DNA of 64,000 nucleotides from the NCBI RefSeq assembly GCF_947495625.1, contig NZ_CANLZW010000012.1:62001-126000 (forward strand), read 5' to 3'. Positions 1-64,000 of this stretch are shown here, one piece after another (position 1 is the first letter of the stretch; each line of letters starts with the position of its first letter). Source of the stretch: an uncultured Cocleimonas sp. (lineage in GTDB: Bacteria; Pseudomonadota; Gammaproteobacteria; Thiotrichales; Thiotrichaceae). Position numbers and translations under genes: made by a program. Under the pieces are notes generated by a model. It saw nothing but the letters and a program-made list of their open reading frames with translations. It was not told the DNA's origin and did not search any database.

Positions 1-659
1 GGCTCTATGAGGTCAATCACCGGCGGTGTCTGAATACCAATCGGGGAGGGTGTTACATATTCATTAAGCTCACCGTTAATTTTTGCGATAACGCCGTCAA
101 AGGGTGCATATAAAACAGTGCGTTTTAATTGTTCCTGAGCGACAAGCAGGCTGGCTTTAACAGAATCGATATTGGCTTTAGCTGCCTTACAAGAGGCTTT
201 ATTGACTAAATATTCGGTATATTTTAGATCGTATTCTTCCTGCGAAATTGATCTGGAGCGCAGTAAGCGTAACTCACGATCTGCCGTGCGTTGCGCCATG
301 TCTGCCTGTAAACAGGTGGCTTCAGCGGTATCTTCACTGGCGATGATATTCTTTTTGATATGCTCTACTTCAGCTTGCAAATCCAGACTCCAGATTTTCA
401 AAAGCATAGCGTCTTTTTTAACAAAATCACCTTCGGCGTAGGGTAATTCGCTAATTTGACCGCCAGTTGAAGGGGATAATTTGGCTCTGCGGCAGGCTTT
501 TATAGTACCTGCACGAGTATTAGCCACGGTTGCTTCGACGTCACCTTTTTCTACAGCAACAACTGAAACGGGAATAATATCAGGGTGGGTTTGCTTCCAG
601 TACCAGCCGTAAATGCCTGCGCCGATCAATAAGGGAATAACAATGTAAGAAACTCGCAT
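1..659 (-). CDS. HlyD-family periplasmic adaptor (membrane fusion) protein, partial
   Basis: Open frame read leftward from an ATG at 659 and still open at the window edge, so the C-terminal part is missing. Adaptors of this family bridge an inner-membrane transporter and an outer-membrane channel. The N-terminus has one hydrophobic anchor (MRVSYIVIPLLIGAGIYGWY). A first lipoyl-like half follows (VEATVANTRAGTIKA, then GGQISELPYAEGDFVKK), then a long charged helical hairpin rich in Ala, Glu and Lys. The return strand LYAPFDGVIAKINGELNEYV is typical of the second lipoyl half. The transporter partner should lie left of the window. CRP-like palindromes lie upstream at 687-697 and 776-791. The family is clear, the substrate is unknown. 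Confidence 0.85.
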   Translation of the reverse strand, partial: MRVSYIVIPLLIGAGIYGWYWKQTHPDIIPVSVVAVEKGDVEATVANTRAGTIKACRRAKLSPSTGGQISELPYAEGDFVKKDAMLLKIWSLDLQAEVEHIKKNIIASEDTAEATCLQADMAQRTADRELRLLRSRSISQEEYDLKYTEYLVNKASCKAAKANIDSVKASLLVAQEQLKRTVLYAPFDGVIAKINGELNEYVTPSPIGIQTPPVIDLIE

Positions 660-686
660 TAGAAATCCTTCCATTAAAGTATGTGA

Positions 687-697
687 GTGATTATCAC
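687..697. promoter_or_regulatory. Palindromic GTGAT-T-ATCAC site upstream of the HlyD-type gene
   Basis: The sequence GTGATTATCAC is a perfect 11-bp palindrome 28 bp upstream of the HlyD-type start. It resembles a Crp-family half-site pair with a one-base spacing difference. The overlapping TGTGA and TCACA halves at 682-698 are 7 bp apart rather than the canonical 6. It may be a weaker second site working with the one at 776-791. Confidence 0.35.
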
Positions 698-775
698 ACG
701 GCTCATTATCAGGGGAATTGATTTATAGCGTGTTTTCTAAAAGTATATTGTAAATGTAAAGAGAATTAATATGTA

Positions 776-791
776 TGTGATTAATATCACA
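776..791. promoter_or_regulatory. CRP-like operator TGTGA-N6-TCACA
   Basis: TGTGATTAATATCACA is a perfect match to the CRP/Vfr consensus TGTGA-N6-TCACA. It lies 117 bp upstream of the HlyD-type start at 659, in a region without genes. A Crp-type regulator whose recognition helix keeps the CRP Arg-Glu...Arg pattern is encoded at 23609-24304 and is a candidate ligand. The assignment is by consensus match only. Confidence 0.55.
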
Positions 792-829
792 CAATAAAAT
801 TAAAGCTAGTGTATTGAGAAGTGTTTAGT

Positions 830-857
830 GACACCCCCCTACTTATACGTGTTTTTT
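830..857 (-). repeat. G-run dispersed repeat, copy 1 (C-rich strand on +)
   Basis: GACACCCCCCTACTTATA followed by CGTG and a six-T tract. It is a near-perfect copy of the repeat found about 18 times in this window. It lies in the 331-bp gap between the HlyD-type start and the sdhE stop and faces copy 2 (952-980), so the two form an inverted pair with the A/T tracts inside. ACAC and GTGT flanking the core could pair as a weak stem before the T-tract. Confidence 0.85.
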
Positions 858-951
858 AATTCTAAAATAATGAAAAGCACTCCCTGAAAATGCCGTCTTT
901 GAACTTCAATGCTGTCTTATTGTGTTCGACTATCGACTAGTAACTTTCTTT

Positions 952-980
952 AAAAAGTGCCTAAAAGGTAGGGGGTGTCA
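952..980 (+). repeat. G-run dispersed repeat, copy 2, after sdhE
   Basis: A five-A tract, GTGCC, then AAAAGGTAGGGGGTGTCA. It is a slightly diverged copy with one G fewer. It starts about 10 bp past the sdhE stop. Read in the sdh direction it is a C-run followed by CCTA-CCTTT-TAGG, a small possible hairpin, and a T-tract, so it could act as the operon terminator. It pairs with copy 1 in inverted orientation. Confidence 0.8.
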
Positions 981-990
981 TTATTTTTTG

Positions 991-1239
991 CTATTTGAAT
1001 AAATCTCTTAGTTTTAACATTATGCGATTGTGTAATTCGTTATCTGTGGTGTGATAATCCATCAGGAGTGATAACAGAATAGGGTCTTCTATATCCAGCA
1101 GTTCTCTAAATCCGCGTTGGATTTCTTCATCCGCTGTTGGATAGTGGTTTTCCAGAAATTCGCAGAAAACCACATCGAGTTCTTTAACGCCACGCCGGCA
1201 ATGCCAGCGTAGCTTTGAATACTCGGGTGTATCTTTCAT
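991..1239 (-). CDS. sdhE: SdhE, FAD assembly factor for succinate dehydrogenase
   Basis: An 82-residue protein of the SdhE/YgfY (Sdh5) family, which promotes covalent flavinylation of SdhA in the cytoplasm. The family signature RRGxxE is present as RRGVKE at residues 15-20, within a small all-helical protein of the usual length. It is the last gene of the sdh block, 24 bp after sdhB, so it is probably co-transcribed with its client SdhA. In E. coli sdhE is instead paired with ygfX; here a YgfX-like gene sits apart at 6139-6576. Repeat copy 2 follows the stop. Confidence 0.93.
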   Translation of the reverse strand: MKDTPEYSKLRWHCRRGVKELDVVFCEFLENHYPTADEEIQRGFRELLDIEDPILLSLLMDYHTTDNELHNRIMLKLRDLFK

Positions 1240-1263
1240 CAGTCGACTTTAGACTTAATAAGT

Positions 1264-2046
1264 CTAAGACTTACGCTTAACCATTAGGCGTTTGATTTCT
1301 GCAATTGACTTAGCAGGATTCAAGCCTTTCGGGCAAGAGTCAGTACAACTCATGATTGTGTGACAACGGTAGAGTTTGAATGTGTCTTCTAACTCATCCA
1401 GACGTTCACCGGTGTTCTCATCACGTGAATCAGCAATCCAGCGATATGAGTTCAATAGTGCAGCAGGACCTAAGTAACGGTCACTATTCCACCAGTAACT
1501 TGGGCAACTGGTTGAACAACAGGCACATAGAATACATTCGTAGAGACCATCTAGCTTTTCACGGTCTTCTTTAGATTGTAATCTTTCTCTATCGGGTGGA
1601 ACCGCTGCGTCAGTACTCATCCAGGGTTTAACCGATGCGTATTGCGCGTAGAAGTTAGTCAAGTCAGAAACTAGATCTTTGATCACAGGTTGATGTGGAA
1701 GTGGGTAGATCTTCACGTCACCTTCGATATCATCGATAGCTTTGGTACACGCTAGTGTGTTTCTGCCGTCGATATTCATTGAACAAGAACCACAGATGCC
1801 TTCACGACAAGAGCGACGAAGTGCTACTGTTGAGTCCATTTCGTCTTTGATTTTTAATAAACCATCAAGAACCATTGGACCACAGTTATCCATATCTACT
1901 TCATACGTATCTGTATGGGGATTTTCGCCAGTATCTGGGTCATATCTGTAAACGATAAACTTTCTAATGTTAGTTGCACCGGCAGGAGCTTTAACTGTTT
2001 TACCAGTCATAACAATAGAATTAGCAGGTAATTTAAATTCAGCCAT
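1264..2046 (-). CDS. sdhB: Succinate dehydrogenase iron-sulfur subunit
   Basis: 260 residues. SdhB carries electrons from SdhA flavin to the quinone site through three Fe-S clusters. The [2Fe-2S] ligands are Cys80, Cys85, Cys88 and Cys100 ([10 protein letters not shown]...LAC). The C-terminal ferredoxin domain holds Cys171/174/177/181 ([11 protein letters not shown]) and Cys228/234/238 ([11 protein letters not shown]), which bind [4Fe-4S] and [3Fe-4S] clusters. The N-terminus is about 20 residues longer than in E. coli. It lies 11 bp downstream of sdhA and 24 bp upstream of sdhE. Confidence 0.97.
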
Positions 2047-2057
2047 GTGTAAGTATC

Positions 2058-3866
2058 CTAGTAAACGCGTTTCTTTGGTGGAATAACATCGATGTCATCG
2101 CTAAGTGTGTACATGTGCACAGGTCTGTAATCGAATTTGACCTTGCCAGCCTCATCTACCCAGGCCAATGTATGCTTCATCCACTCGTCGTCATTACGAT
2201 CAGGGAAGTCTTCACGTGCATGACCGCCACGACTTTCTTTACGATTCAATGCACCTTCGATAGTGACCATCGCTTGTGTTAAGAGGTTTTCTAATTCGAG
2301 TGTTTCGAGTAAATCAGTATTCCACTTTAAGCCACGGTCGTTGATGCCAACATCAGCGAAAGAATCGAAGATTTGCTTCATCTTCTTTGTTCCTTCTTCC
2401 ATCGTCTCACCAGTACGGAAAACTGCTGCGTACTGTTGCATAGTGCGCTGCATTTCGCCGCGGATGCTTGCCGTTGAAGTTGAACCTGAAGCATTACGAG
2501 TTTTATCGAAACGAGCCAGAATATTATCGATAATACCTTCAGTCAAAGGCTGGTGAGGTTTATCTTTTTCAACAAGTTCTTTGGCGCGTAACGCCGCTGC
2601 ACGACCAAATACGATGATGTCTAATAGTGAGTTAGAACCCAAACGGTTTGCACCGTGTACTGATACACAAGCTGCTTCACCGATAGCCATTAAACCTGGT
2701 ACAACAGTATCGGGGTTATCGCCTTCCAGAGTAACAACTTCACCGTGATAGTTAGTTGGTATACCGCCCATATTGTAGTGAACTGTTGGAAGTACCGGAA
2801 TAGGGTCTTTAGTCACATCAACACCGGCGAAGATACGTGCACTTTCTGCAATACCTGGAAGACGCTCATCGATAACTTCAGGACCTAAATGCTGAAGGTT
2901 AAGGAAGATATGATCTTTATCTGGACCTACACCACGACCTGCATTAATTTCCATCGTCATTGAACGTGATACAACATCGCGAGATGCTAAATCTTTTGCG
3001 TTTGGCGCGTAGCGCTCCATGAAACGCTCATCTTCAGAGTTAGTTAGGTATCCACCTTCACCACGAACACCTTCAGTGATTAATACACCTGCGCCATATA
3101 CGCCTGTTGGGTGGAACTGAACGAACTCCATATCCTGAAGTGGTAAACCAGCACGTAACACCATGCCGCCGCCATCACCTGTACAAGTATGGGCAGATGT
3201 CGCAGAAAAGAATGCACGACCATAGCCGCCAGTTGCTAAAACAACCTGATGACCACGGAAACAGTGTAACTCACCTGTGGTTAAATCCCATGCCATTACG
3301 CCTTTACAAACACCATCTTCCATAATCAAGTCAGTAGCAAAGTACTCGATAAAGAATTCAGCTTTGTGTTTTAAAGACTGTTGGTAAAGTGTGTGAAGAA
3401 TGGCGTGACCTGTACGGTCAGCTGCAGCACAAGTACGTTCTGCAACCCCTTCGCCGAAGTGAGTCGTCATTCCACCGAATGGACGTTGATAGATTTTACC
3501 TTCTGCAGTACGTGAAAATGGAACACCGTAGTGCTCAAGCTCAATTACTGCTGGAACCGCTTCACGACACATATATTCGATTGCGTCCTGGTCGCCTAAC
3601 CAGTCAGAACCTTTAACTGTGTCATACATATGCCATTGCCAGCTATCTTCACCCATATTGGCAAGTGCTGCAGACATACCACCCTGAGCGGCAGTTGTGT
3701 GGCTTCTAGTAGGGAACACCTTGGTGATACATGCTGTGCTTAAACCGGCAGCTGCCATACCTAAAGTAGCACGTAAACCTGCACCACCCGCACCTACGAT
3801 AACAACATCGTATTCGTGGTTAATCACTTTATAATTTGAAATATCTTTGTTATCTGGAGTTGACAC
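2058..3866 (-). CDS. sdhA: Succinate dehydrogenase flavoprotein subunit
   Basis: 602 residues, close to the family length of about 590. It oxidises succinate to fumarate and passes electrons to SdhB. The FAD-binding Rossmann motif [15 protein letters not shown] is near residues 20-34. The flavin-attachment segment SHTTAAQGG is near residue 55, and the active-site HPTG and C-terminal [15 protein letters not shown] motifs are present. Its start abuts the sdhD stop, so translation is probably coupled. SdhE, encoded at the end of the operon, is the expected flavinylation factor. Confidence 0.98.
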
Positions 3867-4256
3867 TTATACACCCCCCAAGGTGATTTTAATGATCGAG
3901 TAAACACCGACGATCATTAAGAAATAGCTTAAAAATTTAACAACCAGGATGCCAGCAAGTCGCTTAGCATGATCTGATACGTAATCTTCGATGATTACCT
4001 GTATACCAAGATGAGCATGTTGCAGTGAAACAATCACTAGAGTTATCATCATGATTGCGTTAAATGGTGATCTTAACCATGTAATAACCGTTTCATAGGT
4101 TGCTTCTGGCAGAAATGCCAGGCTAATGCATAACCAGATTACTAGAGGTACAAGTGCTAAAGCGGTAAGGCGCTGTACCCAAAAGTGTTCTGTAGAACCA
4201 TGTCCGTCTGCGCCAAGGCCTTTAACTTTGGCCAGAGGAGATCTTAAATCTTTCAT
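3867..4256 (-). CDS. sdhD: Succinate dehydrogenase membrane anchor subunit
   Basis: 129 residues with three hydrophobic segments (around LALVPLVIWLCISLAFL, NAIMMITLVIVSLQHAHLG and FLSYFLMIVGVYSIIKI). The His-containing QHAHLGIQVIIEDYV segment matches the SdhD family haem and quinone region. It lies 11 bp after sdhC and directly before sdhA. The last codons (KITLGGV) are written with a C-run, CACCCCCC, that partly resembles the dispersed repeat but lacks its TACTT core. Confidence 0.95.
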   Translation of the reverse strand: MKDLRSPLAKVKGLGADGHGSTEHFWVQRLTALALVPLVIWLCISLAFLPEATYETVITWLRSPFNAIMMITLVIVSLQHAHLGIQVIIEDYVSDHAKRLAGILVVKFLSYFLMIVGVYSIIKITLGGV

Positions 4257-4267
4257 TTATATATCCT

Positions 4268-4654
4268 CTATACCAATGCGGCAATTAGCCATGTGAGAAG
4301 GGTCAGCACAACGCTTGCAATAAGAACGGCAACACCTGATTTACGAGCATTTTCTAAATCAAGTCCTTTTCCGATGTCCCAAAATAAATGGCGAACACCG
4401 TTACAAGCGTGATAATAAAGGGCAAAAGTAAATCCAAAGATTATCAATTGACCAAAGAAGCCAGATAAAAAAGAATGCATGCTTGCCCAACTTTCAGGCC
4501 CAGACGCTGCAGAGGCTAGTACAGCAATCATTAGGATTAAGCCTAAAAATAGTGCTCCACCAGTGCCTCGATGTAAGATAGATAACTTAGCTGTAATAGG
4601 TAATTTATATACCTGTAAGTGTGGCGACATTGGTCGCGGATCATCCCAAGACAT
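4268..4654 (-). CDS. sdhC: Succinate dehydrogenase cytochrome b556 subunit
   Basis: 128 residues, first gene of the sdh block. The N-terminal RPMSPHLQVYKLPITAKLSILHRGTGGALFLG contains the SdhC signature with conserved Ser and Arg near the quinone site. Three membrane segments follow. YYHACNGVRHLFWDIG carries the haem-ligand His. An AAAGGA Shine-Dalgarno sequence stands 8 bp before the ATG. About 190 bp separate it from the upstream zapE stop, so it may have its own promoter. Confidence 0.96.
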   Translation of the reverse strand: MSWDDPRPMSPHLQVYKLPITAKLSILHRGTGGALFLGLILMIAVLASAASGPESWASMHSFLSGFFGQLIIFGFTFALYYHACNGVRHLFWDIGKGLDLENARKSGVAVLIASVVLTLLTWLIAALV

Positions 4655-4843
4655 TTTTTTTCCTTTGGTTTAAATAATCGGTTTTTTAAATGTAATCGAT
4701 CTAGTATAGAACAAATGTTTCGTTTTTATGAATTTAGCAATTGAATCCATATTATAGGTATTGCCCATACTTTAAGATTTATACTTCTTAATATCAGTTT
4801 CGTTAGTATTGATTTCAAACTGGTAATGAATAAATTATATCTC

Positions 4844-6019
4844 TTACAATTCTTTATCATCAGTAAGCTTACTACTATTAATGTATTTCTGAGTTTGCAT
4901 TTCGTTGATTCTGCTAACGGCTCTGACAAATTCAAACTTTAGTTTTTCAGCGGTATATAATGATTCTGGCTCTTTTTCTGCTGATACAACAATATTGACT
5001 CGCATATCGTAGAAAGTATCGATCATATTGATGAAGCGTCTAGCGGCGTCATCCAGGTCATATCCCATTACGGGAATATTGGAAATCAGAATGCTCTTAA
5101 AATAAGACGCTATTTCAGTGTAATCTTCCGTTGAACGCGGTGCATTACACAGATCATCGAATTCGAACCAGACAACGTCTGGGCTGAATTTTTTGACCGG
5201 AATAAGACGACCGTTGATAATTATGTCTTTTCTGTCTTCGTATAACTCTATACCAGAAAGTTGATGGAAGTGCTTTTCGAGAACTTCTTCTGAGCCTTTT
5301 CCATTGATGAAATAATAGATGCCTATTTCTTTAAAGGCTTTCGAGCGGTAATCATAATCGCCGCCCATTTCTACCATTTTGGTATTTTCTTTGAGTAGTT
5401 CTATCGCTGGTAAGAATCTATCTCTCTGTAAGCCATTCTTGTAAAGGCTGTCAGGGTGAAAATTTGATGTGGTGATTAAAATTAAGCCTTCATCAAAAAG
5501 ATATTGAAAAAATCGACCTAGAATCATTGCGTCAGTTATATCAATTACATGAAGCTCATCAAGACACAGTACTCGGGTTCTTCTGGCAAAGCTTTTTGCA
5601 ACTTGCTCTAGCGGGTCAGGGATACTGTCCAAGGTTCCCATTTCATCATGCACAATCTGCATAAAGCGATGAAAATGTAAGCGCATTTTATTTTCAATAG
5701 GGAGCTGCTCATAAAAGAAATCCACTAAATGTGTTTTTCCTCTTCCTACTCCACCCCAAAGGTATAGACCTTTGATTTTATTTAGTATGGGGGTTTTCTT
5801 TGATTTAGAGAAAAAGCTGGCGAGGGTTTTCTTGGGTTTTATTGGTGCGGGTGTATTGACTAATTTATCGTAAATAATTTGAAGTTCGTGAATAACTTCT
5901 TCCTGATCTGGGTCAACTCTGATTTCGCCATCTTTGATACTTTTACGATATCCTTGCATGAGGATATTATCTTTTTCTGCTAAAGAGTATTCAGGAGCGT
6001 GTTGGCCTGATTGACTCAT
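4844..6019 (-). CDS. zapE: AFG1-like ATPase, cell-division protein ZapE
   Basis: 391 residues, in the AFG1/ZapE family of P-loop ATPases that associate with the divisome in E. coli. Walker A is GGVGRGKTH at 89-97, in the family-typical phrase LYLWGGVGRGKTHLVDFFY. Walker B is VLCLDELHVIDITDAM at 150-165. The C-terminal segment FDDLCNAPRSTEDYTEIASYF is characteristic of the family. It lies upstream of sdhC on the same strand and is divergent from the YgfX-like gene, with a 119-bp shared promoter region. Confidence 0.93.
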   Translation of the reverse strand: MSQSGQHAPEYSLAEKDNILMQGYRKSIKDGEIRVDPDQEEVIHELQIIYDKLVNTPAPIKPKKTLASFFSKSKKTPILNKIKGLYLWGGVGRGKTHLVDFFYEQLPIENKMRLHFHRFMQIVHDEMGTLDSIPDPLEQVAKSFARRTRVLCLDELHVIDITDAMILGRFFQYLFDEGLILITTSNFHPDSLYKNGLQRDRFLPAIELLKENTKMVEMGGDYDYRSKAFKEIGIYYFINGKGSEEVLEKHFHQLSGIELYEDRKDIIINGRLIPVKKFSPDVVWFEFDDLCNAPRSTEDYTEIASYFKSILISNIPVMGYDLDDAARRFINMIDTFYDMRVNIVVSAEKEPESLYTAEKLKFEFVRAVSRINEMQTQKYINSSKLTDDKEL

Positions 6020-6138
6020 AATCGTTTCTCCAAGAGAGGCATGTTTCGAGTAGGGGCGGATGATATACTATCTGGGTAGTGTTTATTGGATTATAGATCA
6101 ATGCTTTATATTGAAAAAACATATCAAAAGTACCTTCT

Positions 6139-6576
6139 ATGATTAATAAAACATCTAATAGAAACCTGTCATTGGCTGTTCATGCCTCACTACAAAAGTG
6201 GTTATTAGTCTTAATTCCGCATTTATTTGCCGTTATCGTAGTTTTTAGTTTAGTCCAAGTATCTCTTTTATTATCGATTATCCTTACTTTTGCTATTGGA
6301 TATTCGGCTTACTATTTCCTGCGCCTACATATTTGGCAGGGTTCTACTAAATCGGTAAAATTGATTTATCGGGATTCAAGGACTAATTGGTATTTAAGGG
6401 ATTCTGCTAACAATGAAAAAAGCGTGAATTTATTGCCGGATAGTTTCAATTCAAATTACCTGGTGATTTTAAATTTTTCTGATAACCAGAAGGTTAAATA
6501 TAGCGTTCTTATTACCCCTGATAGTGTCCCAGAAGATATGTTTAGGCAGCTCAAAGTGGCTCTAAGGACTCAGTAA
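6139..6576 (+). CDS. YgfX-like (CptA) small membrane protein
   Basis: 145 residues with two adjacent membrane segments near residues 20-62 and a soluble C-terminal half. The end, YSVLITPDSVPEDMFRQLKVALR, matches the C-terminal pattern of YgfX/CptA proteins (a VLxxDS...FRxLRVxLR phrase). In E. coli YgfX is encoded with SdhE (YgfY) and has been described as a toxin-like inhibitor of cytoskeletal polymerisation. Here sdhE is 5 kb away behind zapE and the sdh genes. The call rests on architecture, the end motif and neighbourhood. A weak Shine-Dalgarno sequence precedes the ATG. Confidence 0.6.
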   Translation: MINKTSNRNLSLAVHASLQKWLLVLIPHLFAVIVVFSLVQVSLLLSIILTFAIGYSAYYFLRLHIWQGSTKSVKLIYRDSRTNWYLRDSANNEKSVNLLPDSFNSNYLVILNFSDNQKVKYSVLITPDSVPEDMFRQLKVALRTQ

Positions 6577-6684
6577 GCTATTAATAATAAATATAATCAC
6601 ATATTTTTAATGTATAAACTGGTAGACAATTAAAATCCTGTATATTAAAATATCAAATTATACTAATATAGCGGAGTTAGTATT

Positions 6685-7026
6685 ATGACAATCTATAATA
6701 ATACTGGGGCTGAGCATAGCTCTGGCAAAGATTCATGCAAGTTTCTTCATGGCTTACTTGCAGGTAGTAATTTAGAGGACGCCTCTCGTTCTTTAAAAGC
6801 AATATCACATCCTTTGAGACTTAATATTCTATGTGTTTTGGGTAAAGGTGAAGTAAGTGTTCAGGATATTTTAAAGACTGTGGGTACAACGCAGAGTAAT
6901 GTATCTCAGCACTTATGTTTATTGAGAGATAAAGGCATTGTGTCATCCAGAAAGGATGCTAATCGTGTTTATTACTCGATTAAAGATGAAACAGTTATGA
7001 AAATCTTAGGTAATTCTAATCAGTGA
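6685..7026 (+). CDS. ArsR-family winged-helix transcriptional regulator
   Basis: 113 residues. The winged-helix DNA-binding domain is clear: LKAISHPLRLNILCVLGKGE, then VSVQDILKTVGTTQSNVSQHL as helix-turn-helix and VSSRKDANRVYYSI as the wing. No classic ELCVCDL arsenic-type Cys motif is present; the Cys at residues 18 (DSCKFLHG) and 49 do not form it, so the inducer is unknown. A GGAG Shine-Dalgarno sequence precedes the ATG. It is convergent with grxD, and a strong shared terminator lies between them. No obvious target is adjacent. Confidence 0.85.
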   Translation: MTIYNNTGAEHSSGKDSCKFLHGLLAGSNLEDASRSLKAISHPLRLNILCVLGKGEVSVQDILKTVGTTQSNVSQHLCLLRDKGIVSSRKDANRVYYSIKDETVMKILGNSNQ

Positions 7027-7060
7027 TTTTCATTAGAAAATCTAGTTATAAATTTTGAAT

Positions 7061-7095
7061 CATAAAAAAGGGAACATATTGTTCCCTTTTTTATG
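7061..7095. terminator. Bidirectional intrinsic terminator between the ArsR gene and grxD
   Basis: A perfect 15-bp inverted repeat: CATAAAAAAGGGAAC, loop ATATT, GTTCCCTTTTTTATG. The GC-rich core is flanked by A and T tracts on both sides, so it can terminate both convergent genes. Confidence 0.93.
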
Positions 7096-7122
7096 ATTTT
7101 TGCTCAAAGCTTTCTCAGCAAT

Positions 7123-7461
7123 TTAAGCTTCTTTAGAACCTGCTTTCGCTTCTTTGATCATGGTTTGTAATTCACCTTTCTCAAACATTTCAAGCGTAAT
7201 GTCACAACCACCAATTAATTCACCTTTGATGTATACCTGAGGGAATGTTGGCCATTCAGCATAACGTGGCAGGTTTTGAAATATTTCTGGATCTGTTAGA
7301 ACGTTTACATAAGCAAACTCTTCTCCACATCCCATTAAAGCCTGTGCAGTTCTGCTAGAGAATCCACATTGAGGTAATTGTGGGGTGCCTTTCATGAAAA
7401 CGATAACTTCGTTTCCTTCAACAGCCTCTTTGATTCGATCCATTACATCTATTTCTTCCAT
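7123..7461 (-). CDS. grxD: Monothiol glutaredoxin Grx4
   Basis: 112 residues, the usual size for a single-domain monothiol glutaredoxin. The CGFS active site is at residues 32-35 (KGTPQLPQCGFSSRT). The glutathione-binding WPTFPQVYIKGELIGGCDI follows. The protein carries [2Fe-2S] clusters and takes part in Fe-S cluster transfer in the cytoplasm. The 279-bp region upstream holds a structured element (7611-7681) and repeat copy 3. Confidence 0.95.
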   Translation of the reverse strand: MEEIDVMDRIKEAVEGNEVIVFMKGTPQLPQCGFSSRTAQALMGCGEEFAYVNVLTDPEIFQNLPRYAEWPTFPQVYIKGELIGGCDITLEMFEKGELQTMIKEAKAGSKEA

Positions 7462-7610
7462 TGTGTTCTCTCTAATTAGTGTGTGGTTAATGGGGTTATT
7501 ATGGGGCAGTAAATTGGTTTTTCAAATAACCATTTAAACTTGATAGAATTTTTTTCATTGAGTTACATTAAAATTTGCCTCGCACGGCATAAATTCTATT
7601 TACGTATTTA

Positions 7611-7681
7611 AAAACAAAAAAGAGCCGGGATTTATTGAGACAAAAGCATTGCTATATAATGCTTACCCAAAGGGAAGGCTC
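7611..7681 (-). ncRNA. Candidate structured RNA or complex terminator between dsbB and grxD
   Basis: Read leftward, the segment holds nested helices. GAGCC (7681-7677) pairs with GGCTC (7626-7622), GGG/CCC (7668-7666 with 7629-7627) stacks inside, and AAGCATT/AATGCTT (7664-7658 with 7650-7644) closes a 7-base loop. A TTTTTTGTTTT tract follows directly. This could be the end of a small RNA, a leader attenuator of grxD, or an elaborate dsbB terminator. No known RNA family is recognised. Confidence 0.4.
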
Positions 7682-7689
7682 AGCTCCAT

Positions 7690-7717
7690 AAAAATCACTT
7701 AAAAGTAGGGGGGTGAC
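7690..7717 (+). repeat. G-run dispersed repeat, copy 3, after dsbB
   Basis: A-tract, TCACTTAA, then AAGTAGGGGGGTGAC. It starts about 24 bp past the dsbB stop, with the C-rich strand and T-tract reading in the dsbB direction. TCAC and GTGA at its ends could form a weak 4-bp stem. Confidence 0.85.
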
Positions 7718-7740
7718 CTAAAAAGTCTAATCAAGAGCCA

Positions 7741-8238
7741 TTATCTACCTTTAAAAATCAACTTCAGGCTATAAATCAAAAATAAAGAAAAAACGATTAG
7801 ACTAAGTTCAGGAATACTCAAACCAAACATTGTCCAGGATACTTCTGCGCATTCGCCAGAACCATGGAAGACTTTCTGTATTACATCAACGGCAGGCAGG
7901 TTATTCATCCAGAATTCTAATCCAGGCCCACATTCCGGAATTTTATCAGGAGGTAAATGTTGCAACCAGGTATGCCTTCCGGATACTCCCAGTCCTGCGA
8001 TACTGACCAATGCGATTAATAATCCATAGACTCTACGCCCCCAGGCTTTCGGCCCTTGGAGAAATGCAAAAAAGAATACCACAGCCATCACAATAACTAT
8101 GACTCGCTCAACGATGCATAAAGGGCAGGGGTCTAAGTCCATGTAATATTGGAAAAATAATGCAATCGCAAGCATGCCAAGGCTGATTATTAAACCAAAT
8201 AACATTGATGGGCGAATTGAGTGGTGGTTAGTTTCCAT
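7741..8238 (-). CDS. dsbB: Disulfide bond formation protein B
   Basis: 165 residues with four predicted membrane segments. DsbB reoxidises periplasmic DsbA and passes electrons to quinones. The first Cys pair is Cys38-Cys41 (LDPCPLCIVERV). The second is Cys103 and Cys130, in the periplasmic loop between segments 3 and 4 (PECGPGLEFW...GSGECAEVSW). Cys spacing and length match the family. It is on the same strand as pdxA, about 100 bp downstream. Confidence 0.95.
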   Translation of the reverse strand: METNHHSIRPSMLFGLIISLGMLAIALFFQYYMDLDPCPLCIVERVIVIVMAVVFFFAFLQGPKAWGRRVYGLLIALVSIAGLGVSGRHTWLQHLPPDKIPECGPGLEFWMNNLPAVDVIQKVFHGSGECAEVSWTMFGLSIPELSLIVFSLFLIYSLKLIFKGR

Positions 8239-8342
8239 TTTTATTATTAGCCTTTGAAATCTGTTTTATTTGGTGAAGTTAATATTTTAGATGAGGTTTT
8301 CTCTGACATCTTTTGATAGCTTAAGTTTAATTTGTGAAGTTA

Positions 8343-9335
8343 TTAATTAGATGCGCTTTTTTGCGACAGTGAAATTGCAGCATTAATTGCGGCAACCATA
8401 CTGCCTGAAGATGCTTTTCCTGTTCCTGCCAGATCTATAGCTGTGCCGTGATCAACTGAAGTTCTTATTATGGGTAACCCCAGAGTAATGTTAATTGCGT
8501 GTCCAAAACCGACGTGCTTTAAAACAGGTAAACCTTGATCGTGGAACATCGCCAATACTGCGTCTGCAGTATCAAGGTACTTAGGCGTAAATAAAGTGTC
8601 TGCGGGTAGTGGGCCTGAAAGATTCATTCCCTGCTCTTTTAATGTATTTATCACAGGTTCAATAGTGTCGATTTCTTCCATGCCTAAATGTCCATCTTCT
8701 CCGGCATGAGGGTTTAAACCGCATATTAGAATGTGAGGATTCGCAATGCCAAATTTATGGATGAGGTCATGATTTAAAATAGAAATGACCTTGGTTAAAG
8801 ATTCTTTAGTGATAGCAGCGCTTACATCTTTTAAGGGTAAGTGAGTGGTAGCCAACGCAACTCGTAAATCATCTGCAGCCAACATCATCACAGGAAGTTC
8901 TGCATGTGTGAGTTCTGCTAAAAATTCAGTATGTCCGGTAAATGGAACACCAGATTCGTTGATGATTCCTTTGTGTAAAGGGGGAGTAACCATCGCATCA
9001 AATTCGTTAGATAAACATCCCTTAGTAGCAATTGTCAAAGTATCTAGAACGTAGGAAGCATTTTCCTTGTTTAGATTGCCAGCTGAAACGGGTGCAGCAC
9101 AGGGGGTGTCAATAATCTTGATAACCCCTTTTTTATTTTCTTCTCTCGGTAAAGCAGGATCATAGTCTGTAAAAGATACAGCTATACCTAACTGGTCAGA
9201 TCGTTGTTGCATCATTTTCTTATCAGCAATCACAATTAACTCTGCCGGAAAAAAAGTATCAGCAAGTTGAATAATTAGATCTGGACCAATTCCACTGGGT
9301 TCTCCAGAGGTGATTGCTAAACGAGGAATATTCAT
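8343..9335 (-). CDS. pdxA: 4-hydroxythreonine-4-phosphate dehydrogenase
   Basis: 330 residues, the usual PdxA length. The enzyme makes 3-amino-2-oxopropyl phosphate in the DXP-dependent pyridoxal phosphate pathway. The start MNIPRLAITSGEPSGIGPDL is the family N-terminus. Metal-binding His lie in TGHTEFLAEL, LNPHAGEDG and AMFHDQGLPVLKH. It follows surA in the order lptD-surA-pdxA seen in E. coli, with 83 bp between surA and pdxA. In E. coli rsmA, apaG and apaH come next; here dsbB does. Confidence 0.96.
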   Translation of the reverse strand: MNIPRLAITSGEPSGIGPDLIIQLADTFFPAELIVIADKKMMQQRSDQLGIAVSFTDYDPALPREENKKGVIKIIDTPCAAPVSAGNLNKENASYVLDTLTIATKGCLSNEFDAMVTPPLHKGIINESGVPFTGHTEFLAELTHAELPVMMLAADDLRVALATTHLPLKDVSAAITKESLTKVISILNHDLIHKFGIANPHILICGLNPHAGEDGHLGMEEIDTIEPVINTLKEQGMNLSGPLPADTLFTPKYLDTADAVLAMFHDQGLPVLKHVGFGHAINITLGLPIIRTSVDHGTAIDLAGTGKASSGSMVAAINAAISLSQKSASN

Positions 9336-9418
9336 GACAATAGTTTGCTTTGGTAATTGGCTTTATATAGTTATCAATAAAAATATAGTATCGGTTGAAA
9401 CTTATAACTTCATGAAAA

Positions 9419-10717
9419 CTATAATTTTAAGCGATATTCGACAAATGCCTGGTCACGTAGACTTTTTAACCAGTTCTTAAAGCCTTCTTCCTGTTTTTTA
9501 TCGCTGATAAGTGTTTGAGCTTGAGTCTTTAGTGCATCTCTTGTCTGGTCGCTCACCTTTCGCTCTAAGACCTCAATAATGTGCCAGCCGAATTTAGTTT
9601 GGATGGGCTGGCTCAATGTATTAAGGGGTAAAGAGTTGACTGCTTGTGCAAAAGGCGGAACAAAAATAGCAGGGTTTGCCATAGGCATTTCTCCGCCTTT
9701 TTCTGCACTACCTTTGTCAGCAGAGTTTTCTTTAGCTAATTTGTTAAAATTTTCGCCTGCAAGGATACGGTTACGTAATTGAATGGCTTTAAATCTTCCT
9801 TTTGGCGTATCAGCAGAAATTAATATATGGCGTACACGAGCCTGTTTGGTTTCAGTACGTTTTCCACCTTTTTGTTCAACTAGCTTTAGAATATGAAAAC
9901 CTCTCTCATCTCTAAGCACTTGTGAAAGTTCGCCTTCACCAATAAGACTCAAACTGCGCATATAAGCTGGACTTAATGTATTCGATTGCTTCCAGCCAAG
10001 ATCTTTACTCGTTGCACCCATTTTAGTAAGGGTAGCCTTTGGTATTGCTGCTTTTGATAGTAATTGCTTTCTGAGTTGTTGAGCACGTGTGTAATTTGCA
10101 TTAAATTGCTTTACAGACTGGCCCTTTTTATTAGGGATAAATATATCAATAATATGGTATTGAACATCTTTATTTAAAGAAAAGCTTTCAGCCTGAATCA
10201 AGTCATCAACTTCAGATTCAGTAATGCTTTTATTACTACTTTGCTGTCTTTTTCTTAGAGTATTCATGTAAAGTCGGTCACGAATATCTTCACGGAAATC
10301 TTTGTAGTTAAAACCTTCATTGATTAAGGCTACTCGAAACTGCTGAAGATCGAGTTTGTTTTGTGCAGCTAAGGTTTGCATCGCTTCGTCAACAGCAGCA
10401 TCATCAATCTTTATACCGACTGCCTTAGCTCTTTGAACCTGAATTTTATCCAGTATCAGTTTTTCGATTGCTTCTTTAATTAAAGCTTGTTCTGATAATT
10501 CCTGCTTACTCGAACGCTTCGCTTTTATTGCTGCTGCTCTGACTTCGCTAACCATAATGACATCGTTATTTACGATAGCTGCGATGCTATCCAGAGTCTG
10601 ATCTGCTGCGAAACTAGCGTTGGCAAATAAAACACAGCCAACAACGAGTAATCTATTGAGTAAAGAATTGAGCAATAATTTATTAGATGATCTTAAAAGT
10701 TTGTTAAAAATCGTCAT
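9419..10717 (-). CDS. surA: Periplasmic chaperone and peptidyl-prolyl isomerase SurA
   Basis: About 432 residues from the preferred ATG at 10717. This start gives a proper signal peptide (MTIFNKLLRSSNKLL...FANASFA, cut before ADQTLDSI) and overlaps the lptD stop by 14 bp. A longer frame to 10762 would put 15 charged residues in front. The SurA N-domain (IAAIVNNDVIMVSEV) is followed by two parvulin domains; the second is clear (ARVRHILISAD...GGEMPMANPAIFVPPFAQAV...FGWHIIEVLER). It escorts outer-membrane proteins, including LptD encoded just upstream. Confidence 0.94.
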   Translation of the reverse strand: MTIFNKLLRSSNKLLLNSLLNRLLVVGCVLFANASFAADQTLDSIAAIVNNDVIMVSEVRAAAIKAKRSSKQELSEQALIKEAIEKLILDKIQVQRAKAVGIKIDDAAVDEAMQTLAAQNKLDLQQFRVALINEGFNYKDFREDIRDRLYMNTLRKRQQSSNKSITESEVDDLIQAESFSLNKDVQYHIIDIFIPNKKGQSVKQFNANYTRAQQLRKQLLSKAAIPKATLTKMGATSKDLGWKQSNTLSPAYMRSLSLIGEGELSQVLRDERGFHILKLVEQKGGKRTETKQARVRHILISADTPKGRFKAIQLRNRILAGENFNKLAKENSADKGSAEKGGEMPMANPAIFVPPFAQAVNSLPLNTLSQPIQTKFGWHIIEVLERKVSDQTRDALKTQAQTLISDKKQEEGFKNWLKSLRDQAFVEYRLKL

Positions 10718-12935
10718 ATCCGTATATTTTTTCCTTAATTTGGCTTGTAGCGCTTCTACCAATATTTCCTAATCCTTTAAGTTCGAATTCAAGAAAAACA
10801 GGGTTATCGTAGGTTATATTATCTGATGTAAGATAACGTTTCACTACTAGTCTGGTTTTCCAGCAACAATCTTGATATTCAACTCCCACAAGTGCTTCTA
10901 GATTTCGATTATTTTTTAAGTCTTGATCAACACTGCCTACCATCGACCATTTGTCATTAATAGGTAATGAGCCAGACATGCTTAATTGATCCAGTTCAGT
11001 ATCCAGTTTACGTAAGCTGATATTTGCAATACGCTTTTTTTCGTCCTGATAGTTTAAGCGAAGATAATAACTGGAAACACTTTTATCTTCATTATTCAAA
11101 CTCGCTGTAGCTGAAACTCTGAAATTGTCATTCAATCTACCACTTAATTCCAGTACTAGGTCAGAGCGTGTTCCTGTTGAAATAGTTCCCTCGGGAAGGG
11201 TAACTTTTCGATCACTAAAGTTAAATACCTGGCCAATGCTAGCTTTGAAAAGCTCCCTGCCTAAATCTCTATTCTGTATTCTGGAGGTAACGGCAAAAGT
11301 AAGCTTACTATTATCAGCAATACGGTCTTTACCGGTAAATCTGTTTTCTAGAAATAGTTGATTACTCTCAGAAAAATTAGTCAGAGCCGTATCAAAAATA
11401 GGAATATCACTTTGATCTTTGTAGGGTGTATAGGTATAGAAAACACGAGGCTCTAAAGTTTGCGTATATTTATTGTTCTTAAGATGTCGGTCAAAGAAAA
11501 GCCCTGCATCGAGAGTAACAGTGGGCAATGTACGGTCAATACTTGATTTGGTATAAGTGTCTTCATCTGAGGAAGAGACATCTAATGAATAGATTGTATG
11601 TTCGAGGCTAAGCTTAGGCTTAAAATACCAGGAATCATCTCCCCATTTTTTAGAAGCAGTAAACTTAATATCTGCTCGGGCTCCATTGGTTTCATCAGCT
11701 TTATCGAAATAGACCAGTTCTGAGTCTAACCCTACTTTTAAATCATTTGGCCCACTTTTAGGCGTATAACTAAGTTTTAATTCGGGTAATTTTGAATAGG
11801 GATCATCATCACTGTCCAAAACTTGATAGTCTTCAACAGCAACACTCGCGCTCCACGGCTTGTTTATATTTAATACTTCTAAGCGTCTTTCTAGAGCAGG
11901 GCGGGTACTGGTTTCAAGAGACGAAGAAAAATCATCGAAAAAGTCAGCGTCTGAAACACCTTCTGCCTTTAGGTTTAAACGAGTTTGTTTGTTAAATTTG
12001 GTTTGATGGTCGATCTTAAAATAATAACGCTGTTGGTCATCATATGATGCATCTTCAGGTATGAAGTCGTATTCAAGTGTTCCCTTATTCAGTTTGCTTA
12101 AATAACGAAATTCACTATCTATTTGCACCCCGGTATTATTGATGGTCGTTAGTCTTAATGTGGCATCATAATTGGGTGCCAAATTAAAATAATAGGGAAG
12201 TGATATACCTTCGTTTGATTGTAATTTAACGCTAGGTGTAAGAAAGCCTGATAGCCTCTGGTCATTCATCGGAAACCTGAGCCATGGGAAATAAAATACA
12301 GGGACTTTACCTACATTAAAGGTAACGTTTTTCGCATTTCCTATCTGGGTTTTATTATCTAAAACAATGTCTGAAGATGCTAAATGCCAACTATCTAGAT
12401 TTGCTGGGCAACTAGTGAAGGTGGCATCTTGTAATTTTAGTCGATTTTCATCGATCTTTTTTATTTCAGAGCTTTTGCCTCTTAGCCCACTTTGGCCCAC
12501 CGAATAAGTTGCATCTTTAATGGTGCCTGTTTTACTTTTTAGATTGTATTCAATCTCAGGGCTTTTAAGTTCGTAGTTAGAATCAGTAAGTACTACATTG
12601 CCTTTAGCAATAACTTGTTCAGTATCCCGATTAATTTTTGCCTGATCTGCTTTAAAAATAGTGGTGTTTTGTTGGATGATGATGTCGCCATCAAGCGTTG
12701 ATACCCCTTGTTTTCTGATTTTTCCAGTATCAGCTTCCAGGTATATTGCATCCTTGACAGGTTTATCGGTAATACCTTGTTGAGTGGATTTTAAATCTAA
12801 AGCAATGGGGCTTGTTGAGGGCGCTACTACACACGACGCATATTCTTCTGCGATGATTTGTTTGGCATGGGTTGCCGAAAATGAGGCAATAAATCCAGTG
12901 CAGAGAATTGTTTTGAAGGAGGCAGAAAATTTCAC
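10704..12935 (-). CDS. lptD: LPS-assembly outer-membrane protein LptD
   Basis: 743 residues, with an N-terminal signal peptide ending near THA, a periplasmic OstA/LptA-like domain (DGDIIIQQNTTIFKADQAKI, then VIAKGNVVLTDSNYELKSPEIEYNL) and a large C-terminal beta-barrel. The Cys arrangement matches E. coli LptD: one near residue 35, one near 174 (FTSCPANLDSW) and an adjacent CC near the C-terminus (YQDCCWKTRL), which form the non-consecutive disulfides. It inserts lipopolysaccharide into the outer leaflet. It starts the lptD-surA-pdxA block, and DsbB is encoded nearby. Confidence 0.95.
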   Translation of the reverse strand: MKFSASFKTILCTGFIASFSATHAKQIIAEEYASCVVAPSTSPIALDLKSTQQGITDKPVKDAIYLEADTGKIRKQGVSTLDGDIIIQQNTTIFKADQAKINRDTEQVIAKGNVVLTDSNYELKSPEIEYNLKSKTGTIKDATYSVGQSGLRGKSSEIKKIDENRLKLQDATFTSCPANLDSWHLASSDIVLDNKTQIGNAKNVTFNVGKVPVFYFPWLRFPMNDQRLSGFLTPSVKLQSNEGISLPYYFNLAPNYDATLRLTTINNTGVQIDSEFRYLSKLNKGTLEYDFIPEDASYDDQQRYYFKIDHQTKFNKQTRLNLKAEGVSDADFFDDFSSSLETSTRPALERRLEVLNINKPWSASVAVEDYQVLDSDDDPYSKLPELKLSYTPKSGPNDLKVGLDSELVYFDKADETNGARADIKFTASKKWGDDSWYFKPKLSLEHTIYSLDVSSSDEDTYTKSSIDRTLPTVTLDAGLFFDRHLKNNKYTQTLEPRVFYTYTPYKDQSDIPIFDTALTNFSESNQLFLENRFTGKDRIADNSKLTFAVTSRIQNRDLGRELFKASIGQVFNFSDRKVTLPEGTISTGTRSDLVLELSGRLNDNFRVSATASLNNEDKSVSSYYLRLNYQDEKKRIANISLRKLDTELDQLSMSGSLPINDKWSMVGSVDQDLKNNRNLEALVGVEYQDCCWKTRLVVKRYLTSDNITYDNPVFLEFELKGLGNIGRSATSQIKEKIYGYDDF

Positions 12936-13032
12936 GAGCCGATTATACGTTTGAATGTGTTTTATTTGCTACTACTTCGTAGAATATGATAAAAATTAAG
13001 CCTTTATAAATGTAAAAACTCAAACCAAATTT

Positions 13033-13767
13033 CTAATCGAGTGATTCTGGATATTCGAATACATTAAGCTCTGGATGTATTTGCAATAGCGTTAAATGAC
13101 CCAGGTTTTCTTCTTTGACATAAGAAGCACCTGTATCTATGTAATATAAGTTACTGATTTTCATGGGTTTAGGTATAGGTGTATGCCCCATTACAACAAG
13201 GTCGATACCTTCTACGCGATCCGTCTCTCCCGTTAACTGGATGTATTTATAACGATTGCGGGACCACATCAGGTAGTCTCTAGTTTCATTATCGACATGT
13301 ATATCATGAACCAGTTTTTGCCAGGATATGCCGACAGGAATATCTGCGTGGACAATGCCAATTTTACCAATGTTAGTGGCTATTTCTATAGCAACGGGTA
13401 GCTCCTTTATTCGATCCCGGATCTCAAATTGAGTATCTATATCGATATCTTGCCACCATTCACCACCATTATTTTCAATCCAGCTACGATAGGTTGTCTT
13501 TTTATGTTTTGCTTCTAACAGCATCATTTCATGGTTTCCTTTGATAGAAAAAAACCATGGCTTATCTAGAAACTCCAGAATTCGATAGGATTCTGGGCCT
13601 CTGTCTATTAGATCTCCTACAGAAAACACTCGATCAGTTTCTGGATTGAAATTAAGTTTTTCTAATTGAGACTCTAAAAGAGAAAACATTCCATGCAGAT
13701 CGCCTACTACATAGTCTTTACCGTGCAGGTTTTCTCTGAAATATTTAAATGGGAAGAAAGGCATCAC
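13033..13767 (-). CDS. PrpA-like serine/threonine phosphatase (metallophosphoesterase)
   Basis: 244 residues with the PPP/lambda-phosphatase motifs in order: VVGDLHGMF, FSVGDLIDRGPES, IKGNHEMML, then GIVHADIP and VVMGHTPIPKP, and YIDTGAS. These bind the two-metal centre. It resembles PrpA/PrpB more than ApaH in length and sequence, although in E. coli apaH lies beside the lptD-surA-pdxA cluster. Substrates could be phosphoproteins or diadenosine polyphosphates. It is followed at 97 bp by lptD on the same strand. Confidence 0.8.
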   Translation of the reverse strand: MMPFFPFKYFRENLHGKDYVVGDLHGMFSLLESQLEKLNFNPETDRVFSVGDLIDRGPESYRILEFLDKPWFFSIKGNHEMMLLEAKHKKTTYRSWIENNGGEWWQDIDIDTQFEIRDRIKELPVAIEIATNIGKIGIVHADIPVGISWQKLVHDIHVDNETRDYLMWSRNRYKYIQLTGETDRVEGIDLVVMGHTPIPKPMKISNLYYIDTGASYVKEENLGHLTLLQIHPELNVFEYPESLD

Positions 13768-13987
13768 TTATCTTTAAAAAATAATAGGATCTAATGATAG
13801 CTATTAAATGGCTATCTTAAGACAGGTTAATATTGCAAAGGGTTATATGAAATTATACTTAAAGATGAGGAGTAGGGTAAAAATAGTGACAAAGAGTAGT
13901 TTATCGTATGTCGATATATACTAATTGTAAAATAGAGCGTATGTATGGATTAGATACGTTATTTAATAACCTTGTAAGAAAAATTAA

Positions 13988-14016
13988 CACACCCCCCTAC
14001 TTATAGGCCATTTTTT
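13988..14016 (-). repeat. G-run dispersed repeat, copy 4, upstream of the FetB-like gene
   Basis: CACACCCCCCTACTTATA, GGCCA and a six-T tract ending 23 bp before the FetB-like ATG. CCTA-CTTA-TAGG can form a tight 4-bp hairpin. The position between divergent genes, with no gene ending toward it, means this copy cannot be an ordinary terminator. Confidence 0.85.
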
Positions 14017-14038
14017 ATAATTTTAGGTACGATCATAG

Positions 14039-14746
14039 ATGACAATATCTACTATTCCTGTTTCTTCATTGTTGCTGGTATTAATACCTTTAGTTGTCGT
14101 TTTAATCATTCAATTTTCATGGTCTTTAAATTATAAAGAAGGTATCTACGCGGCATTAAGAATGCTTGGTCAATTAATTATCGTTGGCTATCTCTTGGGT
14201 TATATTTTTAATGCAGACAGTTACTGGATCATTCTATTAATTTTGTTGGGTATGATAATGCTTTCCGGCTGGATTGCATTAAGGACGGTTAAAGAGCAAC
14301 GCATACAACAATACGGTTATGTCTTGATCGCTTTATTGACTGGCGGTGCTACTACCTTGGCGTTAGTCACTCAAGTGGTCTTAGAGTTTACGCCTTGGTA
14401 TAAACCGCAATATATGATTCCTTTAGGCGGTATGATTTTCTCTAATTGTATCAATAGTATAAGTTTGGCTGCTGATCGTTATTCTGAAGAGAAAAATCGT
14501 GGTACAAGCAACATTGAATCAAGAAATAAAGCCTATGCAAATGCCATGATTCCAGCGACTAATTCTTTATTTGCTGTAGGGATTGTGTCTTTGCCAGGTA
14601 TGATGACGGGACAGATTTTATCGGGAGTCGATCCATTGATCGCTGTACGTTATCAGATAATGGTGATGGCAATGATTTATGGTTCAGAAGGAATCTCTAG
14701 CGCGGTTTATCTGTGGCTATTGAGCCGCTCAAGAAAGTTAAGTTAA
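14039..14746 (+). CDS. FetB-like ABC transporter permease (UPF0014 family)
   Basis: 235 residues with six to seven hydrophobic segments. The family-typical stretch LGGMIFSNCINSISLAADR and the C-terminal PGMMTGQILSGVDPLIAVRYQIMVMAMI identify the FetB/YbbM group. In E. coli FetB works with the ATPase FetA in iron export. No FetA-like ATPase is adjacent: the gene sits alone between the phosphatase (-) and the flippase (-). The Shine-Dalgarno sequence is weak. Family membership is well supported; the substrate is inferred from homologues only. Confidence 0.8.
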   Translation: MTISTIPVSSLLLVLIPLVVVLIIQFSWSLNYKEGIYAALRMLGQLIIVGYLLGYIFNADSYWIILLILLGMIMLSGWIALRTVKEQRIQQYGYVLIALLTGGATTLALVTQVVLEFTPWYKPQYMIPLGGMIFSNCINSISLAADRYSEEKNRGTSNIESRNKAYANAMIPATNSLFAVGIVSLPGMMTGQILSGVDPLIAVRYQIMVMAMIYGSEGISSAVYLWLLSRSRKLS

Positions 14747-14797
14747 ACAGCTTGGTTATTACTAATCACTTTTACAAGCTATTTAATGAGTCAATCT

Positions 14798-16216
14798 TTA
14801 GCTCGTCAATCTATCCTTAATCATTGATCTGATATCAAGGATATTAAACAACAGCATCATCATAAAATAGCTGATAGCTCCAATGGATAATTGAATTAAT
14901 AACCATACCCAGCCATTTTTATCTTTTAACCAATACAGGCATAAACACATTACTAATGTTGCTATAACGATTTTAAACGTTTCGATAGCAGGGAAGGGTA
15001 GTGAGAAGTACTTACGACCAAAATAAGCGCTGAGGATACTGCCAACAGCAAATGATGAAATGGTGGCAATTGCTGCCCCATGAATACCCATAATTGGTAT
15101 GAGCCAATAGTTTAAGCCAATATTGATAATGGCGATAGCGACAGCAATCTTCACGCTTGCTATGGTTTTATGCCCAAGCTGAAAAGCTAAATCAAAGTAG
15201 AAAACCTGCAAGCCCAGAAGAAAAATTGCCGTGGTAATCCAGGGCAAAAGGAAGATAACAGACGCTTGATAATCGGCATCTATCAATAAATGTACAAGAT
15301 TAGGTCCAACAAGGTTAAGCCCAATGACCGCGGGAATGGAAACGCCTAATAACAAGATCACATAATGTCTAAAATAATCCGTTGCCGCTTTAACGCCTTC
15401 GTTATCCAATAGTTTGATAATGACAGGATAAGCGGCGATATTAATCGCAGACATAATCATCAAAATGGAGTTACCGGATAAGTCATATCCGACTGCGTAG
15501 AGCCCAGCCTGATCTTTACCTTGAATACCAGCCAACATAAAACGATCAGTTACTTTGGTGATTTCTTCAACTAAAGCAGCTGCCGCTAAAGGTATGCCGT
15601 ATGTTAATAAGCGTTTTAACAACGCTTTGTTAAAATCCGCTTTTTTATATGGCAGCCACAATCTTTTAAAAACAAATAATGCTGGGATGGATGTGCCCAG
15701 CGCTATACCAAAAATGACTCCCGTAGCACCATAGCCCATGTACGAAAATAATCCGCCCAAAGTTAGCGAACAAATGGAATAGACGATGGTTAAAAAAGCA
15801 TAACTAGCGGGTTCTATTTTAGCGCTGAACAAGTTTTGTGTGATGGTAAACAGAGCAAGTGCTATCAATAATGAAAACGACGCTATCACCCAAAGAGATT
15901 CAGTTTTCCCCCAGAAAAATGCAACAGCAACTAAAGCGAAAACTAAGACGAAAGATGATATTCGCAATAAACTCGTAGACAGCGTATTGATGAATTGTGA
16001 TTCACTGTATTCCTGATTAGACCAATAGCGCAAAGTCCCTGAGCTAAGCCAGTTAAATACAACGTTATGGATGAAAACTGTGCCAGTAAATATCAACGTA
16101 TAAACCCCGTATTCACTCGGTGTCAGCAAATGGGTATATAAACTTAAAGCAGCAAATGCCATTAAGCCCGGGATTAATTTTGCGAGTATATAAATACCGC
16201 TATGACGAAATAACAT
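14798..16216 (-). CDS. Wzx-like polysaccharide flippase (MOP superfamily)
   Basis: 472 residues with about twelve to fourteen membrane segments. The start YILAKLIPGLMAFAALSLYTHLLTPSEYGVYTL is typical of polysaccharide biosynthesis family transporters. These proteins move lipid-linked glycans or O-antigen repeat units across the inner membrane. It starts 6 bp after the stop of the O-antigen-ligase-like gene, which indicates a two-gene operon. The paired polymerase/ligase supports a surface polysaccharide role separate from the larger cluster at 47-60 kb. Confidence 0.82.
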   Translation of the reverse strand: MLFRHSGIYILAKLIPGLMAFAALSLYTHLLTPSEYGVYTLIFTGTVFIHNVVFNWLSSGTLRYWSNQEYSESQFINTLSTSLLRISSFVLVFALVAVAFFWGKTESLWVIASFSLLIALALFTITQNLFSAKIEPASYAFLTIVYSICSLTLGGLFSYMGYGATGVIFGIALGTSIPALFVFKRLWLPYKKADFNKALLKRLLTYGIPLAAAALVEEITKVTDRFMLAGIQGKDQAGLYAVGYDLSGNSILMIMSAINIAAYPVIIKLLDNEGVKAATDYFRHYVILLLGVSIPAVIGLNLVGPNLVHLLIDADYQASVIFLLPWITTAIFLLGLQVFYFDLAFQLGHKTIASVKIAVAIAIINIGLNYWLIPIMGIHGAAIATISSFAVGSILSAYFGRKYFSLPFPAIETFKIVIATLVMCLCLYWLKDKNGWVWLLIQLSIGAISYFMMMLLFNILDIRSMIKDRLTS

Positions 16217-16222
16217 CTATTG

Positions 16223-17428
16223 TTAGGCTCGCTTACTTTCTAAATGAGCATGTATTGCAAGCATGGTAAGAGCAAACCATGTTTCTTTGTGAAAATGTGT
16301 GTGCTGTGTTATTTGACTCACCAGTATTATCATTAGCAAGGAAATGAGAAAAGCCTTTTCGGGTAGAGGTGTGTGCAAGGAATAGTAAATAATACTGAAT
16401 ATCATCATCAAATAAATACTTAAGCCGATGATCCCGTTTTCTGTAAGGATATGAATATAGGTATTATGTGCACTATCGTATTCTACATGTTTAGTACTTA
16501 GAACATAACCCAGACTTCCGATACCATTTCCAACCAAAGGAGCTTGTTTCCACTGTTCAATCGAAGCTGCCCAAATAACAGTTCGGTTGTTTAAAGTTCC
16601 GCTAGATATTGATTCTCCAGAGGAAAGGATTCGATCGATTGACATCTTAGGGGTAAAAGTAAGAACAGCTATAATTGATATTGCAAATAAAACTACAAAT
16701 GTACTCTTGATCCTGAAAGAAGAATTTCGATAAGTAAAAAGCCAATATGCAATACCAATGATTGCAACAATAGAAGCTGTTCGAGTACCAGTAAGAAATA
16801 CTGCGAACATAATTGTTGGTATGGCTAAAATATTGATTATTTTAAATATTTTGCTTTTAAATTGTGTTGCCAGGTAAGCTGCCATAGGCAGGGCCAACGT
16901 AAGCATTATGGATTGACCATCAATATCTAAAGTAGGTATTGCATAGCGCTGATAATATATTGACTGTATTCCATTTAAATAATTGTAAATAATAATTCCA
17001 GAGCCAACAAGGTTGCCTAAGACATAGCTTTGATACATCTGTAACATTTTGAATTTAGTATCAAGAATCAGAGTTATCAGATAGGCGATTATCAATAGCT
17101 GTGTAGTGGTAGTTAATAATTTTTTACCCCAAACTAAATCAGGCGACCACATTAGACTCAACATTAGCCATGCACCAAACAGTGCAACGAAAAGATGGAA
17201 TATATTAAGTTTAGAGCGAGTACCGTGGGTGATTAGTGCTAACCCAGTAAAGCCAATCGCAACGAAACCAAAAATACGGGTTAATCCATCCCATACAGCA
17301 TTGCCCCATGGAATTGAAAAAATAAAAAACATGGCAAGGAATAGAGCAGCATTGTTTATTATGCTTCTTCGGATTTCTGTTTGTCCTATAGATTCATTTG
17401 AAAATTGAACATGCTCAAAATTTTTCAT
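16223..17428 (-). CDS. O-antigen ligase/polymerase (Wzy/WaaL-like) membrane protein
   Basis: 401 residues, polytopic, with about eleven hydrophobic segments. The motif GNGIGSLGYVLSTKHVEYDSAHNTYIHILTENGIIGL is the O-antigen ligase (Wzy_C) signature: a GxG turn followed by SAHNTYI...ENGxxG. Such proteins join glycans to lipid A core or polymerise repeat units at the periplasmic face. It is the first gene of the pair with the flippase at 14798-16216 and is divergent from the enzyme at 17747. Confidence 0.85.
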   Translation of the reverse strand: MKNFEHVQFSNESIGQTEIRRSIINNAALFLAMFFIFSIPWGNAVWDGLTRIFGFVAIGFTGLALITHGTRSKLNIFHLFVALFGAWLMLSLMWSPDLVWGKKLLTTTTQLLIIAYLITLILDTKFKMLQMYQSYVLGNLVGSGIIIYNYLNGIQSIYYQRYAIPTLDIDGQSIMLTLALPMAAYLATQFKSKIFKIINILAIPTIMFAVFLTGTRTASIVAIIGIAYWLFTYRNSSFRIKSTFVVLFAISIIAVLTFTPKMSIDRILSSGESISSGTLNNRTVIWAASIEQWKQAPLVGNGIGSLGYVLSTKHVEYDSAHNTYIHILTENGIIGLSIYLMMIFSIIYYSLHTPLPEKAFLISLLMIILVSQITQHTHFHKETWFALTMLAIHAHLESKRA

Positions 17429-17530
17429 TATTTTAATTTCTGATTATTTAACAATGAGTTTAGTTCCAATATCAACAAGGTGTAAATACAAAACTGATAA
17501 GAAGAGCGTGTTTTCTGAGAAAAGGTGAAA

Positions 17531-17553
17531 CGATTAATTATCTCCATTAATCG
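17531..17553. promoter_or_regulatory. Inverted repeat in the divergent ligase/transferase promoter region
   Basis: CGATTAAT, 7-base spacer TATCTCC, ATTAATCG: a perfect 8-bp inverted repeat in the 318-bp AT-rich gap at 17429-17746. It could be an operator for a dimeric regulator. It lacks GC content for a terminator. Nothing else distinct was seen in this gap. Confidence 0.3.
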
Positions 17554-17746
17554 AGAATATAAGTGCGACTATTCCTATTTGGTTGTGATACAAAATTACT
17601 CAGGCATAATTGATAGATCAGTAGCAATTAATTCTCATATTAAATTTGAATTTTTTATATATTGTTAAATATAAGATGAAGTAAAAACTAAATAAAGATG
17701 AGATAAGCTCATCGTAAAATAAAATAATTTTTATAGAAAATACTTA

Positions 17747-19474
17747 ATGATTAATAAAATATCAAATAATAAAAACAGATGGGCAAAACAACTCAATATT
17801 AGCGTTTACATATTGTTAATACTCGCAGGTCTTTCTTTCCTTCAATCTATTAATTCTCCTTTCGATTTTATTAATGAAGCAAAATATTTATCTCAGCCCT
17901 ATGATTTAAAGGGCTTTATGAAAAGTGGAATTTATATTGGTGTTTATATTGCATCTTTAATAGCAGTTGCATTGGCAATTTTTACAAGAAATAAAACGGT
18001 ATTTATTTTTCTAATTTCATTGATATCGGTGGCATACGCTATCGATTTGTTTATTCAATTTGTTGGAAGTAATGAGAAAGGCTTATCAATCGCTACTTTT
18101 TCTCTAGGGATGACTGAGAAGACTAGGGCTAATGATATGTTGTTATTTAAACAACAGCTCATAGAAGCTGCCGCGGTGATTGCCGGATTTGTATTTTTTG
18201 CGATTCTTTCACGTAATGTTTTCTTTAAAAAGTTTCGGGTTAATACCTTTCTCAGTTTGGGTATTTTTATCTTTATGTCCGCAATTACTTTGTTTGTCGT
18301 GTTGAAAATTTTTTCTGTGGTTGCTCAGGCTTTTCCTGCACCAATTAAGGCGATGGCAATTGCATCTGAATACTATTTAGAAAATAAAGCTGAAGAGCCA
18401 AGGGTATTATCTGATGCAGTAATCCCTACACAGAACCCTGAGTATAAAACTATTGTCTGGATCATTGATGAATCAATTGGGGGGCAATATTTATCAGTCA
18501 ATGGGTATGAGAAAGACACAACCCCCTATTTAAAAGAACTTGAGAAGAGCGCAAATAATAATTTTCAAAATTATGGCATCGTGCCTTCTATCGCAAATTG
18601 TTCAGCATCAACTAATTTGATGTTACGAATTGGCTTGAATAGTCATCAAGCAGGGGATTTTAAAGAGAATCTGAAAACACTTCCTACTATTTTTCAATAT
18701 GCTAAACGTGCGGGCTACAAAACTCATTTAATTGATGCTCAAGTCGCACCTGGGCAGTTACAAAATCATCTATCGGTATATGATAAATCTGATATTGATA
18801 ACTTTGTAACCTTCAGCCGTAAGCATATTCCTAACACTCGTGATCAAAAGGTTTTGGAAAGCCTTACAGGAATTTTAGATAATAAAGATAACACCGCTGC
18901 TAAACTTAATTTCATAGTGGTTGTTAAACTCGGAGCACATTGGCCTTATCCCCTGAGTTATCCGATAGATCAGGAGTTTTTTAAACCTGCAACTCGTGAA
19001 AGTTATACCGCCATGATTGGTGTAAATAAGGAGCTGATTCTGAATGCTTACTACAATAGTATTCGTTTTTCAGTAGACAAATTCCTCAAGGAACTCACTG
19101 AAAATAGAAATCTGGATGACAAAGTCATTATCTACACCGCTGATCACGGGCAAACATTGTTCTACAACGATGATCCATTAACACATTGTCATTCAGGCAG
19201 GAAAATACCTATTGATGAATTTAAAGTGCCGTTGATGGTTTTTGCTAATGGTGCACGTGAAAGTTTTAAAAAACCGATTGAAAAAATAAGTGCGCAAGAA
19301 CAAATGTTCCCAACTACATTAAGGTTGATGGGATTTCCGGAAAATATCTATAACCCATATGGGCCGACTTTAGGTACAGGGGTTAACGCTGATTCAATCC
19401 AATCATTTATTATGCTTTCCGGTAAAAAAATTAACATAAAAACAGGCGGAAAGTGGGGGGGTGTCACTGAGTAA
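17747..19474 (+). CDS. Phosphoethanolamine-transferase-like membrane sulfatase-fold enzyme, copy A
   Basis: 575 residues. Five N-terminal membrane segments (to about residue 205) precede a periplasmic alkaline-phosphatase-superfamily domain. Expected motifs are present: WIIDESIGGQYLSVNGYEKDTTPYL (metal site and GYxxxTTP, as in EptA-type enzymes), IANCSASTNLMLRIGL at the expected nucleophile region, KLGAHWPYPL and YTADHGQ (metal-binding Asp-His). Such enzymes move phosphoethanolamine or phosphoglycerol onto lipid A, core or glycans. A paralogue follows at 19596. The last codons (KWGGVTE) are written with dispersed-repeat copy 5. Confidence 0.78.
   Translation: MINKISNNKNRWAKQLNISVYILLILAGLSFLQSINSPFDFINEAKYLSQPYDLKGFMKSGIYIGVYIASLIAVALAIFTRNKTVFIFLISLISVAYAIDLFIQFVGSNEKGLSIATFSLGMTEKTRANDMLLFKQQLIEAAAVIAGFVFFAILSRNVFFKKFRVNTFLSLGIFIFMSAITLFVVLKIFSVVAQAFPAPIKAMAIASEYYLENKAEEPRVLSDAVIPTQNPEYKTIVWIIDESIGGQYLSVNGYEKDTTPYLKELEKSANNNFQNYGIVPSIANCSASTNLMLRIGLNSHQAGDFKENLKTLPTIFQYAKRAGYKTHLIDAQVAPGQLQNHLSVYDKSDIDNFVTFSRKHIPNTRDQKVLESLTGILDNKDNTAAKLNFIVVVKLGAHWPYPLSYPIDQEFFKPATRESYTAMIGVNKELILNAYYNSIRFSVDKFLKELTENRNLDDKVIIYTADHGQTLFYNDDPLTHCHSGRKIPIDEFKVPLMVFANGARESFKKPIEKISAQEQMFPTTLRLMGFPENIYNPYGPTLGTGVNADSIQSFIMLSGKKINIKTGGKWGGVTE
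19438..19466 (+). repeat. G-run dispersed repeat, copy 5, inside the 3' end of a gene
   Basis: A-tract, CAGGCGG, then AAAGTGGGGGGGTGTCA. It encodes the final residues (...KTGGKWGGVTE) of the enzyme at 17747-19474. It is the only in-gene copy read with the G-rich strand as sense. Confidence 0.75.
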
Positions 19475-19595
19475 TAGGTAATATAAATTATGCTTGGATC
19501 GCTATGCTTTGCGTAGTAATGCATATTTTACGGTTACATATATTTGTTAGTGACTAGTTTGAATTAATGAAAATTTTAAAAGTGAAAATAAAAAA

Positions 19596-21299
19596 ATGAT
19601 CTTAAAAATATTATTATTATTGGTGTTTATATTTTTAACTAATCAAGGTTTTAAATTTAGGCTAGATTACTTAATAGAAACCAATAATGTTACTACTATA
19701 ATTGTGTTCTCTATTTTATGGGTGTTTTCCATATTTGTTTTATTGCTTGTTACCTTTCAACAAAATTTACTAATAAGGATATTTTGGGCACTAATAATTG
19801 CCGCCACAACTGCGGTTTCTTATGGTTTTTATGCAGCTGGAGGTTCGGAACTTGAGGTTTTAGATGTATTGGAACTGTGGCAAGCAAGACATGAGACCGG
19901 TAGAGCGTTTGAGCATTTTCAGCACGCGGTGATAAAAGCAGCAATAGTCGCTTTTTTCGGTTTCGTCATCATTGCTTATCCTCCACCAAAAATAGAAGGG
20001 AAATTAAAAAAACTTCTTACAGTATTCGCCTGGCTGCCCATCATTCCAGTAATGATGTTCGTTACCTTAATATTTATAAAGTCAGATAAAGCAGTTGCAG
20101 GATTACCCCAGCAATTATCACCCATTTCTATAGCAACAGCAGTCGGTTACAAATTATCAGTACAAGAGATTCCAGATAGAAAAACGGTTGATGAAAAACC
20201 AAAATATGCTGCAAAAGTTAAGCATCTTGTGTATCTGGTTGACGAGAGTATTAACCCTGATTACATCTACACCAGTCCGGGTAAGTTGTTACAAAGCTTT
20301 ACCCAGAATCAGGATAAGATCGCTAATTTCGGAACTGCAGTTTCCGGTAGTAATTGTTCTGCGAGATCCAATGCAATTCTACGTTTAGGGGCAACACGAG
20401 ATAACTTGATCGAATCTGTTCGAACCAGTCCCACGATTTGGCAGTATGCGAAAAAAGCAGGATTCAGGACGGTATATATAGATTCTCAGGCTTCTGAAAA
20501 AACTGTGACAAAGCCTAACGATTTTCAAAATTATATGACTTCTGAAGAAGCTAAGTTAATTGATAAATTCTATAAAGTTAAAAATATTGAAGGGCCAGAC
20601 TTAGATTATCGCTTGCTTGAAATTATGGAAGAAGAACTTAAAAGTGATAAGCCCACCTTCATCTATGCGAATAAAAACGGTGCACATTTTCCGTACGATG
20701 ATAACTACCCGGATTCAGCTGCAATTTATCAGCCAGTACCTTCAGGTGAAGAATCAAGAGGGCTTGATGGTTTACTAGATCTGTATGAAAGTGGCTCTAT
20801 GGAGCCGGTTATAAATACTTATAAAAACTCAATTTACTGGACCGTAGATAAATTTTTCGAAAAGTTATTCAAGGAAGTAGATTTAAGCGATACAGCCATT
20901 ATCTATACCTCGGATCATGGGCAATACTTTGAGCCATCAAGTACCACACATTGTACATCTGGTGAAGACGCTCCAGCTACCGAAGGTCTGGTGCCTTTGA
21001 TGGTTATTACAGATAAAAAACCATTACTGCTTAAATTTGAAGAATCTGCAGTCACTAACTATAACGTTACAGACCAGTTTTCACTATTTCCTACTGTTCT
21101 CGACTTATTGGGCTATTCAGAAGATGTTCAAAATCAATACGGGCCTGATTTGTTAGATCCGCCTACGGGTAAAGTTTCGGCATTCAATACTGGAGATATT
21201 CTAGGTATCATTTCAAAAGATACTATTTGGCGAGAAGTGAGCAAAGAAGAGCGAATCAAGCTGGTACCAAATGCGCCGATTAAGCCTCTAGCAAATTAA
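19596..21299 (+). CDS. Phosphoethanolamine-transferase-like membrane sulfatase-fold enzyme, copy B
   Basis: 567 residues, same architecture as the preceding gene: five N-terminal membrane segments then a periplasmic sulfatase-fold domain. Matching motifs are LVYLVDESINPDYIY, SGSNCSARSNAILRLGATR, YANKNGAHFPYDDNYP and YTSDHGQYFEPSSTTHCTSG. The two proteins share the rare NCSAxxN phrase at the nucleophile region, so they are tandem paralogues that have diverged strongly. The GYxxxTTP motif of copy A is absent here (replaced around TSPGKLLQSF), which suggests a different acceptor. The 121-bp gap after copy A is AT-rich. Confidence 0.75.
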   Translation: MILKILLLLVFIFLTNQGFKFRLDYLIETNNVTTIIVFSILWVFSIFVLLLVTFQQNLLIRIFWALIIAATTAVSYGFYAAGGSELEVLDVLELWQARHETGRAFEHFQHAVIKAAIVAFFGFVIIAYPPPKIEGKLKKLLTVFAWLPIIPVMMFVTLIFIKSDKAVAGLPQQLSPISIATAVGYKLSVQEIPDRKTVDEKPKYAAKVKHLVYLVDESINPDYIYTSPGKLLQSFTQNQDKIANFGTAVSGSNCSARSNAILRLGATRDNLIESVRTSPTIWQYAKKAGFRTVYIDSQASEKTVTKPNDFQNYMTSEEAKLIDKFYKVKNIEGPDLDYRLLEIMEEELKSDKPTFIYANKNGAHFPYDDNYPDSAAIYQPVPSGEESRGLDGLLDLYESGSMEPVINTYKNSIYWTVDKFFEKLFKEVDLSDTAIIYTSDHGQYFEPSSTTHCTSGEDAPATEGLVPLMVITDKKPLLLKFEESAVTNYNVTDQFSLFPTVLDLLGYSEDVQNQYGPDLLDPPTGKVSAFNTGDILGIISKDTIWREVSKEERIKLVPNAPIKPLAN

Positions 21300-21384
21300 G
21301 TAATTTTAAGCAGAGCTAATAAAAAGTGCCAGATGATCTAAAGCAGTTCAAATAACTGAGTTTAATGTTTATAAAAACGAAACG

Positions 21385-21413
21385 AAAAACTCACTAAAAG
21401 TAGGGGGGTGTGT
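21385..21413 (+). repeat. G-run dispersed repeat, copy 6, upstream of recQ
   Basis: A-tract, CTCACTA, then AAAGTAGGGGGGTGTGT. It ends about 35 bp before the recQ ATG, between two genes on the plus strand. The C-rich strand faces leftward with no minus-strand gene ending there, so this copy also does not fit a terminator role. Confidence 0.85.
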
Positions 21414-21447
21414 TTTAATAACACTCAAATACTAAGCTTCTTTGATA

Positions 21448-23577
21448 ATGACAAATACTCTAGAAAACGCCCAATCTATCCTTCAAAAAACCTTTGGTTA
21501 CAGTGAGTTTCGGCACAATCAACAGCAAATTGTTCAGCAGCTAATTGATGGTGGTGATGCCTTTGTATTGATGCCAACAGGTGGCGGTAAGTCCTTATGT
21601 TATCAAATTCCTTCTTTGACACGCGAAGGTGTTGGTATCATCGTTTCACCATTGATTGCATTAATGCAGGATCAGGTCGATACCCTAAACCAGTTAGGTA
21701 TTCGAGCCGCTTATTTGAATTCTACCTTGAGCGCAGAAGAAGCCCGAGATGTTCAACAGGCTTTGTTTAATGGCGAGTTAGATATGCTCTACGTTGCTCC
21801 TGAACGCTTACTGGGAGAACACACCTTGCAGATGCTAGAGCGATGCAAGATTTCTTTATTTGCGATAGACGAGGCGCACTGTGTATCGCAATGGGGTCAT
21901 GATTTCAGACCCGAATATCAGCGTCTTTCGGTTTTACCTCAACGCTTTCCTAATGTGCCGCGAATTGCATTAACCGCTACTGCTGACAAACGTACCCGCC
22001 ATGAAATCATTCAACAGCTCAATCTAGGTGATGCAGGCGTCTACACCAACAGCTTTGATCGACCGAATATTAATTACACAATTTCAGAAGCTCAAAACGG
22101 ACGAGATAAATTATGGAAGTTTATCAAGGAAAATCATCCAAACGACGCAGGTATTGTGTATTGTTTGTCGCGTAAAAAAGTAGAATCTACCGCTGAATGG
22201 CTAACTAAACAAGGTGTTACTGCTTTGCCTTATCATGCTGGTTTAGGTGCAAATATCCGTGCCCATAATCAGCAACGATTCTTGCGTGAAGAAGGCATCA
22301 TTATCGTTGCGACGATTGCCTTTGGAATGGGAATTGATAAACCTAATGTGCGATTTGTCGCCCACCTAAGTTTGCCCAAAAACATTGAAGCATATTATCA
22401 GGAAACCGGTCGTGCGGGACGTGATGGTGATCCTGCCAATGCCTGGATGAGTTACGGTTTGCAAGATGTGATTACCTTGCGTCAAATGATGCAAGACAGC
22501 GTTGGTAATGAAGATTATAAGCGAATAACCCAGCAAAAGCTCGATTCCATGCTGGGCCTTTGCGAGTTAGCAAGTTGTCGTCGGCAAACCATTCTTGGAT
22601 ACTTCGATGAAGAATTACCTGAACCTTGCGGTAATTGTGATAACTGTTTAAATCCACCTGAAACTTGGGATGCCACTGAAGATGCACAGAAAGCATTATC
22701 GACCGTTTACCGAACCGGACAACGTTTTGGTGTTTCCTATGTGACTGATATTCTGTTGGGTAAAACTGACGATCGTATTGCGCAAAATCAACACGATAAA
22801 GTTACCACCTGGGGCATTGGCGCGCACCTGAAGCAAATAGAATGGCGCAGCTTATATCGCCAATTAATTGCTCAAGGTTACTTGACGATCAATATGGAAA
22901 AATTTGGCGCGCTTGAACTAACGGAAGCGGCTCGTCCATTACTTCGTGGGGAGATAGCGTTATTCGCTCGTAAGGTTAAGAAAGCAGAGAAAGTCACCAC
23001 CAAGAAAGGCAAAGCAAAAGCCGACTTACGCAGTATGGACGAGCCTTTATTCGAAGCAATGCGTGTACTTCGAACCTCACTGGCAGACGAACAGGGTGTG
23101 CCACCTTATGTGATTTTCAGTGATGCCAGTCTTATTGAGATGGCTCGTCAACGACCACAAGATGCCAATGCTTTTAAGTTTATTAGTGGTGTGGGTGAAA
23201 TGAAATTAGAACGGTATGGCCAGCAGTTTATGCAGGTGATCAAAGATAATCCCTTGCCTAAAATGTTCAGAAATAATTTTTCAGATACTATCAATGAAAC
23301 GCTCACACTGCATAACGATGGTTTGAGTGTTCAAGAAATATCTGAAAAACGTGATTTGAGTTCATCCACTATTTATTCGCATTTAGCGGATGTTATCGAA
23401 GCGGGAATGCTCAAGTCCTGGGATGTTCTGGAAATTGATGATGAAGATATTGCGACCATCGAACGAACCGCGGAGTTTTTAAATACCAAGGCAGAGGGCG
23501 CTTTAAAGCCCTTGTTTGAAGAGCTTGATGGCGAATGGAACTACGGTGTACTGCGTTGTGTTGTTAGCGGTATTTAA
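21448..23577 (+). CDS. recQ: ATP-dependent DNA helicase RecQ
   Basis: 709 residues from the ATG at 21448; a TTG two codons earlier is less likely. Superfamily 2 helicase motifs are all present: FRHNQQQIV (motif 0), [14 protein letters not shown] (Walker A), [18 protein letters not shown] (DEAH box and aromatic loop), ALTATAD, and [12 protein letters not shown] (motif VI). A zinc-binding Cys set follows ([22 protein letters not shown]), then winged-helix and HRDC domains ([16 protein letters not shown]). RecQ unwinds DNA 3' to 5' in recombination and fork repair. Monocistronic by spacing. Confidence 0.97.
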
Positions 23578-23608
23578 TTTTAACTTAAATACAGACGCTT
23601 AATCTTTA

Positions 23609-24304
23609 TTACCATTGCGATGGTAATCGTTTCAGAATGCTCACCTGCTTTCTTTCTACAGAAATATAGCCGCCTTCTTTAAGGTCTTTAAATATCCTGC
23701 TGATCATTTCTCGAGATGAGCCTATCATTTCAGCAAAGTCCTGATGCGTCAGTTTTTGTGTAATGAGAACGCCATCTGCATTTTCTTCAGCCTGCTTGTA
23801 CAAGGTTTCAATCAATCGTCCATAGATATCTCTGGAAGTGAGTGAGCAAATGGTTTGATCCATTGTTCTGATGCGACTTGTTAGTGATTTAAACAAGGGC
23901 CAACAAGCTGTTGGATGGGTATCTATAAAGTCTTTAAACTTGACGTGGTCTAAATTGAGAACAGTTGAATCTTCAAGTGTATAAACGGTTGCAGAACGTG
24001 GAGCGTCATCAAGTAGGCTTAATTCACCGAAGAAATCACCATTGTTCAAGAAGGTAAATATAGTCTGATTGCCTTCTTCATCGGTCGCAAATACTTTTAA
24101 TCGACCATAAACAATGACAAATAAACTACGGCTCAAGTCTCCTTGGTTAATGACGATAGTATTCTTTTTATACTTAATTTCTTTCATTATGCCAGCAAGC
24201 TCAGTGAGCTCTGACATATCCATTCCTTTGAAAAACTCTATATTTTCTAACTGCTTGGCGCGATTAGTTAATAATAGGTTAGTATCATTTAAGTTACTAC
24301 TCAT
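23609..24304 (-). CDS. Crp-type transcriptional regulator (Crp/Fnr family)
   Basis: 231 residues: an N-terminal cyclic-nucleotide-binding fold and a C-terminal helix-turn-helix. The pocket phrase FFGELSLLDDAPRSATVYTLED keeps the Gly-Glu and Arg-Ser that bind cAMP phosphate in Crp. The recognition helix SSREMISRIFKDL keeps Arg-Glu...Arg as in Crp (CSRETVGRIL), which predicts a TGTGA half-site. No N-terminal FNR Cys cluster is present. The Thr-Ser pair that contacts adenine in Crp is changed near MDQTICSLTSRD, so the ligand could differ. It is convergent with recQ. Confidence 0.87.
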   Translation of the reverse strand: MSSNLNDTNLLLTNRAKQLENIEFFKGMDMSELTELAGIMKEIKYKKNTIVINQGDLSRSLFVIVYGRLKVFATDEEGNQTIFTFLNNGDFFGELSLLDDAPRSATVYTLEDSTVLNLDHVKFKDFIDTHPTACWPLFKSLTSRIRTMDQTICSLTSRDIYGRLIETLYKQAEENADGVLITQKLTHQDFAEMIGSSREMISRIFKDLKEGGYISVERKQVSILKRLPSQW

Positions 24305-24506
24305 TGATTCCCTTGTATCACTTGTGCGTTTGTTTAATATATTTAGTTTTATTTATTCCAGCTATATATCTATGACCTAGCTAGATTATCCTAACTTACA
24401 TTAACTATAGTGAAATTTTATTAATTATTCTTTAAATTGTGACCTTTTTAACAAAATATCATTAAATATCAAGATATAGTTAAGTGTTTGATTAATAAAA
24501 CTAACT

Positions 24507-24534
24507 AAAAACCACCTAAAAGTAGGAGGGTGTC
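24507..24534 (+). repeat. G-run dispersed repeat, copy 7, overlapping the ubiB stop codon
   Basis: A-tract, CCACCTA, then AAAGTAGGAGGGTGTCA, one base off the core consensus. The TGACACC end of the repeat supplies the ubiB stop codon TGA. Read in the ubiB direction, CCTA-CTTT-TAGG with outer CC/GG can form a hairpin followed by GTTTTT, a plausible terminator. Confidence 0.8.
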
Positions 24535-26188
24535 ATTTTCTTATTATTCCTATTATAAGAAGCGTGATACCAATCAATCCAAGTCCCCAGGTGATTGGTG
24601 AAGCATTTGAGGAAACCAGCAGTAATGGTGAGCTTGACAGTACTGCACTCACTACTAATACACCGCCACTAATTGTTAGCGTAGTTCTTTGATTGGCTTT
24701 TTTGATTTCTTCACGAAGCGCTTGCAATTGGACTGATTCGGTTTCTGTGTTGCTATTTTTATCGTGAATCTGACGAATGACTTCATTAATCATCACCGGC
24801 ATATGCGGTAATTGCTCAATGAATTTGGGTAAATTATCCTTAGCCCCATTGAATAATGATCGAATCCCGGATTGTTCATCCATCCAGCGCTGTATAAAAG
24901 GTTTAGCCGTTACCCATAAATCAAGATCGGGATATAACTCACGTCCCATGCCTTCAATATTTAATAATGTTTTTTGAAGTAAAACCAATTGTGGTTGTAC
25001 TTCCATATTAAAACGTCGCGCAGTCTGGAACAGTCTCAGCAATAGTTTGCCGTATGAAATATCCTTGATAGGCAATTGGAAAATCGGCTCACAGACGGTG
25101 CGAATAGCTGCTTCAAATTCACTGGCTTTCGTATGAGATGGTACCCAGCCAGATTCAATATGGACTTCTGCTACACGTTTATAATCGCGGTTAAAAAAGG
25201 CGTGTAAGTTTTCTGCCAGATAACGTTGATCCTGTGCTTCCAAAGATCCCATAATGCCAAAGTCTACGCCGATAAAGGTAGGATCTTTAGGATTGCTGAT
25301 ATCGATGAAGATATTTCCAGGATGCATATCTGCATGGAAAAAATTATGCGTTAACGCTTGGGTAAAGAAGATATCAACAGCCCGTTCGCCGAGTACCTTC
25401 ATGTCGACACCATTGGCGTGTAGTTGCTTGATATCTCCGGCAGGAACACCATAGATGCGCTCCATAACCATTACATTTTCAGTACAGTAATCCCAATACA
25501 CATCAGGTACATAAAGATCTTTGGTGCCAGAATGATTACGTCTTAACTGACTGGCATTAGCGGCTTCACGACCTAAATCTAGCTCGTCAAAGATTACCTT
25601 TTCATAGTCCTGTACCACTTCCACAGTTCGTAAACGTTTGCCGACGGCACTGAATCGATTCACCATTTTTGCGATAAACAACATCAGGTCTATATCGTGA
25701 CGAATGGTTTTTTCTATACCGGGTCGAACGACTTTGACAATCGCTTCCTTACCATCTTTTAATGTAGCAGTATGAACCTGTGCAATGGATGCTGAAGCGA
25801 GTGGTGTTTCATCGAATGCTTCAAACAGTTCGTTTACCGGTTTGCCTAAAGACTTTTCAATAATTTCACGGGCTAATTTGCCTGAAAAAGGTGGAACATT
25901 ATCTTGAAGCTTAGCAAGCTCATCGGCCAAATCATCCGGCAACATATCGCGCCTAGTTGAGAGTACCTGTCCAAATTTGACGAATACGGGTCCAAGATCT
26001 TCTAACGCTTTTCTGATGCGTTCTCCGCGAGGAGCACGCTCTTCTTTTTTCCAGTTCCATGGAGAAATGTGATAAATAAAACGTAAAGGACGGAAGGCAG
26101 GAATCGCGTAGATTAACTCATCGAGATTGTGACGAATCAGGACACGATTAATGATAAATAGCCGATAGAGCTGAGAGAAAAGATTCAT
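24533..26188 (-). CDS. ubiB: UbiB, ubiquinone biosynthesis regulatory protein kinase-like
   Basis: 551 residues, an ABC1/ADCK-family atypical kinase needed for ubiquinone synthesis. The family KxGQ motif is in GPVFVKFGQVLSTRRDMLP. The nucleotide-binding PLASASIAQVHTA (Ala-rich loop replacing the Gly-rich loop) and the catalytic-like FHADMHPGNIFID and GVDFGIMG follow. Two C-terminal hydrophobic segments (TISGGVLVVSAVLSS, GLGLIGITLLIIGII) anchor it in the membrane. It is the last gene of ubiE-ubiJ-ubiB, 8 bp after ubiJ. Confidence 0.96.
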   Translation of the reverse strand: MNLFSQLYRLFIINRVLIRHNLDELIYAIPAFRPLRFIYHISPWNWKKEERAPRGERIRKALEDLGPVFVKFGQVLSTRRDMLPDDLADELAKLQDNVPPFSGKLAREIIEKSLGKPVNELFEAFDETPLASASIAQVHTATLKDGKEAIVKVVRPGIEKTIRHDIDLMLFIAKMVNRFSAVGKRLRTVEVVQDYEKVIFDELDLGREAANASQLRRNHSGTKDLYVPDVYWDYCTENVMVMERIYGVPAGDIKQLHANGVDMKVLGERAVDIFFTQALTHNFFHADMHPGNIFIDISNPKDPTFIGVDFGIMGSLEAQDQRYLAENLHAFFNRDYKRVAEVHIESGWVPSHTKASEFEAAIRTVCEPIFQLPIKDISYGKLLLRLFQTARRFNMEVQPQLVLLQKTLLNIEGMGRELYPDLDLWVTAKPFIQRWMDEQSGIRSLFNGAKDNLPKFIEQLPHMPVMINEVIRQIHDKNSNTETESVQLQALREEIKKANQRTTLTISGGVLVVSAVLSSSPLLLVSSNASPITWGLGLIGITLLIIGIIRK

Positions 26189-26196
26189 TTTTATTG

Positions 26197-26853
26197 TTAT
26201 GCTTCTTTAGAGTTGGTTTTATTGGTTTTATTTAAATCAGATATCAGGTTTGAAATTCTCGCATCAAGTCTATCAACGCCCATTCTCAAATCATCCACCT
26301 GATCCATATAGTATTTAACCTCTGCATCAGCGGGTGATAGTTTAGCTTCTTCATTAATATATTCTGCGGTATTCATTTTCATTGCTTCGTTGGTTTCATT
26401 CAACCAGCGACTTGCTCCTCGGATAAACTGGCCTGCTTGATGGGCAACAATATCTCCGACTAGTCTGGATAAGTGTTCTTCCCAATCAATGTCAATCTCT
26501 CTGAGAACAGCGCTAAATTTTTCAGCAATGCGCATATCTCCATCTATCTCAACATCGGACTTGAGTAATGTTTCTCCAGAGTTCTCGGCAGTACTCAAAC
26601 GAATCAATGCCATAGGTGAACCGTGAATCGTGGCATCGACCATTCCGCCTTCTTTTTCTTCGGGGTAATTCCCAAGAACGCTAATGCCAGAAACAGCAGG
26701 AAGGAAGTATAGATTCAGCTCGAGCCCCGTTATGTGAAAACGAATGATTTTTCCTTCTAAGGGCTTCAGTTTCTCCAAAGACTCGCCATCAAGTTTCATC
26801 CAGGTATTTATGGCTGTCTCGATGGCTGATAGAAAGGGTATGGGAAGTTTCAT
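26197..26853 (-). CDS. ubiJ: UbiJ, ubiquinone biosynthesis accessory factor (SCP2 domain)
   Basis: 218 residues. The N-terminal half is an SCP2-like lipid-binding domain (LKPLEGKIIRFHITGLELNLYFLPA, MVDATIHGSPMALIRL). The C-terminal half is helical with a terminal coiled coil (VDDLRMGVDRLDARISNLISDLNK). UbiJ organises the soluble Ubi complex in E. coli. Its place between ubiE and ubiB confirms identity. The 52-bp gap to ubiE and 8-bp gap to ubiB indicate one operon. Confidence 0.92.
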   Translation of the reverse strand: MKLPIPFLSAIETAINTWMKLDGESLEKLKPLEGKIIRFHITGLELNLYFLPAVSGISVLGNYPEEKEGGMVDATIHGSPMALIRLSTAENSGETLLKSDVEIDGDMRIAEKFSAVLREIDIDWEEHLSRLVGDIVAHQAGQFIRGASRWLNETNEAMKMNTAEYINEEAKLSPADAEVKYYMDQVDDLRMGVDRLDARISNLISDLNKTNKTNSKEA

Positions 26854-26905
26854 TGAGCGTATTCTTCAATAAGAAATAATGGTATTAGCGATGACTACAG
26901 ATAAC

Positions 26906-27664
26906 TTAAAATTTATAACCTGTATGTAACGCAACAACTCCGCCTGTCATATTGTGATATGAGGTACGTTCAAAGCCTGCTTCGTCCATCATGCCTTTTA
27001 AAGTTTCCTGATCGGGATGCATACGGATGGATTCTGCAAGGTAGCGATAACTGTCTTCATCATTCGCTACGACTTTACCAATGAGTGGTAATAATTTAAA
27101 AGAGTACTGATCGTAAATAGTACTCAGACCAGGCACGACAGGTTTTGAAAACTCGAGAATCATTAACTTTCCACCCGGTTTCAATACACGATACATAGAT
27201 TTTAATGCTGCATCTTTATCCGTCACATTTCGTAAGCCAAAGGCGATGGTGATCAGGTCGTATTTATTGTCTGCAAATGGTAAACATTCAGCATTGGCCT
27301 GTACGTATTCGATATTGCCTGCAATGCCCATATTGGTTAATCGCTGACGGCCATTTTCAAGCATTGAACCGTTAATGTCCGAGAGTGTAACTAAGCCATT
27401 AGGGCCTACTATACGGGTGAATTTTGCCGTTAAGTCCCCAGTGCCTCCAGCAAGATCGAGTATGGTGTCACCTTTCTTTGCTCCGGAGTGTTCGATGGTA
27501 TATCGCTTCCATAAACGATGTACACCAGCCGACATTAAATCATTCATTACGTCGTACTTATCTGCGACAGAGTGGAATACGTCAGCTACTTTGCTCGCTT
27601 TATCGGATACTGGTACTTGCTCATAGCCGAAGTGCGTAGTCTCTTGAACATCTTGTTTAGACAT
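26906..27664 (-). CDS. ubiE: Ubiquinone/menaquinone C-methyltransferase UbiE
   Basis: 252 residues, the family length. UbiE methylates 2-polyprenyl-6-methoxybenzoquinol (and demethylmenaquinone where present). The signature [21 protein letters not shown] opens the protein. The SAM motif [15 protein letters not shown], then [13 protein letters not shown] and MILEFSKP, follow. The C-terminus [17 protein letters not shown] is the classic UbiE end. First gene of the ubiEJB operon, with an AT-rich 277-bp region upstream shared with the divergent secreted-protein gene. Confidence 0.97.
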
Positions 27665-27956
27665 TATTTGATACCTGGTTTTTACGTAAAACGGTTCTTA
27701 TTTCTTTCATTTATTAAAAGATATAGGGTGTTTAAATATTAATCAAAACAGTGTTTTAGTAAATAAGTTAATAAATTTGTGAGCTATGATATCAATAATA
27801 TTACAGGCGTACCTTGATATTTTATTCTCAGAAGCGAGTTAATGAACTATTTAGTAGCAACTTCGCCACTAAATGTTATCAAGATTTAAAAACTTTCTAA
27901 AATGGATATTTTTGAAAGTTTAAAGCAAGTTACAAAATAGTATGGAGACTATCTCA

Positions 27957-28604
27957 ATGAAAATTGTATCAATCAAACGATTGGTTTTATTACTAATCCT
28001 TAGTTTTGGAAGTGTTTTGACACTACCTGCGTATGCATGGCCAGATACTGACGAAATGAATATGTGCGGTGCCGCGGCTAAAAATGTACGTGCTTACGGT
28101 GGTCAATTTCGAGGTTGGGCAGCTCATGACAATTATATAGCGCAACGCGGAAAAGGGTATTACTACCGCACTAATTGTCCTGAGTCAAAAGCAACAAAGA
28201 ACTACAAAGGCAAGAACTGGACGCCTGGTTCGAAGATGCGCGTTAAACCCAAAATGTATAAAAAGCGTATGCACAAAAAACATAGAATGCATAAGAAACA
28301 CCACGCTCACAATCCTAATCACAAGAACCATGCAGATTGTATTCGCGTTGATGCTATGAATAATAGCGCTACTTTTATTAAAAAAGCGAATCGCGGGTTA
28401 CAAGCAAATCGCTTACAAACAGTCGACGCTAACTTTTACCGTCAGGCTCAAGCTGTGTTGAATAAGACTAAAGTGAAGCGCGTGGCTAAAGTCCATAGAA
28501 AAGCGCATAACCCAAATCATAAAAATCATGCAGATTGCATTCGTGTTGATGGTATGAATGGATCAAATAGCAGTGCAGTAAGAGTTATTCGAAGAATCCG
28601 TTAA
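27957..28604 (+). CDS. Secreted His- and Lys-rich protein with an internal duplication, unknown function
   Basis: About 215 residues from the ATG at 27957, chosen because GGAG lies 9 bp upstream; an ATG at 27942 is in frame. A signal peptide (MKIVSIKRLVLLLILSFG... to PAYA) is followed by a basic mature protein. A His/Lys tract (MHKKHRMHKKHH) precedes AHNPNHKNHADCIRVDAMN (28305-28361), and the same phrase returns as AHNPNHKNHADCIRVDGMN (28503-28559) with many synonymous base changes. Paired His and single Cys per unit suggest metal or surface binding. I do not recognise the family. It overlaps the convergent YqfO-like gene by 4 bp. Confidence 0.75.
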   Translation: MKIVSIKRLVLLLILSFGSVLTLPAYAWPDTDEMNMCGAAAKNVRAYGGQFRGWAAHDNYIAQRGKGYYYRTNCPESKATKNYKGKNWTPGSKMRVKPKMYKKRMHKKHRMHKKHHAHNPNHKNHADCIRVDAMNNSATFIKKANRGLQANRLQTVDANFYRQAQAVLNKTKVKRVAKVHRKAHNPNHKNHADCIRVDGMNGSNSSAVRVIRRIR

Positions 28605-28978
28605 AACGTTTCTAGCTTAATTACTGAAAAAGCAGGCACCTCATAAGGGTGGCTGCTTTTTAATGTCTGAACTACTGATTTAAGGTATTCACGGGTACAA
28701 ACCATTTCAACCTTAAATTCTTCTATTCTTTCAAGCGCATTAACCTCACCGATATGGGGTTTACTTCCACGCAGTGGTTTAAACTGACCTTGCCCTAACG
28801 TTTGCCATGCGCATTCCTGATAATTTCCAATATTTCCCCCACCAGCATCAAACATGGCTTGTTTGACAGTTTCGCAATTTTTAACTGGAACATAGAAGCT
28901 TATTTGAAATAAATCAGTTATTGATTGAGAAGGTCTATTAAGTCTTTCTTTATTGGAGTCTTGGTATTGTTTAGACAT
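28601..28978 (-). CDS. YqfO/NIF3-insert-like small protein
   Basis: 125 residues. The core FQISFYVPVKNCETVKQAMFDAGGGNIGNYQECAWQTLGQGQF and the end SHPYEVPAFSVIKLE match the CutA-like domain that is inserted in NIF3-family YqfO proteins and also occurs alone in gammaproteobacteria. Its function is unknown; the fold suggests a trimeric, perhaps metal-binding, protein. The first 25 residues are polar and poorly conserved in type, so the true start could be later. It is divergent from lipA with a 117-bp gap. Confidence 0.7.
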   Translation of the reverse strand: MSKQYQDSNKERLNRPSQSITDLFQISFYVPVKNCETVKQAMFDAGGGNIGNYQECAWQTLGQGQFKPLRGSKPHIGEVNALERIEEFKVEMVCTREYLKSVVQTLKSSHPYEVPAFSVIKLETF

Positions 28979-29095
28979 GGCGATATAATCCTCTATTACT
29001 TAATGGATAGCACAATTACGATTTGTAATTTGTGTAAGACTAAAATGAGCTTGTGGCTATAAGCAGCTAAAGGCTAAGAAGAGTTTAGGACGAAT

Positions 29096-30043
29096 ATGAG
29101 TGTGAAGAAAGCAGAACAGGGTGTGAAACTACGTGGTGCCGAAAAAGTAGCGCGAATCCCGATAAAAGTCATACCAAGTAAAGAAATCAAACGTAAACCT
29201 TCATGGATACGTGCCAAAGCACCTACAACGCCTGAAGTAAAACGCTTAAAAAAGATACTGCGTGAGCAGAAACTAAATACGGTTTGCGAAGAAGCAGCAT
29301 GCCCTAATTTGGGTGAGTGCTTCACTAAAGGCACAGCAACTTTCATGATTATGGGTGATATCTGTACACGTCGTTGTCCGTTTTGTGATGTCGGTCATGG
29401 TCGTCCAGAACCTTTAAACGTTGATGAGCCAGCAAGTCTGGCTGAAACCATACAAGCGATGGCACTTCGTTATGTTGTTATAACCTCAGTAGATCGCGAT
29501 GATTTGCGTGATGGCGGAGCACAACATTTTGTTGATTGCATAAATGCAGTTCGCGAAAGCAACCCAGACATTCAAATAGAAATCCTAACGCCTGATTTTA
29601 GAGGGCGCATGGATATTGCTCTAGAAATCATGACTAAATCTCCACCCGATGTATTCAACCATAATTTAGAAACTGTTCCTCGCCTGTATAAACAATCGCG
29701 CCCTGGTTCTGATTATCAATGGTCTCTGGATTTAATCAAAAAATTCAAAGTAATGCATCCTGGTATACCGACTAAATCAGGTCTGATGCTAGGGCTTGGT
29801 GAAGAAATTGATGAAGTCAAAGCCGTGATGCAGGATTTACGCGATCACAATTGCGACATGTTGACCCTTGGCCAATACCTGCAACCAAGTCTCGATCACT
29901 TGCCTGTAGAAAGATTCGTAACCCCAGATGAGTTTAAAGAGCTTGAAGTGGTAGGTTACGAGATGGGATTCTCGCATGTCGCAAGTGGTCCAATGGTGCG
30001 ATCATCTTATTTTGCTGATGAGCAGGCAGCTGGTGTCATTTAG
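29096..30043 (+). CDS. lipA: Lipoyl synthase
   Basis: 315 residues. LipA inserts two sulfurs into octanoyl-lipoyl domains of 2-oxoacid dehydrogenases and the glycine cleavage system. The sacrificial auxiliary cluster Cys are Cys64, Cys69 and Cys75 ([12 protein letters not shown]). The radical-SAM cluster Cys are Cys90, Cys94 and Cys97 (CTRRCPFC). Conserved [16 protein letters not shown] and the C-terminal [16 protein letters not shown] with the Ser ligand are present. An AGGA Shine-Dalgarno sequence precedes the ATG. No lipB is adjacent. A palindromic repeat pair follows and should terminate it. Confidence 0.97.
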
Positions 30044-30058
30044 CTGCAAATAGAATGC

Positions 30059-30084
30059 AAAAAAGCCCTATAAGTAGGGGGTGT
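30059..30084 (+). repeat. G-run dispersed repeat, copy 8 (left arm of a palindrome)
   Basis: A-tract, GCCCTA, then TAAGTAGGGGGTGTA. It pairs with copy 9 to form a long hairpin between convergent lipA and darP. Confidence 0.88.
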
Positions 30085-30092
30085 AGTTAAAT

Positions 30093-30121
30093 GACACCCC
30101 CCTACTTATAGGGCTTTTTTT
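30093..30121 (-). repeat. G-run dispersed repeat, copy 9 (right arm of a palindrome)
   Basis: GACACCCCCCTACTTATA, GGGC and a seven-T tract: a full-strength copy with six Cs. Partner of copy 8. Confidence 0.88.
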
Positions 30122-30145
30122 GTGCAAGAATGAAATTAAACAGAA

Positions 30146-30679
30146 TTAATGGTTCTCTTGAAGTTCTTTCAAGTACTGGAACAATAAGCGTGACGACTTA
30201 GGCGGTTTATTCTGCTGAGCTTCTTTGCTGGCGTTTCTGACGAGTTGACGGATTTGTTGCCTATCCGCATCGATTTCAGTCACTAACTGTTCAATTAGAT
30301 CATTATCACCATTAATCAATTGATCCCGCCAGCTTTCAAGCTGATGAAAGTCCTCAACTTCTTTTTGTTGCGGCAATGCTAATTGCTTTAGTTCTAGTTG
30401 AATAGTATCGACGTCTTCTTCGTGCATAATGCTGGAGATAAAACGAAAATGCCTTTGTAGGGCGGCTTTCTTCATTTTTTTACCAGAAACCACTGCATCG
30501 TACATGCGTTCTGACAGCGTTATCTCTTCCAGTTTGTTTTGTGCAAGATCCACAAGTTCGCGTCCAAGATCATGCAAGACCTTCATGTCGCGTTTTAGCT
30601 GGGTCTTATTCGGGCGAATTTTGTAAGGCTCGCCAGTATGCGGGTTTATATCTTCAAGTTGGTGTGAATTATCAGTCAT
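30146..30679 (-). CDS. darP: DarP (YjgA), ribosome biogenesis factor
   Basis: 177 residues, highly charged and helical, with no membrane segment. The N-terminal PNKTQLKRDMKVLHDLGRELVDL and the segment RHFRFISSIMHEEDVDTIQ are characteristic of the YjgA/DarP family, which assists 50S ribosomal subunit assembly in E. coli. Its ATG overlaps the murI stop (ATGACTGA), so translation is probably coupled to murI. It faces lipA across the palindromic terminator. Confidence 0.88.
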   Translation of the reverse strand: MTDNSHQLEDINPHTGEPYKIRPNKTQLKRDMKVLHDLGRELVDLAQNKLEEITLSERMYDAVVSGKKMKKAALQRHFRFISSIMHEEDVDTIQLELKQLALPQQKEVEDFHQLESWRDQLINGDNDLIEQLVTEIDADRQQIRQLVRNASKEAQQNKPPKSSRLLFQYLKELQENH

Positions 30680-31601
30680 GGTTGTATTCTAGCGCAGGAA
30701 GGGCTTTTATGGCTATGGGATTGATAGATTTCTGTGAACTGCGTTGCCATAAATACTTCATGCTTTTAAGGGTGATTGGGTTTGTACTGCTGTTATAAAA
30801 GCTGATTTTACCCAAATGGTTCTGTTTTTCGCCAAAAGGATCAGTCTTTCGATCTACGATTCTTTCCAGATTATACTGTTTCAAAACACGTTGTAATTGC
30901 AATGCCACCGGTTTACCTGTTTCTAGAATCATTATATTTCTATTATTGAGATTATTATTCTTGGTAATGTTGCTTTGTGGACTATGACTATCGTTAATAA
31001 TGTCTCGGATGGCATCGATTAAGAAAGGGTAATGTGTACAGCCGAGAATTAAAGCATCAACACCCTCTGTAAGTAGGGGGGTGATGTAGTGTTTCAATAA
31101 AGTTTTTGTCTTATCGGACTCAAGTTCACATGCTTCTACTTGTTCTACCAAGCCTTGGCATGCTTGGGCTAGCACGCGTTTTCCCTCCGCATATTGTTCA
31201 GTTAAGCCTAACAGTCGTTCACTGTTTATTGTACGTTGAGTCGCTAGAACCCCGATAATACCATTTCTGCTTAGTTTGCTTGCAGGCTTGATAGCTGGTT
31301 CTAAACCAATCATAGGAACATCAAGTTTTTCTCTTAAAAGATCAATAGCTTCAGCCGTCGCAGTATTGCAGGCAACAACAATGGCTTTTACACCCTGATC
31401 TAAAAGGAATTCTGCAACTTCAAGAGAGCGATCTCGGACATATTCTGCACTGTTATCGCCATAAGGCGCGTGGGCGGAATCGCCAACATAGATTAGATTT
31501 TCATGGGGAAGAAGTTGGTGGATTTCCCGAAGTACGGAAAGTCCACCAAGTCCTGAATCAAAAACACCTATTGGGCAAGGATCACCCAAACTGAAAGACA
31601 T
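30672..31601 (-). CDS. murI: Glutamate racemase
   Basis: 309 residues. MurI makes D-glutamate for peptidoglycan. Catalytic Cys are in VVACNTATAEA and ILGCTHYPFL, with substrate-binding FDSGLGGLSVL and YVGDSAHAPYGD. The C-terminal part has an unusual low-complexity stretch (SPQSNITKNNNLNNRN) inside the last third, longer than usual. The segment HYITPLLTEGVDALIL is encoded by the C-rich strand of repeat copy 10, with no length change relative to the usual PLxxxGVDTLVLGCTHY pattern. It overlaps darP. Confidence 0.95.
   Translation of the reverse strand: MSFSLGDPCPIGVFDSGLGGLSVLREIHQLLPHENLIYVGDSAHAPYGDNSAEYVRDRSLEVAEFLLDQGVKAIVVACNTATAEAIDLLREKLDVPMIGLEPAIKPASKLSRNGIIGVLATQRTINSERLLGLTEQYAEGKRVLAQACQGLVEQVEACELESDKTKTLLKHYITPLLTEGVDALILGCTHYPFLIDAIRDIINDSHSPQSNITKNNNLNNRNIMILETGKPVALQLQRVLKQYNLERIVDRKTDPFGEKQNHLGKISFYNSSTNPITLKSMKYLWQRSSQKSINPIAIKALPALEYNHD
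31058..31085 (+). repeat. G-run dispersed repeat, copy 10, inside murI
   Basis: GTAAGTAGGGGGGTGAT, an exact match to the 14-base core, within the murI reading frame (sense: ATCACCCCCCTACTTAC, encoding ITPLLT). The A-tract side is lost (CACCCTCT instead). Confidence 0.75.
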
Positions 31602-31642
31602 TTTACTGATTATTAATCATTATAAATGATAGCTAAGCGATC

Positions 31643-33322
31643 TTAACGACCACGAATATAATTAATCATTGCATTATATTTTGGTGATGTAGTTCCTGCT
31701 TTTTCTAGCATTGGGAAGTAATTACGATCATCTATAGCTGCAATACCATTAAAATGCATTAGCATGCCGCCGCCAGCTCGATTCCAGGCTCTAAGGTATT
31801 TAGTGTAGGCATTACCCATCTGTGGGTTTTTATTAGCATTGGCAAATAGGCTAAAAATACGTGGATCTTTGATTCGGTGTTGACCATCAACACGCAGTAA
31901 ATGCTGTCCACCTTCGTAAGCGAGCAATTGCACACCGTATTTTTTGGTAATTGCTACATTTTTAACCACACGGTCTTGTATGGCATTTTCAATTGCGCCA
32001 CCTGGGTAATTATCTTTTGCGAGTCCGCCATTCATGATCTCTCTGAATAGCTGTCCCATACCTGCATTGCCTTGTGCTGCCCAGCGCTTAACCAGTGGAC
32101 GATTTTCGATACGTGCAATGTAATCACCAAAATATGGTGCAACCGCATACGCATCGAATGACTTGTAGCAATTGCCACCAGCAAGAGGGCAGGTCATTAA
32201 TTCTTCCGCCATTTTTGGTGCCGAACCATAAGCCGAAACAACACAAACAGCACGGTTGCCTAACACTTGCTTGAAGATACGACACATTTCACGACTACGT
32301 TTAGCGTTGTAGTTAAGTGCTAAGAATAAACGACGAGTGCCAACATTTTTGATGTCTAGCTTGCCGCGAGGCCATAATTTTAAAGCTTTGCGCGTCGCAT
32401 CATGCGTCGCTGGATACATTGAATTCCATATCTCATTAGAATTTTCTACATACACTTTATGTCTACCGTTTAAGCGTGCTTTTACGGTTTGTGCAAACTT
32501 GCGATAGAAATCATCCGAGGCTAAATGTGGCATTGAAAACCAAGGGTCAGCCTGACTTTGGTTCGCTAGATCAACCATTGTTTCAACAGGCATGCCGGCA
32601 TTGTGATTGTAAAATGCAGATTGTGGAGTAGCGCGTTGATGCCATTCTGCCAGCTTGGTTAACTTGGTGTTCTGCCAAGGCATGAAGCGAATAGAATTAA
32701 AGTTACGTGATGTCTTTAAGTATTCTGGGTTGAAAGTCTGACGGGTATAAATGCCCGCATACTTCTGCGGAATTACTTTGATGTTGCGAATGTAATTACG
32801 TGGATTGATACGGGTAATATGTAAACGTAGATTACGTTTAGCCGAACGTAAATTGAAGTCGATGCGGCCCGGAATTTGACGAGTTACTTCTACATCGCCA
32901 TGTACTTTAATGTCTGCATCACCTTCGTAGGTCACGAAATGTCTGCCGACAGGGAAATTGTCTGGCATATCCCATATTGCATTAATCGATGTATAAACAG
33001 GGCGTTCGCCACGCGCAGGTAAACGGGTTGGCCAACCGTTTCTGTCAACAGGGACTTGATCAGACTCTTTGGTATTAAAAGATGATTTCTTTGTACAGCC
33101 AGGATCGATAGGGCGATTTTGCTGCCAGTTAAATTCACACGATGTTATCCAGCCGCGTGATATTTTGAAGATGTCGATGAAAGGGTTTGATGAAGCTAAA
33201 TGATGTAAGCCACTGGTGTTATAACCAAGGCGATTACCAGGAGCAGCTTGTGTGGCGGTTGATAATGACAGAACGAGCGATGCCAAAAGTGTACTGCTAA
33301 GCAGCTTGATAGATAACTTCAT
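31643..33322 (-). CDS. Secreted glycoside-hydrolase-like protein (clan GH-A type), family unassigned
   Basis: 559 residues with a signal peptide (MKLSIKLLSSTLLASLVLSLSTATQA, cut near residue 26). The N-terminal 200 residues look beta-rich (FVTYEGDADIKVHGDVEV...IPGRIDFNL). The C-terminal part has VYVENSNEIWN, where Asn296-Glu297 fits the NE acid/base of clan GH-A barrels, and LLAYEGGQHLL, where Glu470 fits the nucleophile strand. Large PHLASDDFYRKFAQTVKARL precedes. A polysaccharide-active enzyme or binding protein is inferred; I cannot name the substrate. It stands alone, with a 343-bp upstream region. Confidence 0.6.
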   Translation of the reverse strand: MKLSIKLLSSTLLASLVLSLSTATQAAPGNRLGYNTSGLHHLASSNPFIDIFKISRGWITSCEFNWQQNRPIDPGCTKKSSFNTKESDQVPVDRNGWPTRLPARGERPVYTSINAIWDMPDNFPVGRHFVTYEGDADIKVHGDVEVTRQIPGRIDFNLRSAKRNLRLHITRINPRNYIRNIKVIPQKYAGIYTRQTFNPEYLKTSRNFNSIRFMPWQNTKLTKLAEWHQRATPQSAFYNHNAGMPVETMVDLANQSQADPWFSMPHLASDDFYRKFAQTVKARLNGRHKVYVENSNEIWNSMYPATHDATRKALKLWPRGKLDIKNVGTRRLFLALNYNAKRSREMCRIFKQVLGNRAVCVVSAYGSAPKMAEELMTCPLAGGNCYKSFDAYAVAPYFGDYIARIENRPLVKRWAAQGNAGMGQLFREIMNGGLAKDNYPGGAIENAIQDRVVKNVAITKKYGVQLLAYEGGQHLLRVDGQHRIKDPRIFSLFANANKNPQMGNAYTKYLRAWNRAGGGMLMHFNGIAAIDDRNYFPMLEKAGTTSPKYNAMINYIRGR

Positions 33323-33409
33323 ATTTATTCTTTATTCCTATGATTTTCTGGCAAATAAATCAAAACTGCCTAGAGTTTTTTTGCCTTATATTCGAACTGT
33401 AAAAGCGCT

Positions 33410-33426
33410 CAAGCGTGATACGCTTG
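33410..33426. promoter_or_regulatory. Inverted repeat upstream of the glycoside-hydrolase-like gene
   Basis: CAAGCG, 5-base spacer TGATA, CGCTTG: a perfect 6-bp inverted repeat about 90 bp upstream of the start at 33322, in the 343-bp gap 33323-33665. It may be an operator, or a weak hairpin since TTTT follows a few bases on in the leftward direction. The rest of the gap holds repeat copy 11 and otherwise featureless AT-rich sequence. Confidence 0.35.
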
Positions 33427-33553
33427 CTACTTCTTTGACAGACCCCTTTTGAATAGTTCAGGCGATTTTAACCTTTCCTTGAGTGGCTTGCACGAATATA
33501 TGTAAGTTTATGAATTACTTCTGGTTAATCGTTAGTTTACTTTGTAAACAAGC

Positions 33554-33582
33554 AAAAAAGTGCCCGTAAGTGGGGAGGTGGC
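33554..33582 (+). repeat. G-run dispersed repeat, copy 11 (diverged)
   Basis: Six-A tract, GTGCCCG, then TAAGTGGGGAGGTGGC. It has two substitutions in the core. It lies 84 bp past the stop of the sulfite-oxidase-like gene, with the C-rich strand and T-tract in that gene's direction; GCC and GGGC could pair. Confidence 0.75.
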
Positions 33583-33665
33583 TTTTCTAGGCTCACCAAG
33601 AGCCAAGAAATTCCATCGTAGATCCCAGAATAAATAACGTTCTTTAATCCCCAGCAACAATAGAT

Positions 33666-34817
33666 TTAAACATTGCTTAAATCATCTTCAACCCAGACTT
33701 CAGTGATCTGAACACAATTATTCCCAAACCCTGAATTATCCCAGGGAGGCTCAAGCGGTTGGGTGTCGCCATTGGCATCTGTGGCTCGGCACTTAAGTTG
33801 ATGGTATCCCGTTTCTGCTTGCCAGTTAAATTCCCAGCGGCTCCAGGCATATTTTTCATTAGCGGGAAATAATTCAGCTTCGAACCAATCCTCGTCAATT
33901 CCAACTTCTACTTTTGTGATGGGTGTGCCAAAGCCAGACCATGCACGACCTTGCAAAAGTGTTTCGCCTGCTTCTAATAATCGTTTGCGCGTATACCAGT
34001 CTGGTTTTCCCGGCGGTACCATTAATGACTTTACTCGAATGGCTGAAACTGGTGTGCCTTTGTCATCCTTATCTTTTCGATAAACATAGGTTCCAACTTG
34101 CTGATAACCTTGAAATTCATAGTCTATGGCTTCGATGCGGTTTAACCATTTCACGCTTGCCATGCCGTACCAGCCTGGCACTACTAATCGTAATGGAAAA
34201 CCGTGTTGTGGCGGCAACGGTTGGCCGTTAATTTCCCATGCCAGCATTATGTCTGGGTTATTTGCCATTTCGATACTCAGTGCGCGTGAAAAATCATGCT
34301 GTACGCCAGAGTCAACGCCTTCATCGGCGCCACTAAATACCCATTGTATTGCTTCGGTTTTAACATCTGCGGTTTTTAAAACATCGATCAGGCGTGTGCC
34401 TTTCCACTCTGCTGTGCCAACAGCTTCATACGTCCATGGCATGCTTGGCCAATGTGGCTTTAATAAGGCTCGACCATTACCTGCGCATTCCAGTGTTACT
34501 TGCTGAGTGATTTGTGGGAGTGACTTGAGGTAATCCATATCCAGCGTCATCGGATTATTGACCAATCCGCCAATTTCTAAAGACCATTGTTTTTCATCCT
34601 GAACATAAGGGATATCAAAATGACTGAGTAAATAATGCATGCCGATAGGGGTAACATCATGGCGTAAGGTTTCTAACGCGATACCTGAGTTACGATTTGC
34701 TAATAGCACTTCAAAATGATTGAAGTCTGTTTCTGAGTGTTTCTTGCTTTCCGGATTCAGAATAGGGTTAACAGTTGGATCTTTTTTTTGCATGGCTTTG
34801 GTCCGTTTTATCATCAC
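33666..34817 (-). CDS. Sulfite-oxidase-like molybdopterin oxidoreductase
   Basis: 383 residues of the sulfite oxidase fold. The Moco-binding Cys is Cys111 in VTLECAGNGRALLKP. The conserved WKGTRLIDVL, GVQHDFSRAL and HGFPLRLVVPGWYGMASVKWL follow, and the C-terminal dimerisation (Mo-co_dimer) domain covers roughly 260-380. No Tat or Sec signal is evident at the N-terminus, unlike periplasmic SorA or MsrP, so a cytoplasmic location is suggested. No cytochrome partner is adjacent. Candidate activities are sulfite oxidation or a related oxo-transfer. It is divergent from the alcohol dehydrogenase. Confidence 0.83.
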   Translation of the reverse strand: MMIKRTKAMQKKDPTVNPILNPESKKHSETDFNHFEVLLANRNSGIALETLRHDVTPIGMHYLLSHFDIPYVQDEKQWSLEIGGLVNNPMTLDMDYLKSLPQITQQVTLECAGNGRALLKPHWPSMPWTYEAVGTAEWKGTRLIDVLKTADVKTEAIQWVFSGADEGVDSGVQHDFSRALSIEMANNPDIMLAWEINGQPLPPQHGFPLRLVVPGWYGMASVKWLNRIEAIDYEFQGYQQVGTYVYRKDKDDKGTPVSAIRVKSLMVPPGKPDWYTRKRLLEAGETLLQGRAWSGFGTPITKVEVGIDEDWFEAELFPANEKYAWSRWEFNWQAETGYHQLKCRATDANGDTQPLEPPWDNSGFGNNCVQITEVWVEDDLSNV

Positions 34818-35070
34818 AATCTAATTCTGCAACAATCTATTACAATAAAATTTCTTACAGCAAGAAGTATATGAATGATCTGCCGAGAAAACATATACAA
34901 AACATATATCAAACATAGATTATCAAAAATATGTTGATTATGTTTCTCTGTTAACACTCTTTATGAAAAACAATAAAATATCAATACTATACTTCTCAAA
35001 TAAATTACAGAGTTGTCATTTCCCTGTGTTTGTTTAAACAAGTAAATGAAATGAGCAAACCTAACTTTAC

Positions 35071-35105
35071 AAAGCAAAGCAAAGCAAAGCAAAGCAAAAC
35101 GAAAC
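35071..35105 (+). repeat. AAAGC pentanucleotide tandem repeat before the alcohol dehydrogenase gene
   Basis: Five perfect AAAGC units (35071-35095) and two imperfect ones (AAAAC, GAAAC) end 21 bp before the ATG at 35127. A short tandem repeat here could vary in number by slippage and alter promoter or leader spacing. The remaining 309-bp gap (34818-35126) is very AT-rich with loose CATATA repeats around 34890-34930. Confidence 0.75.
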
Positions 35106-35126
35106 AGCATAGCAAAGGAATAAAAA

Positions 35127-36164
35127 ATGAAAGCAGTCGGATATTTAAAGTCGTTACCTATTGATCAAGCAGACTCATTAATGGATATCGAGATAGAAAC
35201 TCCTGTAGCAACCGGTCGAGATATCTTAGTAAAAGTAGCAGCGGTTTCAGTAAACCCTGTTGATACTAAAGTAAGAATGCGAGCAGAAGCAGAAGGTGAT
35301 CAACATAAGATTCTCGGTTGGGATGCAGTAGGAGAAGTCGTCGCTGTCGGTGAAGATACAGAGTTATTTAAAGTTGGTGATCAAGTTTGGTATGCGGGAG
35401 ATATTACGCGCCAGGGTTCAAATTCTGAATTTCAATTGGTTGATGAGCGCATCGTCGGTACAAAACCATCATCACTGTCGAATGAAGAAGCAGCGGCAAT
35501 GCCTTTAACCGCTATTACGGCTTATGAATTGTTATTTGCCCGTTTAGATTTTACGCCAGGTCAAACAGATGCAGATGCGGAGGCAGGCTCACCTAAACCA
35601 ACTATCCTGATTATGGGCGCTGCAGGCGGCGTGGGTTCTATTTTAACGCAACTTGCAAAAAAGCTAACCAATGCAACAGTGATCGGTACGGCATCACGTC
35701 CAGAAAGCGAGCAATGGGTTCGTGATCTGGGAGCTGATCATGTAATCAATCATCACCAGCCTTTAGTTGCCCAATTAAATGATCTTGGTATTATTAATGT
35801 GACGCATGTTATCAGCCTTAATCATACAGAACAGCATTTTCCACAGTTGGTAGAAGCGTTGGCACCACAAGGCAAATTAGCACTTATCGATGATCCAGAA
35901 AACGGGCTTGATATAACGTTGCTTAAAGTTAAATCTTTATCTTTGCACTGGGAATTGATGTACACCCGTTCAATGTTCAACACATGGGATATGCAAAAAC
36001 AGCATGATTTGTTGAATCAGATTTCTCAGTTGATTGATGACGGTGTGATCAAAACAACCTTAGGCGAGAACTATGGCACAATAAATGCAGAAAATTTGAA
36101 GCGCGCGCATGCTCATATCGAAACGAATCAAGCGGTTGGTAAAGTGGTACTTGAAGGTTTTTAA
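35127..36164 (+). CDS. Zinc-type alcohol dehydrogenase / quinone oxidoreductase-like protein (MDR superfamily)
   Basis: 345 residues. The GroES-like half (VNPVDTKVRMRAE, LGWDAVGEVVAVGEDTELFKVGDQVWYAG) is followed by a Rossmann half (ILIMGAAGGVGSILTQLAKKLTNATVIGTASRPES). The Cys and His zinc ligands of true alcohol dehydrogenases are missing, as in the quinone-oxidoreductase branch and the zinc-binding ADH family annotated ZADH. It probably reduces enones or quinones with NADPH. GGAATAAAAAATG gives a good Shine-Dalgarno sequence. The tandem repeat upstream may affect its expression. Confidence 0.82.
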   Translation: MKAVGYLKSLPIDQADSLMDIEIETPVATGRDILVKVAAVSVNPVDTKVRMRAEAEGDQHKILGWDAVGEVVAVGEDTELFKVGDQVWYAGDITRQGSNSEFQLVDERIVGTKPSSLSNEEAAAMPLTAITAYELLFARLDFTPGQTDADAEAGSPKPTILIMGAAGGVGSILTQLAKKLTNATVIGTASRPESEQWVRDLGADHVINHHQPLVAQLNDLGIINVTHVISLNHTEQHFPQLVEALAPQGKLALIDDPENGLDITLLKVKSLSLHWELMYTRSMFNTWDMQKQHDLLNQISQLIDDGVIKTTLGENYGTINAENLKRAHAHIETNQAVGKVVLEGF

Positions 36165-36189
36165 ATAGGACCAAGCTTTTGACGTTTAT

Positions 36190-36224
36190 AAAAGGGTGAA
36201 TTGAGACTATCTATTCACCCTTTT
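36190..36224. terminator. Bidirectional intrinsic terminator between the dehydrogenase and livF
   Basis: AAAAGGGTGAAT, an 11-base loop, ATTCACCCTTTT: a perfect 12-bp inverted repeat flanked by A and T tracts, between convergent genes. Confidence 0.9.
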
Positions 36225-36276
36225 TATTATTCTAAATTCAAATTTCCAAGTGATTCTTTATACGTACTAATAACTC

Positions 36277-36969
36277 TTAAGTACTAACTCCCAAATACCG
36301 ACTACTAATATCATCAGTCAACGCTTGTGGTGCATCATTCCAGACAGATTGGCCTTTCTCCAATATGAAGCATTGATCGCATACCGGGAGTAATTCCTTA
36401 AGAGTTTTATCGACGAGTAATATCGATTGCCCGTTTTCTCTCAGTCTATGAATAGCAGCCCAGATTTCTTGCCTGACTACAGGGGCAAGTCCTTCAGTGG
36501 CTTCATCTAAAATCAATAACTTTGGATTGGTTAATAAAGCGCGGCCAATCGCGAGCATTTGTTGTTCTCCACCGGATAAAGTCGCGGCAGATTGTTTGCT
36601 GCGTTCTTCTAATCGCGGGAACAGCTGATGAATTTTCTGCATATCCCATTGGCCCTTTCTTTCTGTCGCTAACAGGTTTTCTTCGACCGTTAAATTAGCA
36701 AAACAACGGCGTCCTTCTGGGACGAGCCCGATTCCTTTTCGTGCAACGACATGCGTTGGCAACTTCGCCAGATTTTCACCGTTTAATGAAATAGTGCCTG
36801 TAAGTGGGGGGGTGAGGTTACAAATAGCGCGTATTGTGGTTGATTTACCTACGCCGTTACGCCCCATTAGAGCTACAACTTCGCCGGGATTGATCTCAAG
36901 ACTGACATCAAACAATGCCTGCGATTTGCCATAGAAGACGGCTATGTGTTCGACTTTGAGCAAAGACAT
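36277..36969 (-). CDS. livF: Branched-chain amino-acid-type ABC transporter ATPase
   Basis: 230 residues, LivF type. Walker A is GRNGVGKST, the signature is LSGGEQQMLAIGRAL and Walker B is LLILDEATEGLAP. The stop is followed by a 52-bp gap to the shared terminator, and the start directly follows livG. The segment AICNLTPPLTGTISLNG is encoded by repeat copy 12; its length equals that of E. coli LivF at the same place, so the repeat has not inserted residues. The substrate may be branched-chain amino acids or a similar small solute. Confidence 0.92.
   Translation of the reverse strand: MSLLKVEHIAVFYGKSQALFDVSLEINPGEVVALMGRNGVGKSTTIRAICNLTPPLTGTISLNGENLAKLPTHVVARKGIGLVPEGRRCFANLTVEENLLATERKGQWDMQKIHQLFPRLEERSKQSAATLSGGEQQMLAIGRALLTNPKLLILDEATEGLAPVVRQEIWAAIHRLRENGQSILLVDKTLKELLPVCDQCFILEKGQSVWNDAPQALTDDISSRYLGVST
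36789..36816 (+). repeat. G-run dispersed repeat, copy 12, inside livF
   Basis: ATAGTGCCTG then TAAGTGGGGGGGTGAG. Both the AGTGC flank and the core are kept within a reading frame (sense strand encodes LTPPLTGTIS). Confidence 0.78.
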
Positions 36970-37754
36970 TAGTCATCCCCCAGATAGGCTTTTCTTACTT
37001 CTGGTGAAGCTTTGATTTGATCGGGTGAACCAGAGAAAATCAGTTTGCCATAAACCAATACAGAGATGCGATCAGAAAGCTGGAATACTGCATCCATATC
37101 GTGTTCGATAAGTAAAATAGGTATTTCTGCTTTGAGGTTTTGCAGAAAGTTGATCAAACCTTGTGTACTGGCAGGGTCCAAGCCCGCCATTGGTTCATCC
37201 AGTAATAATACTTTGGGTTGTAAGGCGAGGGCGCAGGCTACTTCTAATTCGCGGCGTTTACCGTGGGATAGTTGTGAAGCCAGCGTGTCTTTAAACTCGC
37301 TGATGTGTAATCGATCCAGAATCTTGTCGGCTTCGTCTATCAGGCTTTGGTCACTGGCTGCCGGTTTCCAGAAACGATAGCTAGAACCCTGACGCGCCTG
37401 AACCGCGAGCATCACATTGCGTTGCGCGCTTAGTTCCATGGCGAGGCAGGATACCTGAAAACTGCGGCCTAAACCTAAGCGGCTACGTTTTGCCACGTTC
37501 ATATTGGTGATATTAGTGCCGTTAAGCGTGATAGAACCAGAATCTGGTTTTATCCATCCTGCGATTTGTCCAACCAGGGTAGATTTGCCCGCACCATTGG
37601 GACCGATTAAAGTATGGATTTCTCCTTGTTTAAGGTCGCAATTAATGGAGTCACTAACGGTTAAAGCCCCATAACGCTTGGTGAGGTTTTCTATTTTAAG
37701 GACAGTACTGCCCAATTTAGTACTATTTGATGTATCAACGGTGGAATTAGTCAT
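36969..37754 (-). CDS. livG: Branched-chain amino-acid-type ABC transporter ATPase
   Basis: 261 residues from the ATG at 37754, which overlaps the livM stop (ATGACTAA) and has GGGAG upstream; a longer frame to 37772 is less likely. Walker A is GPNGAGKST. The LivG-type signature is LSHGKRRELEVACALA, and Walker B is VLLLDEPMAGLDP. It forms the ATPase pair with LivF for the LivH/LivM channel. Position and overlaps indicate a five-gene operon livK-livH-livM-livG-livF. Confidence 0.92.
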   Translation of the reverse strand: MTNSTVDTSNSTKLGSTVLKIENLTKRYGALTVSDSINCDLKQGEIHTLIGPNGAGKSTLVGQIAGWIKPDSGSITLNGTNITNMNVAKRSRLGLGRSFQVSCLAMELSAQRNVMLAVQARQGSSYRFWKPAASDQSLIDEADKILDRLHISEFKDTLASQLSHGKRRELEVACALALQPKVLLLDEPMAGLDPASTQGLINFLQNLKAEIPILLIEHDMDAVFQLSDRISVLVYGKLIFSGSPDQIKASPEVRKAYLGDD

Positions 37755-38742
37755 GTTGCTTTTCTCCCACAACCATTTTCATCAAACCGCCATTGGCGTA
37801 GAGCACTACAATGAGTAACACCAGACCAAGGAATAACTTCCAGTGTTCGGTATAACCGCCGATAAAGGTTTCGAGCAATACAAACAATGTAGCACCTAAA
37901 ATGGGGCCAGATAAGCGACCTACGCCACCCAGTAATATAAAGATAATGATCTCGCCTGACATCTGCCAACTGAGCATGTCAGGGCTGACAAAGCGGTTTA
38001 AATCCGCAAACAACGCGCCAGCGATGCCTGTGATCACGGCTGAAATCACAAAAGCCGTCAGTTTGATTGGATAAGGTCTGATGCCAACCGTTGCTAAACG
38101 CACATCATTCATTCTGGCAACTTGCAATGCGGTACCAAATCGCGAGCGTATGATGCGCGAACTCAGAAATACAGTTAACAGCAATACAGTAAAACAGATC
38201 AGGAAGAACACCAATTCATTATCAGTATCGTTCCCCAGAAACTGATTTCTGCTAGAAATTAATAAACCATCTTCTCCGCCATAATCGGGCCATGAAATCG
38301 CAAAGTAATACACCATTTGTGCAAAGGAGAGGGTGATCATTATGAAATAGACGCCGCTAGTACGCAGCGAAATCAAACCAATAAATAAGGCGAGAAGGGC
38401 ACAAATAATAATGACAAATAGCCAGATCGTAAGCATCTGATTGGTGCTGTCTAAGCCTGCAATAAATGAAGTGTTTTCACTAAAATGCATGGCTGAAATA
38501 CCAGCTATATATCCGCCAATACCGAAAAATGCGGCATGGCCAAGACTTACCATACCGCCATATCCCAATGCGAGATTAAGACCAACACCGGCAATGGCAA
38601 AAATAACAACGCGAGAGACTAAATTGACGTAATAGCCTTGATCTAGCCAATAGGTGACTAAGGCGGTAACAAAAATTAAGCCAAGGATAATCAGGTTGAG
38701 AGCCTTTTCTTTAAAGCCTTTTTGATGAGTAGAATTAAGCAT
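37747..38742 (-). CDS. livM: Branched-chain amino-acid-type ABC transporter permease
   Basis: 331 residues with about nine membrane segments. The LivM signature GLNLALGYGGMVSLGHAAFFGIGGY is near residues 54-80, and the cytoplasmic EAA-like loop GRxGTALQVARMNDVRLATVGI follows (here FGTALQVARMNDVRLATVGI). It overlaps livH by 8 bp and livG by 8 bp. It forms the transmembrane channel with LivH. Confidence 0.93.
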   Translation of the reverse strand: MLNSTHQKGFKEKALNLIILGLIFVTALVTYWLDQGYYVNLVSRVVIFAIAGVGLNLALGYGGMVSLGHAAFFGIGGYIAGISAMHFSENTSFIAGLDSTNQMLTIWLFVIIICALLALFIGLISLRTSGVYFIMITLSFAQMVYYFAISWPDYGGEDGLLISSRNQFLGNDTDNELVFFLICFTVLLLTVFLSSRIIRSRFGTALQVARMNDVRLATVGIRPYPIKLTAFVISAVITGIAGALFADLNRFVSPDMLSWQMSGEIIIFILLGGVGRLSGPILGATLFVLLETFIGGYTEHWKLFLGLVLLIVVLYANGGLMKMVVGEKQHD

Positions 38743-39667
38743 TGGCTGGGAATAATCCTTGTGGACGAATAGCCAGAATCACAGCCATTAAAATATAAAC
38801 CAGTACCGAGGCGAGTGATGCACTCAGCGTTGCAACCTGACTGTTGTCGATAAACAATGCCAGAATATTAGGTAAGAAAACGCGTCCTAATGTATCGACC
38901 AAACCAACTAGAATAGAAGCGACCAAAGCACCTTTGACCGAACCGATACCGCCAATAACAATCACCACCAAGGCAAGTATTAACACAGGTTCGCCCATCC
39001 CAACTTCTACTGAATAGAGTGTGCTGACCAGTGAGCCAGCCAAGCCCGCAAGTGCCGCGCCTAATGCAAAAATAAGAGAGTAAATCACACGAATGTTTAC
39101 GCCTAGAGCGGCGATCATCTCACGATCGGATTCTCCAGCACGAATACGCATACCGAGCCGTGTTTTGGTAATTAATAAATAAAGTGAGTATGCAATAATC
39201 AACCCAATCGCAATGATAACCAGGCGGTAAATAGGGTAGGAACTATTGCTATCCTCCTCGAAAGAGAGGGGTATAGAGCCTGATAACCAGCTTGGAATGC
39301 TGAGATACAACGGTGATGAGCCAAATATCCAGCTAGTGCCTTCAGATATGATTAAAATTAGCGCGAAGGTGGCGAGCACTTGATCGAGATGATCGCGGTC
39401 GTAGAGTTTACGAATCACAACAACCTCGATAATCAAACCGGCAATCGCTGCACCGACAAACCCTGCCAGCAATCCAAGTAAGAAAGAGCCCGTCATAGTA
39501 GTGATTGTGGCGCAACAGAAAGCGCCAATCATATACAGTGAGCCGTGGGCGAGGTTGATCAAACCCATCACGCCAAATACCAGCGTCAAACCAGCCGACA
39601 TCAGGAACAATGTCATTCCGAGTTGTAAGCCGTTTAGGAGTTGCTCAAGAAAGAGGGCAGCTGTCAT
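38735..39667 (-). CDS. livH: Branched-chain amino-acid-type ABC transporter permease
   Basis: 310 residues with eight or nine membrane segments. The start LNGLQLGMTLFLMSAGLTLVFGVMGLINLAHGSLYMIGAF is the LivH signature, and the cytoplasmic loop LGMRIRAGESDREMIAALGVNI is the ATPase-coupling segment. It is separated from livK by 142 bp that hold a large perfect palindrome (39709-39782), so livK may be expressed at a different level from the downstream genes. Confidence 0.93.
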   Translation of the reverse strand: MTAALFLEQLLNGLQLGMTLFLMSAGLTLVFGVMGLINLAHGSLYMIGAFCCATITTMTGSFLLGLLAGFVGAAIAGLIIEVVVIRKLYDRDHLDQVLATFALILIISEGTSWIFGSSPLYLSIPSWLSGSIPLSFEEDSNSSYPIYRLVIIAIGLIIAYSLYLLITKTRLGMRIRAGESDREMIAALGVNIRVIYSLIFALGAALAGLAGSLVSTLYSVEVGMGEPVLILALVVIVIGGIGSVKGALVASILVGLVDTLGRVFLPNILALFIDNSQVATLSASLASVLVYILMAVILAIRPQGLFPANA

Positions 39668-39710
39668 GGATTTCGTATTTGAGGTTTATTGGTTAATTAG
39701 TAAATAAAAA

Positions 39711-39739
39711 GTCACCCCCCTACTTATGAGCACTTTTTT
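39711..39739 (-). repeat. G-run dispersed repeat, copy 13
   Basis: GTCACCCCCCTACTTAT, GAGC, ACTTTTTT. Identical in sequence to copy 14 in opposite orientation. Confidence 0.9.
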
Positions 39740-39751
39740 ATAAATTGAGTT

Positions 39752-39780
39752 AAAAAAGTGCTCATAAGTAGGGGGGTGAC
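39752..39780 (+). repeat. G-run dispersed repeat, copy 14, after livK
   Basis: AAAAAAGTGCTC then ATAAGTAGGGGGGTGAC. It is the exact reverse complement of copy 13 and lies 29 bp past the livK stop. Confidence 0.9.
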
Positions 39781-39808
39781 TTAGTAATACAATGGAATTA
39801 TAAATACT

Positions 39809-40978
39809 TTATTTCATCACACAATCTTTAGCGTAAGCATCCTGATGGTTTTCAAGGCCTTTGCTGATAATTTTATTGGTCAAAACATCACCTTCTTTAA
39901 CCACTTCTCGAACGTAAATGTCCTGAATTGGGAAGTTGTTATTTCCAAATTTGAAATCACCACGTGGCGATGCAAAGTCAGCTGCTTTAAGCGCTTTACG
40001 GAATGCATCTTTGTCACTCACTGGAGACTTCTTCAGTGCAGATAAAATCAGATTAGCCGCATCGTAACCCTGACTTGAGTAAAGAGATGGAAGTTTGTTG
40101 TATTCTTTCTGATACGCTGCAACAAAGGTTTTATTCGCTTCGTTATCGATATCCTTATTCCATTGTGATGAGTTTTTAACACCAAGTGCTGCATCGCCAA
40201 CTGCACCCAGAATACCCTGGTCGAATGAGAACGCAGGTCCCATAACCGGGATTTTTGAACCAGATTGTGAATACTGTTTCATGAATGCGATACCCATGCC
40301 ACCCGGAAGGAAGAAGAATACAGAATCAGCGCCCGATGCTTTAATTTTAGAAATCTCTACCGCGTAGTCTTTTTGACCGAGTTTTGTGTAGATTTCACCC
40401 GCAACTTCGCCTTTATAGAAGCGTTTGTAACCTGTTAATGCATCTTTACCCGCTGGGTAGTTTGGCGCCAGAATAAAGGTCTTTTTAAGGTCTACACCGT
40501 TAGCGTAGTTACCCATTGCTTCGTGTAAATTATCATTCTGCCATGCGACATTGAATGAATTTTCGTGACACCCTTTGCCTGCTAATGCCGAAGGACCTGC
40601 ATTTGGGCTGACGTAAAAAACGCCTTTCTTAACCGCTGAAGGAATAACAGCCATCGCCAGATTAGAGAAAATAATACCGGTAAGAATATCGACTTTATCT
40701 TTTTGAATAAACTTGTCTGCAATTTGTACCGCTTTCGCTGGTTTACGGCCATCGTCTTCAATAAGAAGCTCAATATCTTTATTGTCTGACATTTTTAGTG
40801 CTAACTTAAAACCATCTCTGACATCTTTACCAAGACTAGATCCACCACCAGAAAGCGTCGTAATCATACCGATTTTAGTGGTATCCGCTTGAGCCATAGT
40901 TGTCGCTGAAGTAAAGATGAGAGCCAGACTGGTCATGGCGATTGTTTTAGCTGAAAGTTTTTTTACCGATGAAATCAT
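39809..40978 (-). CDS. livK: Periplasmic branched-chain amino-acid-type binding protein
   Basis: 389 residues. A signal peptide (MISSVKKLSAKTIAMTSLALIFTSATTMAQA) precedes a type I periplasmic binding fold: IGMITTLSGGGSSLGKDVRDGFKLAL, IEDDGRKPAKAVQIADKFI, VDILTGIIFSNLAMAV. The subfamily resembles ABC substrate-binding proteins for aromatic or branched-chain compounds, so the ligand need not be leucine. First gene of the operon, with the palindrome directly downstream. Confidence 0.88.
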   Translation of the reverse strand: MISSVKKLSAKTIAMTSLALIFTSATTMAQADTTKIGMITTLSGGGSSLGKDVRDGFKLALKMSDNKDIELLIEDDGRKPAKAVQIADKFIQKDKVDILTGIIFSNLAMAVIPSAVKKGVFYVSPNAGPSALAGKGCHENSFNVAWQNDNLHEAMGNYANGVDLKKTFILAPNYPAGKDALTGYKRFYKGEVAGEIYTKLGQKDYAVEISKIKASGADSVFFFLPGGMGIAFMKQYSQSGSKIPVMGPAFSFDQGILGAVGDAALGVKNSSQWNKDIDNEANKTFVAAYQKEYNKLPSLYSSQGYDAANLILSALKKSPVSDKDAFRKALKAADFASPRGDFKFGNNNFPIQDIYVREVVKEGDVLTNKIISKGLENHQDAYAKDCVMK

Positions 40979-41201
40979 AAAATGTCCTTAAGGGTTAAAG
41001 GGATAGTGGTATGAATAGTATAGAAAAGTTTTGTCGAAAACACCTAATATGATTAGGTATTTTAAAATTGGATGAATAGATGAATAAAGGTAGTTATGAT
41101 AATCATCGCTTAATGAACAGCTCATTGAAATACTATAACTCGTTGCCATATTAAGAGATAATAAGGCTATTAACGTATCTCAAGAATAGTAAAAAATTAA
41201 A

Positions 41202-42704
41202 ATGAAGAAAACGGGTTTTAAATTTAAGCGTTTACTCGCTGTTGCAGTGGTTTTAGTGACACTGCTTTTATTGTTGTTTCTGTTTTCTGCGACTCGCAGT
41301 GCGCTTGATGTTTGGGAGCGTTTGCAAGGCTTGCCTGAACCACTGTTTTACACATACGTAGCACTTATTGCTGCGGTGATTTTATTCAGTTTATGGTTGA
41401 TTTATAAATTATTAAAGCCGAGTCAGCAAAGCCCTGATTACAAAATTGAAGAAGTCACCGAAGAGAATATTTTAAAAGAATTAGACCACGCCGACACGGT
41501 AGGCATGGAAACTGCTGAAATGCGTCGCGAGATTGAGCAATTACAGGCGCGTAAAGAGACTGGCAGAATCTATGTTGCCTTATTTGGTGATGTCAGCACG
41601 GGTAAATCATCCATTGTCAAAGCGCTATTGCCCGAGGCTACTTCTGCGTCGTTGAATATTGATATCAATGTGCGTGGTGGATCAACTCAGGATATTAAGC
41701 AATACACCTGGAAAAGTACGTCGGGAGATAAATTGGTGTTAACTGACCTTCCTGGTCGCAATGAAGCCAGTGGCGAATTAGATGCAGCCGTTAGAGATGA
41801 GGCAATCAGAGCACAGATTGTGGTGTATGTGACGGATTCTGATTTGTCCCGCAGTCAATTTGACGATATCCAGCAACTCAAGAGTTTTGGTAAGCCAATG
41901 ATTGTTGCCTTGAATAAAAGTGATCGTTTCACCGATGAAGAAAAGCAATTGATCAGCGAACGATTCAATACCAATTTAAATGCAGGCACGGAAGCTTCAA
42001 TACAACACGTGTTTGTGCAATCTGGTGGTGAAGAAGAAGTTGTCAAAATATACCCGGATGGTCGTGAGGAGAAAGTCGTCAGAGAGCGCAAGGCTGATGT
42101 TTCTGCATTGGCACAAGCACTACAGGATGAAATCGACAAACAGAGTGGCGCATTAGAAACCTTACGTGATGCCAGTGTGTTTGTACTGGTTAAACAAAAA
42201 TTAGATGTGGCGAAGGATGATTTCCGCCAGAAAAAAGCAGAAGAAATCATTAAAAGCTCTACCCGCAAAGCCGTACTGGGAGCATTGGCCTCAGTCAGCC
42301 CAGGATCGGATTTAGTGATACAGGGTGTACTTGGAACACAGCTCGTTAAAGGTTTGTGTGCTTTATACGATGTGCCTGTTAAACAATTAGATATCGATAA
42401 TTTGCTGGACTTTAGTACAGGTCAAATGAAAAAAAGCGTTCCGTTAATACTGGCTGTAGCGGGAAACGGTATGAAAGCCTTCCCCGGAATAGGCACTGTA
42501 ACTGGCGGGCTGACTCATGCAGTGGCTTATGGGTTGATATTTGATGCCTTAGGGCGTGCTGTAAATAAAACTTTGCAACAGCGAGGTCAATTAAAACCCG
42601 CTCCTGCAGCCATTACCTTTAAGGAGATGTTGAGTGAAGATCTGGAATCGCGCGCGAAGTTATTTGCCAAGCTGGTTTTCGACAAGCAAAAACAATCAAA
42701 ATAA
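41202..42704 (+). CDS. Membrane-associated GTPase with DUF697-type C-terminal domain, first of a pair
   Basis: 500 residues. Two N-terminal membrane segments (about 11-29 and 50-70) precede an Era/dynamin-like GTPase domain: G1 GDVSTGKS (129-136), G3 DLPG (182-185), G4 NKSD (238-241). The C-terminal part has hydrophobic helices (GDLVIQGVLGTQLVKGLCALYDVPV-like, with SDL in place of GDL), as in YcjF/DUF697 proteins. The role is unknown, probably at the inner membrane. The next gene, a paralogue, begins inside its last 71 bases. Confidence 0.78.
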   Translation: MKKTGFKFKRLLAVAVVLVTLLLLLFLFSATRSALDVWERLQGLPEPLFYTYVALIAAVILFSLWLIYKLLKPSQQSPDYKIEEVTEENILKELDHADTVGMETAEMRREIEQLQARKETGRIYVALFGDVSTGKSSIVKALLPEATSASLNIDINVRGGSTQDIKQYTWKSTSGDKLVLTDLPGRNEASGELDAAVRDEAIRAQIVVYVTDSDLSRSQFDDIQQLKSFGKPMIVALNKSDRFTDEEKQLISERFNTNLNAGTEASIQHVFVQSGGEEEVVKIYPDGREEKVVRERKADVSALAQALQDEIDKQSGALETLRDASVFVLVKQKLDVAKDDFRQKKAEEIIKSSTRKAVLGALASVSPGSDLVIQGVLGTQLVKGLCALYDVPVKQLDIDNLLDFSTGQMKKSVPLILAVAGNGMKAFPGIGTVTGGLTHAVAYGLIFDALGRAVNKTLQQRGQLKPAPAAITFKEMLSEDLESRAKLFAKLVFDKQKQSK

Positions 42705-44046
42705 CAACTCAAATTCCAGCTCTGAAAACAGTTTCGCTGATCTAGAAAACAATCAGCCAGATTCGGGTGATTCCAATGTCGATATGGCGAAGGAAAGTTT
42801 AAGCCAGTTACTTGAAGATACGCGTGTGCCTGACTCTGTACGTGATGTGCTGAGTGATGAGTATCAGCAACTGAGTAAAATGCTGGAAAAGCTCGAAAAA
42901 GGGCATTTGCACATAGCTGTTTTTGGTCGGGTGAGTGTGGGTAAGTCGTCGGTATTGAACGCTTTGTTGGGTAAACAGGCATTTAGTGTCAGTGTATTAC
43001 ACGGCGAAACTAAAACAGAAAGTAGTGAAGAGTGGCAGGAAGTGGATGCTGGCGGTATCTACCTGATTGATACGCCTGGCATCAATGAAATAGACGGAGA
43101 AGAAAGGGAGCAATTGGCTCATGAAGTTGCTAATCGTTCTGATTTACTCTTGTTTGTGGTCGATAGCGATTTAACCGAAGTTGAATTAGCGGCATTAAAG
43201 ACCGTTGCGGATACTAATCGACCCATTATTCTGGTCGTGAACAAAGCAGATCAGTACAACGAAGAAGAGATCTTTGAATTACGTACCATTATTCGCAAAC
43301 GTGTTAAGGGTATTATCGCGCCTGCAAATATCGTTTTCACTGCTGCATCCCCGAGTAGACAAACAGTCATCTACATCGATGATGAAGGGAATGAAAAAGA
43401 AACGGTTAGACAACGACCTGTCGATATCCTGAATCTGAAATCGCGCTTATGGGAAATTTTAGAAGCAGAAGGTAAGACCTTATCAGCGCTAAACGCATCT
43501 TTGTTTGCCGGTAACCTCAGTGAACAACTGGGGGAGAAGATTCTCGCAACCCGAAAAGAATTGGGTGAAGAAACCATACGTATGTATTGCGTGGGTAAAG
43601 GTGTTGCGGTTGCTTTAAACCCTATACCTATTGCCGATCTATTAGCGGCAGCTGCGATTGATGTGAGTATGGTGATTCATCTTTCAAGAATATACGGTTT
43701 ACCAATGAGTAAATCAGAAGCAGGTGAGTTGATTAAAACCATCGCCGCTCAAATGCTGGTTTTATATGCAACGTTCTGGGCGATTCATTTTGCCTCGTCT
43801 GCATTGAAGATAGGCACTGTTGGTTTTTCAACGGTAGTTACTGGTTTGGCGCAAGGTGCGGTTGCCTGGTATAGCACTCTGGTCGTCGGTAGAGTAGCCG
43901 AAGATTATCTAGCCAAAGGCAAGTCCTGGGGTGATTCTGGGCCTAAACTAATCGTTCAGAATATATTAGATAACCTTGATCGAGACTCAGTGATGAGTGA
44001 CGCTAAGGAAGAGATTACACGCTACTTAAAAGCATCTAAGAAGTAA
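42634..44046 (+). CDS. GTPase with DUF697-type C-terminal domain, second of a pair
   Basis: 470 residues from a GTG start supported by AAGGAG 7 bp upstream; the start lies inside the previous gene, a 71-bp overlap. An Asn/Ser-rich linker (residues 18-50) leads to the GTPase domain: G1 GRVSVGKS (98-105), G3 DTPG (146-149), G4 NKAD (203-206). The C-terminal domain has GKGVAVALNPIPIADLLAAAAIDVSMVIHLSRIYGLPMS, the DUF697 signature. No N-terminal membrane helix is present, unlike its partner, so the two may form a hetero-complex at the membrane. Confidence 0.78.
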   Translation: MKIWNRARSYLPSWFSTSKNNQNNNSNSSSENSFADLENNQPDSGDSNVDMAKESLSQLLEDTRVPDSVRDVLSDEYQQLSKMLEKLEKGHLHIAVFGRVSVGKSSVLNALLGKQAFSVSVLHGETKTESSEEWQEVDAGGIYLIDTPGINEIDGEEREQLAHEVANRSDLLLFVVDSDLTEVELAALKTVADTNRPIILVVNKADQYNEEEIFELRTIIRKRVKGIIAPANIVFTAASPSRQTVIYIDDEGNEKETVRQRPVDILNLKSRLWEILEAEGKTLSALNASLFAGNLSEQLGEKILATRKELGEETIRMYCVGKGVAVALNPIPIADLLAAAAIDVSMVIHLSRIYGLPMSKSEAGELIKTIAAQMLVLYATFWAIHFASSALKIGTVGFSTVVTGLAQGAVAWYSTLVVGRVAEDYLAKGKSWGDSGPKLIVQNILDNLDRDSVMSDAKEEITRYLKASKK

Positions 44047-44108
44047 TCTCAACGGTCTGATTTGGCTTCTAAAACTATATTCCCAAAAAGGCTCTATAGC
44101 TATTGGAA

Positions 44109-44687
44109 TTAGTTCGTATTTGATCCATTGTCAAAACTGGTAATCATATAAATTACCGCTTCCTGATCCCAATTGTTAATAATTCTATGGTCCTGGTCAG
44201 CCTGATAATACGCACTATCTCCTGTGGTTAAATGCTTAGAATCAGAACCTGAAATAACAGTGATGTCGCCACTCTGGATGGTGATCATTTCCCGAGTCCC
44301 TCGCATATGTGGATGGCTGTTTAATTCGCCTTTCACAGGAAGCTTCACCAAATAAAACTCGATATTATCGGCCGAATGGATGGGAGTCAATACCTGGATA
44401 AAGGCTGACTGATCATCCCTTAAAATAGAATTTTTATTATCTCCTTTTACGACTTCTATTAACGGCTGTGTCCATGGCTCTTCTATCAACTCGGCAATAG
44501 ATATATTGAACGCTTCTGCAATCTTACAGGTGACCGCAAGAGTAGGGTTCGCTTTACCGCGTTCGATCTGACTAAGCATGGATCGACTAACGCCTGAGAG
44601 ATTTGCTAAATGCTCTAATGTCCAGAGCTGCTTCTTTCTCTGCTGTTTGATTCGTGTAGATAGTGATGACAGTGTTTCGTTGCTCAA
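44109..44687 (-). CDS. XRE-family regulator with C-terminal cupin domain
   Basis: 192 residues. The N-terminal helix-turn-helix is LSTRIKQQRKKQLWTLEHLANLSGVSRSMLSQIERGKANPTL. The C-terminal cupin is KGELNSHPHMRGTREMITIQSGDITVISGSDSKHLTTGDSAYYQADQDHRIIN, which probably senses a small metabolite. It is divergent from tdh-kbl. Two matching operator-like sites lie in the 166-bp gap, so it is the likely regulator of threonine degradation and of itself. Inducer (threonine, glycine or a product) is not shown. Confidence 0.88.
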   Translation of the reverse strand: MSNETLSSLSTRIKQQRKKQLWTLEHLANLSGVSRSMLSQIERGKANPTLAVTCKIAEAFNISIAELIEEPWTQPLIEVVKGDNKNSILRDDQSAFIQVLTPIHSADNIEFYLVKLPVKGELNSHPHMRGTREMITIQSGDITVISGSDSKHLTTGDSAYYQADQDHRIINNWDQEAVIYMITSFDNGSNTN

Positions 44688-44753
44688 TTTAAATTTCCAT
44701 AAACTAATGTTTTATAAGAGAAAGAGTATATTTTCGGATATCTCTAGTAATTA

Positions 44754-44778
44754 TATAGTAGAAAAAAATCCATTATAT
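44754..44778. promoter_or_regulatory. Operator-like site 1 in the XRE-tdh gap
   Basis: TATAGTAGAAAA, AAAT, CCATTATAT: matches site 2 at about 18 of 25 positions, with weaker dyad symmetry. Its start is 64 bp from that of site 2, about six helical turns. Another 9-bp inverted repeat (AAAAATCCA at 44764-44772 with TGGATTTTT at 44791-44799) overlaps it. Confidence 0.45.
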
Positions 44779-44817
44779 GAAATAAATCAGTGGATTTTTA
44801 TATTCTCTTAAGTTTAC

Positions 44818-44841
44818 TATAGTGGATATAAATACACTATA
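44818..44841. promoter_or_regulatory. tdh: Operator-like site 2 directly before the tdh ribosome-binding site
   Basis: TATAGTG, 10-base spacer, CACTATA: a perfect 7-bp inverted repeat that ends just before AAGGA, the tdh Shine-Dalgarno sequence. A bound dimer would block initiation or transcription start. Candidate target of the XRE-cupin protein encoded divergently. Confidence 0.55.
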
Positions 44842-44853
44842 AGGAATATTGTT

Positions 44854-45885
44854 GTGAAAGCTTTAGTAAAATCAAAGCCAGAGATAGGGATCTGGATGGA
44901 AGATGTTCCAATGCCTGAAATTGGTATAAACGATGTGCTGGTGAAAGTTCAGCGAACCGCTATTTGTGGTACGGATATCCATATATATAACTGGGATGAC
45001 TGGGCGCAGAAAACGATTCCTGTGCCTCTGGTTGTGGGTCATGAGTTTGTTGGTGAAATTGTCGATATCGGCTCTAACGTGATTGATTTCCACAAAGGCC
45101 AGATCGTTTCGGGAGAGGGTCATATTGTTTGTGGTCGTTGTAGAAACTGTATGGCAGGCAACCGACACTATTGTAATCACACCTCAGGAATTGGCGTGAA
45201 TAGAACCGGTGCTTTTGCTGAATATATTGCGTTACCTATGTCGAACGTTTGGGTACACAATGACAGTATTGATAAAGATATTGCCGCTATATTTGATCCT
45301 TTCGGTAATGCCACTCACACAGCTTTGCAGTGGGATTTGCTTGGAGAAGATGTACTTATCACTGGTGCAGGGCCAATCGGTTCGATGGCGGCAGCGATTT
45401 GTAAACATGCAGGCGCGCGAAACATTGTGATTACAGATGTTAATCCTTACCGTTTGGATTTGGCCAGCAAATTGGGTGCTACCCGTGTCGTTAATGCTGC
45501 TAAAGAAAACCTGTCTGATGTGCAAAAAGAACTCAACATGAAAGAAGGATTTGATGTTGGTTTGGAGATGTCTGGAAACCCTCAAGCCTTGAACGACATG
45601 ATTGCTAATATGAATCATGGCGGCAAAATATCAATGCTGGGTATTCCTGCCGAGAAAACTCAAATCGACTGGAATAAAGTTGTCTTCAATATGTTGACCA
45701 TCAAAGGCATATACGGTCGTGAGATGTACGACACCTGGTACAAGATGTCGATGATGATAGAAACAGGTTTGGACTTAAATCCTATTATCACTCACCGTTT
45801 GCCTTATACAGATTTTCAACAAGGTTTTGATGCGATGCTCTCGGGAGAGTCGGGTAAAGTAATTTTAGATTGGGAAAATCACTAA
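44854..45885 (+). CDS. tdh: L-threonine 3-dehydrogenase
   Basis: 343 residues from a GTG start with AAGGA 8-9 bp upstream. It oxidises L-threonine to 2-amino-3-ketobutyrate with NAD+. The catalytic zinc Cys is in [18 protein letters not shown], and the structural zinc Cys are in [15 protein letters not shown]. The NAD-binding [34 protein letters not shown] follows. Length and motifs match E. coli Tdh. The stop overlaps the kbl start (TAATG), so the pathway enzymes are translationally coupled. Confidence 0.97.
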
Positions 45886-47075
45886 TGAATACAGATATAA
45901 AACAACATTTTACGCAAAAGTTAGATGCGATCAAAGATGCAGGTCTTTATAAAGAAGAGCGTATTATCGCCAGCGCGCAAAACGCCACAATTTCACTCAG
46001 CGATGGTAGAGAAGTCTTAAACTTATGCGCTAATAACTATCTGGGTCTGGCACAACACCCTGAGGTAAATGCGGCAGCTAAGGTGGGTTTGGAAAAGTAT
46101 GGCTATGGTATGGCATCTGTGCGCTTTATTTGTGGTACTCAAACCATTCACAAGCAGTTAGAAAACCAGCTATCTGCTTTTCTAGAAACAGAAGATACGA
46201 TTCTTTACCCATCCTGTTTTGACGCGAACGGTGGTTTATTCGAAACGATTTTGGATGATCAGGATGCCGTTATTTCTGATGCTTTAAATCATGCCAGCAT
46301 CATTGATGGCGTGCGTTTATGTAAAGCGAAGCGTTATCGTTACAGCAATAATGATATGCAAGAGTTGGAAAAGTGTTTACAGCAAGCTGATGCAGATGGG
46401 GCAAGAATCAAGTTAATCACCACAGATGGTGTATTCTCAATGGATGGTTATGTGGCGAATCTACAAGCGATTTGTGATCTTGCCGATAAATATGGGGCTT
46501 TGGTTCATGTGGATGATTGTCATGCGACTGGGTTTGTTGGAGAAGGTGGTAAAGGCAGTCACGAATACTGCGGAGTTCTGGGTCGAATCGATTTGTTGAC
46601 AGGAACCCTCGGCAAAGCTTTAGGCGGCGCCAGCGGAGGTTACACCAGTGGACGCACTGAAATAGTGGAGTTATTAAGGCAGCGCTCTCGTCCTTATCTG
46701 TTTTCGAATACTGTTGCGCCTTCTGTAGTTGCGGGAGCTTTAAAAGCGATCGATATTGCTGAGAACTCTAATGAATTACGTAAGTCTCTAAGAGAGAATA
46801 CGCGTTACTACAGAGATGCTTTAACGGAGCAGGGTTTTGATATTTTAGAGGGTGATCATCCGATTGTGCCTATCATGTTGTATGACGCTAAAGTCGCATC
46901 TAGCTTCGCTAAAAAGATGTTAGATAAGGGTGTTTATGTCATTGCCTTTTCATTTCCGGTGGTTCCAGAGGGTAAGGCTAGAATTAGAACGCAAATATCA
47001 GCGGGTCATTGTCGATCGGATATTGATAAGGCGATAGCTGTTTTTACCGAAGTAAAGAATGAAATGGGAATCTAA
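45885..47075 (+). CDS. kbl: 2-amino-3-ketobutyrate coenzyme A ligase (glycine C-acetyltransferase)
   Basis: 396 residues from the ATG at 45885, which overlaps the tdh stop. It splits 2-amino-3-ketobutyrate to glycine and acetyl-CoA. The PLP lysine is in [36 protein letters not shown] and [15 protein letters not shown] are typical of alpha-oxoamine synthases. It completes the threonine-to-glycine pathway with Tdh. The repeat pair 47102-47166 follows as a shared terminator. Confidence 0.97.
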
Positions 47076-47101
47076 TAAATCATTAAATAGATTTGAGTTA
47101 G

Positions 47102-47130
47102 AAAAAAGTGATTAAAAGTAGGGGGGTGAC
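47102..47130 (+). repeat. G-run dispersed repeat, copy 15, after kbl
   Basis: AAAAAAGTGATTAA then AAGTAGGGGGGTGAC. Left arm of an inverted pair with copy 16. Confidence 0.88.
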
Positions 47131-47138
47131 TTATAACA

Positions 47139-47166
47139 ATCACCCCATCTACTTTTAGCTTTTTTT
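47139..47166 (-). repeat. G-run dispersed repeat, copy 16 (diverged)
   Basis: ATCACCCCATCTACTTTTAG, CTTTTTTT. Two of the C-run positions are changed; CTA-CTTT-TAG can pair within it. Confidence 0.75.
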
Positions 47167-49372
47167 ATGCTTTTTTGGGTTGTGATGTCTTTCTGGCATA
47201 AGAATAGTATTCCTGATTGTAATCAGGATTAGCAGAACGACTGTTTCTATTTAATACAGTGCCAATCATATTTGCATTGGCGCGTTCCAAACGCTTCAAA
47301 CTATCTAGTAATGCGGTTTTACTTGTTTTGCTCGCTTCTACCGTAACAATAGTTGCTTCAGTCAGATTACCCAATATTTGAGAATCTGCCAATCCTAGTA
47401 CTGGTGGACCATCAATAATAATATAGTCATAGATGTCGTTAGCATTTTCAATCAGTTCCGCCATTTTACTTCCAGATAAAAGTTCTACTGGATCAGGAGG
47501 GATAGGGCCAGAGGTAATCACATTAAGATTCTTGATCATACATGCCTGAGTAACATCACCGCTTTTAGTATCAGTAGTTGCAAGGTAATTAGTTAAACCT
47601 TCTACGTTATTCAATTCAAGTAGTTGGTGAATGCTCGGGTTTCTTAAATCTGCGTCAATTAACAATACGCTACTACCCGCTTGAGCATAAGCTGTAGCAA
47701 GGTTTAAAGCGACGGTACTTTTTCCTTCGCCTGCACTTGAGCTTGTAATAAAGGTACTTTGAGGCGCACCGTGTCTGGTTGAAAAGCGAAGGCTGGTGCG
47801 TAAAGATCGAATCGCTTCAGCTAATGCGGAACGAGGTTCCAATGCAGTTTGTAATGCTAGCTTTTTGGGACCCAGATTTTTGGTTTCTGGTAGCTGAGAT
47901 AAAACCGGAAGGCCGGTTGCTTGCTCTAATAACTCACTGTTTTTAACACTGTCATCTACAAATTCACGTAAGAATGCAAAGCCCATTCCCAGTAATAAAC
48001 CTAAAATCAGTCCAAAACCGAGATTTGTCTTAAGACTCGGTTTGAATTTCTTTGTTGGAACAGAAGCGGTGTCAATAATAGAAATATTATTAGTGCCTAC
48101 ATTGCTTGCGACATTAACAGCCATTAACTGTTCTAGCTGTTTATTGTAAGCCAGTTGATTGATTTCAACTTCACGGAGTAGTCTATTGTATTTAGTACTT
48201 TTCGATTGAGTATTGAGGGCGCCAGCTTTTAGCTTATCAAGCTGAGTTCTTACCATTTTTTCTTTTTGCTGTGCTTCCATGAAACGAGATTCAAAGGAAG
48301 ATTGAATAGATTTACTCTCTGAAACAATTTGTTCTTTTAAATCGTCTATTCGTTTTCTAAGTCTGTTTGCGCTTCGTGTGTTCTTTTTAGTTAAGCCCTG
48401 GTATTGCGTTTCTAAGCGCGCTGCAGCTTTCTTAAGTGAAAGAATATAAGGGTCATTGATTGCAAACGCAGGTGTTGAATCAGGATTGTTTTTAAATAAT
48501 TCATAAGCAGCTTCCGCATCAATTCGCTCTTTTTCAGCATTTACTAATTCATCGATTTGTTTCTTTAGGGTAAGGCTGCTTGTTGATTCGCCATCAACAT
48601 CTTGTACGATATTATTTTCACGTGCGTATTCATTTAAACGATTTTCAGCATCTTCCAGACTTTTCTTTGTTACTTCAATATTGTCAGTAACATAGGCTTT
48701 ATATGATGAAGCCGTATCATATCTGCGCTCCAGATTTTGTCTTACAAAGGTTTTGGCGATTGCATTATTAATATCAGCTGCTAACTTTGGATTAGATGAG
48801 TCATAGCTAATTGATAGAAGTTGAGAATTACTAACGGGTGTAACTGTTAAGTTCTTTAAAAATATTTCTTCCATGGCTGTCGTATCTTTAGCATCTGCTG
48901 CTTTGTCGCCAGAAAATAGATTTTTAATACTTGCTACTAATCCTGTTGCTTCTGGTTTTTTATCTAAACCAAGATCAGAAATAACTCTGCTTGCGAGTGT
49001 TTTTGTCTGAATTAATTGAATTTGTGTTTCAAAGAAGTCTCTATCGCTTCTGGATGCTTCTGCATTTAGAATTTGCACATTTGGGTTCGCTGCATATCTT
49101 TCAACTTTGATCGTTGAATAAGCGCGATAAACAGGCTGCATTAACAACGTTAGTAATAGTGCAATTAGCATAGTTACAAATGCGATCGAAAGAATTAATT
49201 TCTTATGATTTTTGAGTACATTGATGAATTCTTTTAAATCAAGCCCGCCTGAATCTTCCAGTAATTCCTCAGGGTAGAAGTCTCGAGGATATGGAATAAG
49301 GTCGCTATCAGATGCATTACTTCTTGGTGAACGTGTATTCATAGGAAGTTGCTGGCCGTTTTTTGAAGTCAT
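47165..49372 (-). CDS. Exopolysaccharide chain-length regulator / tyrosine autokinase (Wzc-like BY-kinase)
   Basis: 735 residues. An N-terminal Wzz domain with membrane segments near residues 55-75 and 460 flanks a long periplasmic coiled coil (about 190-430). The cytoplasmic BY-kinase has Walker A SSSAGEGKST (near 545-553), Walker A' LLIDADLRNPS and Walker B YDYIIIDGPPVLGLAD. A Tyr cluster ends the protein (PDYNQEYYSYARK) for autophosphorylation. It controls polymer length and export in Wzy-dependent systems. No Wza-type outer-membrane channel lies in the window. First of the EPS cluster in map order. Confidence 0.92.
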   Translation of the reverse strand: MTSKNGQQLPMNTRSPRSNASDSDLIPYPRDFYPEELLEDSGGLDLKEFINVLKNHKKLILSIAFVTMLIALLLTLLMQPVYRAYSTIKVERYAANPNVQILNAEASRSDRDFFETQIQLIQTKTLASRVISDLGLDKKPEATGLVASIKNLFSGDKAADAKDTTAMEEIFLKNLTVTPVSNSQLLSISYDSSNPKLAADINNAIAKTFVRQNLERRYDTASSYKAYVTDNIEVTKKSLEDAENRLNEYARENNIVQDVDGESTSSLTLKKQIDELVNAEKERIDAEAAYELFKNNPDSTPAFAINDPYILSLKKAAARLETQYQGLTKKNTRSANRLRKRIDDLKEQIVSESKSIQSSFESRFMEAQQKEKMVRTQLDKLKAGALNTQSKSTKYNRLLREVEINQLAYNKQLEQLMAVNVASNVGTNNISIIDTASVPTKKFKPSLKTNLGFGLILGLLLGMGFAFLREFVDDSVKNSELLEQATGLPVLSQLPETKNLGPKKLALQTALEPRSALAEAIRSLRTSLRFSTRHGAPQSTFITSSSAGEGKSTVALNLATAYAQAGSSVLLIDADLRNPSIHQLLELNNVEGLTNYLATTDTKSGDVTQACMIKNLNVITSGPIPPDPVELLSGSKMAELIENANDIYDYIIIDGPPVLGLADSQILGNLTEATIVTVEASKTSKTALLDSLKRLERANANMIGTVLNRNSRSANPDYNQEYYSYARKTSQPKKA

Positions 49373-49558
49373 AATGTTCTGTTACTTTTGTCAGTAGGGA
49401 GTTTGTACTTGGCTTAGTATCTTAAATGCTTCCATTTGGTTCAAAGAAGCACAGATGAAGTTAATATAAATCTGGATGAAGTAGATACGAGGCGGCGCAC
49501 ATTCTAGCAAGTAGCCATTTTAGTAACAATAAATAATCGTTTACCGGTTGAAAAAGGC

Positions 49559-50632
49559 CTATTGCAGTTTTCTGCGTATTAATTGTCTCATCGGTGTTTC
49601 AAAATATTTATAAGACAAGATGGATAAAATAATGAGTAAAACCAGAAAGATATAAAAATGAATGGTTTCATTCAATGGGAGCCGAGGAACAATGATTTTA
49701 TCATAAATCCCATGCGCCGGTTTTTGTAATATGTATAAGGAATAACTCGCTTCACCTAATAAAACAAGTTTAGGGTTACTGAAGACTCTCGATATTCCAC
49801 CCTTGTGTCGAGCTAGAGTAATAATAAAGAGTAGAAAAACAGGTGCAAGTAGTCCATTGGTAAAGGCTAGTTTTAAACCGAATAGGTTTTCAAGATGAGG
49901 TCTTGCCCAAATTAAAATAAAGATAAGCATGAATGAAGCGAAAAGGAGTAAACCGTTGTTGCTCGTCTGTTTATCCTTAGTGTGTTTTAGGTATATGCCG
50001 CACAACATGCCGAGTAAGAAAGAGCTTAAGTGCATTGCCGGGTTGTAGTAAATAAAGTCGTGAAGCTGATTCTTTGGTATATAGGCGTCAGAATTCAATT
50101 GATGGGTTAGTATTAATTGAGTCAAAACCCATAACACAGTGCTAAATACAGCCAGTTGTTTAATCCCTTTTTTATAAACCCACAAAATCAAAAAAGGAAA
50201 ACATAGGTAAAAGAATGCTTCTACAGACAATGACCAGCCAGGTGTGTTGAGGGTAATCGGATATCCCGGAATCCAAGATTGAACGAGAAAAATATGGGCT
50301 AGGAAAACGTCCCAGTCTTCACCCAATGTTTTATATTTTGCGGCAACAATGACTAGAAGCGCGATTAAATAGACAGGGTATATGCGTGCAAATCGAGCTA
50401 CCCAGTATTTTAACTTTTTAAATTCAGCTCGGTTAGATACGTCTACTTTATAATAAGCAATAGACATAATGAAACCAGAGAGGACGTAAAAATACCCCAC
50501 TGCAATTGGGCCAGCCGTTACATTCTCAAACAGGAAAGGTACGTTAGCCGGGAATACAGTCTGACCGTAATGGAAGAAAACAACGGTAAGGGCGGCGACA
50601 AAACGCGTAAAAGTGATTTGATCTAATTGCAA
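49559..50632 (-). CDS. Acyltransferase 3 (OafA/YrhL-like) membrane O-acetyltransferase
   Basis: 357 residues with about ten membrane segments. The opening LDQITFTRFVAALTVVFFHYGQ carries the catalytic-type His of acyltransferase family 3. GYFYVLSGFIMSIAY and the RxxR-like FARIYPVYLIAL follow. These proteins acetylate sugars of surface polysaccharides. The gene starts 24 bp after the initiating phosphotransferase and belongs to the same cluster. Confidence 0.85.
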   Translation of the reverse strand: MQLDQITFTRFVAALTVVFFHYGQTVFPANVPFLFENVTAGPIAVGYFYVLSGFIMSIAYYKVDVSNRAEFKKLKYWVARFARIYPVYLIALLVIVAAKYKTLGEDWDVFLAHIFLVQSWIPGYPITLNTPGWSLSVEAFFYLCFPFLILWVYKKGIKQLAVFSTVLWVLTQLILTHQLNSDAYIPKNQLHDFIYYNPAMHLSSFLLGMLCGIYLKHTKDKQTSNNGLLLFASFMLIFILIWARPHLENLFGLKLAFTNGLLAPVFLLFIITLARHKGGISRVFSNPKLVLLGEASYSLYILQKPAHGIYDKIIVPRLPLNETIHFYIFLVLLIILSILSYKYFETPMRQLIRRKLQ

Positions 50633-50656
50633 AATGTAGTCTTAAACGAGGTTGGA

Positions 50657-52042
50657 TTAGTACGCGTTTTTATCTGTGAAAGCGCGGAATATGGTTAAGA
50701 ATATAATCTTAAGATCGAGCCATAGGCTCCATTCGCGCATATATTCAAGATCAAACTCTACACGTTTACGCATTTTATAAACCGTATTGGTTTCTCCACG
50801 CCAGCCATTTATTTGAGCCCAGCCTGTTATCCCTGGTTTGATCATATGACGAAGCATGTAACCCGGGATGATTGATCTGTATTGCTCATTATGTGCAACA
50901 GCATGAGGGCGTGGACCGACAATAGACATTGTTCCCTGGAGTACGTTAAAAAACTGTGGAAGCTCGTCTAAAGAGGTTTTGCGCAAGAATTCGCCAATCT
51001 TGGTGTATCTCGAATCTCCGCGAGTCGCTTGTTTAACATCATCACCATCTTCACAAACGGTCATTGTTCTAAACTTCCATACCCTTATTTTGTCGCCATT
51101 TTGACCGTAGCGCGACTGTTTAAACAGCACAGGGCCTTTTGATGTTAATTTCACAGCTAATGCGATACCCAATAGAATGGGAGATATCATGGTTAGGATG
51201 ATACTGCCTAATAGGATATCTTCGATTCGTTTGATAAATGCGTGATCAGCAGAGAAAGGCGAATCATAAATACAGAGAACCGGATTGTCTGCTATTTCGA
51301 TAAATTTACTGTGTAACAGATTAGTCGTGAAATAATCCGGAAGTAGTCTAATGGGTGTTGCGCTGTCCGAAAGGTCATTGAGCAATTTCAACATACGTTT
51401 ACGTGCTTCAACCGGCAGGGCAATATAAATTTGATCCCATTCGCCGTTTCTGGCAGCAATGATTAAGTCTTCAAAGCTACCAAGGTGTGCATAATGGTTG
51501 AGTACTTCTTTATGGACGCGATCTTTTCTATCGTCATAAAAACCAGCGACATGATAACCAAATTCTGGTCTGTTCTCGAGATCACGGGCGAAGTGCAAAC
51601 CATTTTGAGTCATGCCTACAATAACAACTCTGCGGTTATTGACTCCCATTCTGCGTAAGTGAGCAAAAATCTGACGCAGTAAGAATCGGGCCAGTATTAA
51701 TAAAACCGGGGTCGCAATTAACCAGGCTACGAGTACAACACGTGAAAACTGTTCAGTTGTTTTAGTAACAAAGGCAATAAAGACTAGTGAAAGAAAGGTA
51801 ATCAGCCACGCCATGGTAATTCGCAGGGCTTCGTCTTTAAGAGGTCTGCCACTCCAGGAGGTATAGATATCGGTAAATCGACCGACAAGGCCAAATATAA
51901 CAATCGCACTTAATCCTGCGATGATATAGCCTTCTAAATTATAAAAATTTGTATAGGGTGAACCGAGAAATAGTGTGAAAAGAATGATCAGAATATCTAC
52001 GGTACGATAGATAAGTTCTGAACTAATATGTTTATCATCCAC
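50657..52042 (-). CDS. Undecaprenyl-phosphate sugar phosphotransferase (WcaJ/WbaP-like, polyprenyl glycosylphosphotransferase)
   Basis: 461 residues. Four N-terminal membrane segments, a Rossmann-like middle (VVIVGMTQNGLHFARDLE) and a fifth membrane segment precede the C-terminal catalytic domain: KRIEDILLGSIILTMISPILLGIALAVKL, GPVLFKQSRYGQNG, VWKFRTM, RKTSLDELPQFFNVLQGTMSIVGPRP. It loads the first sugar phosphate (glucose or galactose type) onto undecaprenyl phosphate, starting the repeat unit. Adjacent BY-kinase, polymerase and flippase fit Wzy-dependent export. Confidence 0.93.
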   Translation of the reverse strand: MDDKHISSELIYRTVDILIILFTLFLGSPYTNFYNLEGYIIAGLSAIVIFGLVGRFTDIYTSWSGRPLKDEALRITMAWLITFLSLVFIAFVTKTTEQFSRVVLVAWLIATPVLLILARFLLRQIFAHLRRMGVNNRRVVIVGMTQNGLHFARDLENRPEFGYHVAGFYDDRKDRVHKEVLNHYAHLGSFEDLIIAARNGEWDQIYIALPVEARKRMLKLLNDLSDSATPIRLLPDYFTTNLLHSKFIEIADNPVLCIYDSPFSADHAFIKRIEDILLGSIILTMISPILLGIALAVKLTSKGPVLFKQSRYGQNGDKIRVWKFRTMTVCEDGDDVKQATRGDSRYTKIGEFLRKTSLDELPQFFNVLQGTMSIVGPRPHAVAHNEQYRSIIPGYMLRHMIKPGITGWAQINGWRGETNTVYKMRKRVEFDLEYMREWSLWLDLKIIFLTIFRAFTDKNAY

Positions 52043-52186
52043 AGATTAGGTTTCCTTTCCGTTGCAAGCTATTGAGTCAGCTGGTAAATATTACAGCTTG
52101 TAATTATATAGATATTATTTACTTATTTCTGCTCTTTATCATAGAAACTAAGCTGTTTAACTAGATAAAAAACGAATAAATGTGTT

Positions 52187-53023
52187 TTATCTTGAAGACG
52201 TGTCTTTTTCCCATGTGTACGTGCTGAGCTTTTTAAATTGAGCATTTGCACGTACTCGAATAATCAGAGCTATTGCTATGTAGATGGAAGTGGAGAAAAA
52301 GTTCTTACTAAATAATCTTTCTTTCATGACATTGCCATAATGTTTTTCTTCGCGAACAGGGCATTTGTCTTTAGCGATTAATTCCATATTGCCTAATCGG
52401 GCTCTGGTTTTTATCTTGATTAAAGAGAAAATATCTTTAGGAGCAGTAATATAAATTTCTGCACCTTTGATATTTGCTATTTCCTTGTTTTTGAAGTGAC
52501 AGCGGATATAGCCATCATCACCAATAACATCAGCAAACTTGTCAAATCGTTGCCTGCCTTCTTCACTCACAATAAAGCTGCAGGTGGCGATTACACCTTC
52601 TTTGATATAGGGAAGATTGGTCCAGACTTTATAGTAGGTCTTCACTAAAAATGATGACTTGTCAGTGTTAATGATAGGCGTAGGTGCCGAGAGCAAAACG
52701 TCACCTGTATCCATCACTTGTGAAATATGCTGGATGGCGTTTTCGCTGAGTTGAGTATCGGCATCGATATAAAAAACAGGATAACTTATGCCTAATGCCT
52801 TGGCTTTTTCTTCAGCGACATTTAGCGCATTGGTTTTTGAAGGTTTTTCAATGTCGAGGCAAGTGACGCTGGGGAATTTAGTCGTCACAATCTTAACGGT
52901 ATTGTCTGTGCAACCATTGCAAGCGACGATTATATTATCGATCCCCGGTTGGTTGATAATGCTGTTCAGACAGTCTTCAATGACACTGGCTTCGTTGTGT
53001 GCAGGTACAATTACTGTCGCCAT
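52187..53023 (-). CDS. Family 2 glycosyltransferase
   Basis: 278 residues from the ATG at 53023, which overlaps the stop of the next gene (TAATG) with AAGGG upstream; seven extra codons to 53044 are less likely. The GT-A motifs are ATVIVPAHNEASVIEDCLNSI and FYIDADTQLS (DxD). The C-terminal region has a hydrophobic segment (FSTSIYIAIALIIRV). It probably adds one sugar to the repeat unit. A 143-bp gap separates it from the phosphotransferase gene. Confidence 0.87.
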   Translation of the reverse strand: MATVIVPAHNEASVIEDCLNSIINQPGIDNIIVACNGCTDNTVKIVTTKFPSVTCLDIEKPSKTNALNVAEEKAKALGISYPVFYIDADTQLSENAIQHISQVMDTGDVLLSAPTPIINTDKSSFLVKTYYKVWTNLPYIKEGVIATCSFIVSEEGRQRFDKFADVIGDDGYIRCHFKNKEIANIKGAEIYITAPKDIFSLIKIKTRARLGNMELIAKDKCPVREEKHYGNVMKERLFSKNFFSTSIYIAIALIIRVRANAQFKKLSTYTWEKDTSSR

Positions 53024-53955
53024 TAACGATACCCTTTGAGCCATTCATTGCGTTGTTCGTAAACGGTTTGCCACTCTTTAAGAGTTTCTAATTTATCTTT
53101 TTTGAATAGAGATAAAAGCTTCAATGAGAGTAGTTTGTTTAGAACATGTAACTGCAATAAACCTTTATGTATCGGCTTTTCCCAGGATTTAGCGTGCTTG
53201 TTGATCAGTTCAGCTTTGCCTTTTAACAGTTTTAGCATTTTGCCCGATAAATTCGTTTCGCTGACACCACCATGATGAATGATTTTAGCGTCAGGGGTAA
53301 CACGTGGTTGATAGCCTTTTTTGATTGCCCGTATACAGTAATCTGCTTCTTCTGCATACATGAAAAAGGTTTCATCGAGCCCTTGTAAATCTTCCCATAA
53401 GTGGCGGGGTGTCAAAAAGAAACAGCCAGTCACGACATCGACTTCTCGCTCGCTTTTTCTATCCCAGCAACCATAATTGTCATGGTTAAAAAAGCAGCTT
53501 TTATTAAAGGCTTTGCTTAATCCCAAGGCACTGAATAACAGTGTTTTAAAAGATAATCTAGCACGAGCGTTATTAGGGTTAAGGCTTAAATCGTTATTCA
53601 GTGTAATACCACCCCAAACGCCAGCTTTAGGCGTACTTTGGGCGTATTCAAAAAGTTTGTCGATTGCGCCTTCCAGAATCACGGTATCGGGATTGAGTAA
53701 CAGGATGTAATCACTATTGCTGGCTTTTGTACCAACATTGACGCCACCGGCAAAACCAAGATTGGCACCTGTCTGGATGATTTCAACTTCAGGAAATTCT
53801 GAGGCGATTAGTTCAACCGAATTATCCTTAGAGTCGTTATCGACCATGATAATTCGAAAAGAAGTCTTTTTGGTTTCTTCGTAAACTGATGCAATAGCGC
53901 GTTTTGTGTATTCAGCAGTATTGTACGAGACTAAAATTATATCAATCTTGCTCAT
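53023..53955 (-). CDS. Family 2 glycosyltransferase (rhamnosyltransferase-like)
   Basis: 310 residues with GT-A motifs IILVSYNTAEYTKRAIASVYEE, VDNDSKDNSVELI, NLGFAGGVNVG and LLLNPDTVI (DxD-like). FLTPRHLWEDLQGLDETFFMYAEEADYCIRA is the acceptor-side signature of the rhamnosyltransferase-type subfamily. Its FFLTPRHL codons coincide with repeat copy 17. A C-terminal basic tail follows. The start overlaps the acetyltransferase stop by 14 bp. Confidence 0.87.
   Translation of the reverse strand: MSKIDIILVSYNTAEYTKRAIASVYEETKKTSFRIIMVDNDSKDNSVELIASEFPEVEIIQTGANLGFAGGVNVGTKASNSDYILLLNPDTVILEGAIDKLFEYAQSTPKAGVWGGITLNNDLSLNPNNARARLSFKTLLFSALGLSKAFNKSCFFNHDNYGCWDRKSEREVDVVTGCFFLTPRHLWEDLQGLDETFFMYAEEADYCIRAIKKGYQPRVTPDAKIIHHGGVSETNLSGKMLKLLKGKAELINKHAKSWEKPIHKGLLQLHVLNKLLSLKLLSLFKKDKLETLKEWQTVYEQRNEWLKGYR
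53394..53414 (+). repeat. G-run dispersed repeat, copy 17, inside a glycosyltransferase gene
   Basis: CCCATAAGTGGCGGGGTGTCA: 15 of 17 core positions match. The sense strand encodes LTPRHL in a conserved place of the enzyme. Weaker than the other copies, with no A-tract. Confidence 0.55.
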
Positions 53956-54442
53956 TTGTTTTCTCTGCTATTGCATCTTGTGTTGCTAAATATTCTTCAG
54001 ATAACATTCCGTAAGCAATTGTATCTATACCTGTTTTTATAACTTTGGCTGGGTTTCCTGCAACAATACAATTATCAGGAACATCCGTAGTTACAACGCT
54101 ACCGGCCGCTACAATGACGTGATTACCAACAGTAACGTTAGGAAGAATAATAGATCCACAGCCTATAAAACAATGCGTCCCGATTACTGTTCTTGCCGCA
54201 TGTCTTCTCGAGGCATAGTCGTGAGAAAGCACAATCGCATCAAAGGTAACCATGGTTTTTTCACCGATGGTTAAACCTTTCGGATTGGTTTTATCTATTC
54301 GTGACTTGAATGATAGTCGCACATCTTTGGCAATATCCATTCCGTAGACAGTTCGGTAATACCAGGTTCTTGCATAAAGTAGTGAGTTACGGATTCTCAC
54401 AAGTACCATAAACATATTCTGGTTGATAAATCTGGCTCTCAT
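53942..54442 (-). CDS. Hexapeptide-repeat acyltransferase (WcaF/serine-acetyltransferase-like)
   Basis: 166 residues. The left-handed beta-helix of hexapeptide repeats runs through IGEKTMVTFDAIVLSHDY, GTHCFIGCGSIILPNVTVGNHVIVAAGSVVTTDVPDN and GNPAKVI, the standard end. The active-site type His is in LSHDYASRR. It probably O-acetylates a sugar of the exopolysaccharide. It overlaps the polymerase gene by 4 bp and the glycosyltransferase by 14 bp. Confidence 0.87.
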   Translation of the reverse strand: MRARFINQNMFMVLVRIRNSLLYARTWYYRTVYGMDIAKDVRLSFKSRIDKTNPKGLTIGEKTMVTFDAIVLSHDYASRRHAARTVIGTHCFIGCGSIILPNVTVGNHVIVAAGSVVTTDVPDNCIVAGNPAKVIKTGIDTIAYGMLSEEYLATQDAIAEKTNEQD

Positions 54443-55725
54443 GAGTGTCCCTGTGTGCTTCGTTTTTTTGCTCTTAATCTTTGTGTCATTCTTTTAATAA
54501 TCTGGTTCATTTGTTGATGATTACTTGCCCAGCCAATTGAGCCTAGAATAAAGAAGAATAATGGTTGTATCTTACCAAAATAATCGACGGTAAAACCGAT
54601 AAGAATAAGTGACATGAATGCCAATATCCATGAGCGAATCATCCAGCGAGTAGCAGGATGGAATTTATGTAATCTGTTGAGCATGTGAAACACGGCGTAT
54701 AGACACAAGAACAGTAAAATGAAGCTGGCAATAATGCCATGCTGTAGTGTCATTAATAACCAGAAGCTATCAATACTGTTATTCATCCATTCTGGACGAG
54801 TCCAGTCATGTAGGCCAATACCAAATAATGGATGTTCTTTTATATCATCCATGGTGTATTCCCACTGGAGTAAGCGATAGTAGCCTGTAACCGGGTTAAA
54901 GGTCAGGTATGAAATAAGGATCGCAAAGAAACCACGATTAGACAGCGCATTAATCAAAATCATACCAGACAAGGCAATAAAGCCGAAGCCAAACCAGAAG
55001 CGTTTGCCTCCATGCCAGAAACGCGTGAGTACAGCAGTCATTGCTTGGAATGCCACTGAAAGAAGTGGTGCTGATGAGAGTGTGGTTACCATCCCAATAA
55101 ATATGGCAACCGCTTTAATGGCATTGCCGAGTTTGAATTTATAAGCGACTAAAAGCACGATGAAAGGGAAAAATATCGCCCCGATTGTGCCATACAAAAT
55201 AGGGTGGGCGAACAGGTTGGTGGTTCGCATAATGCCCATTCGGATATAGTAATGAGTATACAAACGGTAATCTAAAGAGTCATTGCCGGTTATTACCTTG
55301 GCCCACTCGTGCAGAATACGATGTTTGGCAAAGGCCTCATACAAGGAGAATACGAGTAATATTGCCAAAATAGTGGCAAACCACATATTGATTTCGTAAT
55401 AACTTTTTGGGGTAGTGATAAACAGCCGGGCTAGATAAAAAGACCCCAGTATTTCTATAATCAGAATTCCTGCCGATTCTATGCCATCTTTCAATCCGTG
55501 GTTATAGATAAGGCTGGCGGTTGCCAATATCACAAAGAAGAACAATAAAATATCGACCAAATTGGCCTGTTTCAATATCTGGTTGATATTGATAAAACCA
55601 TAAATTAACACTACCGCTAGAACCAGACGATAGGCTTCTAGACGCAGGCTGCCAGCTAAAATATGAAATTCCACAGGTATGAATATGGAAATTACGAACA
55701 AAATGGCAAGAAGTCTAATGATCAT
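54439..55725 (-). CDS. O-antigen/exopolysaccharide polymerase-like membrane protein (Wzy type)
   Basis: 428 residues, about eleven membrane segments. The HPLFGIGLHDWTRPEWMNNSIDSFWLLMTLQHGIIASFILL segment is the Wzy_C-like loop: a GxG turn followed by a Ser/His-rich region and a membrane segment. With flippase and chain-length regulator in the same cluster it is the likely polymerase. The start overlaps the flippase stop by 4 bp. Confidence 0.82.
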   Translation of the reverse strand: MIIRLLAILFVISIFIPVEFHILAGSLRLEAYRLVLAVVLIYGFININQILKQANLVDILLFFFVILATASLIYNHGLKDGIESAGILIIEILGSFYLARLFITTPKSYYEINMWFATILAILLVFSLYEAFAKHRILHEWAKVITGNDSLDYRLYTHYYIRMGIMRTTNLFAHPILYGTIGAIFFPFIVLLVAYKFKLGNAIKAVAIFIGMVTTLSSAPLLSVAFQAMTAVLTRFWHGGKRFWFGFGFIALSGMILINALSNRGFFAILISYLTFNPVTGYYRLLQWEYTMDDIKEHPLFGIGLHDWTRPEWMNNSIDSFWLLMTLQHGIIASFILLFLCLYAVFHMLNRLHKFHPATRWMIRSWILAFMSLILIGFTVDYFGKIQPLFFFILGSIGWASNHQQMNQIIKRMTQRLRAKKRSTQGHS

Positions 55726-57119
55726 GGCTGAGTGGCTTCTTTAGGAAGTGTTAATAGTTTATGTGCTGCGAATAGTGCGATTATCAAAACTAGTAATGTG
55801 GCATTCGCTACAAGTGTTGCAAAAGCAGCACCTTCAATACCATGGCTCTGGATAAAAATAATATTACACACAACGTTCACCACAAAAGCAGTGACAAGTA
55901 TGTAATTTAGATATCTTACTTTTTCACGGATAATAAACATAAACGAAAAGGTGATGGTTGCTGCTCTGAAAAGCTGCGCGATTAATAAAAGTCCTAATGC
56001 GGATTTCGCCACATCATATTCCTTACCGAAAGCTATTAAAATCCAATCTGATAATAAATACATGAAAACAGTGACAGACAGAACGACAGTAATGACCAAA
56101 GCGGTTGATTGCCAGAAAAATGAATGTAATTTATCTTTGTTGTGGCTAAATATATTTAATAATCTGGGGTAAATGGTTGCTTCCATCGCCTGCAAAAAAA
56201 ATAAAACAATATAAGAGATTTTCGAAGCAACACTGTATTCAGCGACTTGTTCGTTGGCTAAAAACCAGCCAACCATGATGGTATCAGTAAATATCATCAG
56301 AAAAGAAATAATCGATACGGGTGCTAGCGGTAGAGATTTTGAAATAAGTGCGTATAAGTGGGGGGGTGTAGTTGTTTTTGAAACTGTTTCTAATAGTGAA
56401 GAATGTGTTTCAATGTTTCCTGCTGCTATGGTTTTATTGGCAAATGATCGATACGTATAGATAATTGCAATAACTCCCGCCAATAATATGGATGCGGTAT
56501 AGATATAAAATACATACTGATCTGTTGAAAAGTAATTCCAGAATAATCCAATCAATACTAAAAAAGTGATCGCTGTGAGTGCATTTTGTCCGAGTACACC
56601 CATCACTGTTTTTTTAATCGCTTTTAAATAAGTGCTGTTTAAAATAACCAGATTAAAAAACAAGATGCCCAGGCTGGCTACAACTAGTTCCGTGATACTA
56701 ACGTTTGGTAGCTTCTCGTTAATGTTGCTATTAGCAATATGATCAAAAAAGAAATTAGCCTGAATGTAATGACTGGATAGCGCCCATAAAGCCATGAAAA
56801 TAAATGATAAAAACAACACGGCTTTTAAGCTGGCTTTAAAGAATCCTTCATGAAAATCAAGATCTTCCTGGTGAGCGCTGGCAACTTCTTTCATTAATAA
56901 TTGATCGATGCCAAGCCGGCTGATTAACGCAATACCTGTAATAAACGTCATTAACAATAAAATATCACCAGCAGATGATTTTGGTAGTTGATTAGTGATA
57001 ATCATTACGACTAGAAAATTTAAAGCAACGCCTACAAACCTTGCAATCAATGACCATAGGCTCTGTTTGAGCAGCGGGTTATTTAATACTTTGCTGAATA
57101 GCTTTTTAAGAGCACTCAT
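55722..57119 (-). CDS. Wzx-type polysaccharide flippase
   Basis: 465 residues with about fourteen membrane segments; SLIARFVGVALNFLVVMIITNQLPKSSAGDILLLMTFITG opens the protein. It is expected to flip the undecaprenyl-linked repeat unit. The loop SKTTTPPHLYALISKS, between segments, is encoded by repeat copy 18. It lies 10 bp downstream of the PssE-like gene and overlaps the polymerase. Confidence 0.85.
   Translation of the reverse strand: MSALKKLFSKVLNNPLLKQSLWSLIARFVGVALNFLVVMIITNQLPKSSAGDILLLMTFITGIALISRLGIDQLLMKEVASAHQEDLDFHEGFFKASLKAVLFLSFIFMALWALSSHYIQANFFFDHIANSNINEKLPNVSITELVVASLGILFFNLVILNSTYLKAIKKTVMGVLGQNALTAITFLVLIGLFWNYFSTDQYVFYIYTASILLAGVIAIIYTYRSFANKTIAAGNIETHSSLLETVSKTTTPPHLYALISKSLPLAPVSIISFLMIFTDTIMVGWFLANEQVAEYSVASKISYIVLFFLQAMEATIYPRLLNIFSHNKDKLHSFFWQSTALVITVVLSVTVFMYLLSDWILIAFGKEYDVAKSALGLLLIAQLFRAATITFSFMFIIREKVRYLNYILVTAFVVNVVCNIIFIQSHGIEGAAFATLVANATLLVLIIALFAAHKLLTLPKEATQP
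56342..56369 (+). repeat. G-run dispersed repeat, copy 18, inside the flippase gene
   Basis: AAATAAGTGCGTA then TAAGTGGGGGGGTGTA. It keeps the AAGTGC flank and a one-base-off core in a reading frame (sense encodes TTTPPHLYALIS). Confidence 0.8.
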
Positions 57120-57129
57120 GACTGTAATG

Positions 57130-57615
57130 CTACTTTGTTAAATCGTCGTTGATAAAATCAGCGATATAATCGGTCAGATTTTGATTGCCTACTGTACTAT
57201 TGGTATTTTTAAGTTGAAGCTTCTCTATGTGACTTAGATGTTGGTTTAATTCTTCTTGAGTGCTCGCGGTATAAACACCATCTAATTTACCCATCCACTT
57301 TAGGCCATCGGCCTGGTGATCATTTCGATGTTCGCCCAATTTAAATTGTCGATTCATCACAATAATGGGTGTTTGTTGTTCACGTGCACTGATAATGTTG
57401 CCCATTCCGGCGTGTGAAACAAACACTGAGGCTTCTTTGATGTTCTTATTGTATTGTTCACCATTGAGAAAGCGTTCCCACTCCATATTTTTGGGTGTGT
57501 AGCTTCCGTCACTGATTTGTGCGATGACGCTTTCATCATGCTCTGCGGCCCAATCGTCCATGTATTCGATGAGTCGATTGAATGAGAATTGAGTGCCTAC
57601 TGCTACAAAAATCAT
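57130..57615 (-). CDS. PssE/Alg13-like glycosyltransferase C-terminal-type subunit
   Basis: 161 residues. MIFVAVGTQFSFNRLIEYMDDWA and VFVSHAGMGNIISAREQQTPIIVMNRQFKLGEHRNDHQ are the GT28-C motifs of the Alg13/PssE/EpsF type. In such systems the catalytic half is a separate small protein bound to a membrane-linked partner. The preceding gene, overlapping by 4 bp, is that partner (PssD/Alg14 type). Together they form one two-part glycosyltransferase. Confidence 0.85.
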   Translation of the reverse strand: MIFVAVGTQFSFNRLIEYMDDWAAEHDESVIAQISDGSYTPKNMEWERFLNGEQYNKNIKEASVFVSHAGMGNIISAREQQTPIIVMNRQFKLGEHRNDHQADGLKWMGKLDGVYTASTQEELNQHLSHIEKLQLKNTNSTVGNQNLTDYIADFINDDLTK

Positions 57616-58079
57616 AGTATTGAGCCTTTATAGACGACTTTTTCACCATCACTCAATGGTTCCCACTGGGTAATCACTTTGTCAGCATGTTTCATGACCA
57701 TACGACCAGAACGCGAAATTTGACTAACATTGGCGATACTATCGACCCAAATGGTTTTGATAGGTAAAAATTTAGCGAGTAAAAATGCAATCGCGCCGGG
57801 CGCTGCACCTGTAGAGATAATCGCAGTAGGGCGTTCCTTGATGAATATCCAGAGCAATTGGAAGGCAAGCGGGATTAATTTAAGTTTACTGTCCGCGCTG
57901 GCATCGGTCACGTTTAATACTTTGCGTGAGTTTTTTACTGCAGATGCGTATTCAGAACCGGGCGTGACATAGGTTAAATCAAATCGATCCTCTAAGGGAT
58001 TACAGATTTTATTCAATTGAATCCAGTGACCACCGGGTGATGCGATCGCCAGTACTTTTGGCTTTTTGTTTTTACTCAC
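57612..58079 (-). CDS. PssD/Alg14-like glycosyltransferase subunit
   Basis: 155 residues. VLAIASPGGHWIQLNKICNPLEDRFDLTYVT, PTAIISTGAAPGAIAFLLAKFLPIKTIWVDSIANV and VITQWEPLSDGEKVVYKGSIL are the Alg14/PssD motifs: a nucleotide-sugar half-domain with a hydrophobic anchor segment. It pairs with the next gene (57130-57615). Confidence 0.87.
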   Translation of the reverse strand: MSKNKKPKVLAIASPGGHWIQLNKICNPLEDRFDLTYVTPGSEYASAVKNSRKVLNVTDASADSKLKLIPLAFQLLWIFIKERPTAIISTGAAPGAIAFLLAKFLPIKTIWVDSIANVSQISRSGRMVMKHADKVITQWEPLSDGEKVVYKGSIL

Positions 58080-58082
58080 GAA

Positions 58083-59090
58083 TTATATCTTTTTCAGATA
58101 AAAAGCAGCCTGATCGCCCGCTTTTGATTGATTGAGAACCTTGCTGTGTTCTTCGAATCCCTTTATATCTTCTTTGCTAAAAATGGATTTTTCGGGATTA
58201 ATCGCATAGGAATTTTCGTCGTGTAATGCGATGTCTTTTTTATATTGCTCACTGCCCCAGCTCTGGAAAGCAAATGAGTCGTAAATGACTTCATCCAGTT
58301 CAAAGCCGGTTTTCTCTGCAAGGATGTGAATACTTCGAAGTGAATGAAGGAATAAGTGTCTTGGTGCGTCTAGTTGAACCCAGTCTTCCGCGTAATGACG
58401 CCATGCCCATGAAGTAACGGTAGGAATACGTAACATGCATATTCCACCTGGCTTGAGTAAGTCATACGTTTTTTCTAGTACTTCAAACTGATCATAAACA
58501 TGTTCGTAGGAATGGTTGAACATGATTAAGTCCCAGCCGTTTTCAGTGCCGTACTTTTTATCACTCTCATTGCTGGCAGGAAGTTCGTGAATAGAATTCT
58601 TGGCAATGGTTAAACCATTATCGTATTGAATATCTTCTTTGTTAAATGGATCGATACCTAGTAGGTTTTTAAAACCCGCTTCCTTCATTGAATGTAGTAA
58701 ATGACCTGCACCACAGCCTACATCAAGAATTTTAGAGTCAAGTGTGACATTTGCATGTCTTAAAGACGGGAGTTTATCGTGTGGTTGGTAATGTTGCATG
58801 ATACTACCGACCATGCCTTTGCCGGTTGCTGCAAATCTATCTCTATTACGGATAAGTTTGCCTTTTAAACCACTTGTTGCTTTCACTTCTTCGTAAGAAT
58901 AGTAGTCTTCATTGGGGTAGTATTCTTGAATATTTTCAGGAACTTCTACAATTTGTAAACAACCGCAATCAGCACATTCAAAGTAGTTATGTGTGTCTCG
59001 AATACCGAGCATCATTTCACGAACTTTATAGATGGTATTGTGATCATCATTATCGCAAATACGGCATTGTAATAAACTACTATCTCTCAT
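58083..59090 (-). CDS. Class I SAM-dependent methyltransferase with N-terminal Cys zinc motif
   Basis: 335 residues. The N-terminal CRICDN...FECADCGCLQIV gives two CxxC pairs (zinc-binding), as in sugar C-methyltransferase-type enzymes. The SAM domain has SKILDVGCGAGHLLHSMKEAGFKNLLGIDPF and IMFNHSYEHVYDQFEVLEKTYDLLKPGGICMLRIP. It may methylate a polysaccharide sugar or a nucleotide sugar. It is 3 bp from the PssD-like gene and 50 bp downstream of rfbA. Confidence 0.85.
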   Translation of the reverse strand: MRDSSLLQCRICDNDDHNTIYKVREMMLGIRDTHNYFECADCGCLQIVEVPENIQEYYPNEDYYSYEEVKATSGLKGKLIRNRDRFAATGKGMVGSIMQHYQPHDKLPSLRHANVTLDSKILDVGCGAGHLLHSMKEAGFKNLLGIDPFNKEDIQYDNGLTIAKNSIHELPASNESDKKYGTENGWDLIMFNHSYEHVYDQFEVLEKTYDLLKPGGICMLRIPTVTSWAWRHYAEDWVQLDAPRHLFLHSLRSIHILAEKTGFELDEVIYDSFAFQSWGSEQYKKDIALHDENSYAINPEKSIFSKEDIKGFEEHSKVLNQSKAGDQAAFYLKKI

Positions 59091-59140
59091 TTTTTCTCAC
59101 TTTATTCTCGGTCAAATCTTCATCAGTTTTATGTCACTTC

Positions 59141-60025
59141 TTACTTTCGGTGTAAGCCGGCATTAACGATATCTATTAAATACTGACCATAGCCACTTTT
59201 CTGTAACGGTATAGCCAGGCTGAGTAGCTCATCTGTGGTGATATAGTTCATAAACCAGGCAACTTCTTCAGGGCATGCTATTTTTAAGCCTTGGCGTTCT
59301 TCAATGACTCTGATGTAATTTGCTGCATCAAGCAAAGAAGCATGGGTCCCCGTATCTAGCCATGCAGTTCCACGTTTAAGCATTTCAACCGTTAGTTTAC
59401 CTTGCTCCAGATAAACTCGATTAATGTCGGTGATTTCGAGCTCACCTCGTGGAGAAGGCTTGATGTTCTCAGCGATATCTAACACATCATTGTCATAAAA
59501 ATATAAGCCAGTAACTGCATAGTTAGATTTTGGCTTTTCTGGCTTTTCTTCAATACTAAGTGCAATACCGTTTTTATCAAAGTCTACGACTCCATAACGT
59601 TCTGGATCACGAACGTAATACCCAAAAACGGTTGCACCTTGATCCTTCTTGGCAAGAGTAAGTAGTCTCTGTGATAAGCCTTCACCGTAATATATATTAT
59701 CGCCGAGAATTAGTGTTACGGGATCATTGCCGACAAATTCTTTGCCGATGATAAAAGCCTGAGCTAATCCTTCTGGATTAGGTTGAACTGCATACTGTAT
59801 ATTCAAGCCCCATTGAGAGCCATCACCCAATTGTTTTTGAAATTGTTCGCTATCATGGGGGGTTGTGATTATCAAAATATCACGAATACCAGACAACATT
59901 AGTACTGTAAGCGGGTAATAAATCATTGGTTTGTCATAAACAGGCATTAACTGTTTACTAACTACTTGAGTGAGCGGGTGCAGGCGTGTACCACTGCCGC
60001 CAGCTAATATAATTCCTTTTCTCAT
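59141..60025 (-). CDS. rfbA: Glucose-1-phosphate thymidylyltransferase
   Basis: 294 residues. RfbA makes dTDP-glucose from glucose 1-phosphate and dTTP. The signature [36 protein letters not shown] opens it; [18 protein letters not shown] and [16 protein letters not shown] follow. The other dTDP-rhamnose genes (rfbB, rfbC, rfbD) are not in the window. First gene of the EPS cluster by direction of transcription, with a 315-bp AT-rich region upstream shared with ompW. Confidence 0.96.
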
Positions 60026-60270
60026 TGTATGGCCCTTGTTTTACTGATCAGATCTGGTGAATTATTGCGCATGATACCGAAGTCTCATTGTTTTTTCTAA
60101 CTTTGAAGATAAAACAACGAATACAGCAGATGAAAATAAGAATTGACGTTTCAATCATCCAAGGTAATTAATTTTAGAGTTACAGAAAATGAATAATTAA
60201 GTAGGTATCTTAATTGATCGAAAAATCAAACTATTCTTTATCGTATAAGAATTAACTTAATTATAAATTT

Positions 60271-60284
60271 ATGATCTGGGTCAA
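60271..60284. promoter_or_regulatory. ompW: FNR-like box upstream of ompW
   Basis: ATGATCTGGGTCAA matches FNR consensus TTGAT-N4-ATCAA at 8 of 10 fixed positions. The centre is 63 bp before the ompW ATG. With a start site 41.5 bp downstream, near 60319, a CAAAAT sequence would fall at the -10. FNR control of ompW is known in E. coli. No FNR protein is encoded in the window. The rest of the 315-bp gap (60026-60340) is AT-rich, with a TTGAT-N6-ATCAA dyad near 60214. Confidence 0.4.
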
Positions 60285-60340
60285 TATATAACTTTTTCTA
60301 AACCTTCAAAATACAGCCATGATTAATTAGGAGATACAAA

Positions 60341-61006
60341 ATGAAAAAAGTAAATGCTATTGCACTAGCTGTAAGTGCGGCAATCTTAGCTCTTCCAATG
60401 GCAGCTTCTGCGTACGAAAAGGGTGATATTTTATTGAAGTTTGGTGCAGCGACAGTTGTTCCAGATGATAAAAGTGATGATATTCAAGAGATCGCTGGCG
60501 AAGCAGTTTCGGCTGATAACGAAACTCAATTAGGACTATCTGGTACATACATGCTTTCTGAAAAGTTAGGCATTGAAGTTCTGGCAGCAACTCCATTTAC
60601 TCATCAGATTAAAGCAGATGGCGGTACTCTTGATGGTGCGTCGATCGGAGAGATCAAACATTTACCACCAACCATAAGTGCGCAGTACTATCTTTTAGGT
60701 GGTAAAGGCAAGTTTCAGCCATACGTGGGTGCTGGTTTAAATTACACAATATTCTTCCATGAAAAAGTGGGTAATGATGCAGCAGGTTTGGGTTATACCA
60801 AGCTGAAACTAGATAACTCCATTGGTCTTGCAGCGCAAATTGGTGTTGATTATCAAATTAATGATAAATGGTTTTTAAATGCTTCTGCGATGTATGCTGA
60901 TATTGATACAGATGCCACACTTACTGGGCCAGGAGCTACAACTTTACACGTAGATTATGACCTGGACCCAATGGTTTACCGTTTAAATGTAGGTTATAAA
61001 TTCTAA
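60341..61006 (+). CDS. ompW: Outer-membrane protein OmpW
   Basis: 221 residues. A signal peptide (MKKVNAIALAVSAAILALPMAASA) precedes an eight-stranded barrel: GDILLKFGAATVVPDD, GLSGTYMLSEKLGIEVLAATPFTHQIKADG, IGEIKHLPPTISAQYYL, FQPYVGAGLNYTIFF, and the C-terminal NVGYKF ending in Phe for BAM recognition. OmpW forms a small hydrophobic channel. TTAGGAGATACAAAATG gives a good ribosome-binding site. Confidence 0.95.
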   Translation: MKKVNAIALAVSAAILALPMAASAYEKGDILLKFGAATVVPDDKSDDIQEIAGEAVSADNETQLGLSGTYMLSEKLGIEVLAATPFTHQIKADGGTLDGASIGEIKHLPPTISAQYYLLGGKGKFQPYVGAGLNYTIFFHEKVGNDAAGLGYTKLKLDNSIGLAAQIGVDYQINDKWFLNASAMYADIDTDATLTGPGATTLHVDYDLDPMVYRLNVGYKF

Positions 61007-61026
61007 GTAATTCATAAACTATTTTG

Positions 61027-61060
61027 AAAAAAAGCCCACTTATCCGCAGTGGGCTTTTTT
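61027..61060. terminator. Bidirectional terminator between ompW and the indolepyruvate oxidoreductase gene
   Basis: A-tract, GCCCACT, loop TATCCGC, AGTGGGC, six Ts. It lies between convergent genes. Confidence 0.93.
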
Positions 61061-61109
61061 ATTGTTGCTTAACTTTTTACAGACTATAAAAACACACACT
61101 CTGTCTCAG

Positions 61110-64000
61110 TTACGCAGCATCCACTTTATGAATTTGCACGACATGGGCTGTGCCAGTTTTGTCGTCAAACGTGGTACCGTTTTCATAGCTCTTTAACTGT
61201 TGTGCTAAGCGTAACTGGTATTGCTCATAGTTTGCTTCTTTAACGTGTCCATAACCTCTGACATCGTTTGCCAGCTCAATGATCTCAATCGCATGCAATA
61301 AGTTACCAGGGTGCAGAGTTTTCAGCACCGTGCTTATCGTATTGTTTACGTCTATTATCATTTGACGTTCAACCTGTCTTTCTGCTGTTTTTCCTAGCAG
61401 GTCAAATTTAGTCCCGCGGAAACGTTTCAGTTTAGCTAGATTTTTTAACACAGGTAACATGTAAGCACCGTATTTGCGTTTAACCAGATGTCCGGTATCA
61501 GGATCACGCTTTGATATTAGTGGCATGGCAAAGTAAAAAGACATCTCCGTATCACCTTCAAAGGTTTCTTCAATTTGCTTTTTAAAACGTCCGTCGGTGT
61601 ATAAACGTGCCACCTCATATTCGTCTTTATAAGCCATCACTTTGTACAGAACTTTGGCGACTGCTTTGGTCAGTAACAAGCTATTTTCATGTCCATCCAG
61701 TTCGGCACTTTTATCCATCACGGCTGTTTCGACTTCTTTCGCCGCATTCACACTGTTGCGGTAACGTTGAGCGTATTCCTCATCCTGATAGCCGACTAAA
61801 TCATTCGCGCGATACTCGATAATATCTTCTAAATCTTCTAACGGCGTAAAACGATTCTTTTCAACATTCGCGGCTTCTTCAACCTTTTTACGGTCTAGTA
61901 ATGCCATACGACCCCACATAAAGGCTTTCTTGTTGAAATCAATCCGCACCTTATTGAGTTCTAACGCTTTAAAGATGGCTTCTGAACTGACCGGGATTAA
62001 CCCTTTCTGATAGGCATAACCGAGCATGAATAGGTTGGTAGCAATGGTATCGCCTAATAGCGCATTAGCGATTTCAGTGGCCGGTAGAAAATCGACGCGA
62101 CCTTCTTTTAATTCATCGATGATGCTGTGTTTCATTGCCTCATCCTGAAAAACAGCATCTGGGTTGTGCACGAATTCAGCAGTCGGTGTGAGGGTGTCAT
62201 TGATAACTGCATGGCTGCGTTCTACATTCAGCTTTGCTAACGCATCATCAGAGGCACTGACAATCAGGTCACAACCAATCATGACGTCTGCATCACCGGC
62301 AGGAATTCGCACTGCATGAATGTCTTTCTGTTCGTTAGCAATTCGAAGATGACTAATTACAGGACCAAACTTTTGTGCCAGACCCGTCTGGTTTAAGGTA
62401 GCGATCCCTTTGTTTTCCAGATGCGCCGCCATAGACAATACAGAGGTAACCGTCAGTACGCCGGTACCACCAATACCAGTTACCAAAATATTCCAGGGTT
62501 GATCAATCAGTGGGCGTGTCGGTTCGGGTAGATTGTTATTCTCTACCGAGATATTCGATTCTTTGTTTTTCTTTAACTCGCCACCAGCGACAGAAACAAA
62601 ACTAGGGCAGAACCCATTGATGCAGGAGAAGTCTTTATTACAGGCAGCCTGATCGATTTGACGTTTACGTCCAACTTCGGTTTCTTTCGGAATAACAGAC
62701 ATACAATTCGATTTGACGCTACAGTCGCCGCAACCTTCACAGACAGCTTCGTTGATTACCACACGCTGATCAATATCCGGCATGATTCCACGCTTGCGTC
62801 GTCTGCGTTTTTCTGCAGCACAGGTTTGTTCGTAAATGAGGATAGTCGTTCCAGTGGTTTCGCGAAGTGACTTCTGAACGAGATTGAGTTGATCACGATG
62901 ACTAATGCTGACTGTAGAATCATTCAACGATTTATGTGCTTTTGGGTTATCAGAAACAATCTCTATTCGCTTAATACCTTCGCCTTTTAATTGCAGTACT
63001 AACTGAGCCACACTTAAGTTTCCATCGACGGGTTGGCCGCCGGTCATCGCTACTGCATCGTTGTATAAAATTTTATATGTGATGTTGACACCAGATGCAA
63101 CGGATTGACGAATCGCCAATAATCCAGAATGGAAATAAGTGCCATCACCAAGGTTCTGGAACATGTGTTTTGTTTCAGTAAACGGCGCAATACCAGTCCA
63201 GGTTACACCTTCACCACCCATGTGCGTATAGTTATGCGCAGGACGGTTTTTACTCCAGGTGCTCATATAATGGCAACCAATACCACCACCCGCGATTGAT
63301 CCTTCGGGCACTGCAGTAGAAGTATTGTGCGGACAGCCAGAACAATACATGGCTTCGCGATTGGAGATTTTACGTGGTTTGGCGAGTTTGCGCTCTTTAC
63401 GGTTAATGAAATCAACGCGCTTCTGCATGGTTTCAATAACGCTATCGTTAATAAGTTCAGCGTCGTTCATGTATGGTGTAATGCGTTGAAAAATCACTCG
63501 GGCGATCATTGCAGGGGTTAATTCGGCGAGATTTGTTAGTAGGTCCTGACCGTGTTCATCGTACTCACCGACTACTTTTGGTCGCTTGTCGACAGGCCAG
63601 TTATACAGTTGACCGGTTAACTGGTCTTCCATTACCGAGCGTTTTTCTTCGACCACTAGAATTTCATCCAGACCTTCTGCAAATTCATGCGTGGTGACTG
63701 GTTCCAGTGGCCAGGGCATACCCACTTTATAGACACGAATGCCCAGTTCAGAAGCCAGTTTTTTGTCGATACCTAAATCGTCAAAGGCTTGTAGAACATC
63801 AAGGTAACTTTTACCCGATGTAATGATACCTAGCTTTGGTGTTTTGGTATCCATAACAATTTTATTAAGGTTGTTTTCTCTGGCGAAAACACGTGCTGCA
63901 TAGATTTTGTATTTATTGAGTCTTTCTTCCTGTGCCAAGGGTGTGTCTGGCCAACGCACATTCACGCCATCGTCTGGCATGTGGAAAGTTTTAGGGATTT
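61110..64000 (-). CDS. Indolepyruvate:ferredoxin oxidoreductase family protein, partial
   Basis: At least 963 residues; the frame is open to the right edge (IPKTFHMPDDGVNVRWPDTPL continues across an internal Met at 63980), so the N-terminus is missing. It oxidises aryl or branched 2-oxoacids to acyl-CoA with ferredoxin. Seen here: the thiamin-domain segments MYCSGCPHNTSTAVPEGS and GGIGCHYMS, the ferredoxin-like NEAVCEGCGDCSVKSNCMSV and the gamma-type ITGIGGTGVLTV-like segment (LVTGIGGTGVLTVTSVL). The fused alpha-gamma form of about 1150 residues is usual in proteobacteria. It lies alone, convergent with ompW. Confidence 0.9.
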   Translation of the reverse strand, partial: IPKTFHMPDDGVNVRWPDTPLAQEERLNKYKIYAARVFARENNLNKIVMDTKTPKLGIITSGKSYLDVLQAFDDLGIDKKLASELGIRVYKVGMPWPLEPVTTHEFAEGLDEILVVEEKRSVMEDQLTGQLYNWPVDKRPKVVGEYDEHGQDLLTNLAELTPAMIARVIFQRITPYMNDAELINDSVIETMQKRVDFINRKERKLAKPRKISNREAMYCSGCPHNTSTAVPEGSIAGGGIGCHYMSTWSKNRPAHNYTHMGGEGVTWTGIAPFTETKHMFQNLGDGTYFHSGLLAIRQSVASGVNITYKILYNDAVAMTGGQPVDGNLSVAQLVLQLKGEGIKRIEIVSDNPKAHKSLNDSTVSISHRDQLNLVQKSLRETTGTTILIYEQTCAAEKRRRRKRGIMPDIDQRVVINEAVCEGCGDCSVKSNCMSVIPKETEVGRKRQIDQAACNKDFSCINGFCPSFVSVAGGELKKNKESNISVENNNLPEPTRPLIDQPWNILVTGIGGTGVLTVTSVLSMAAHLENKGIATLNQTGLAQKFGPVISHLRIANEQKDIHAVRIPAGDADVMIGCDLIVSASDDALAKLNVERSHAVINDTLTPTAEFVHNPDAVFQDEAMKHSIIDELKEGRVDFLPATEIANALLGDTIATNLFMLGYAYQKGLIPVSSEAIFKALELNKVRIDFNKKAFMWGRMALLDRKKVEEAANVEKNRFTPLEDLEDIIEYRANDLVGYQDEEYAQRYRNSVNAAKEVETAVMDKSAELDGHENSLLLTKAVAKVLYKVMAYKDEYEVARLYTDGRFKKQIEETFEGDTEMSFYFAMPLISKRDPDTGHLVKRKYGAYMLPVLKNLAKLKRFRGTKFDLLGKTAERQVERQMIIDVNNTISTVLKTLHPGNLLHAIEIIELANDVRGYGHVKEANYEQYQLRLAQQLKSYENGTTFDDKTGTAHVVQIHKVDAA

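Follow-up and report, generated by a model that had tools for sequence, protein, structure and literature searches.

The window analysed here is a 64,000-nt stretch from the genome of an uncultured Cocleimonas sp. (NCBI RefSeq assembly GCF_947495625.1, contig NZ_CANLZW010000012.1, forward-strand positions 62,001 to 126,000), and on its minus strand carries an operon whose Pfam matches are, in order, to a periplasmic binding protein, a pair of branched-chain permeases and a pair of ABC ATPases. The names livK-H-M-G-F were assigned from these families and the gene order (Table 1). The 141-nt gap between livK and livH holds a palindrome whose 32-nt arms are 100% complementary around a 10-nt loop. 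A sequence-only reading of the same DNA had described just this, a perfect palindrome made of two repeat copies that face each other within an operon and after the gene for the binding protein, and both the structure and its setting are confirmed. In a listing of ten inverted pairs from the window (minimum arm length 18 nt, partners no more than 200 nt apart), no other perfect pair is as long. A 25-mer from the arm occurs exactly at both arms and once more, with three mismatches, at position 47108, against an expectation of 0.00 per shuffled window (100 shuffles, up to three mismatches). Folded as RNA, the palindrome region reaches -56.7 kcal/mol versus -16.2 (sd 3.1) in 200 shuffles (z -13.3). 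Our terminator scan was restricted to loops of 3-8 nt and did not list the palindrome, and Rfam returned 27 matches, every one under the gathering score and mostly to microRNA models, as the palindrome is a long hairpin. Besides, nothing resembling a promoter turned up between livK and livH in a simple scan; a separate promoter there had been named beforehand as grounds for abandoning the proposed role of the hairpin.

Table 1. The liv operon, its palindrome and the remaining element copies of the window.
Feature	Position	Strand	Basis or remark
Element copy	827..858	-	profile hit
Element copy, core shifted one base	951..982	+	profile hit
Element copy	7689..7720	+	profile hit
Element copy	13985..14016	-	profile hit
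Element copy	19437..19468	+	profile hit
Element copy	21384..21415	+	profile hit
Element copy	24506..24537	+	profile hit
Element copy, first of '+-' pair, convergent genes either side	30058..30089	+	profile hit, inverted-pair listing
Element copy, second of '+-' pair	30090..30121	-	profile hit, inverted-pair listing
Element copy, low score (20.9), within ORF	31057..31088	+	profile hit
Element copy	33554..33585	+	profile hit
livF, ATPase	36277..36969	-	ORF + Pfam
Element copy within livF frame, antisense to gene	36788..36819	+	profile hit
livG, ATPase	36969..37772	-	ORF + Pfam
livM, permease	37747..38742	-	ORF + Pfam
livH, permease	38735..39667	-	ORF + Pfam
T-rich tract TTTTTATTT	39702..39710	-	hairpin foot, livK-to-livH direction; first two T within arm
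Left arm, element copy 1	39709..39740	-	profile hit 39708-39739, G-rich strand -
10-nt loop	39741..39750		no kinship to loops of other three species
Right arm, element copy 2	39751..39782	+	profile hit 39752-39783, G-rich strand +
livK, branched-chain amino-acid binding protein	39809..40978	-	ORF + Pfam
Element copy	47102..47133	+	profile hit
Element copy, low score (20.8), within ORF	53385..53416	+	profile hit
Element copy, within ORF	56342..56373	+	profile hit

Each arm is one copy of an element of ∼32 bp with the core AAGTAGGGGGGTG, and the 'two identical repeat copies' of the sequence-only reading belong to a large genome-wide family. A 32-column profile was built from the window's genome (G000) and a relative, Cocleimonas flava DSM 24830 (G003), which represent two species of one genus. 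At 20 bits or more, this profile matched 440 times in 1.6 Mb and never in the reversed control, while between 8 and 20 bits there were 21 matches versus 9 in the control, few enough to conclude that degenerate copies are rare. The consensus consists of A6, then five bases of loose conservation, often GTGCC, followed by YNW, AAGTAGGGGGGTG, N and CTTT. An enlarged sample yielded 142 matches from G000 (0.526 Mb) and 499 from C. flava (1.80 Mb), which extrapolates to ∼1,200 copies per genome. Self-folding of single copies was considered and rejected: among 431 distinct copies, the strongest couplings join neighbouring columns, and candidate stem pairs fall outside the 25 strongest. The family behaves as a DNA site recognised by its sequence, not as a self-folding RNA, and the element may have a dedicated binding protein.

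The element is restricted to part of the genus Cocleimonas, as far as the sampled genomes reach. Exact cores number 777 in G000, 721 in C. flava, 453 in G004, 388 in G011, 232 in G008 and 74 in G007; six other Cocleimonas genomes hold 0-2, and 51 further genomes of the order hold none. In a sample of 369 genomes from the class that did not include C. flava, eight had a match, with more than one in G000 only, and in a 15-mer scan of GTDB genomes C. flava contributed most stretches among the matches listed, the other records one each.

Single copies are mostly intergenic, more often near gene 3' ends, and occur in either orientation. Of the 641 matches in the enlarged sample, 94 lie inside crude ORF calls, and in the first sample 6/140 exact cores do so, in DNA called 86% coding. 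Among gaps of at least 40 bp, a copy is present in 141/228 convergent, 290/868 tandem and 60/260 divergent ones, and singles in tandem gaps have no preferred orientation with respect to transcription (149:136). Positions are fixed between species: of 77 orthologous gaps in G000 and C. flava, 24 are occupied in both species and 51 in neither, with two occupied in G000 only and none in C. flava only (P 6e-18), and the orientation of singles agrees in 18/18 cases. Six inverted pairs of G000 correspond to four pairs and two singles in C. flava. In many orthologous gaps the core is unchanged amid diverged surroundings and a diverged element spacer, though a few show similarity over their full length; we take the pattern to reflect constraint on the core.

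Copies no more than 60 bp apart are inverted without exception (43/43; 31 '-+' and 12 '+-'), in contrast to singles, which are strongly co-oriented. The '-+' pairs have the liv arrangement, with their A-tracts on the inside; 19 occupy tandem gaps and 12 convergent ones, and none was found in the 60 divergent gaps that hold an element (P 0.023). Spacings between their partners concentrate at 0-2 bp (15/31) and 9-12 bp (10/31), two clusters about one helical turn apart that could reflect helical phasing or loop size. Of 14 variable columns, 9.1 agree between the arms of 28 '-+' pairs and 6.4 between random copies. Exact-core pairs, many with matched spacer variants, number 24 in G000, 24 in C. 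flava, six in G004 (two of them identical), three in G008 and one in G011. Such matched arms can result from template switching between inverted repeats, which the accessible part of PMC8794818 describes as able to perfect stems without selection. In the window, the '+-' pair at 30058-30121 carries its A-tracts outside and has 23-nt perfect arms, the reverse of the liv arrangement, and at 7058-7098 perfect 19-nt arms around a 3-nt loop form another inverted repeat, without kinship to the element.

At the liv locus itself, LivK of C. flava, G008, G011 and G010 is 98%, 88%, 87% and 87% identical to the G000 ortholog, and the inverted pair is present in the livK-livH gap of G000, C. flava, G008 and G011 and absent from that of G010. 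Comparing the arms in relatives, as had been suggested, revealed a stem kept in the four species (CACCCCCC[TC]ACTT / AAGT[AG]GGGGGGTG) around mutually unrelated loops. The 17 core pairs of this stem are preserved in full and 68/68 stem cells are paired, with one C-to-T in C. flava leaving a G-U pair and two pairs altered on both sides (U-A/A-U and U-A/C-G). The covariation signal is modest, given four related sequences: its score was reached by 18/500 shuffles, and the count of two both-side-changed pairs by 370/500. Because the pair sits in the same place in C. flava, G008 and G011, it predates these species, and the 'recent duplication' proposed from the sequence has to be given up. Gene conversion between the copies, proposed alongside it, fits the agreement of '-+' arms. 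The liv pair is old, then, and its arms look homogenised, for which gene conversion and template switching would both be compatible explanations. The livK-livH gap of the element-poor G010 (L123) holds an unrelated inverted repeat starting CGTCATTC, which resembles CGTC-tagged REPs in being CGTC-like; it was compared with these by their description alone, in the part of PMC3733652 available, and lies in the same gap without relation to the element.

We consider it somewhat more probable than its negation (roughly 0.55) that the livK-livH palindrome, two facing copies of an intergenic element specific to Cocleimonas, acts as an mRNA hairpin that protects livK at its 3' end. Transcribed as part of livK-livHMGF, the inverted pair would fold into a ∼32-bp hairpin right after livK, with a U-rich tract coming next. 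This hairpin would most likely shield the 3' end of the livK mRNA, in the manner of malE-malF, and may also end part of the transcripts, the outcome being that more binding protein is made than membrane parts. For this reading speak the perfect arms and their RNA fold, the four-species stem with its two pairs altered on both sides, the longer T-runs on the livH side, the lack of '-+' pairs in divergent gaps, the different hairpin repeat that G010 has in this gap and the malEFG precedent; against it stand the modest covariation, the missing T bias of tandem '-+' pairs and the ability of template switching to perfect stems. The mechanism put forward earlier, a hairpin that raises livK over livHMGF, is plausible, and the hairpin itself is conserved. 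According to the accessible part of PMC5927463, a structure between malE and malF protects malE in the E. coli malEFG operon, and in E. coli ABC operons with differential decay the stabilised gene is that of the substrate-binding subunit. The liv hairpin is likewise stable, repeat-derived and located directly after the binding-protein gene of an ABC transporter; it differs from the malE-malF hairpin in belonging to another repeat family, and its protective effect is a putative one.

Termination deserves separate mention. Beyond the liv stem, the livH side has T-runs of 5, 5, 8 and 6 (G000, C. flava, G008 and G011, counted by eye) and the other side shorter ones (2, 2, 4 and 4, likewise by eye), so that the locus may be read as a candidate intrinsic terminator, a G+C-rich stem with a U-tract directly after it, in four species. 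Over 17 tandem '-+' pairs, T-runs do not differ between downstream and upstream (2.8 vs 2.6, P 0.90), and pairs are therefore not in general directional terminators. Together with the even orientation of tandem singles, this led us to reject directional intrinsic termination as the role of all copies.

A different side of the family emerges on the scale of the chromosome. In C. flava, a dif-like site lies at position 116880 of contig C2, with two mismatches to the E. coli dif sequence, and dnaA lies at 968.7 kb of contig C1. The orientation of element copies flips at this site: within C2:1-300 kb, we counted 18+/8- to its left and 8+/38- to its right (P 2e-5), the nearest copies being + at -572 and - at +3232. 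The corresponding counts in G000 are 7+/1- left of dif and, to the right, 27-/5+ up to 141 kb followed by 6+/1-. For a 940-kb sample of C. flava (C2, C3 and three stretches of C1), the leading strand was taken from dif and GC skew, on C3 and C1, whose contigs are unordered, from GC skew; 201/263 copies and 188/237 singles are leading. Intergenic base composition predicts 57% leading (P 1e-12 against the observed count) and was rejected as the sole cause of the polarity. Near-complete polarity over the whole replichore was rejected as well, as the counts on sampled stretches disagree. One stretch (L079, C. flava C1:710001-730000) has ten copies in 20 kb, all + and opposite to the strand assumed from GC skew.

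The Rag motif of E. coli is linked to FtsK. In the part of PMC2031905 at hand, this motif is given as RGNAGGGS, with a skew that changes sharply at the terminus; the part of PMC2680272 available covers KOPS and FtsK-gamma. The core of the element contains AGTAGGGG, an RGNAGGGS octamer, which is absent from 199/641 matches, and the consensus does not contain GGGNAGGG. On the dif side of C. flava, polarity depends on this octamer. Among the singles there (C2, C3 and C1 0-380 kb), leading and lagging copies stand at 157:22 with the octamer and 44:28 without it (P 6.5e-6); the ratio without it is what base composition would give (P 0.55), and the variant AGTAGGGGGG stands at 153:20 versus 17:13 for AGTGGGGGGG (P 1e-4). 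Part of this effect could be mimicked by a strand-specific mutation bias at the fourth base of the core. Octamers outside the element are also polar in the 940-kb sample (119:24, versus 160:32 inside), and it follows that 192 of 335 octamers lie within the element.

These counts invite the reading that the element is kept mainly for an FtsK-orienting octamer of the KOPS/Rag type, with singles directing FtsK to dif and the liv pair as a by-product, a serious possibility that nonetheless stays short of probable. As with KOPS (GGGNAGGG) and Rag, the core holds a signal octamer (RGNAGGGS, in the consensus itself), and copies are oriented to dif with a change of leading-strand skew there; unlike them, the element embeds its octamer in a conserved intergenic unit of ∼32 bp, its polarity is weak near the origin, and its recognition by FtsK is putative. 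An FtsK-gamma domain is present in 12/12 genomes of the genus and matches solved FtsK-gamma chains over its whole length, yet it is near-identical in species with and without the element. Polarity is weak over the half nearer the origin: at C1 380-870 kb, singles that bear the octamer stand at 44:32 and the others at 22:28, while octamers outside the element stand at 57:17 by the leading strand assumed there. Nor are such outside octamers leading-biased past dnaA (4:6 in C. flava C1 from 990 kb, 17:20 in G000 C1). Given the weak polarity near dnaA and the near-identical FtsK-gamma of element-less species, a role of FtsK is something that we only infer. Further points against this reading are the GT variant AGGTGGGGGG, which is polar without the octamer (11:2; a small group, contrary to a simple octamer rule), the small octamer contrast in G000 alone (46:12 for octamer-bearing singles vs 13:7 for those without), the loss of the octamer from the liv copies of G008 and G011, and the 32 conserved bases, which an 8-bp signal leaves unexplained.

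Alternatively, single and paired copies might end transcripts in both directions, for instance through a bound protein acting as roadblock, and so replace ordinary terminators. Copy density would suit this, falling from convergent (3.78 per kb) over tandem (1.91) to divergent gaps (0.87). So would the shortage of ordinary terminators once the element is masked: 37/258 in tandem gaps versus 55.8 (sd 4.9) expected for gap length, 54/244 strand readings in convergent gaps versus 63.8 (sd 4.1), and 21/98 in divergent gaps versus 23.9 (sd 3.5). However, when a random 32-nt mask is laid over element-free gaps, the tandem difference vanishes (62/456 vs 33/258, P 0.82); this control is a harsh one, but it leaves the replacement effect insecure. 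For G001, an element-poor relative, the trend falls short of significance (6/11 vs 6/26, P 0.12) in an underpowered comparison, and some gaps hold a copy together with an ordinary-looking terminator. On balance we doubt this account.

More improbable is a signal of the DUS/USS type, spread by biased transformation, whose inverted pairs came to serve as hairpins. Neisserial DNA uptake sequences, described in the available part of PMC2397512 as mostly intergenic and often forming inverted repeats in terminators, share with the element its high copy number, sharp consensus, mostly intergenic placement and inverted pairs. The conserved element is, however, longer than the 10-12 nt of a DUS, one would not expect such sequences to show an octamer-dependent polarity towards dif, and a role in uptake would be putative.

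A REP/REPIN or another miniature mobile repeat without host function can be dismissed as very improbable, for Y1 transposase is absent from 5/6 element-bearing genomes (G000 has four matches) and present in 6/6 element-poor ones, and this distribution, together with the missing stem covariation, rules out REP/RAYT membership. Like GTAG-tagged REPs and REPINs, the element is short and intergenic, contains GTAG, forms inverted doublets, lies mostly at gene 3' ends and differs greatly in copy number among related genomes. A GTAG REP unit as described in the accessible part of PMC3733652 has GTAG at one end and its own stem-loop, whereas in the element conservation runs on past GTAG (GGGGGTGNCTTT) and no stem follows. 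Inverted doublets do occur in extragenic space, yet most copies are undecayed singles, in contrast to REPINs, in which doublets prevail and singlets are decayed (PMC3116915, in the part available). Near the four Y1 matches of G000, element copies occur at about background density (stretch L002 has two). The rarity of degenerate copies and the agreement of positions and orientations between species (24 shared against 2 unshared) likewise speak against mobility.

Returning to the proposed livK hairpin, a conserved hairpin derived from a lineage-specific repeat is in itself not far from what is already known; it contributes one more example, present in four species, of such a structure between a binding-protein gene and permease genes. 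The repeat family with its octamer-dependent dif polarity is the unusual part. We tentatively suggest, as a conjecture with the odds against it, that a genus-restricted intergenic repeat took over much of chromosome polarity, its copies held in fixed places and contributing more than half of the RGNAGGGS octamers in 940 kb of C. flava, those of the terminus half kept pointing at dif, and that facing pairs serve as mRNA hairpins at gene ends. If true, one DNA word would serve both segregation and transcript ends, perhaps via a protein that reads all 32 bp, and polar segregation signals would be seen to arise from an interspersed repeat and not octamer by octamer inside genes. The family offers a natural experiment on chromosome polarity, in which one element is present in very many copies, a single base seems to decide the orientation constraint, and sister species have nearly the same FtsK recognition domain without the element. 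Titles and abstract openings in the literature covered, which leaves out most subscription journals, contained no Cocleimonas repeat of this kind, and within the same coverage the available part of PMC3116915 reports no KOPS-bearing repeat.

Some copies have another left half, CGTAATATCATTC, beside a block like 'cataaattctatttacgt...aaaaacaaaaa', as if fused to a second repeat; examples lie in stretches L081 (near 14962) and L084 (near 12982) and on G000 C1 near 106.8 and 109.1 kb.
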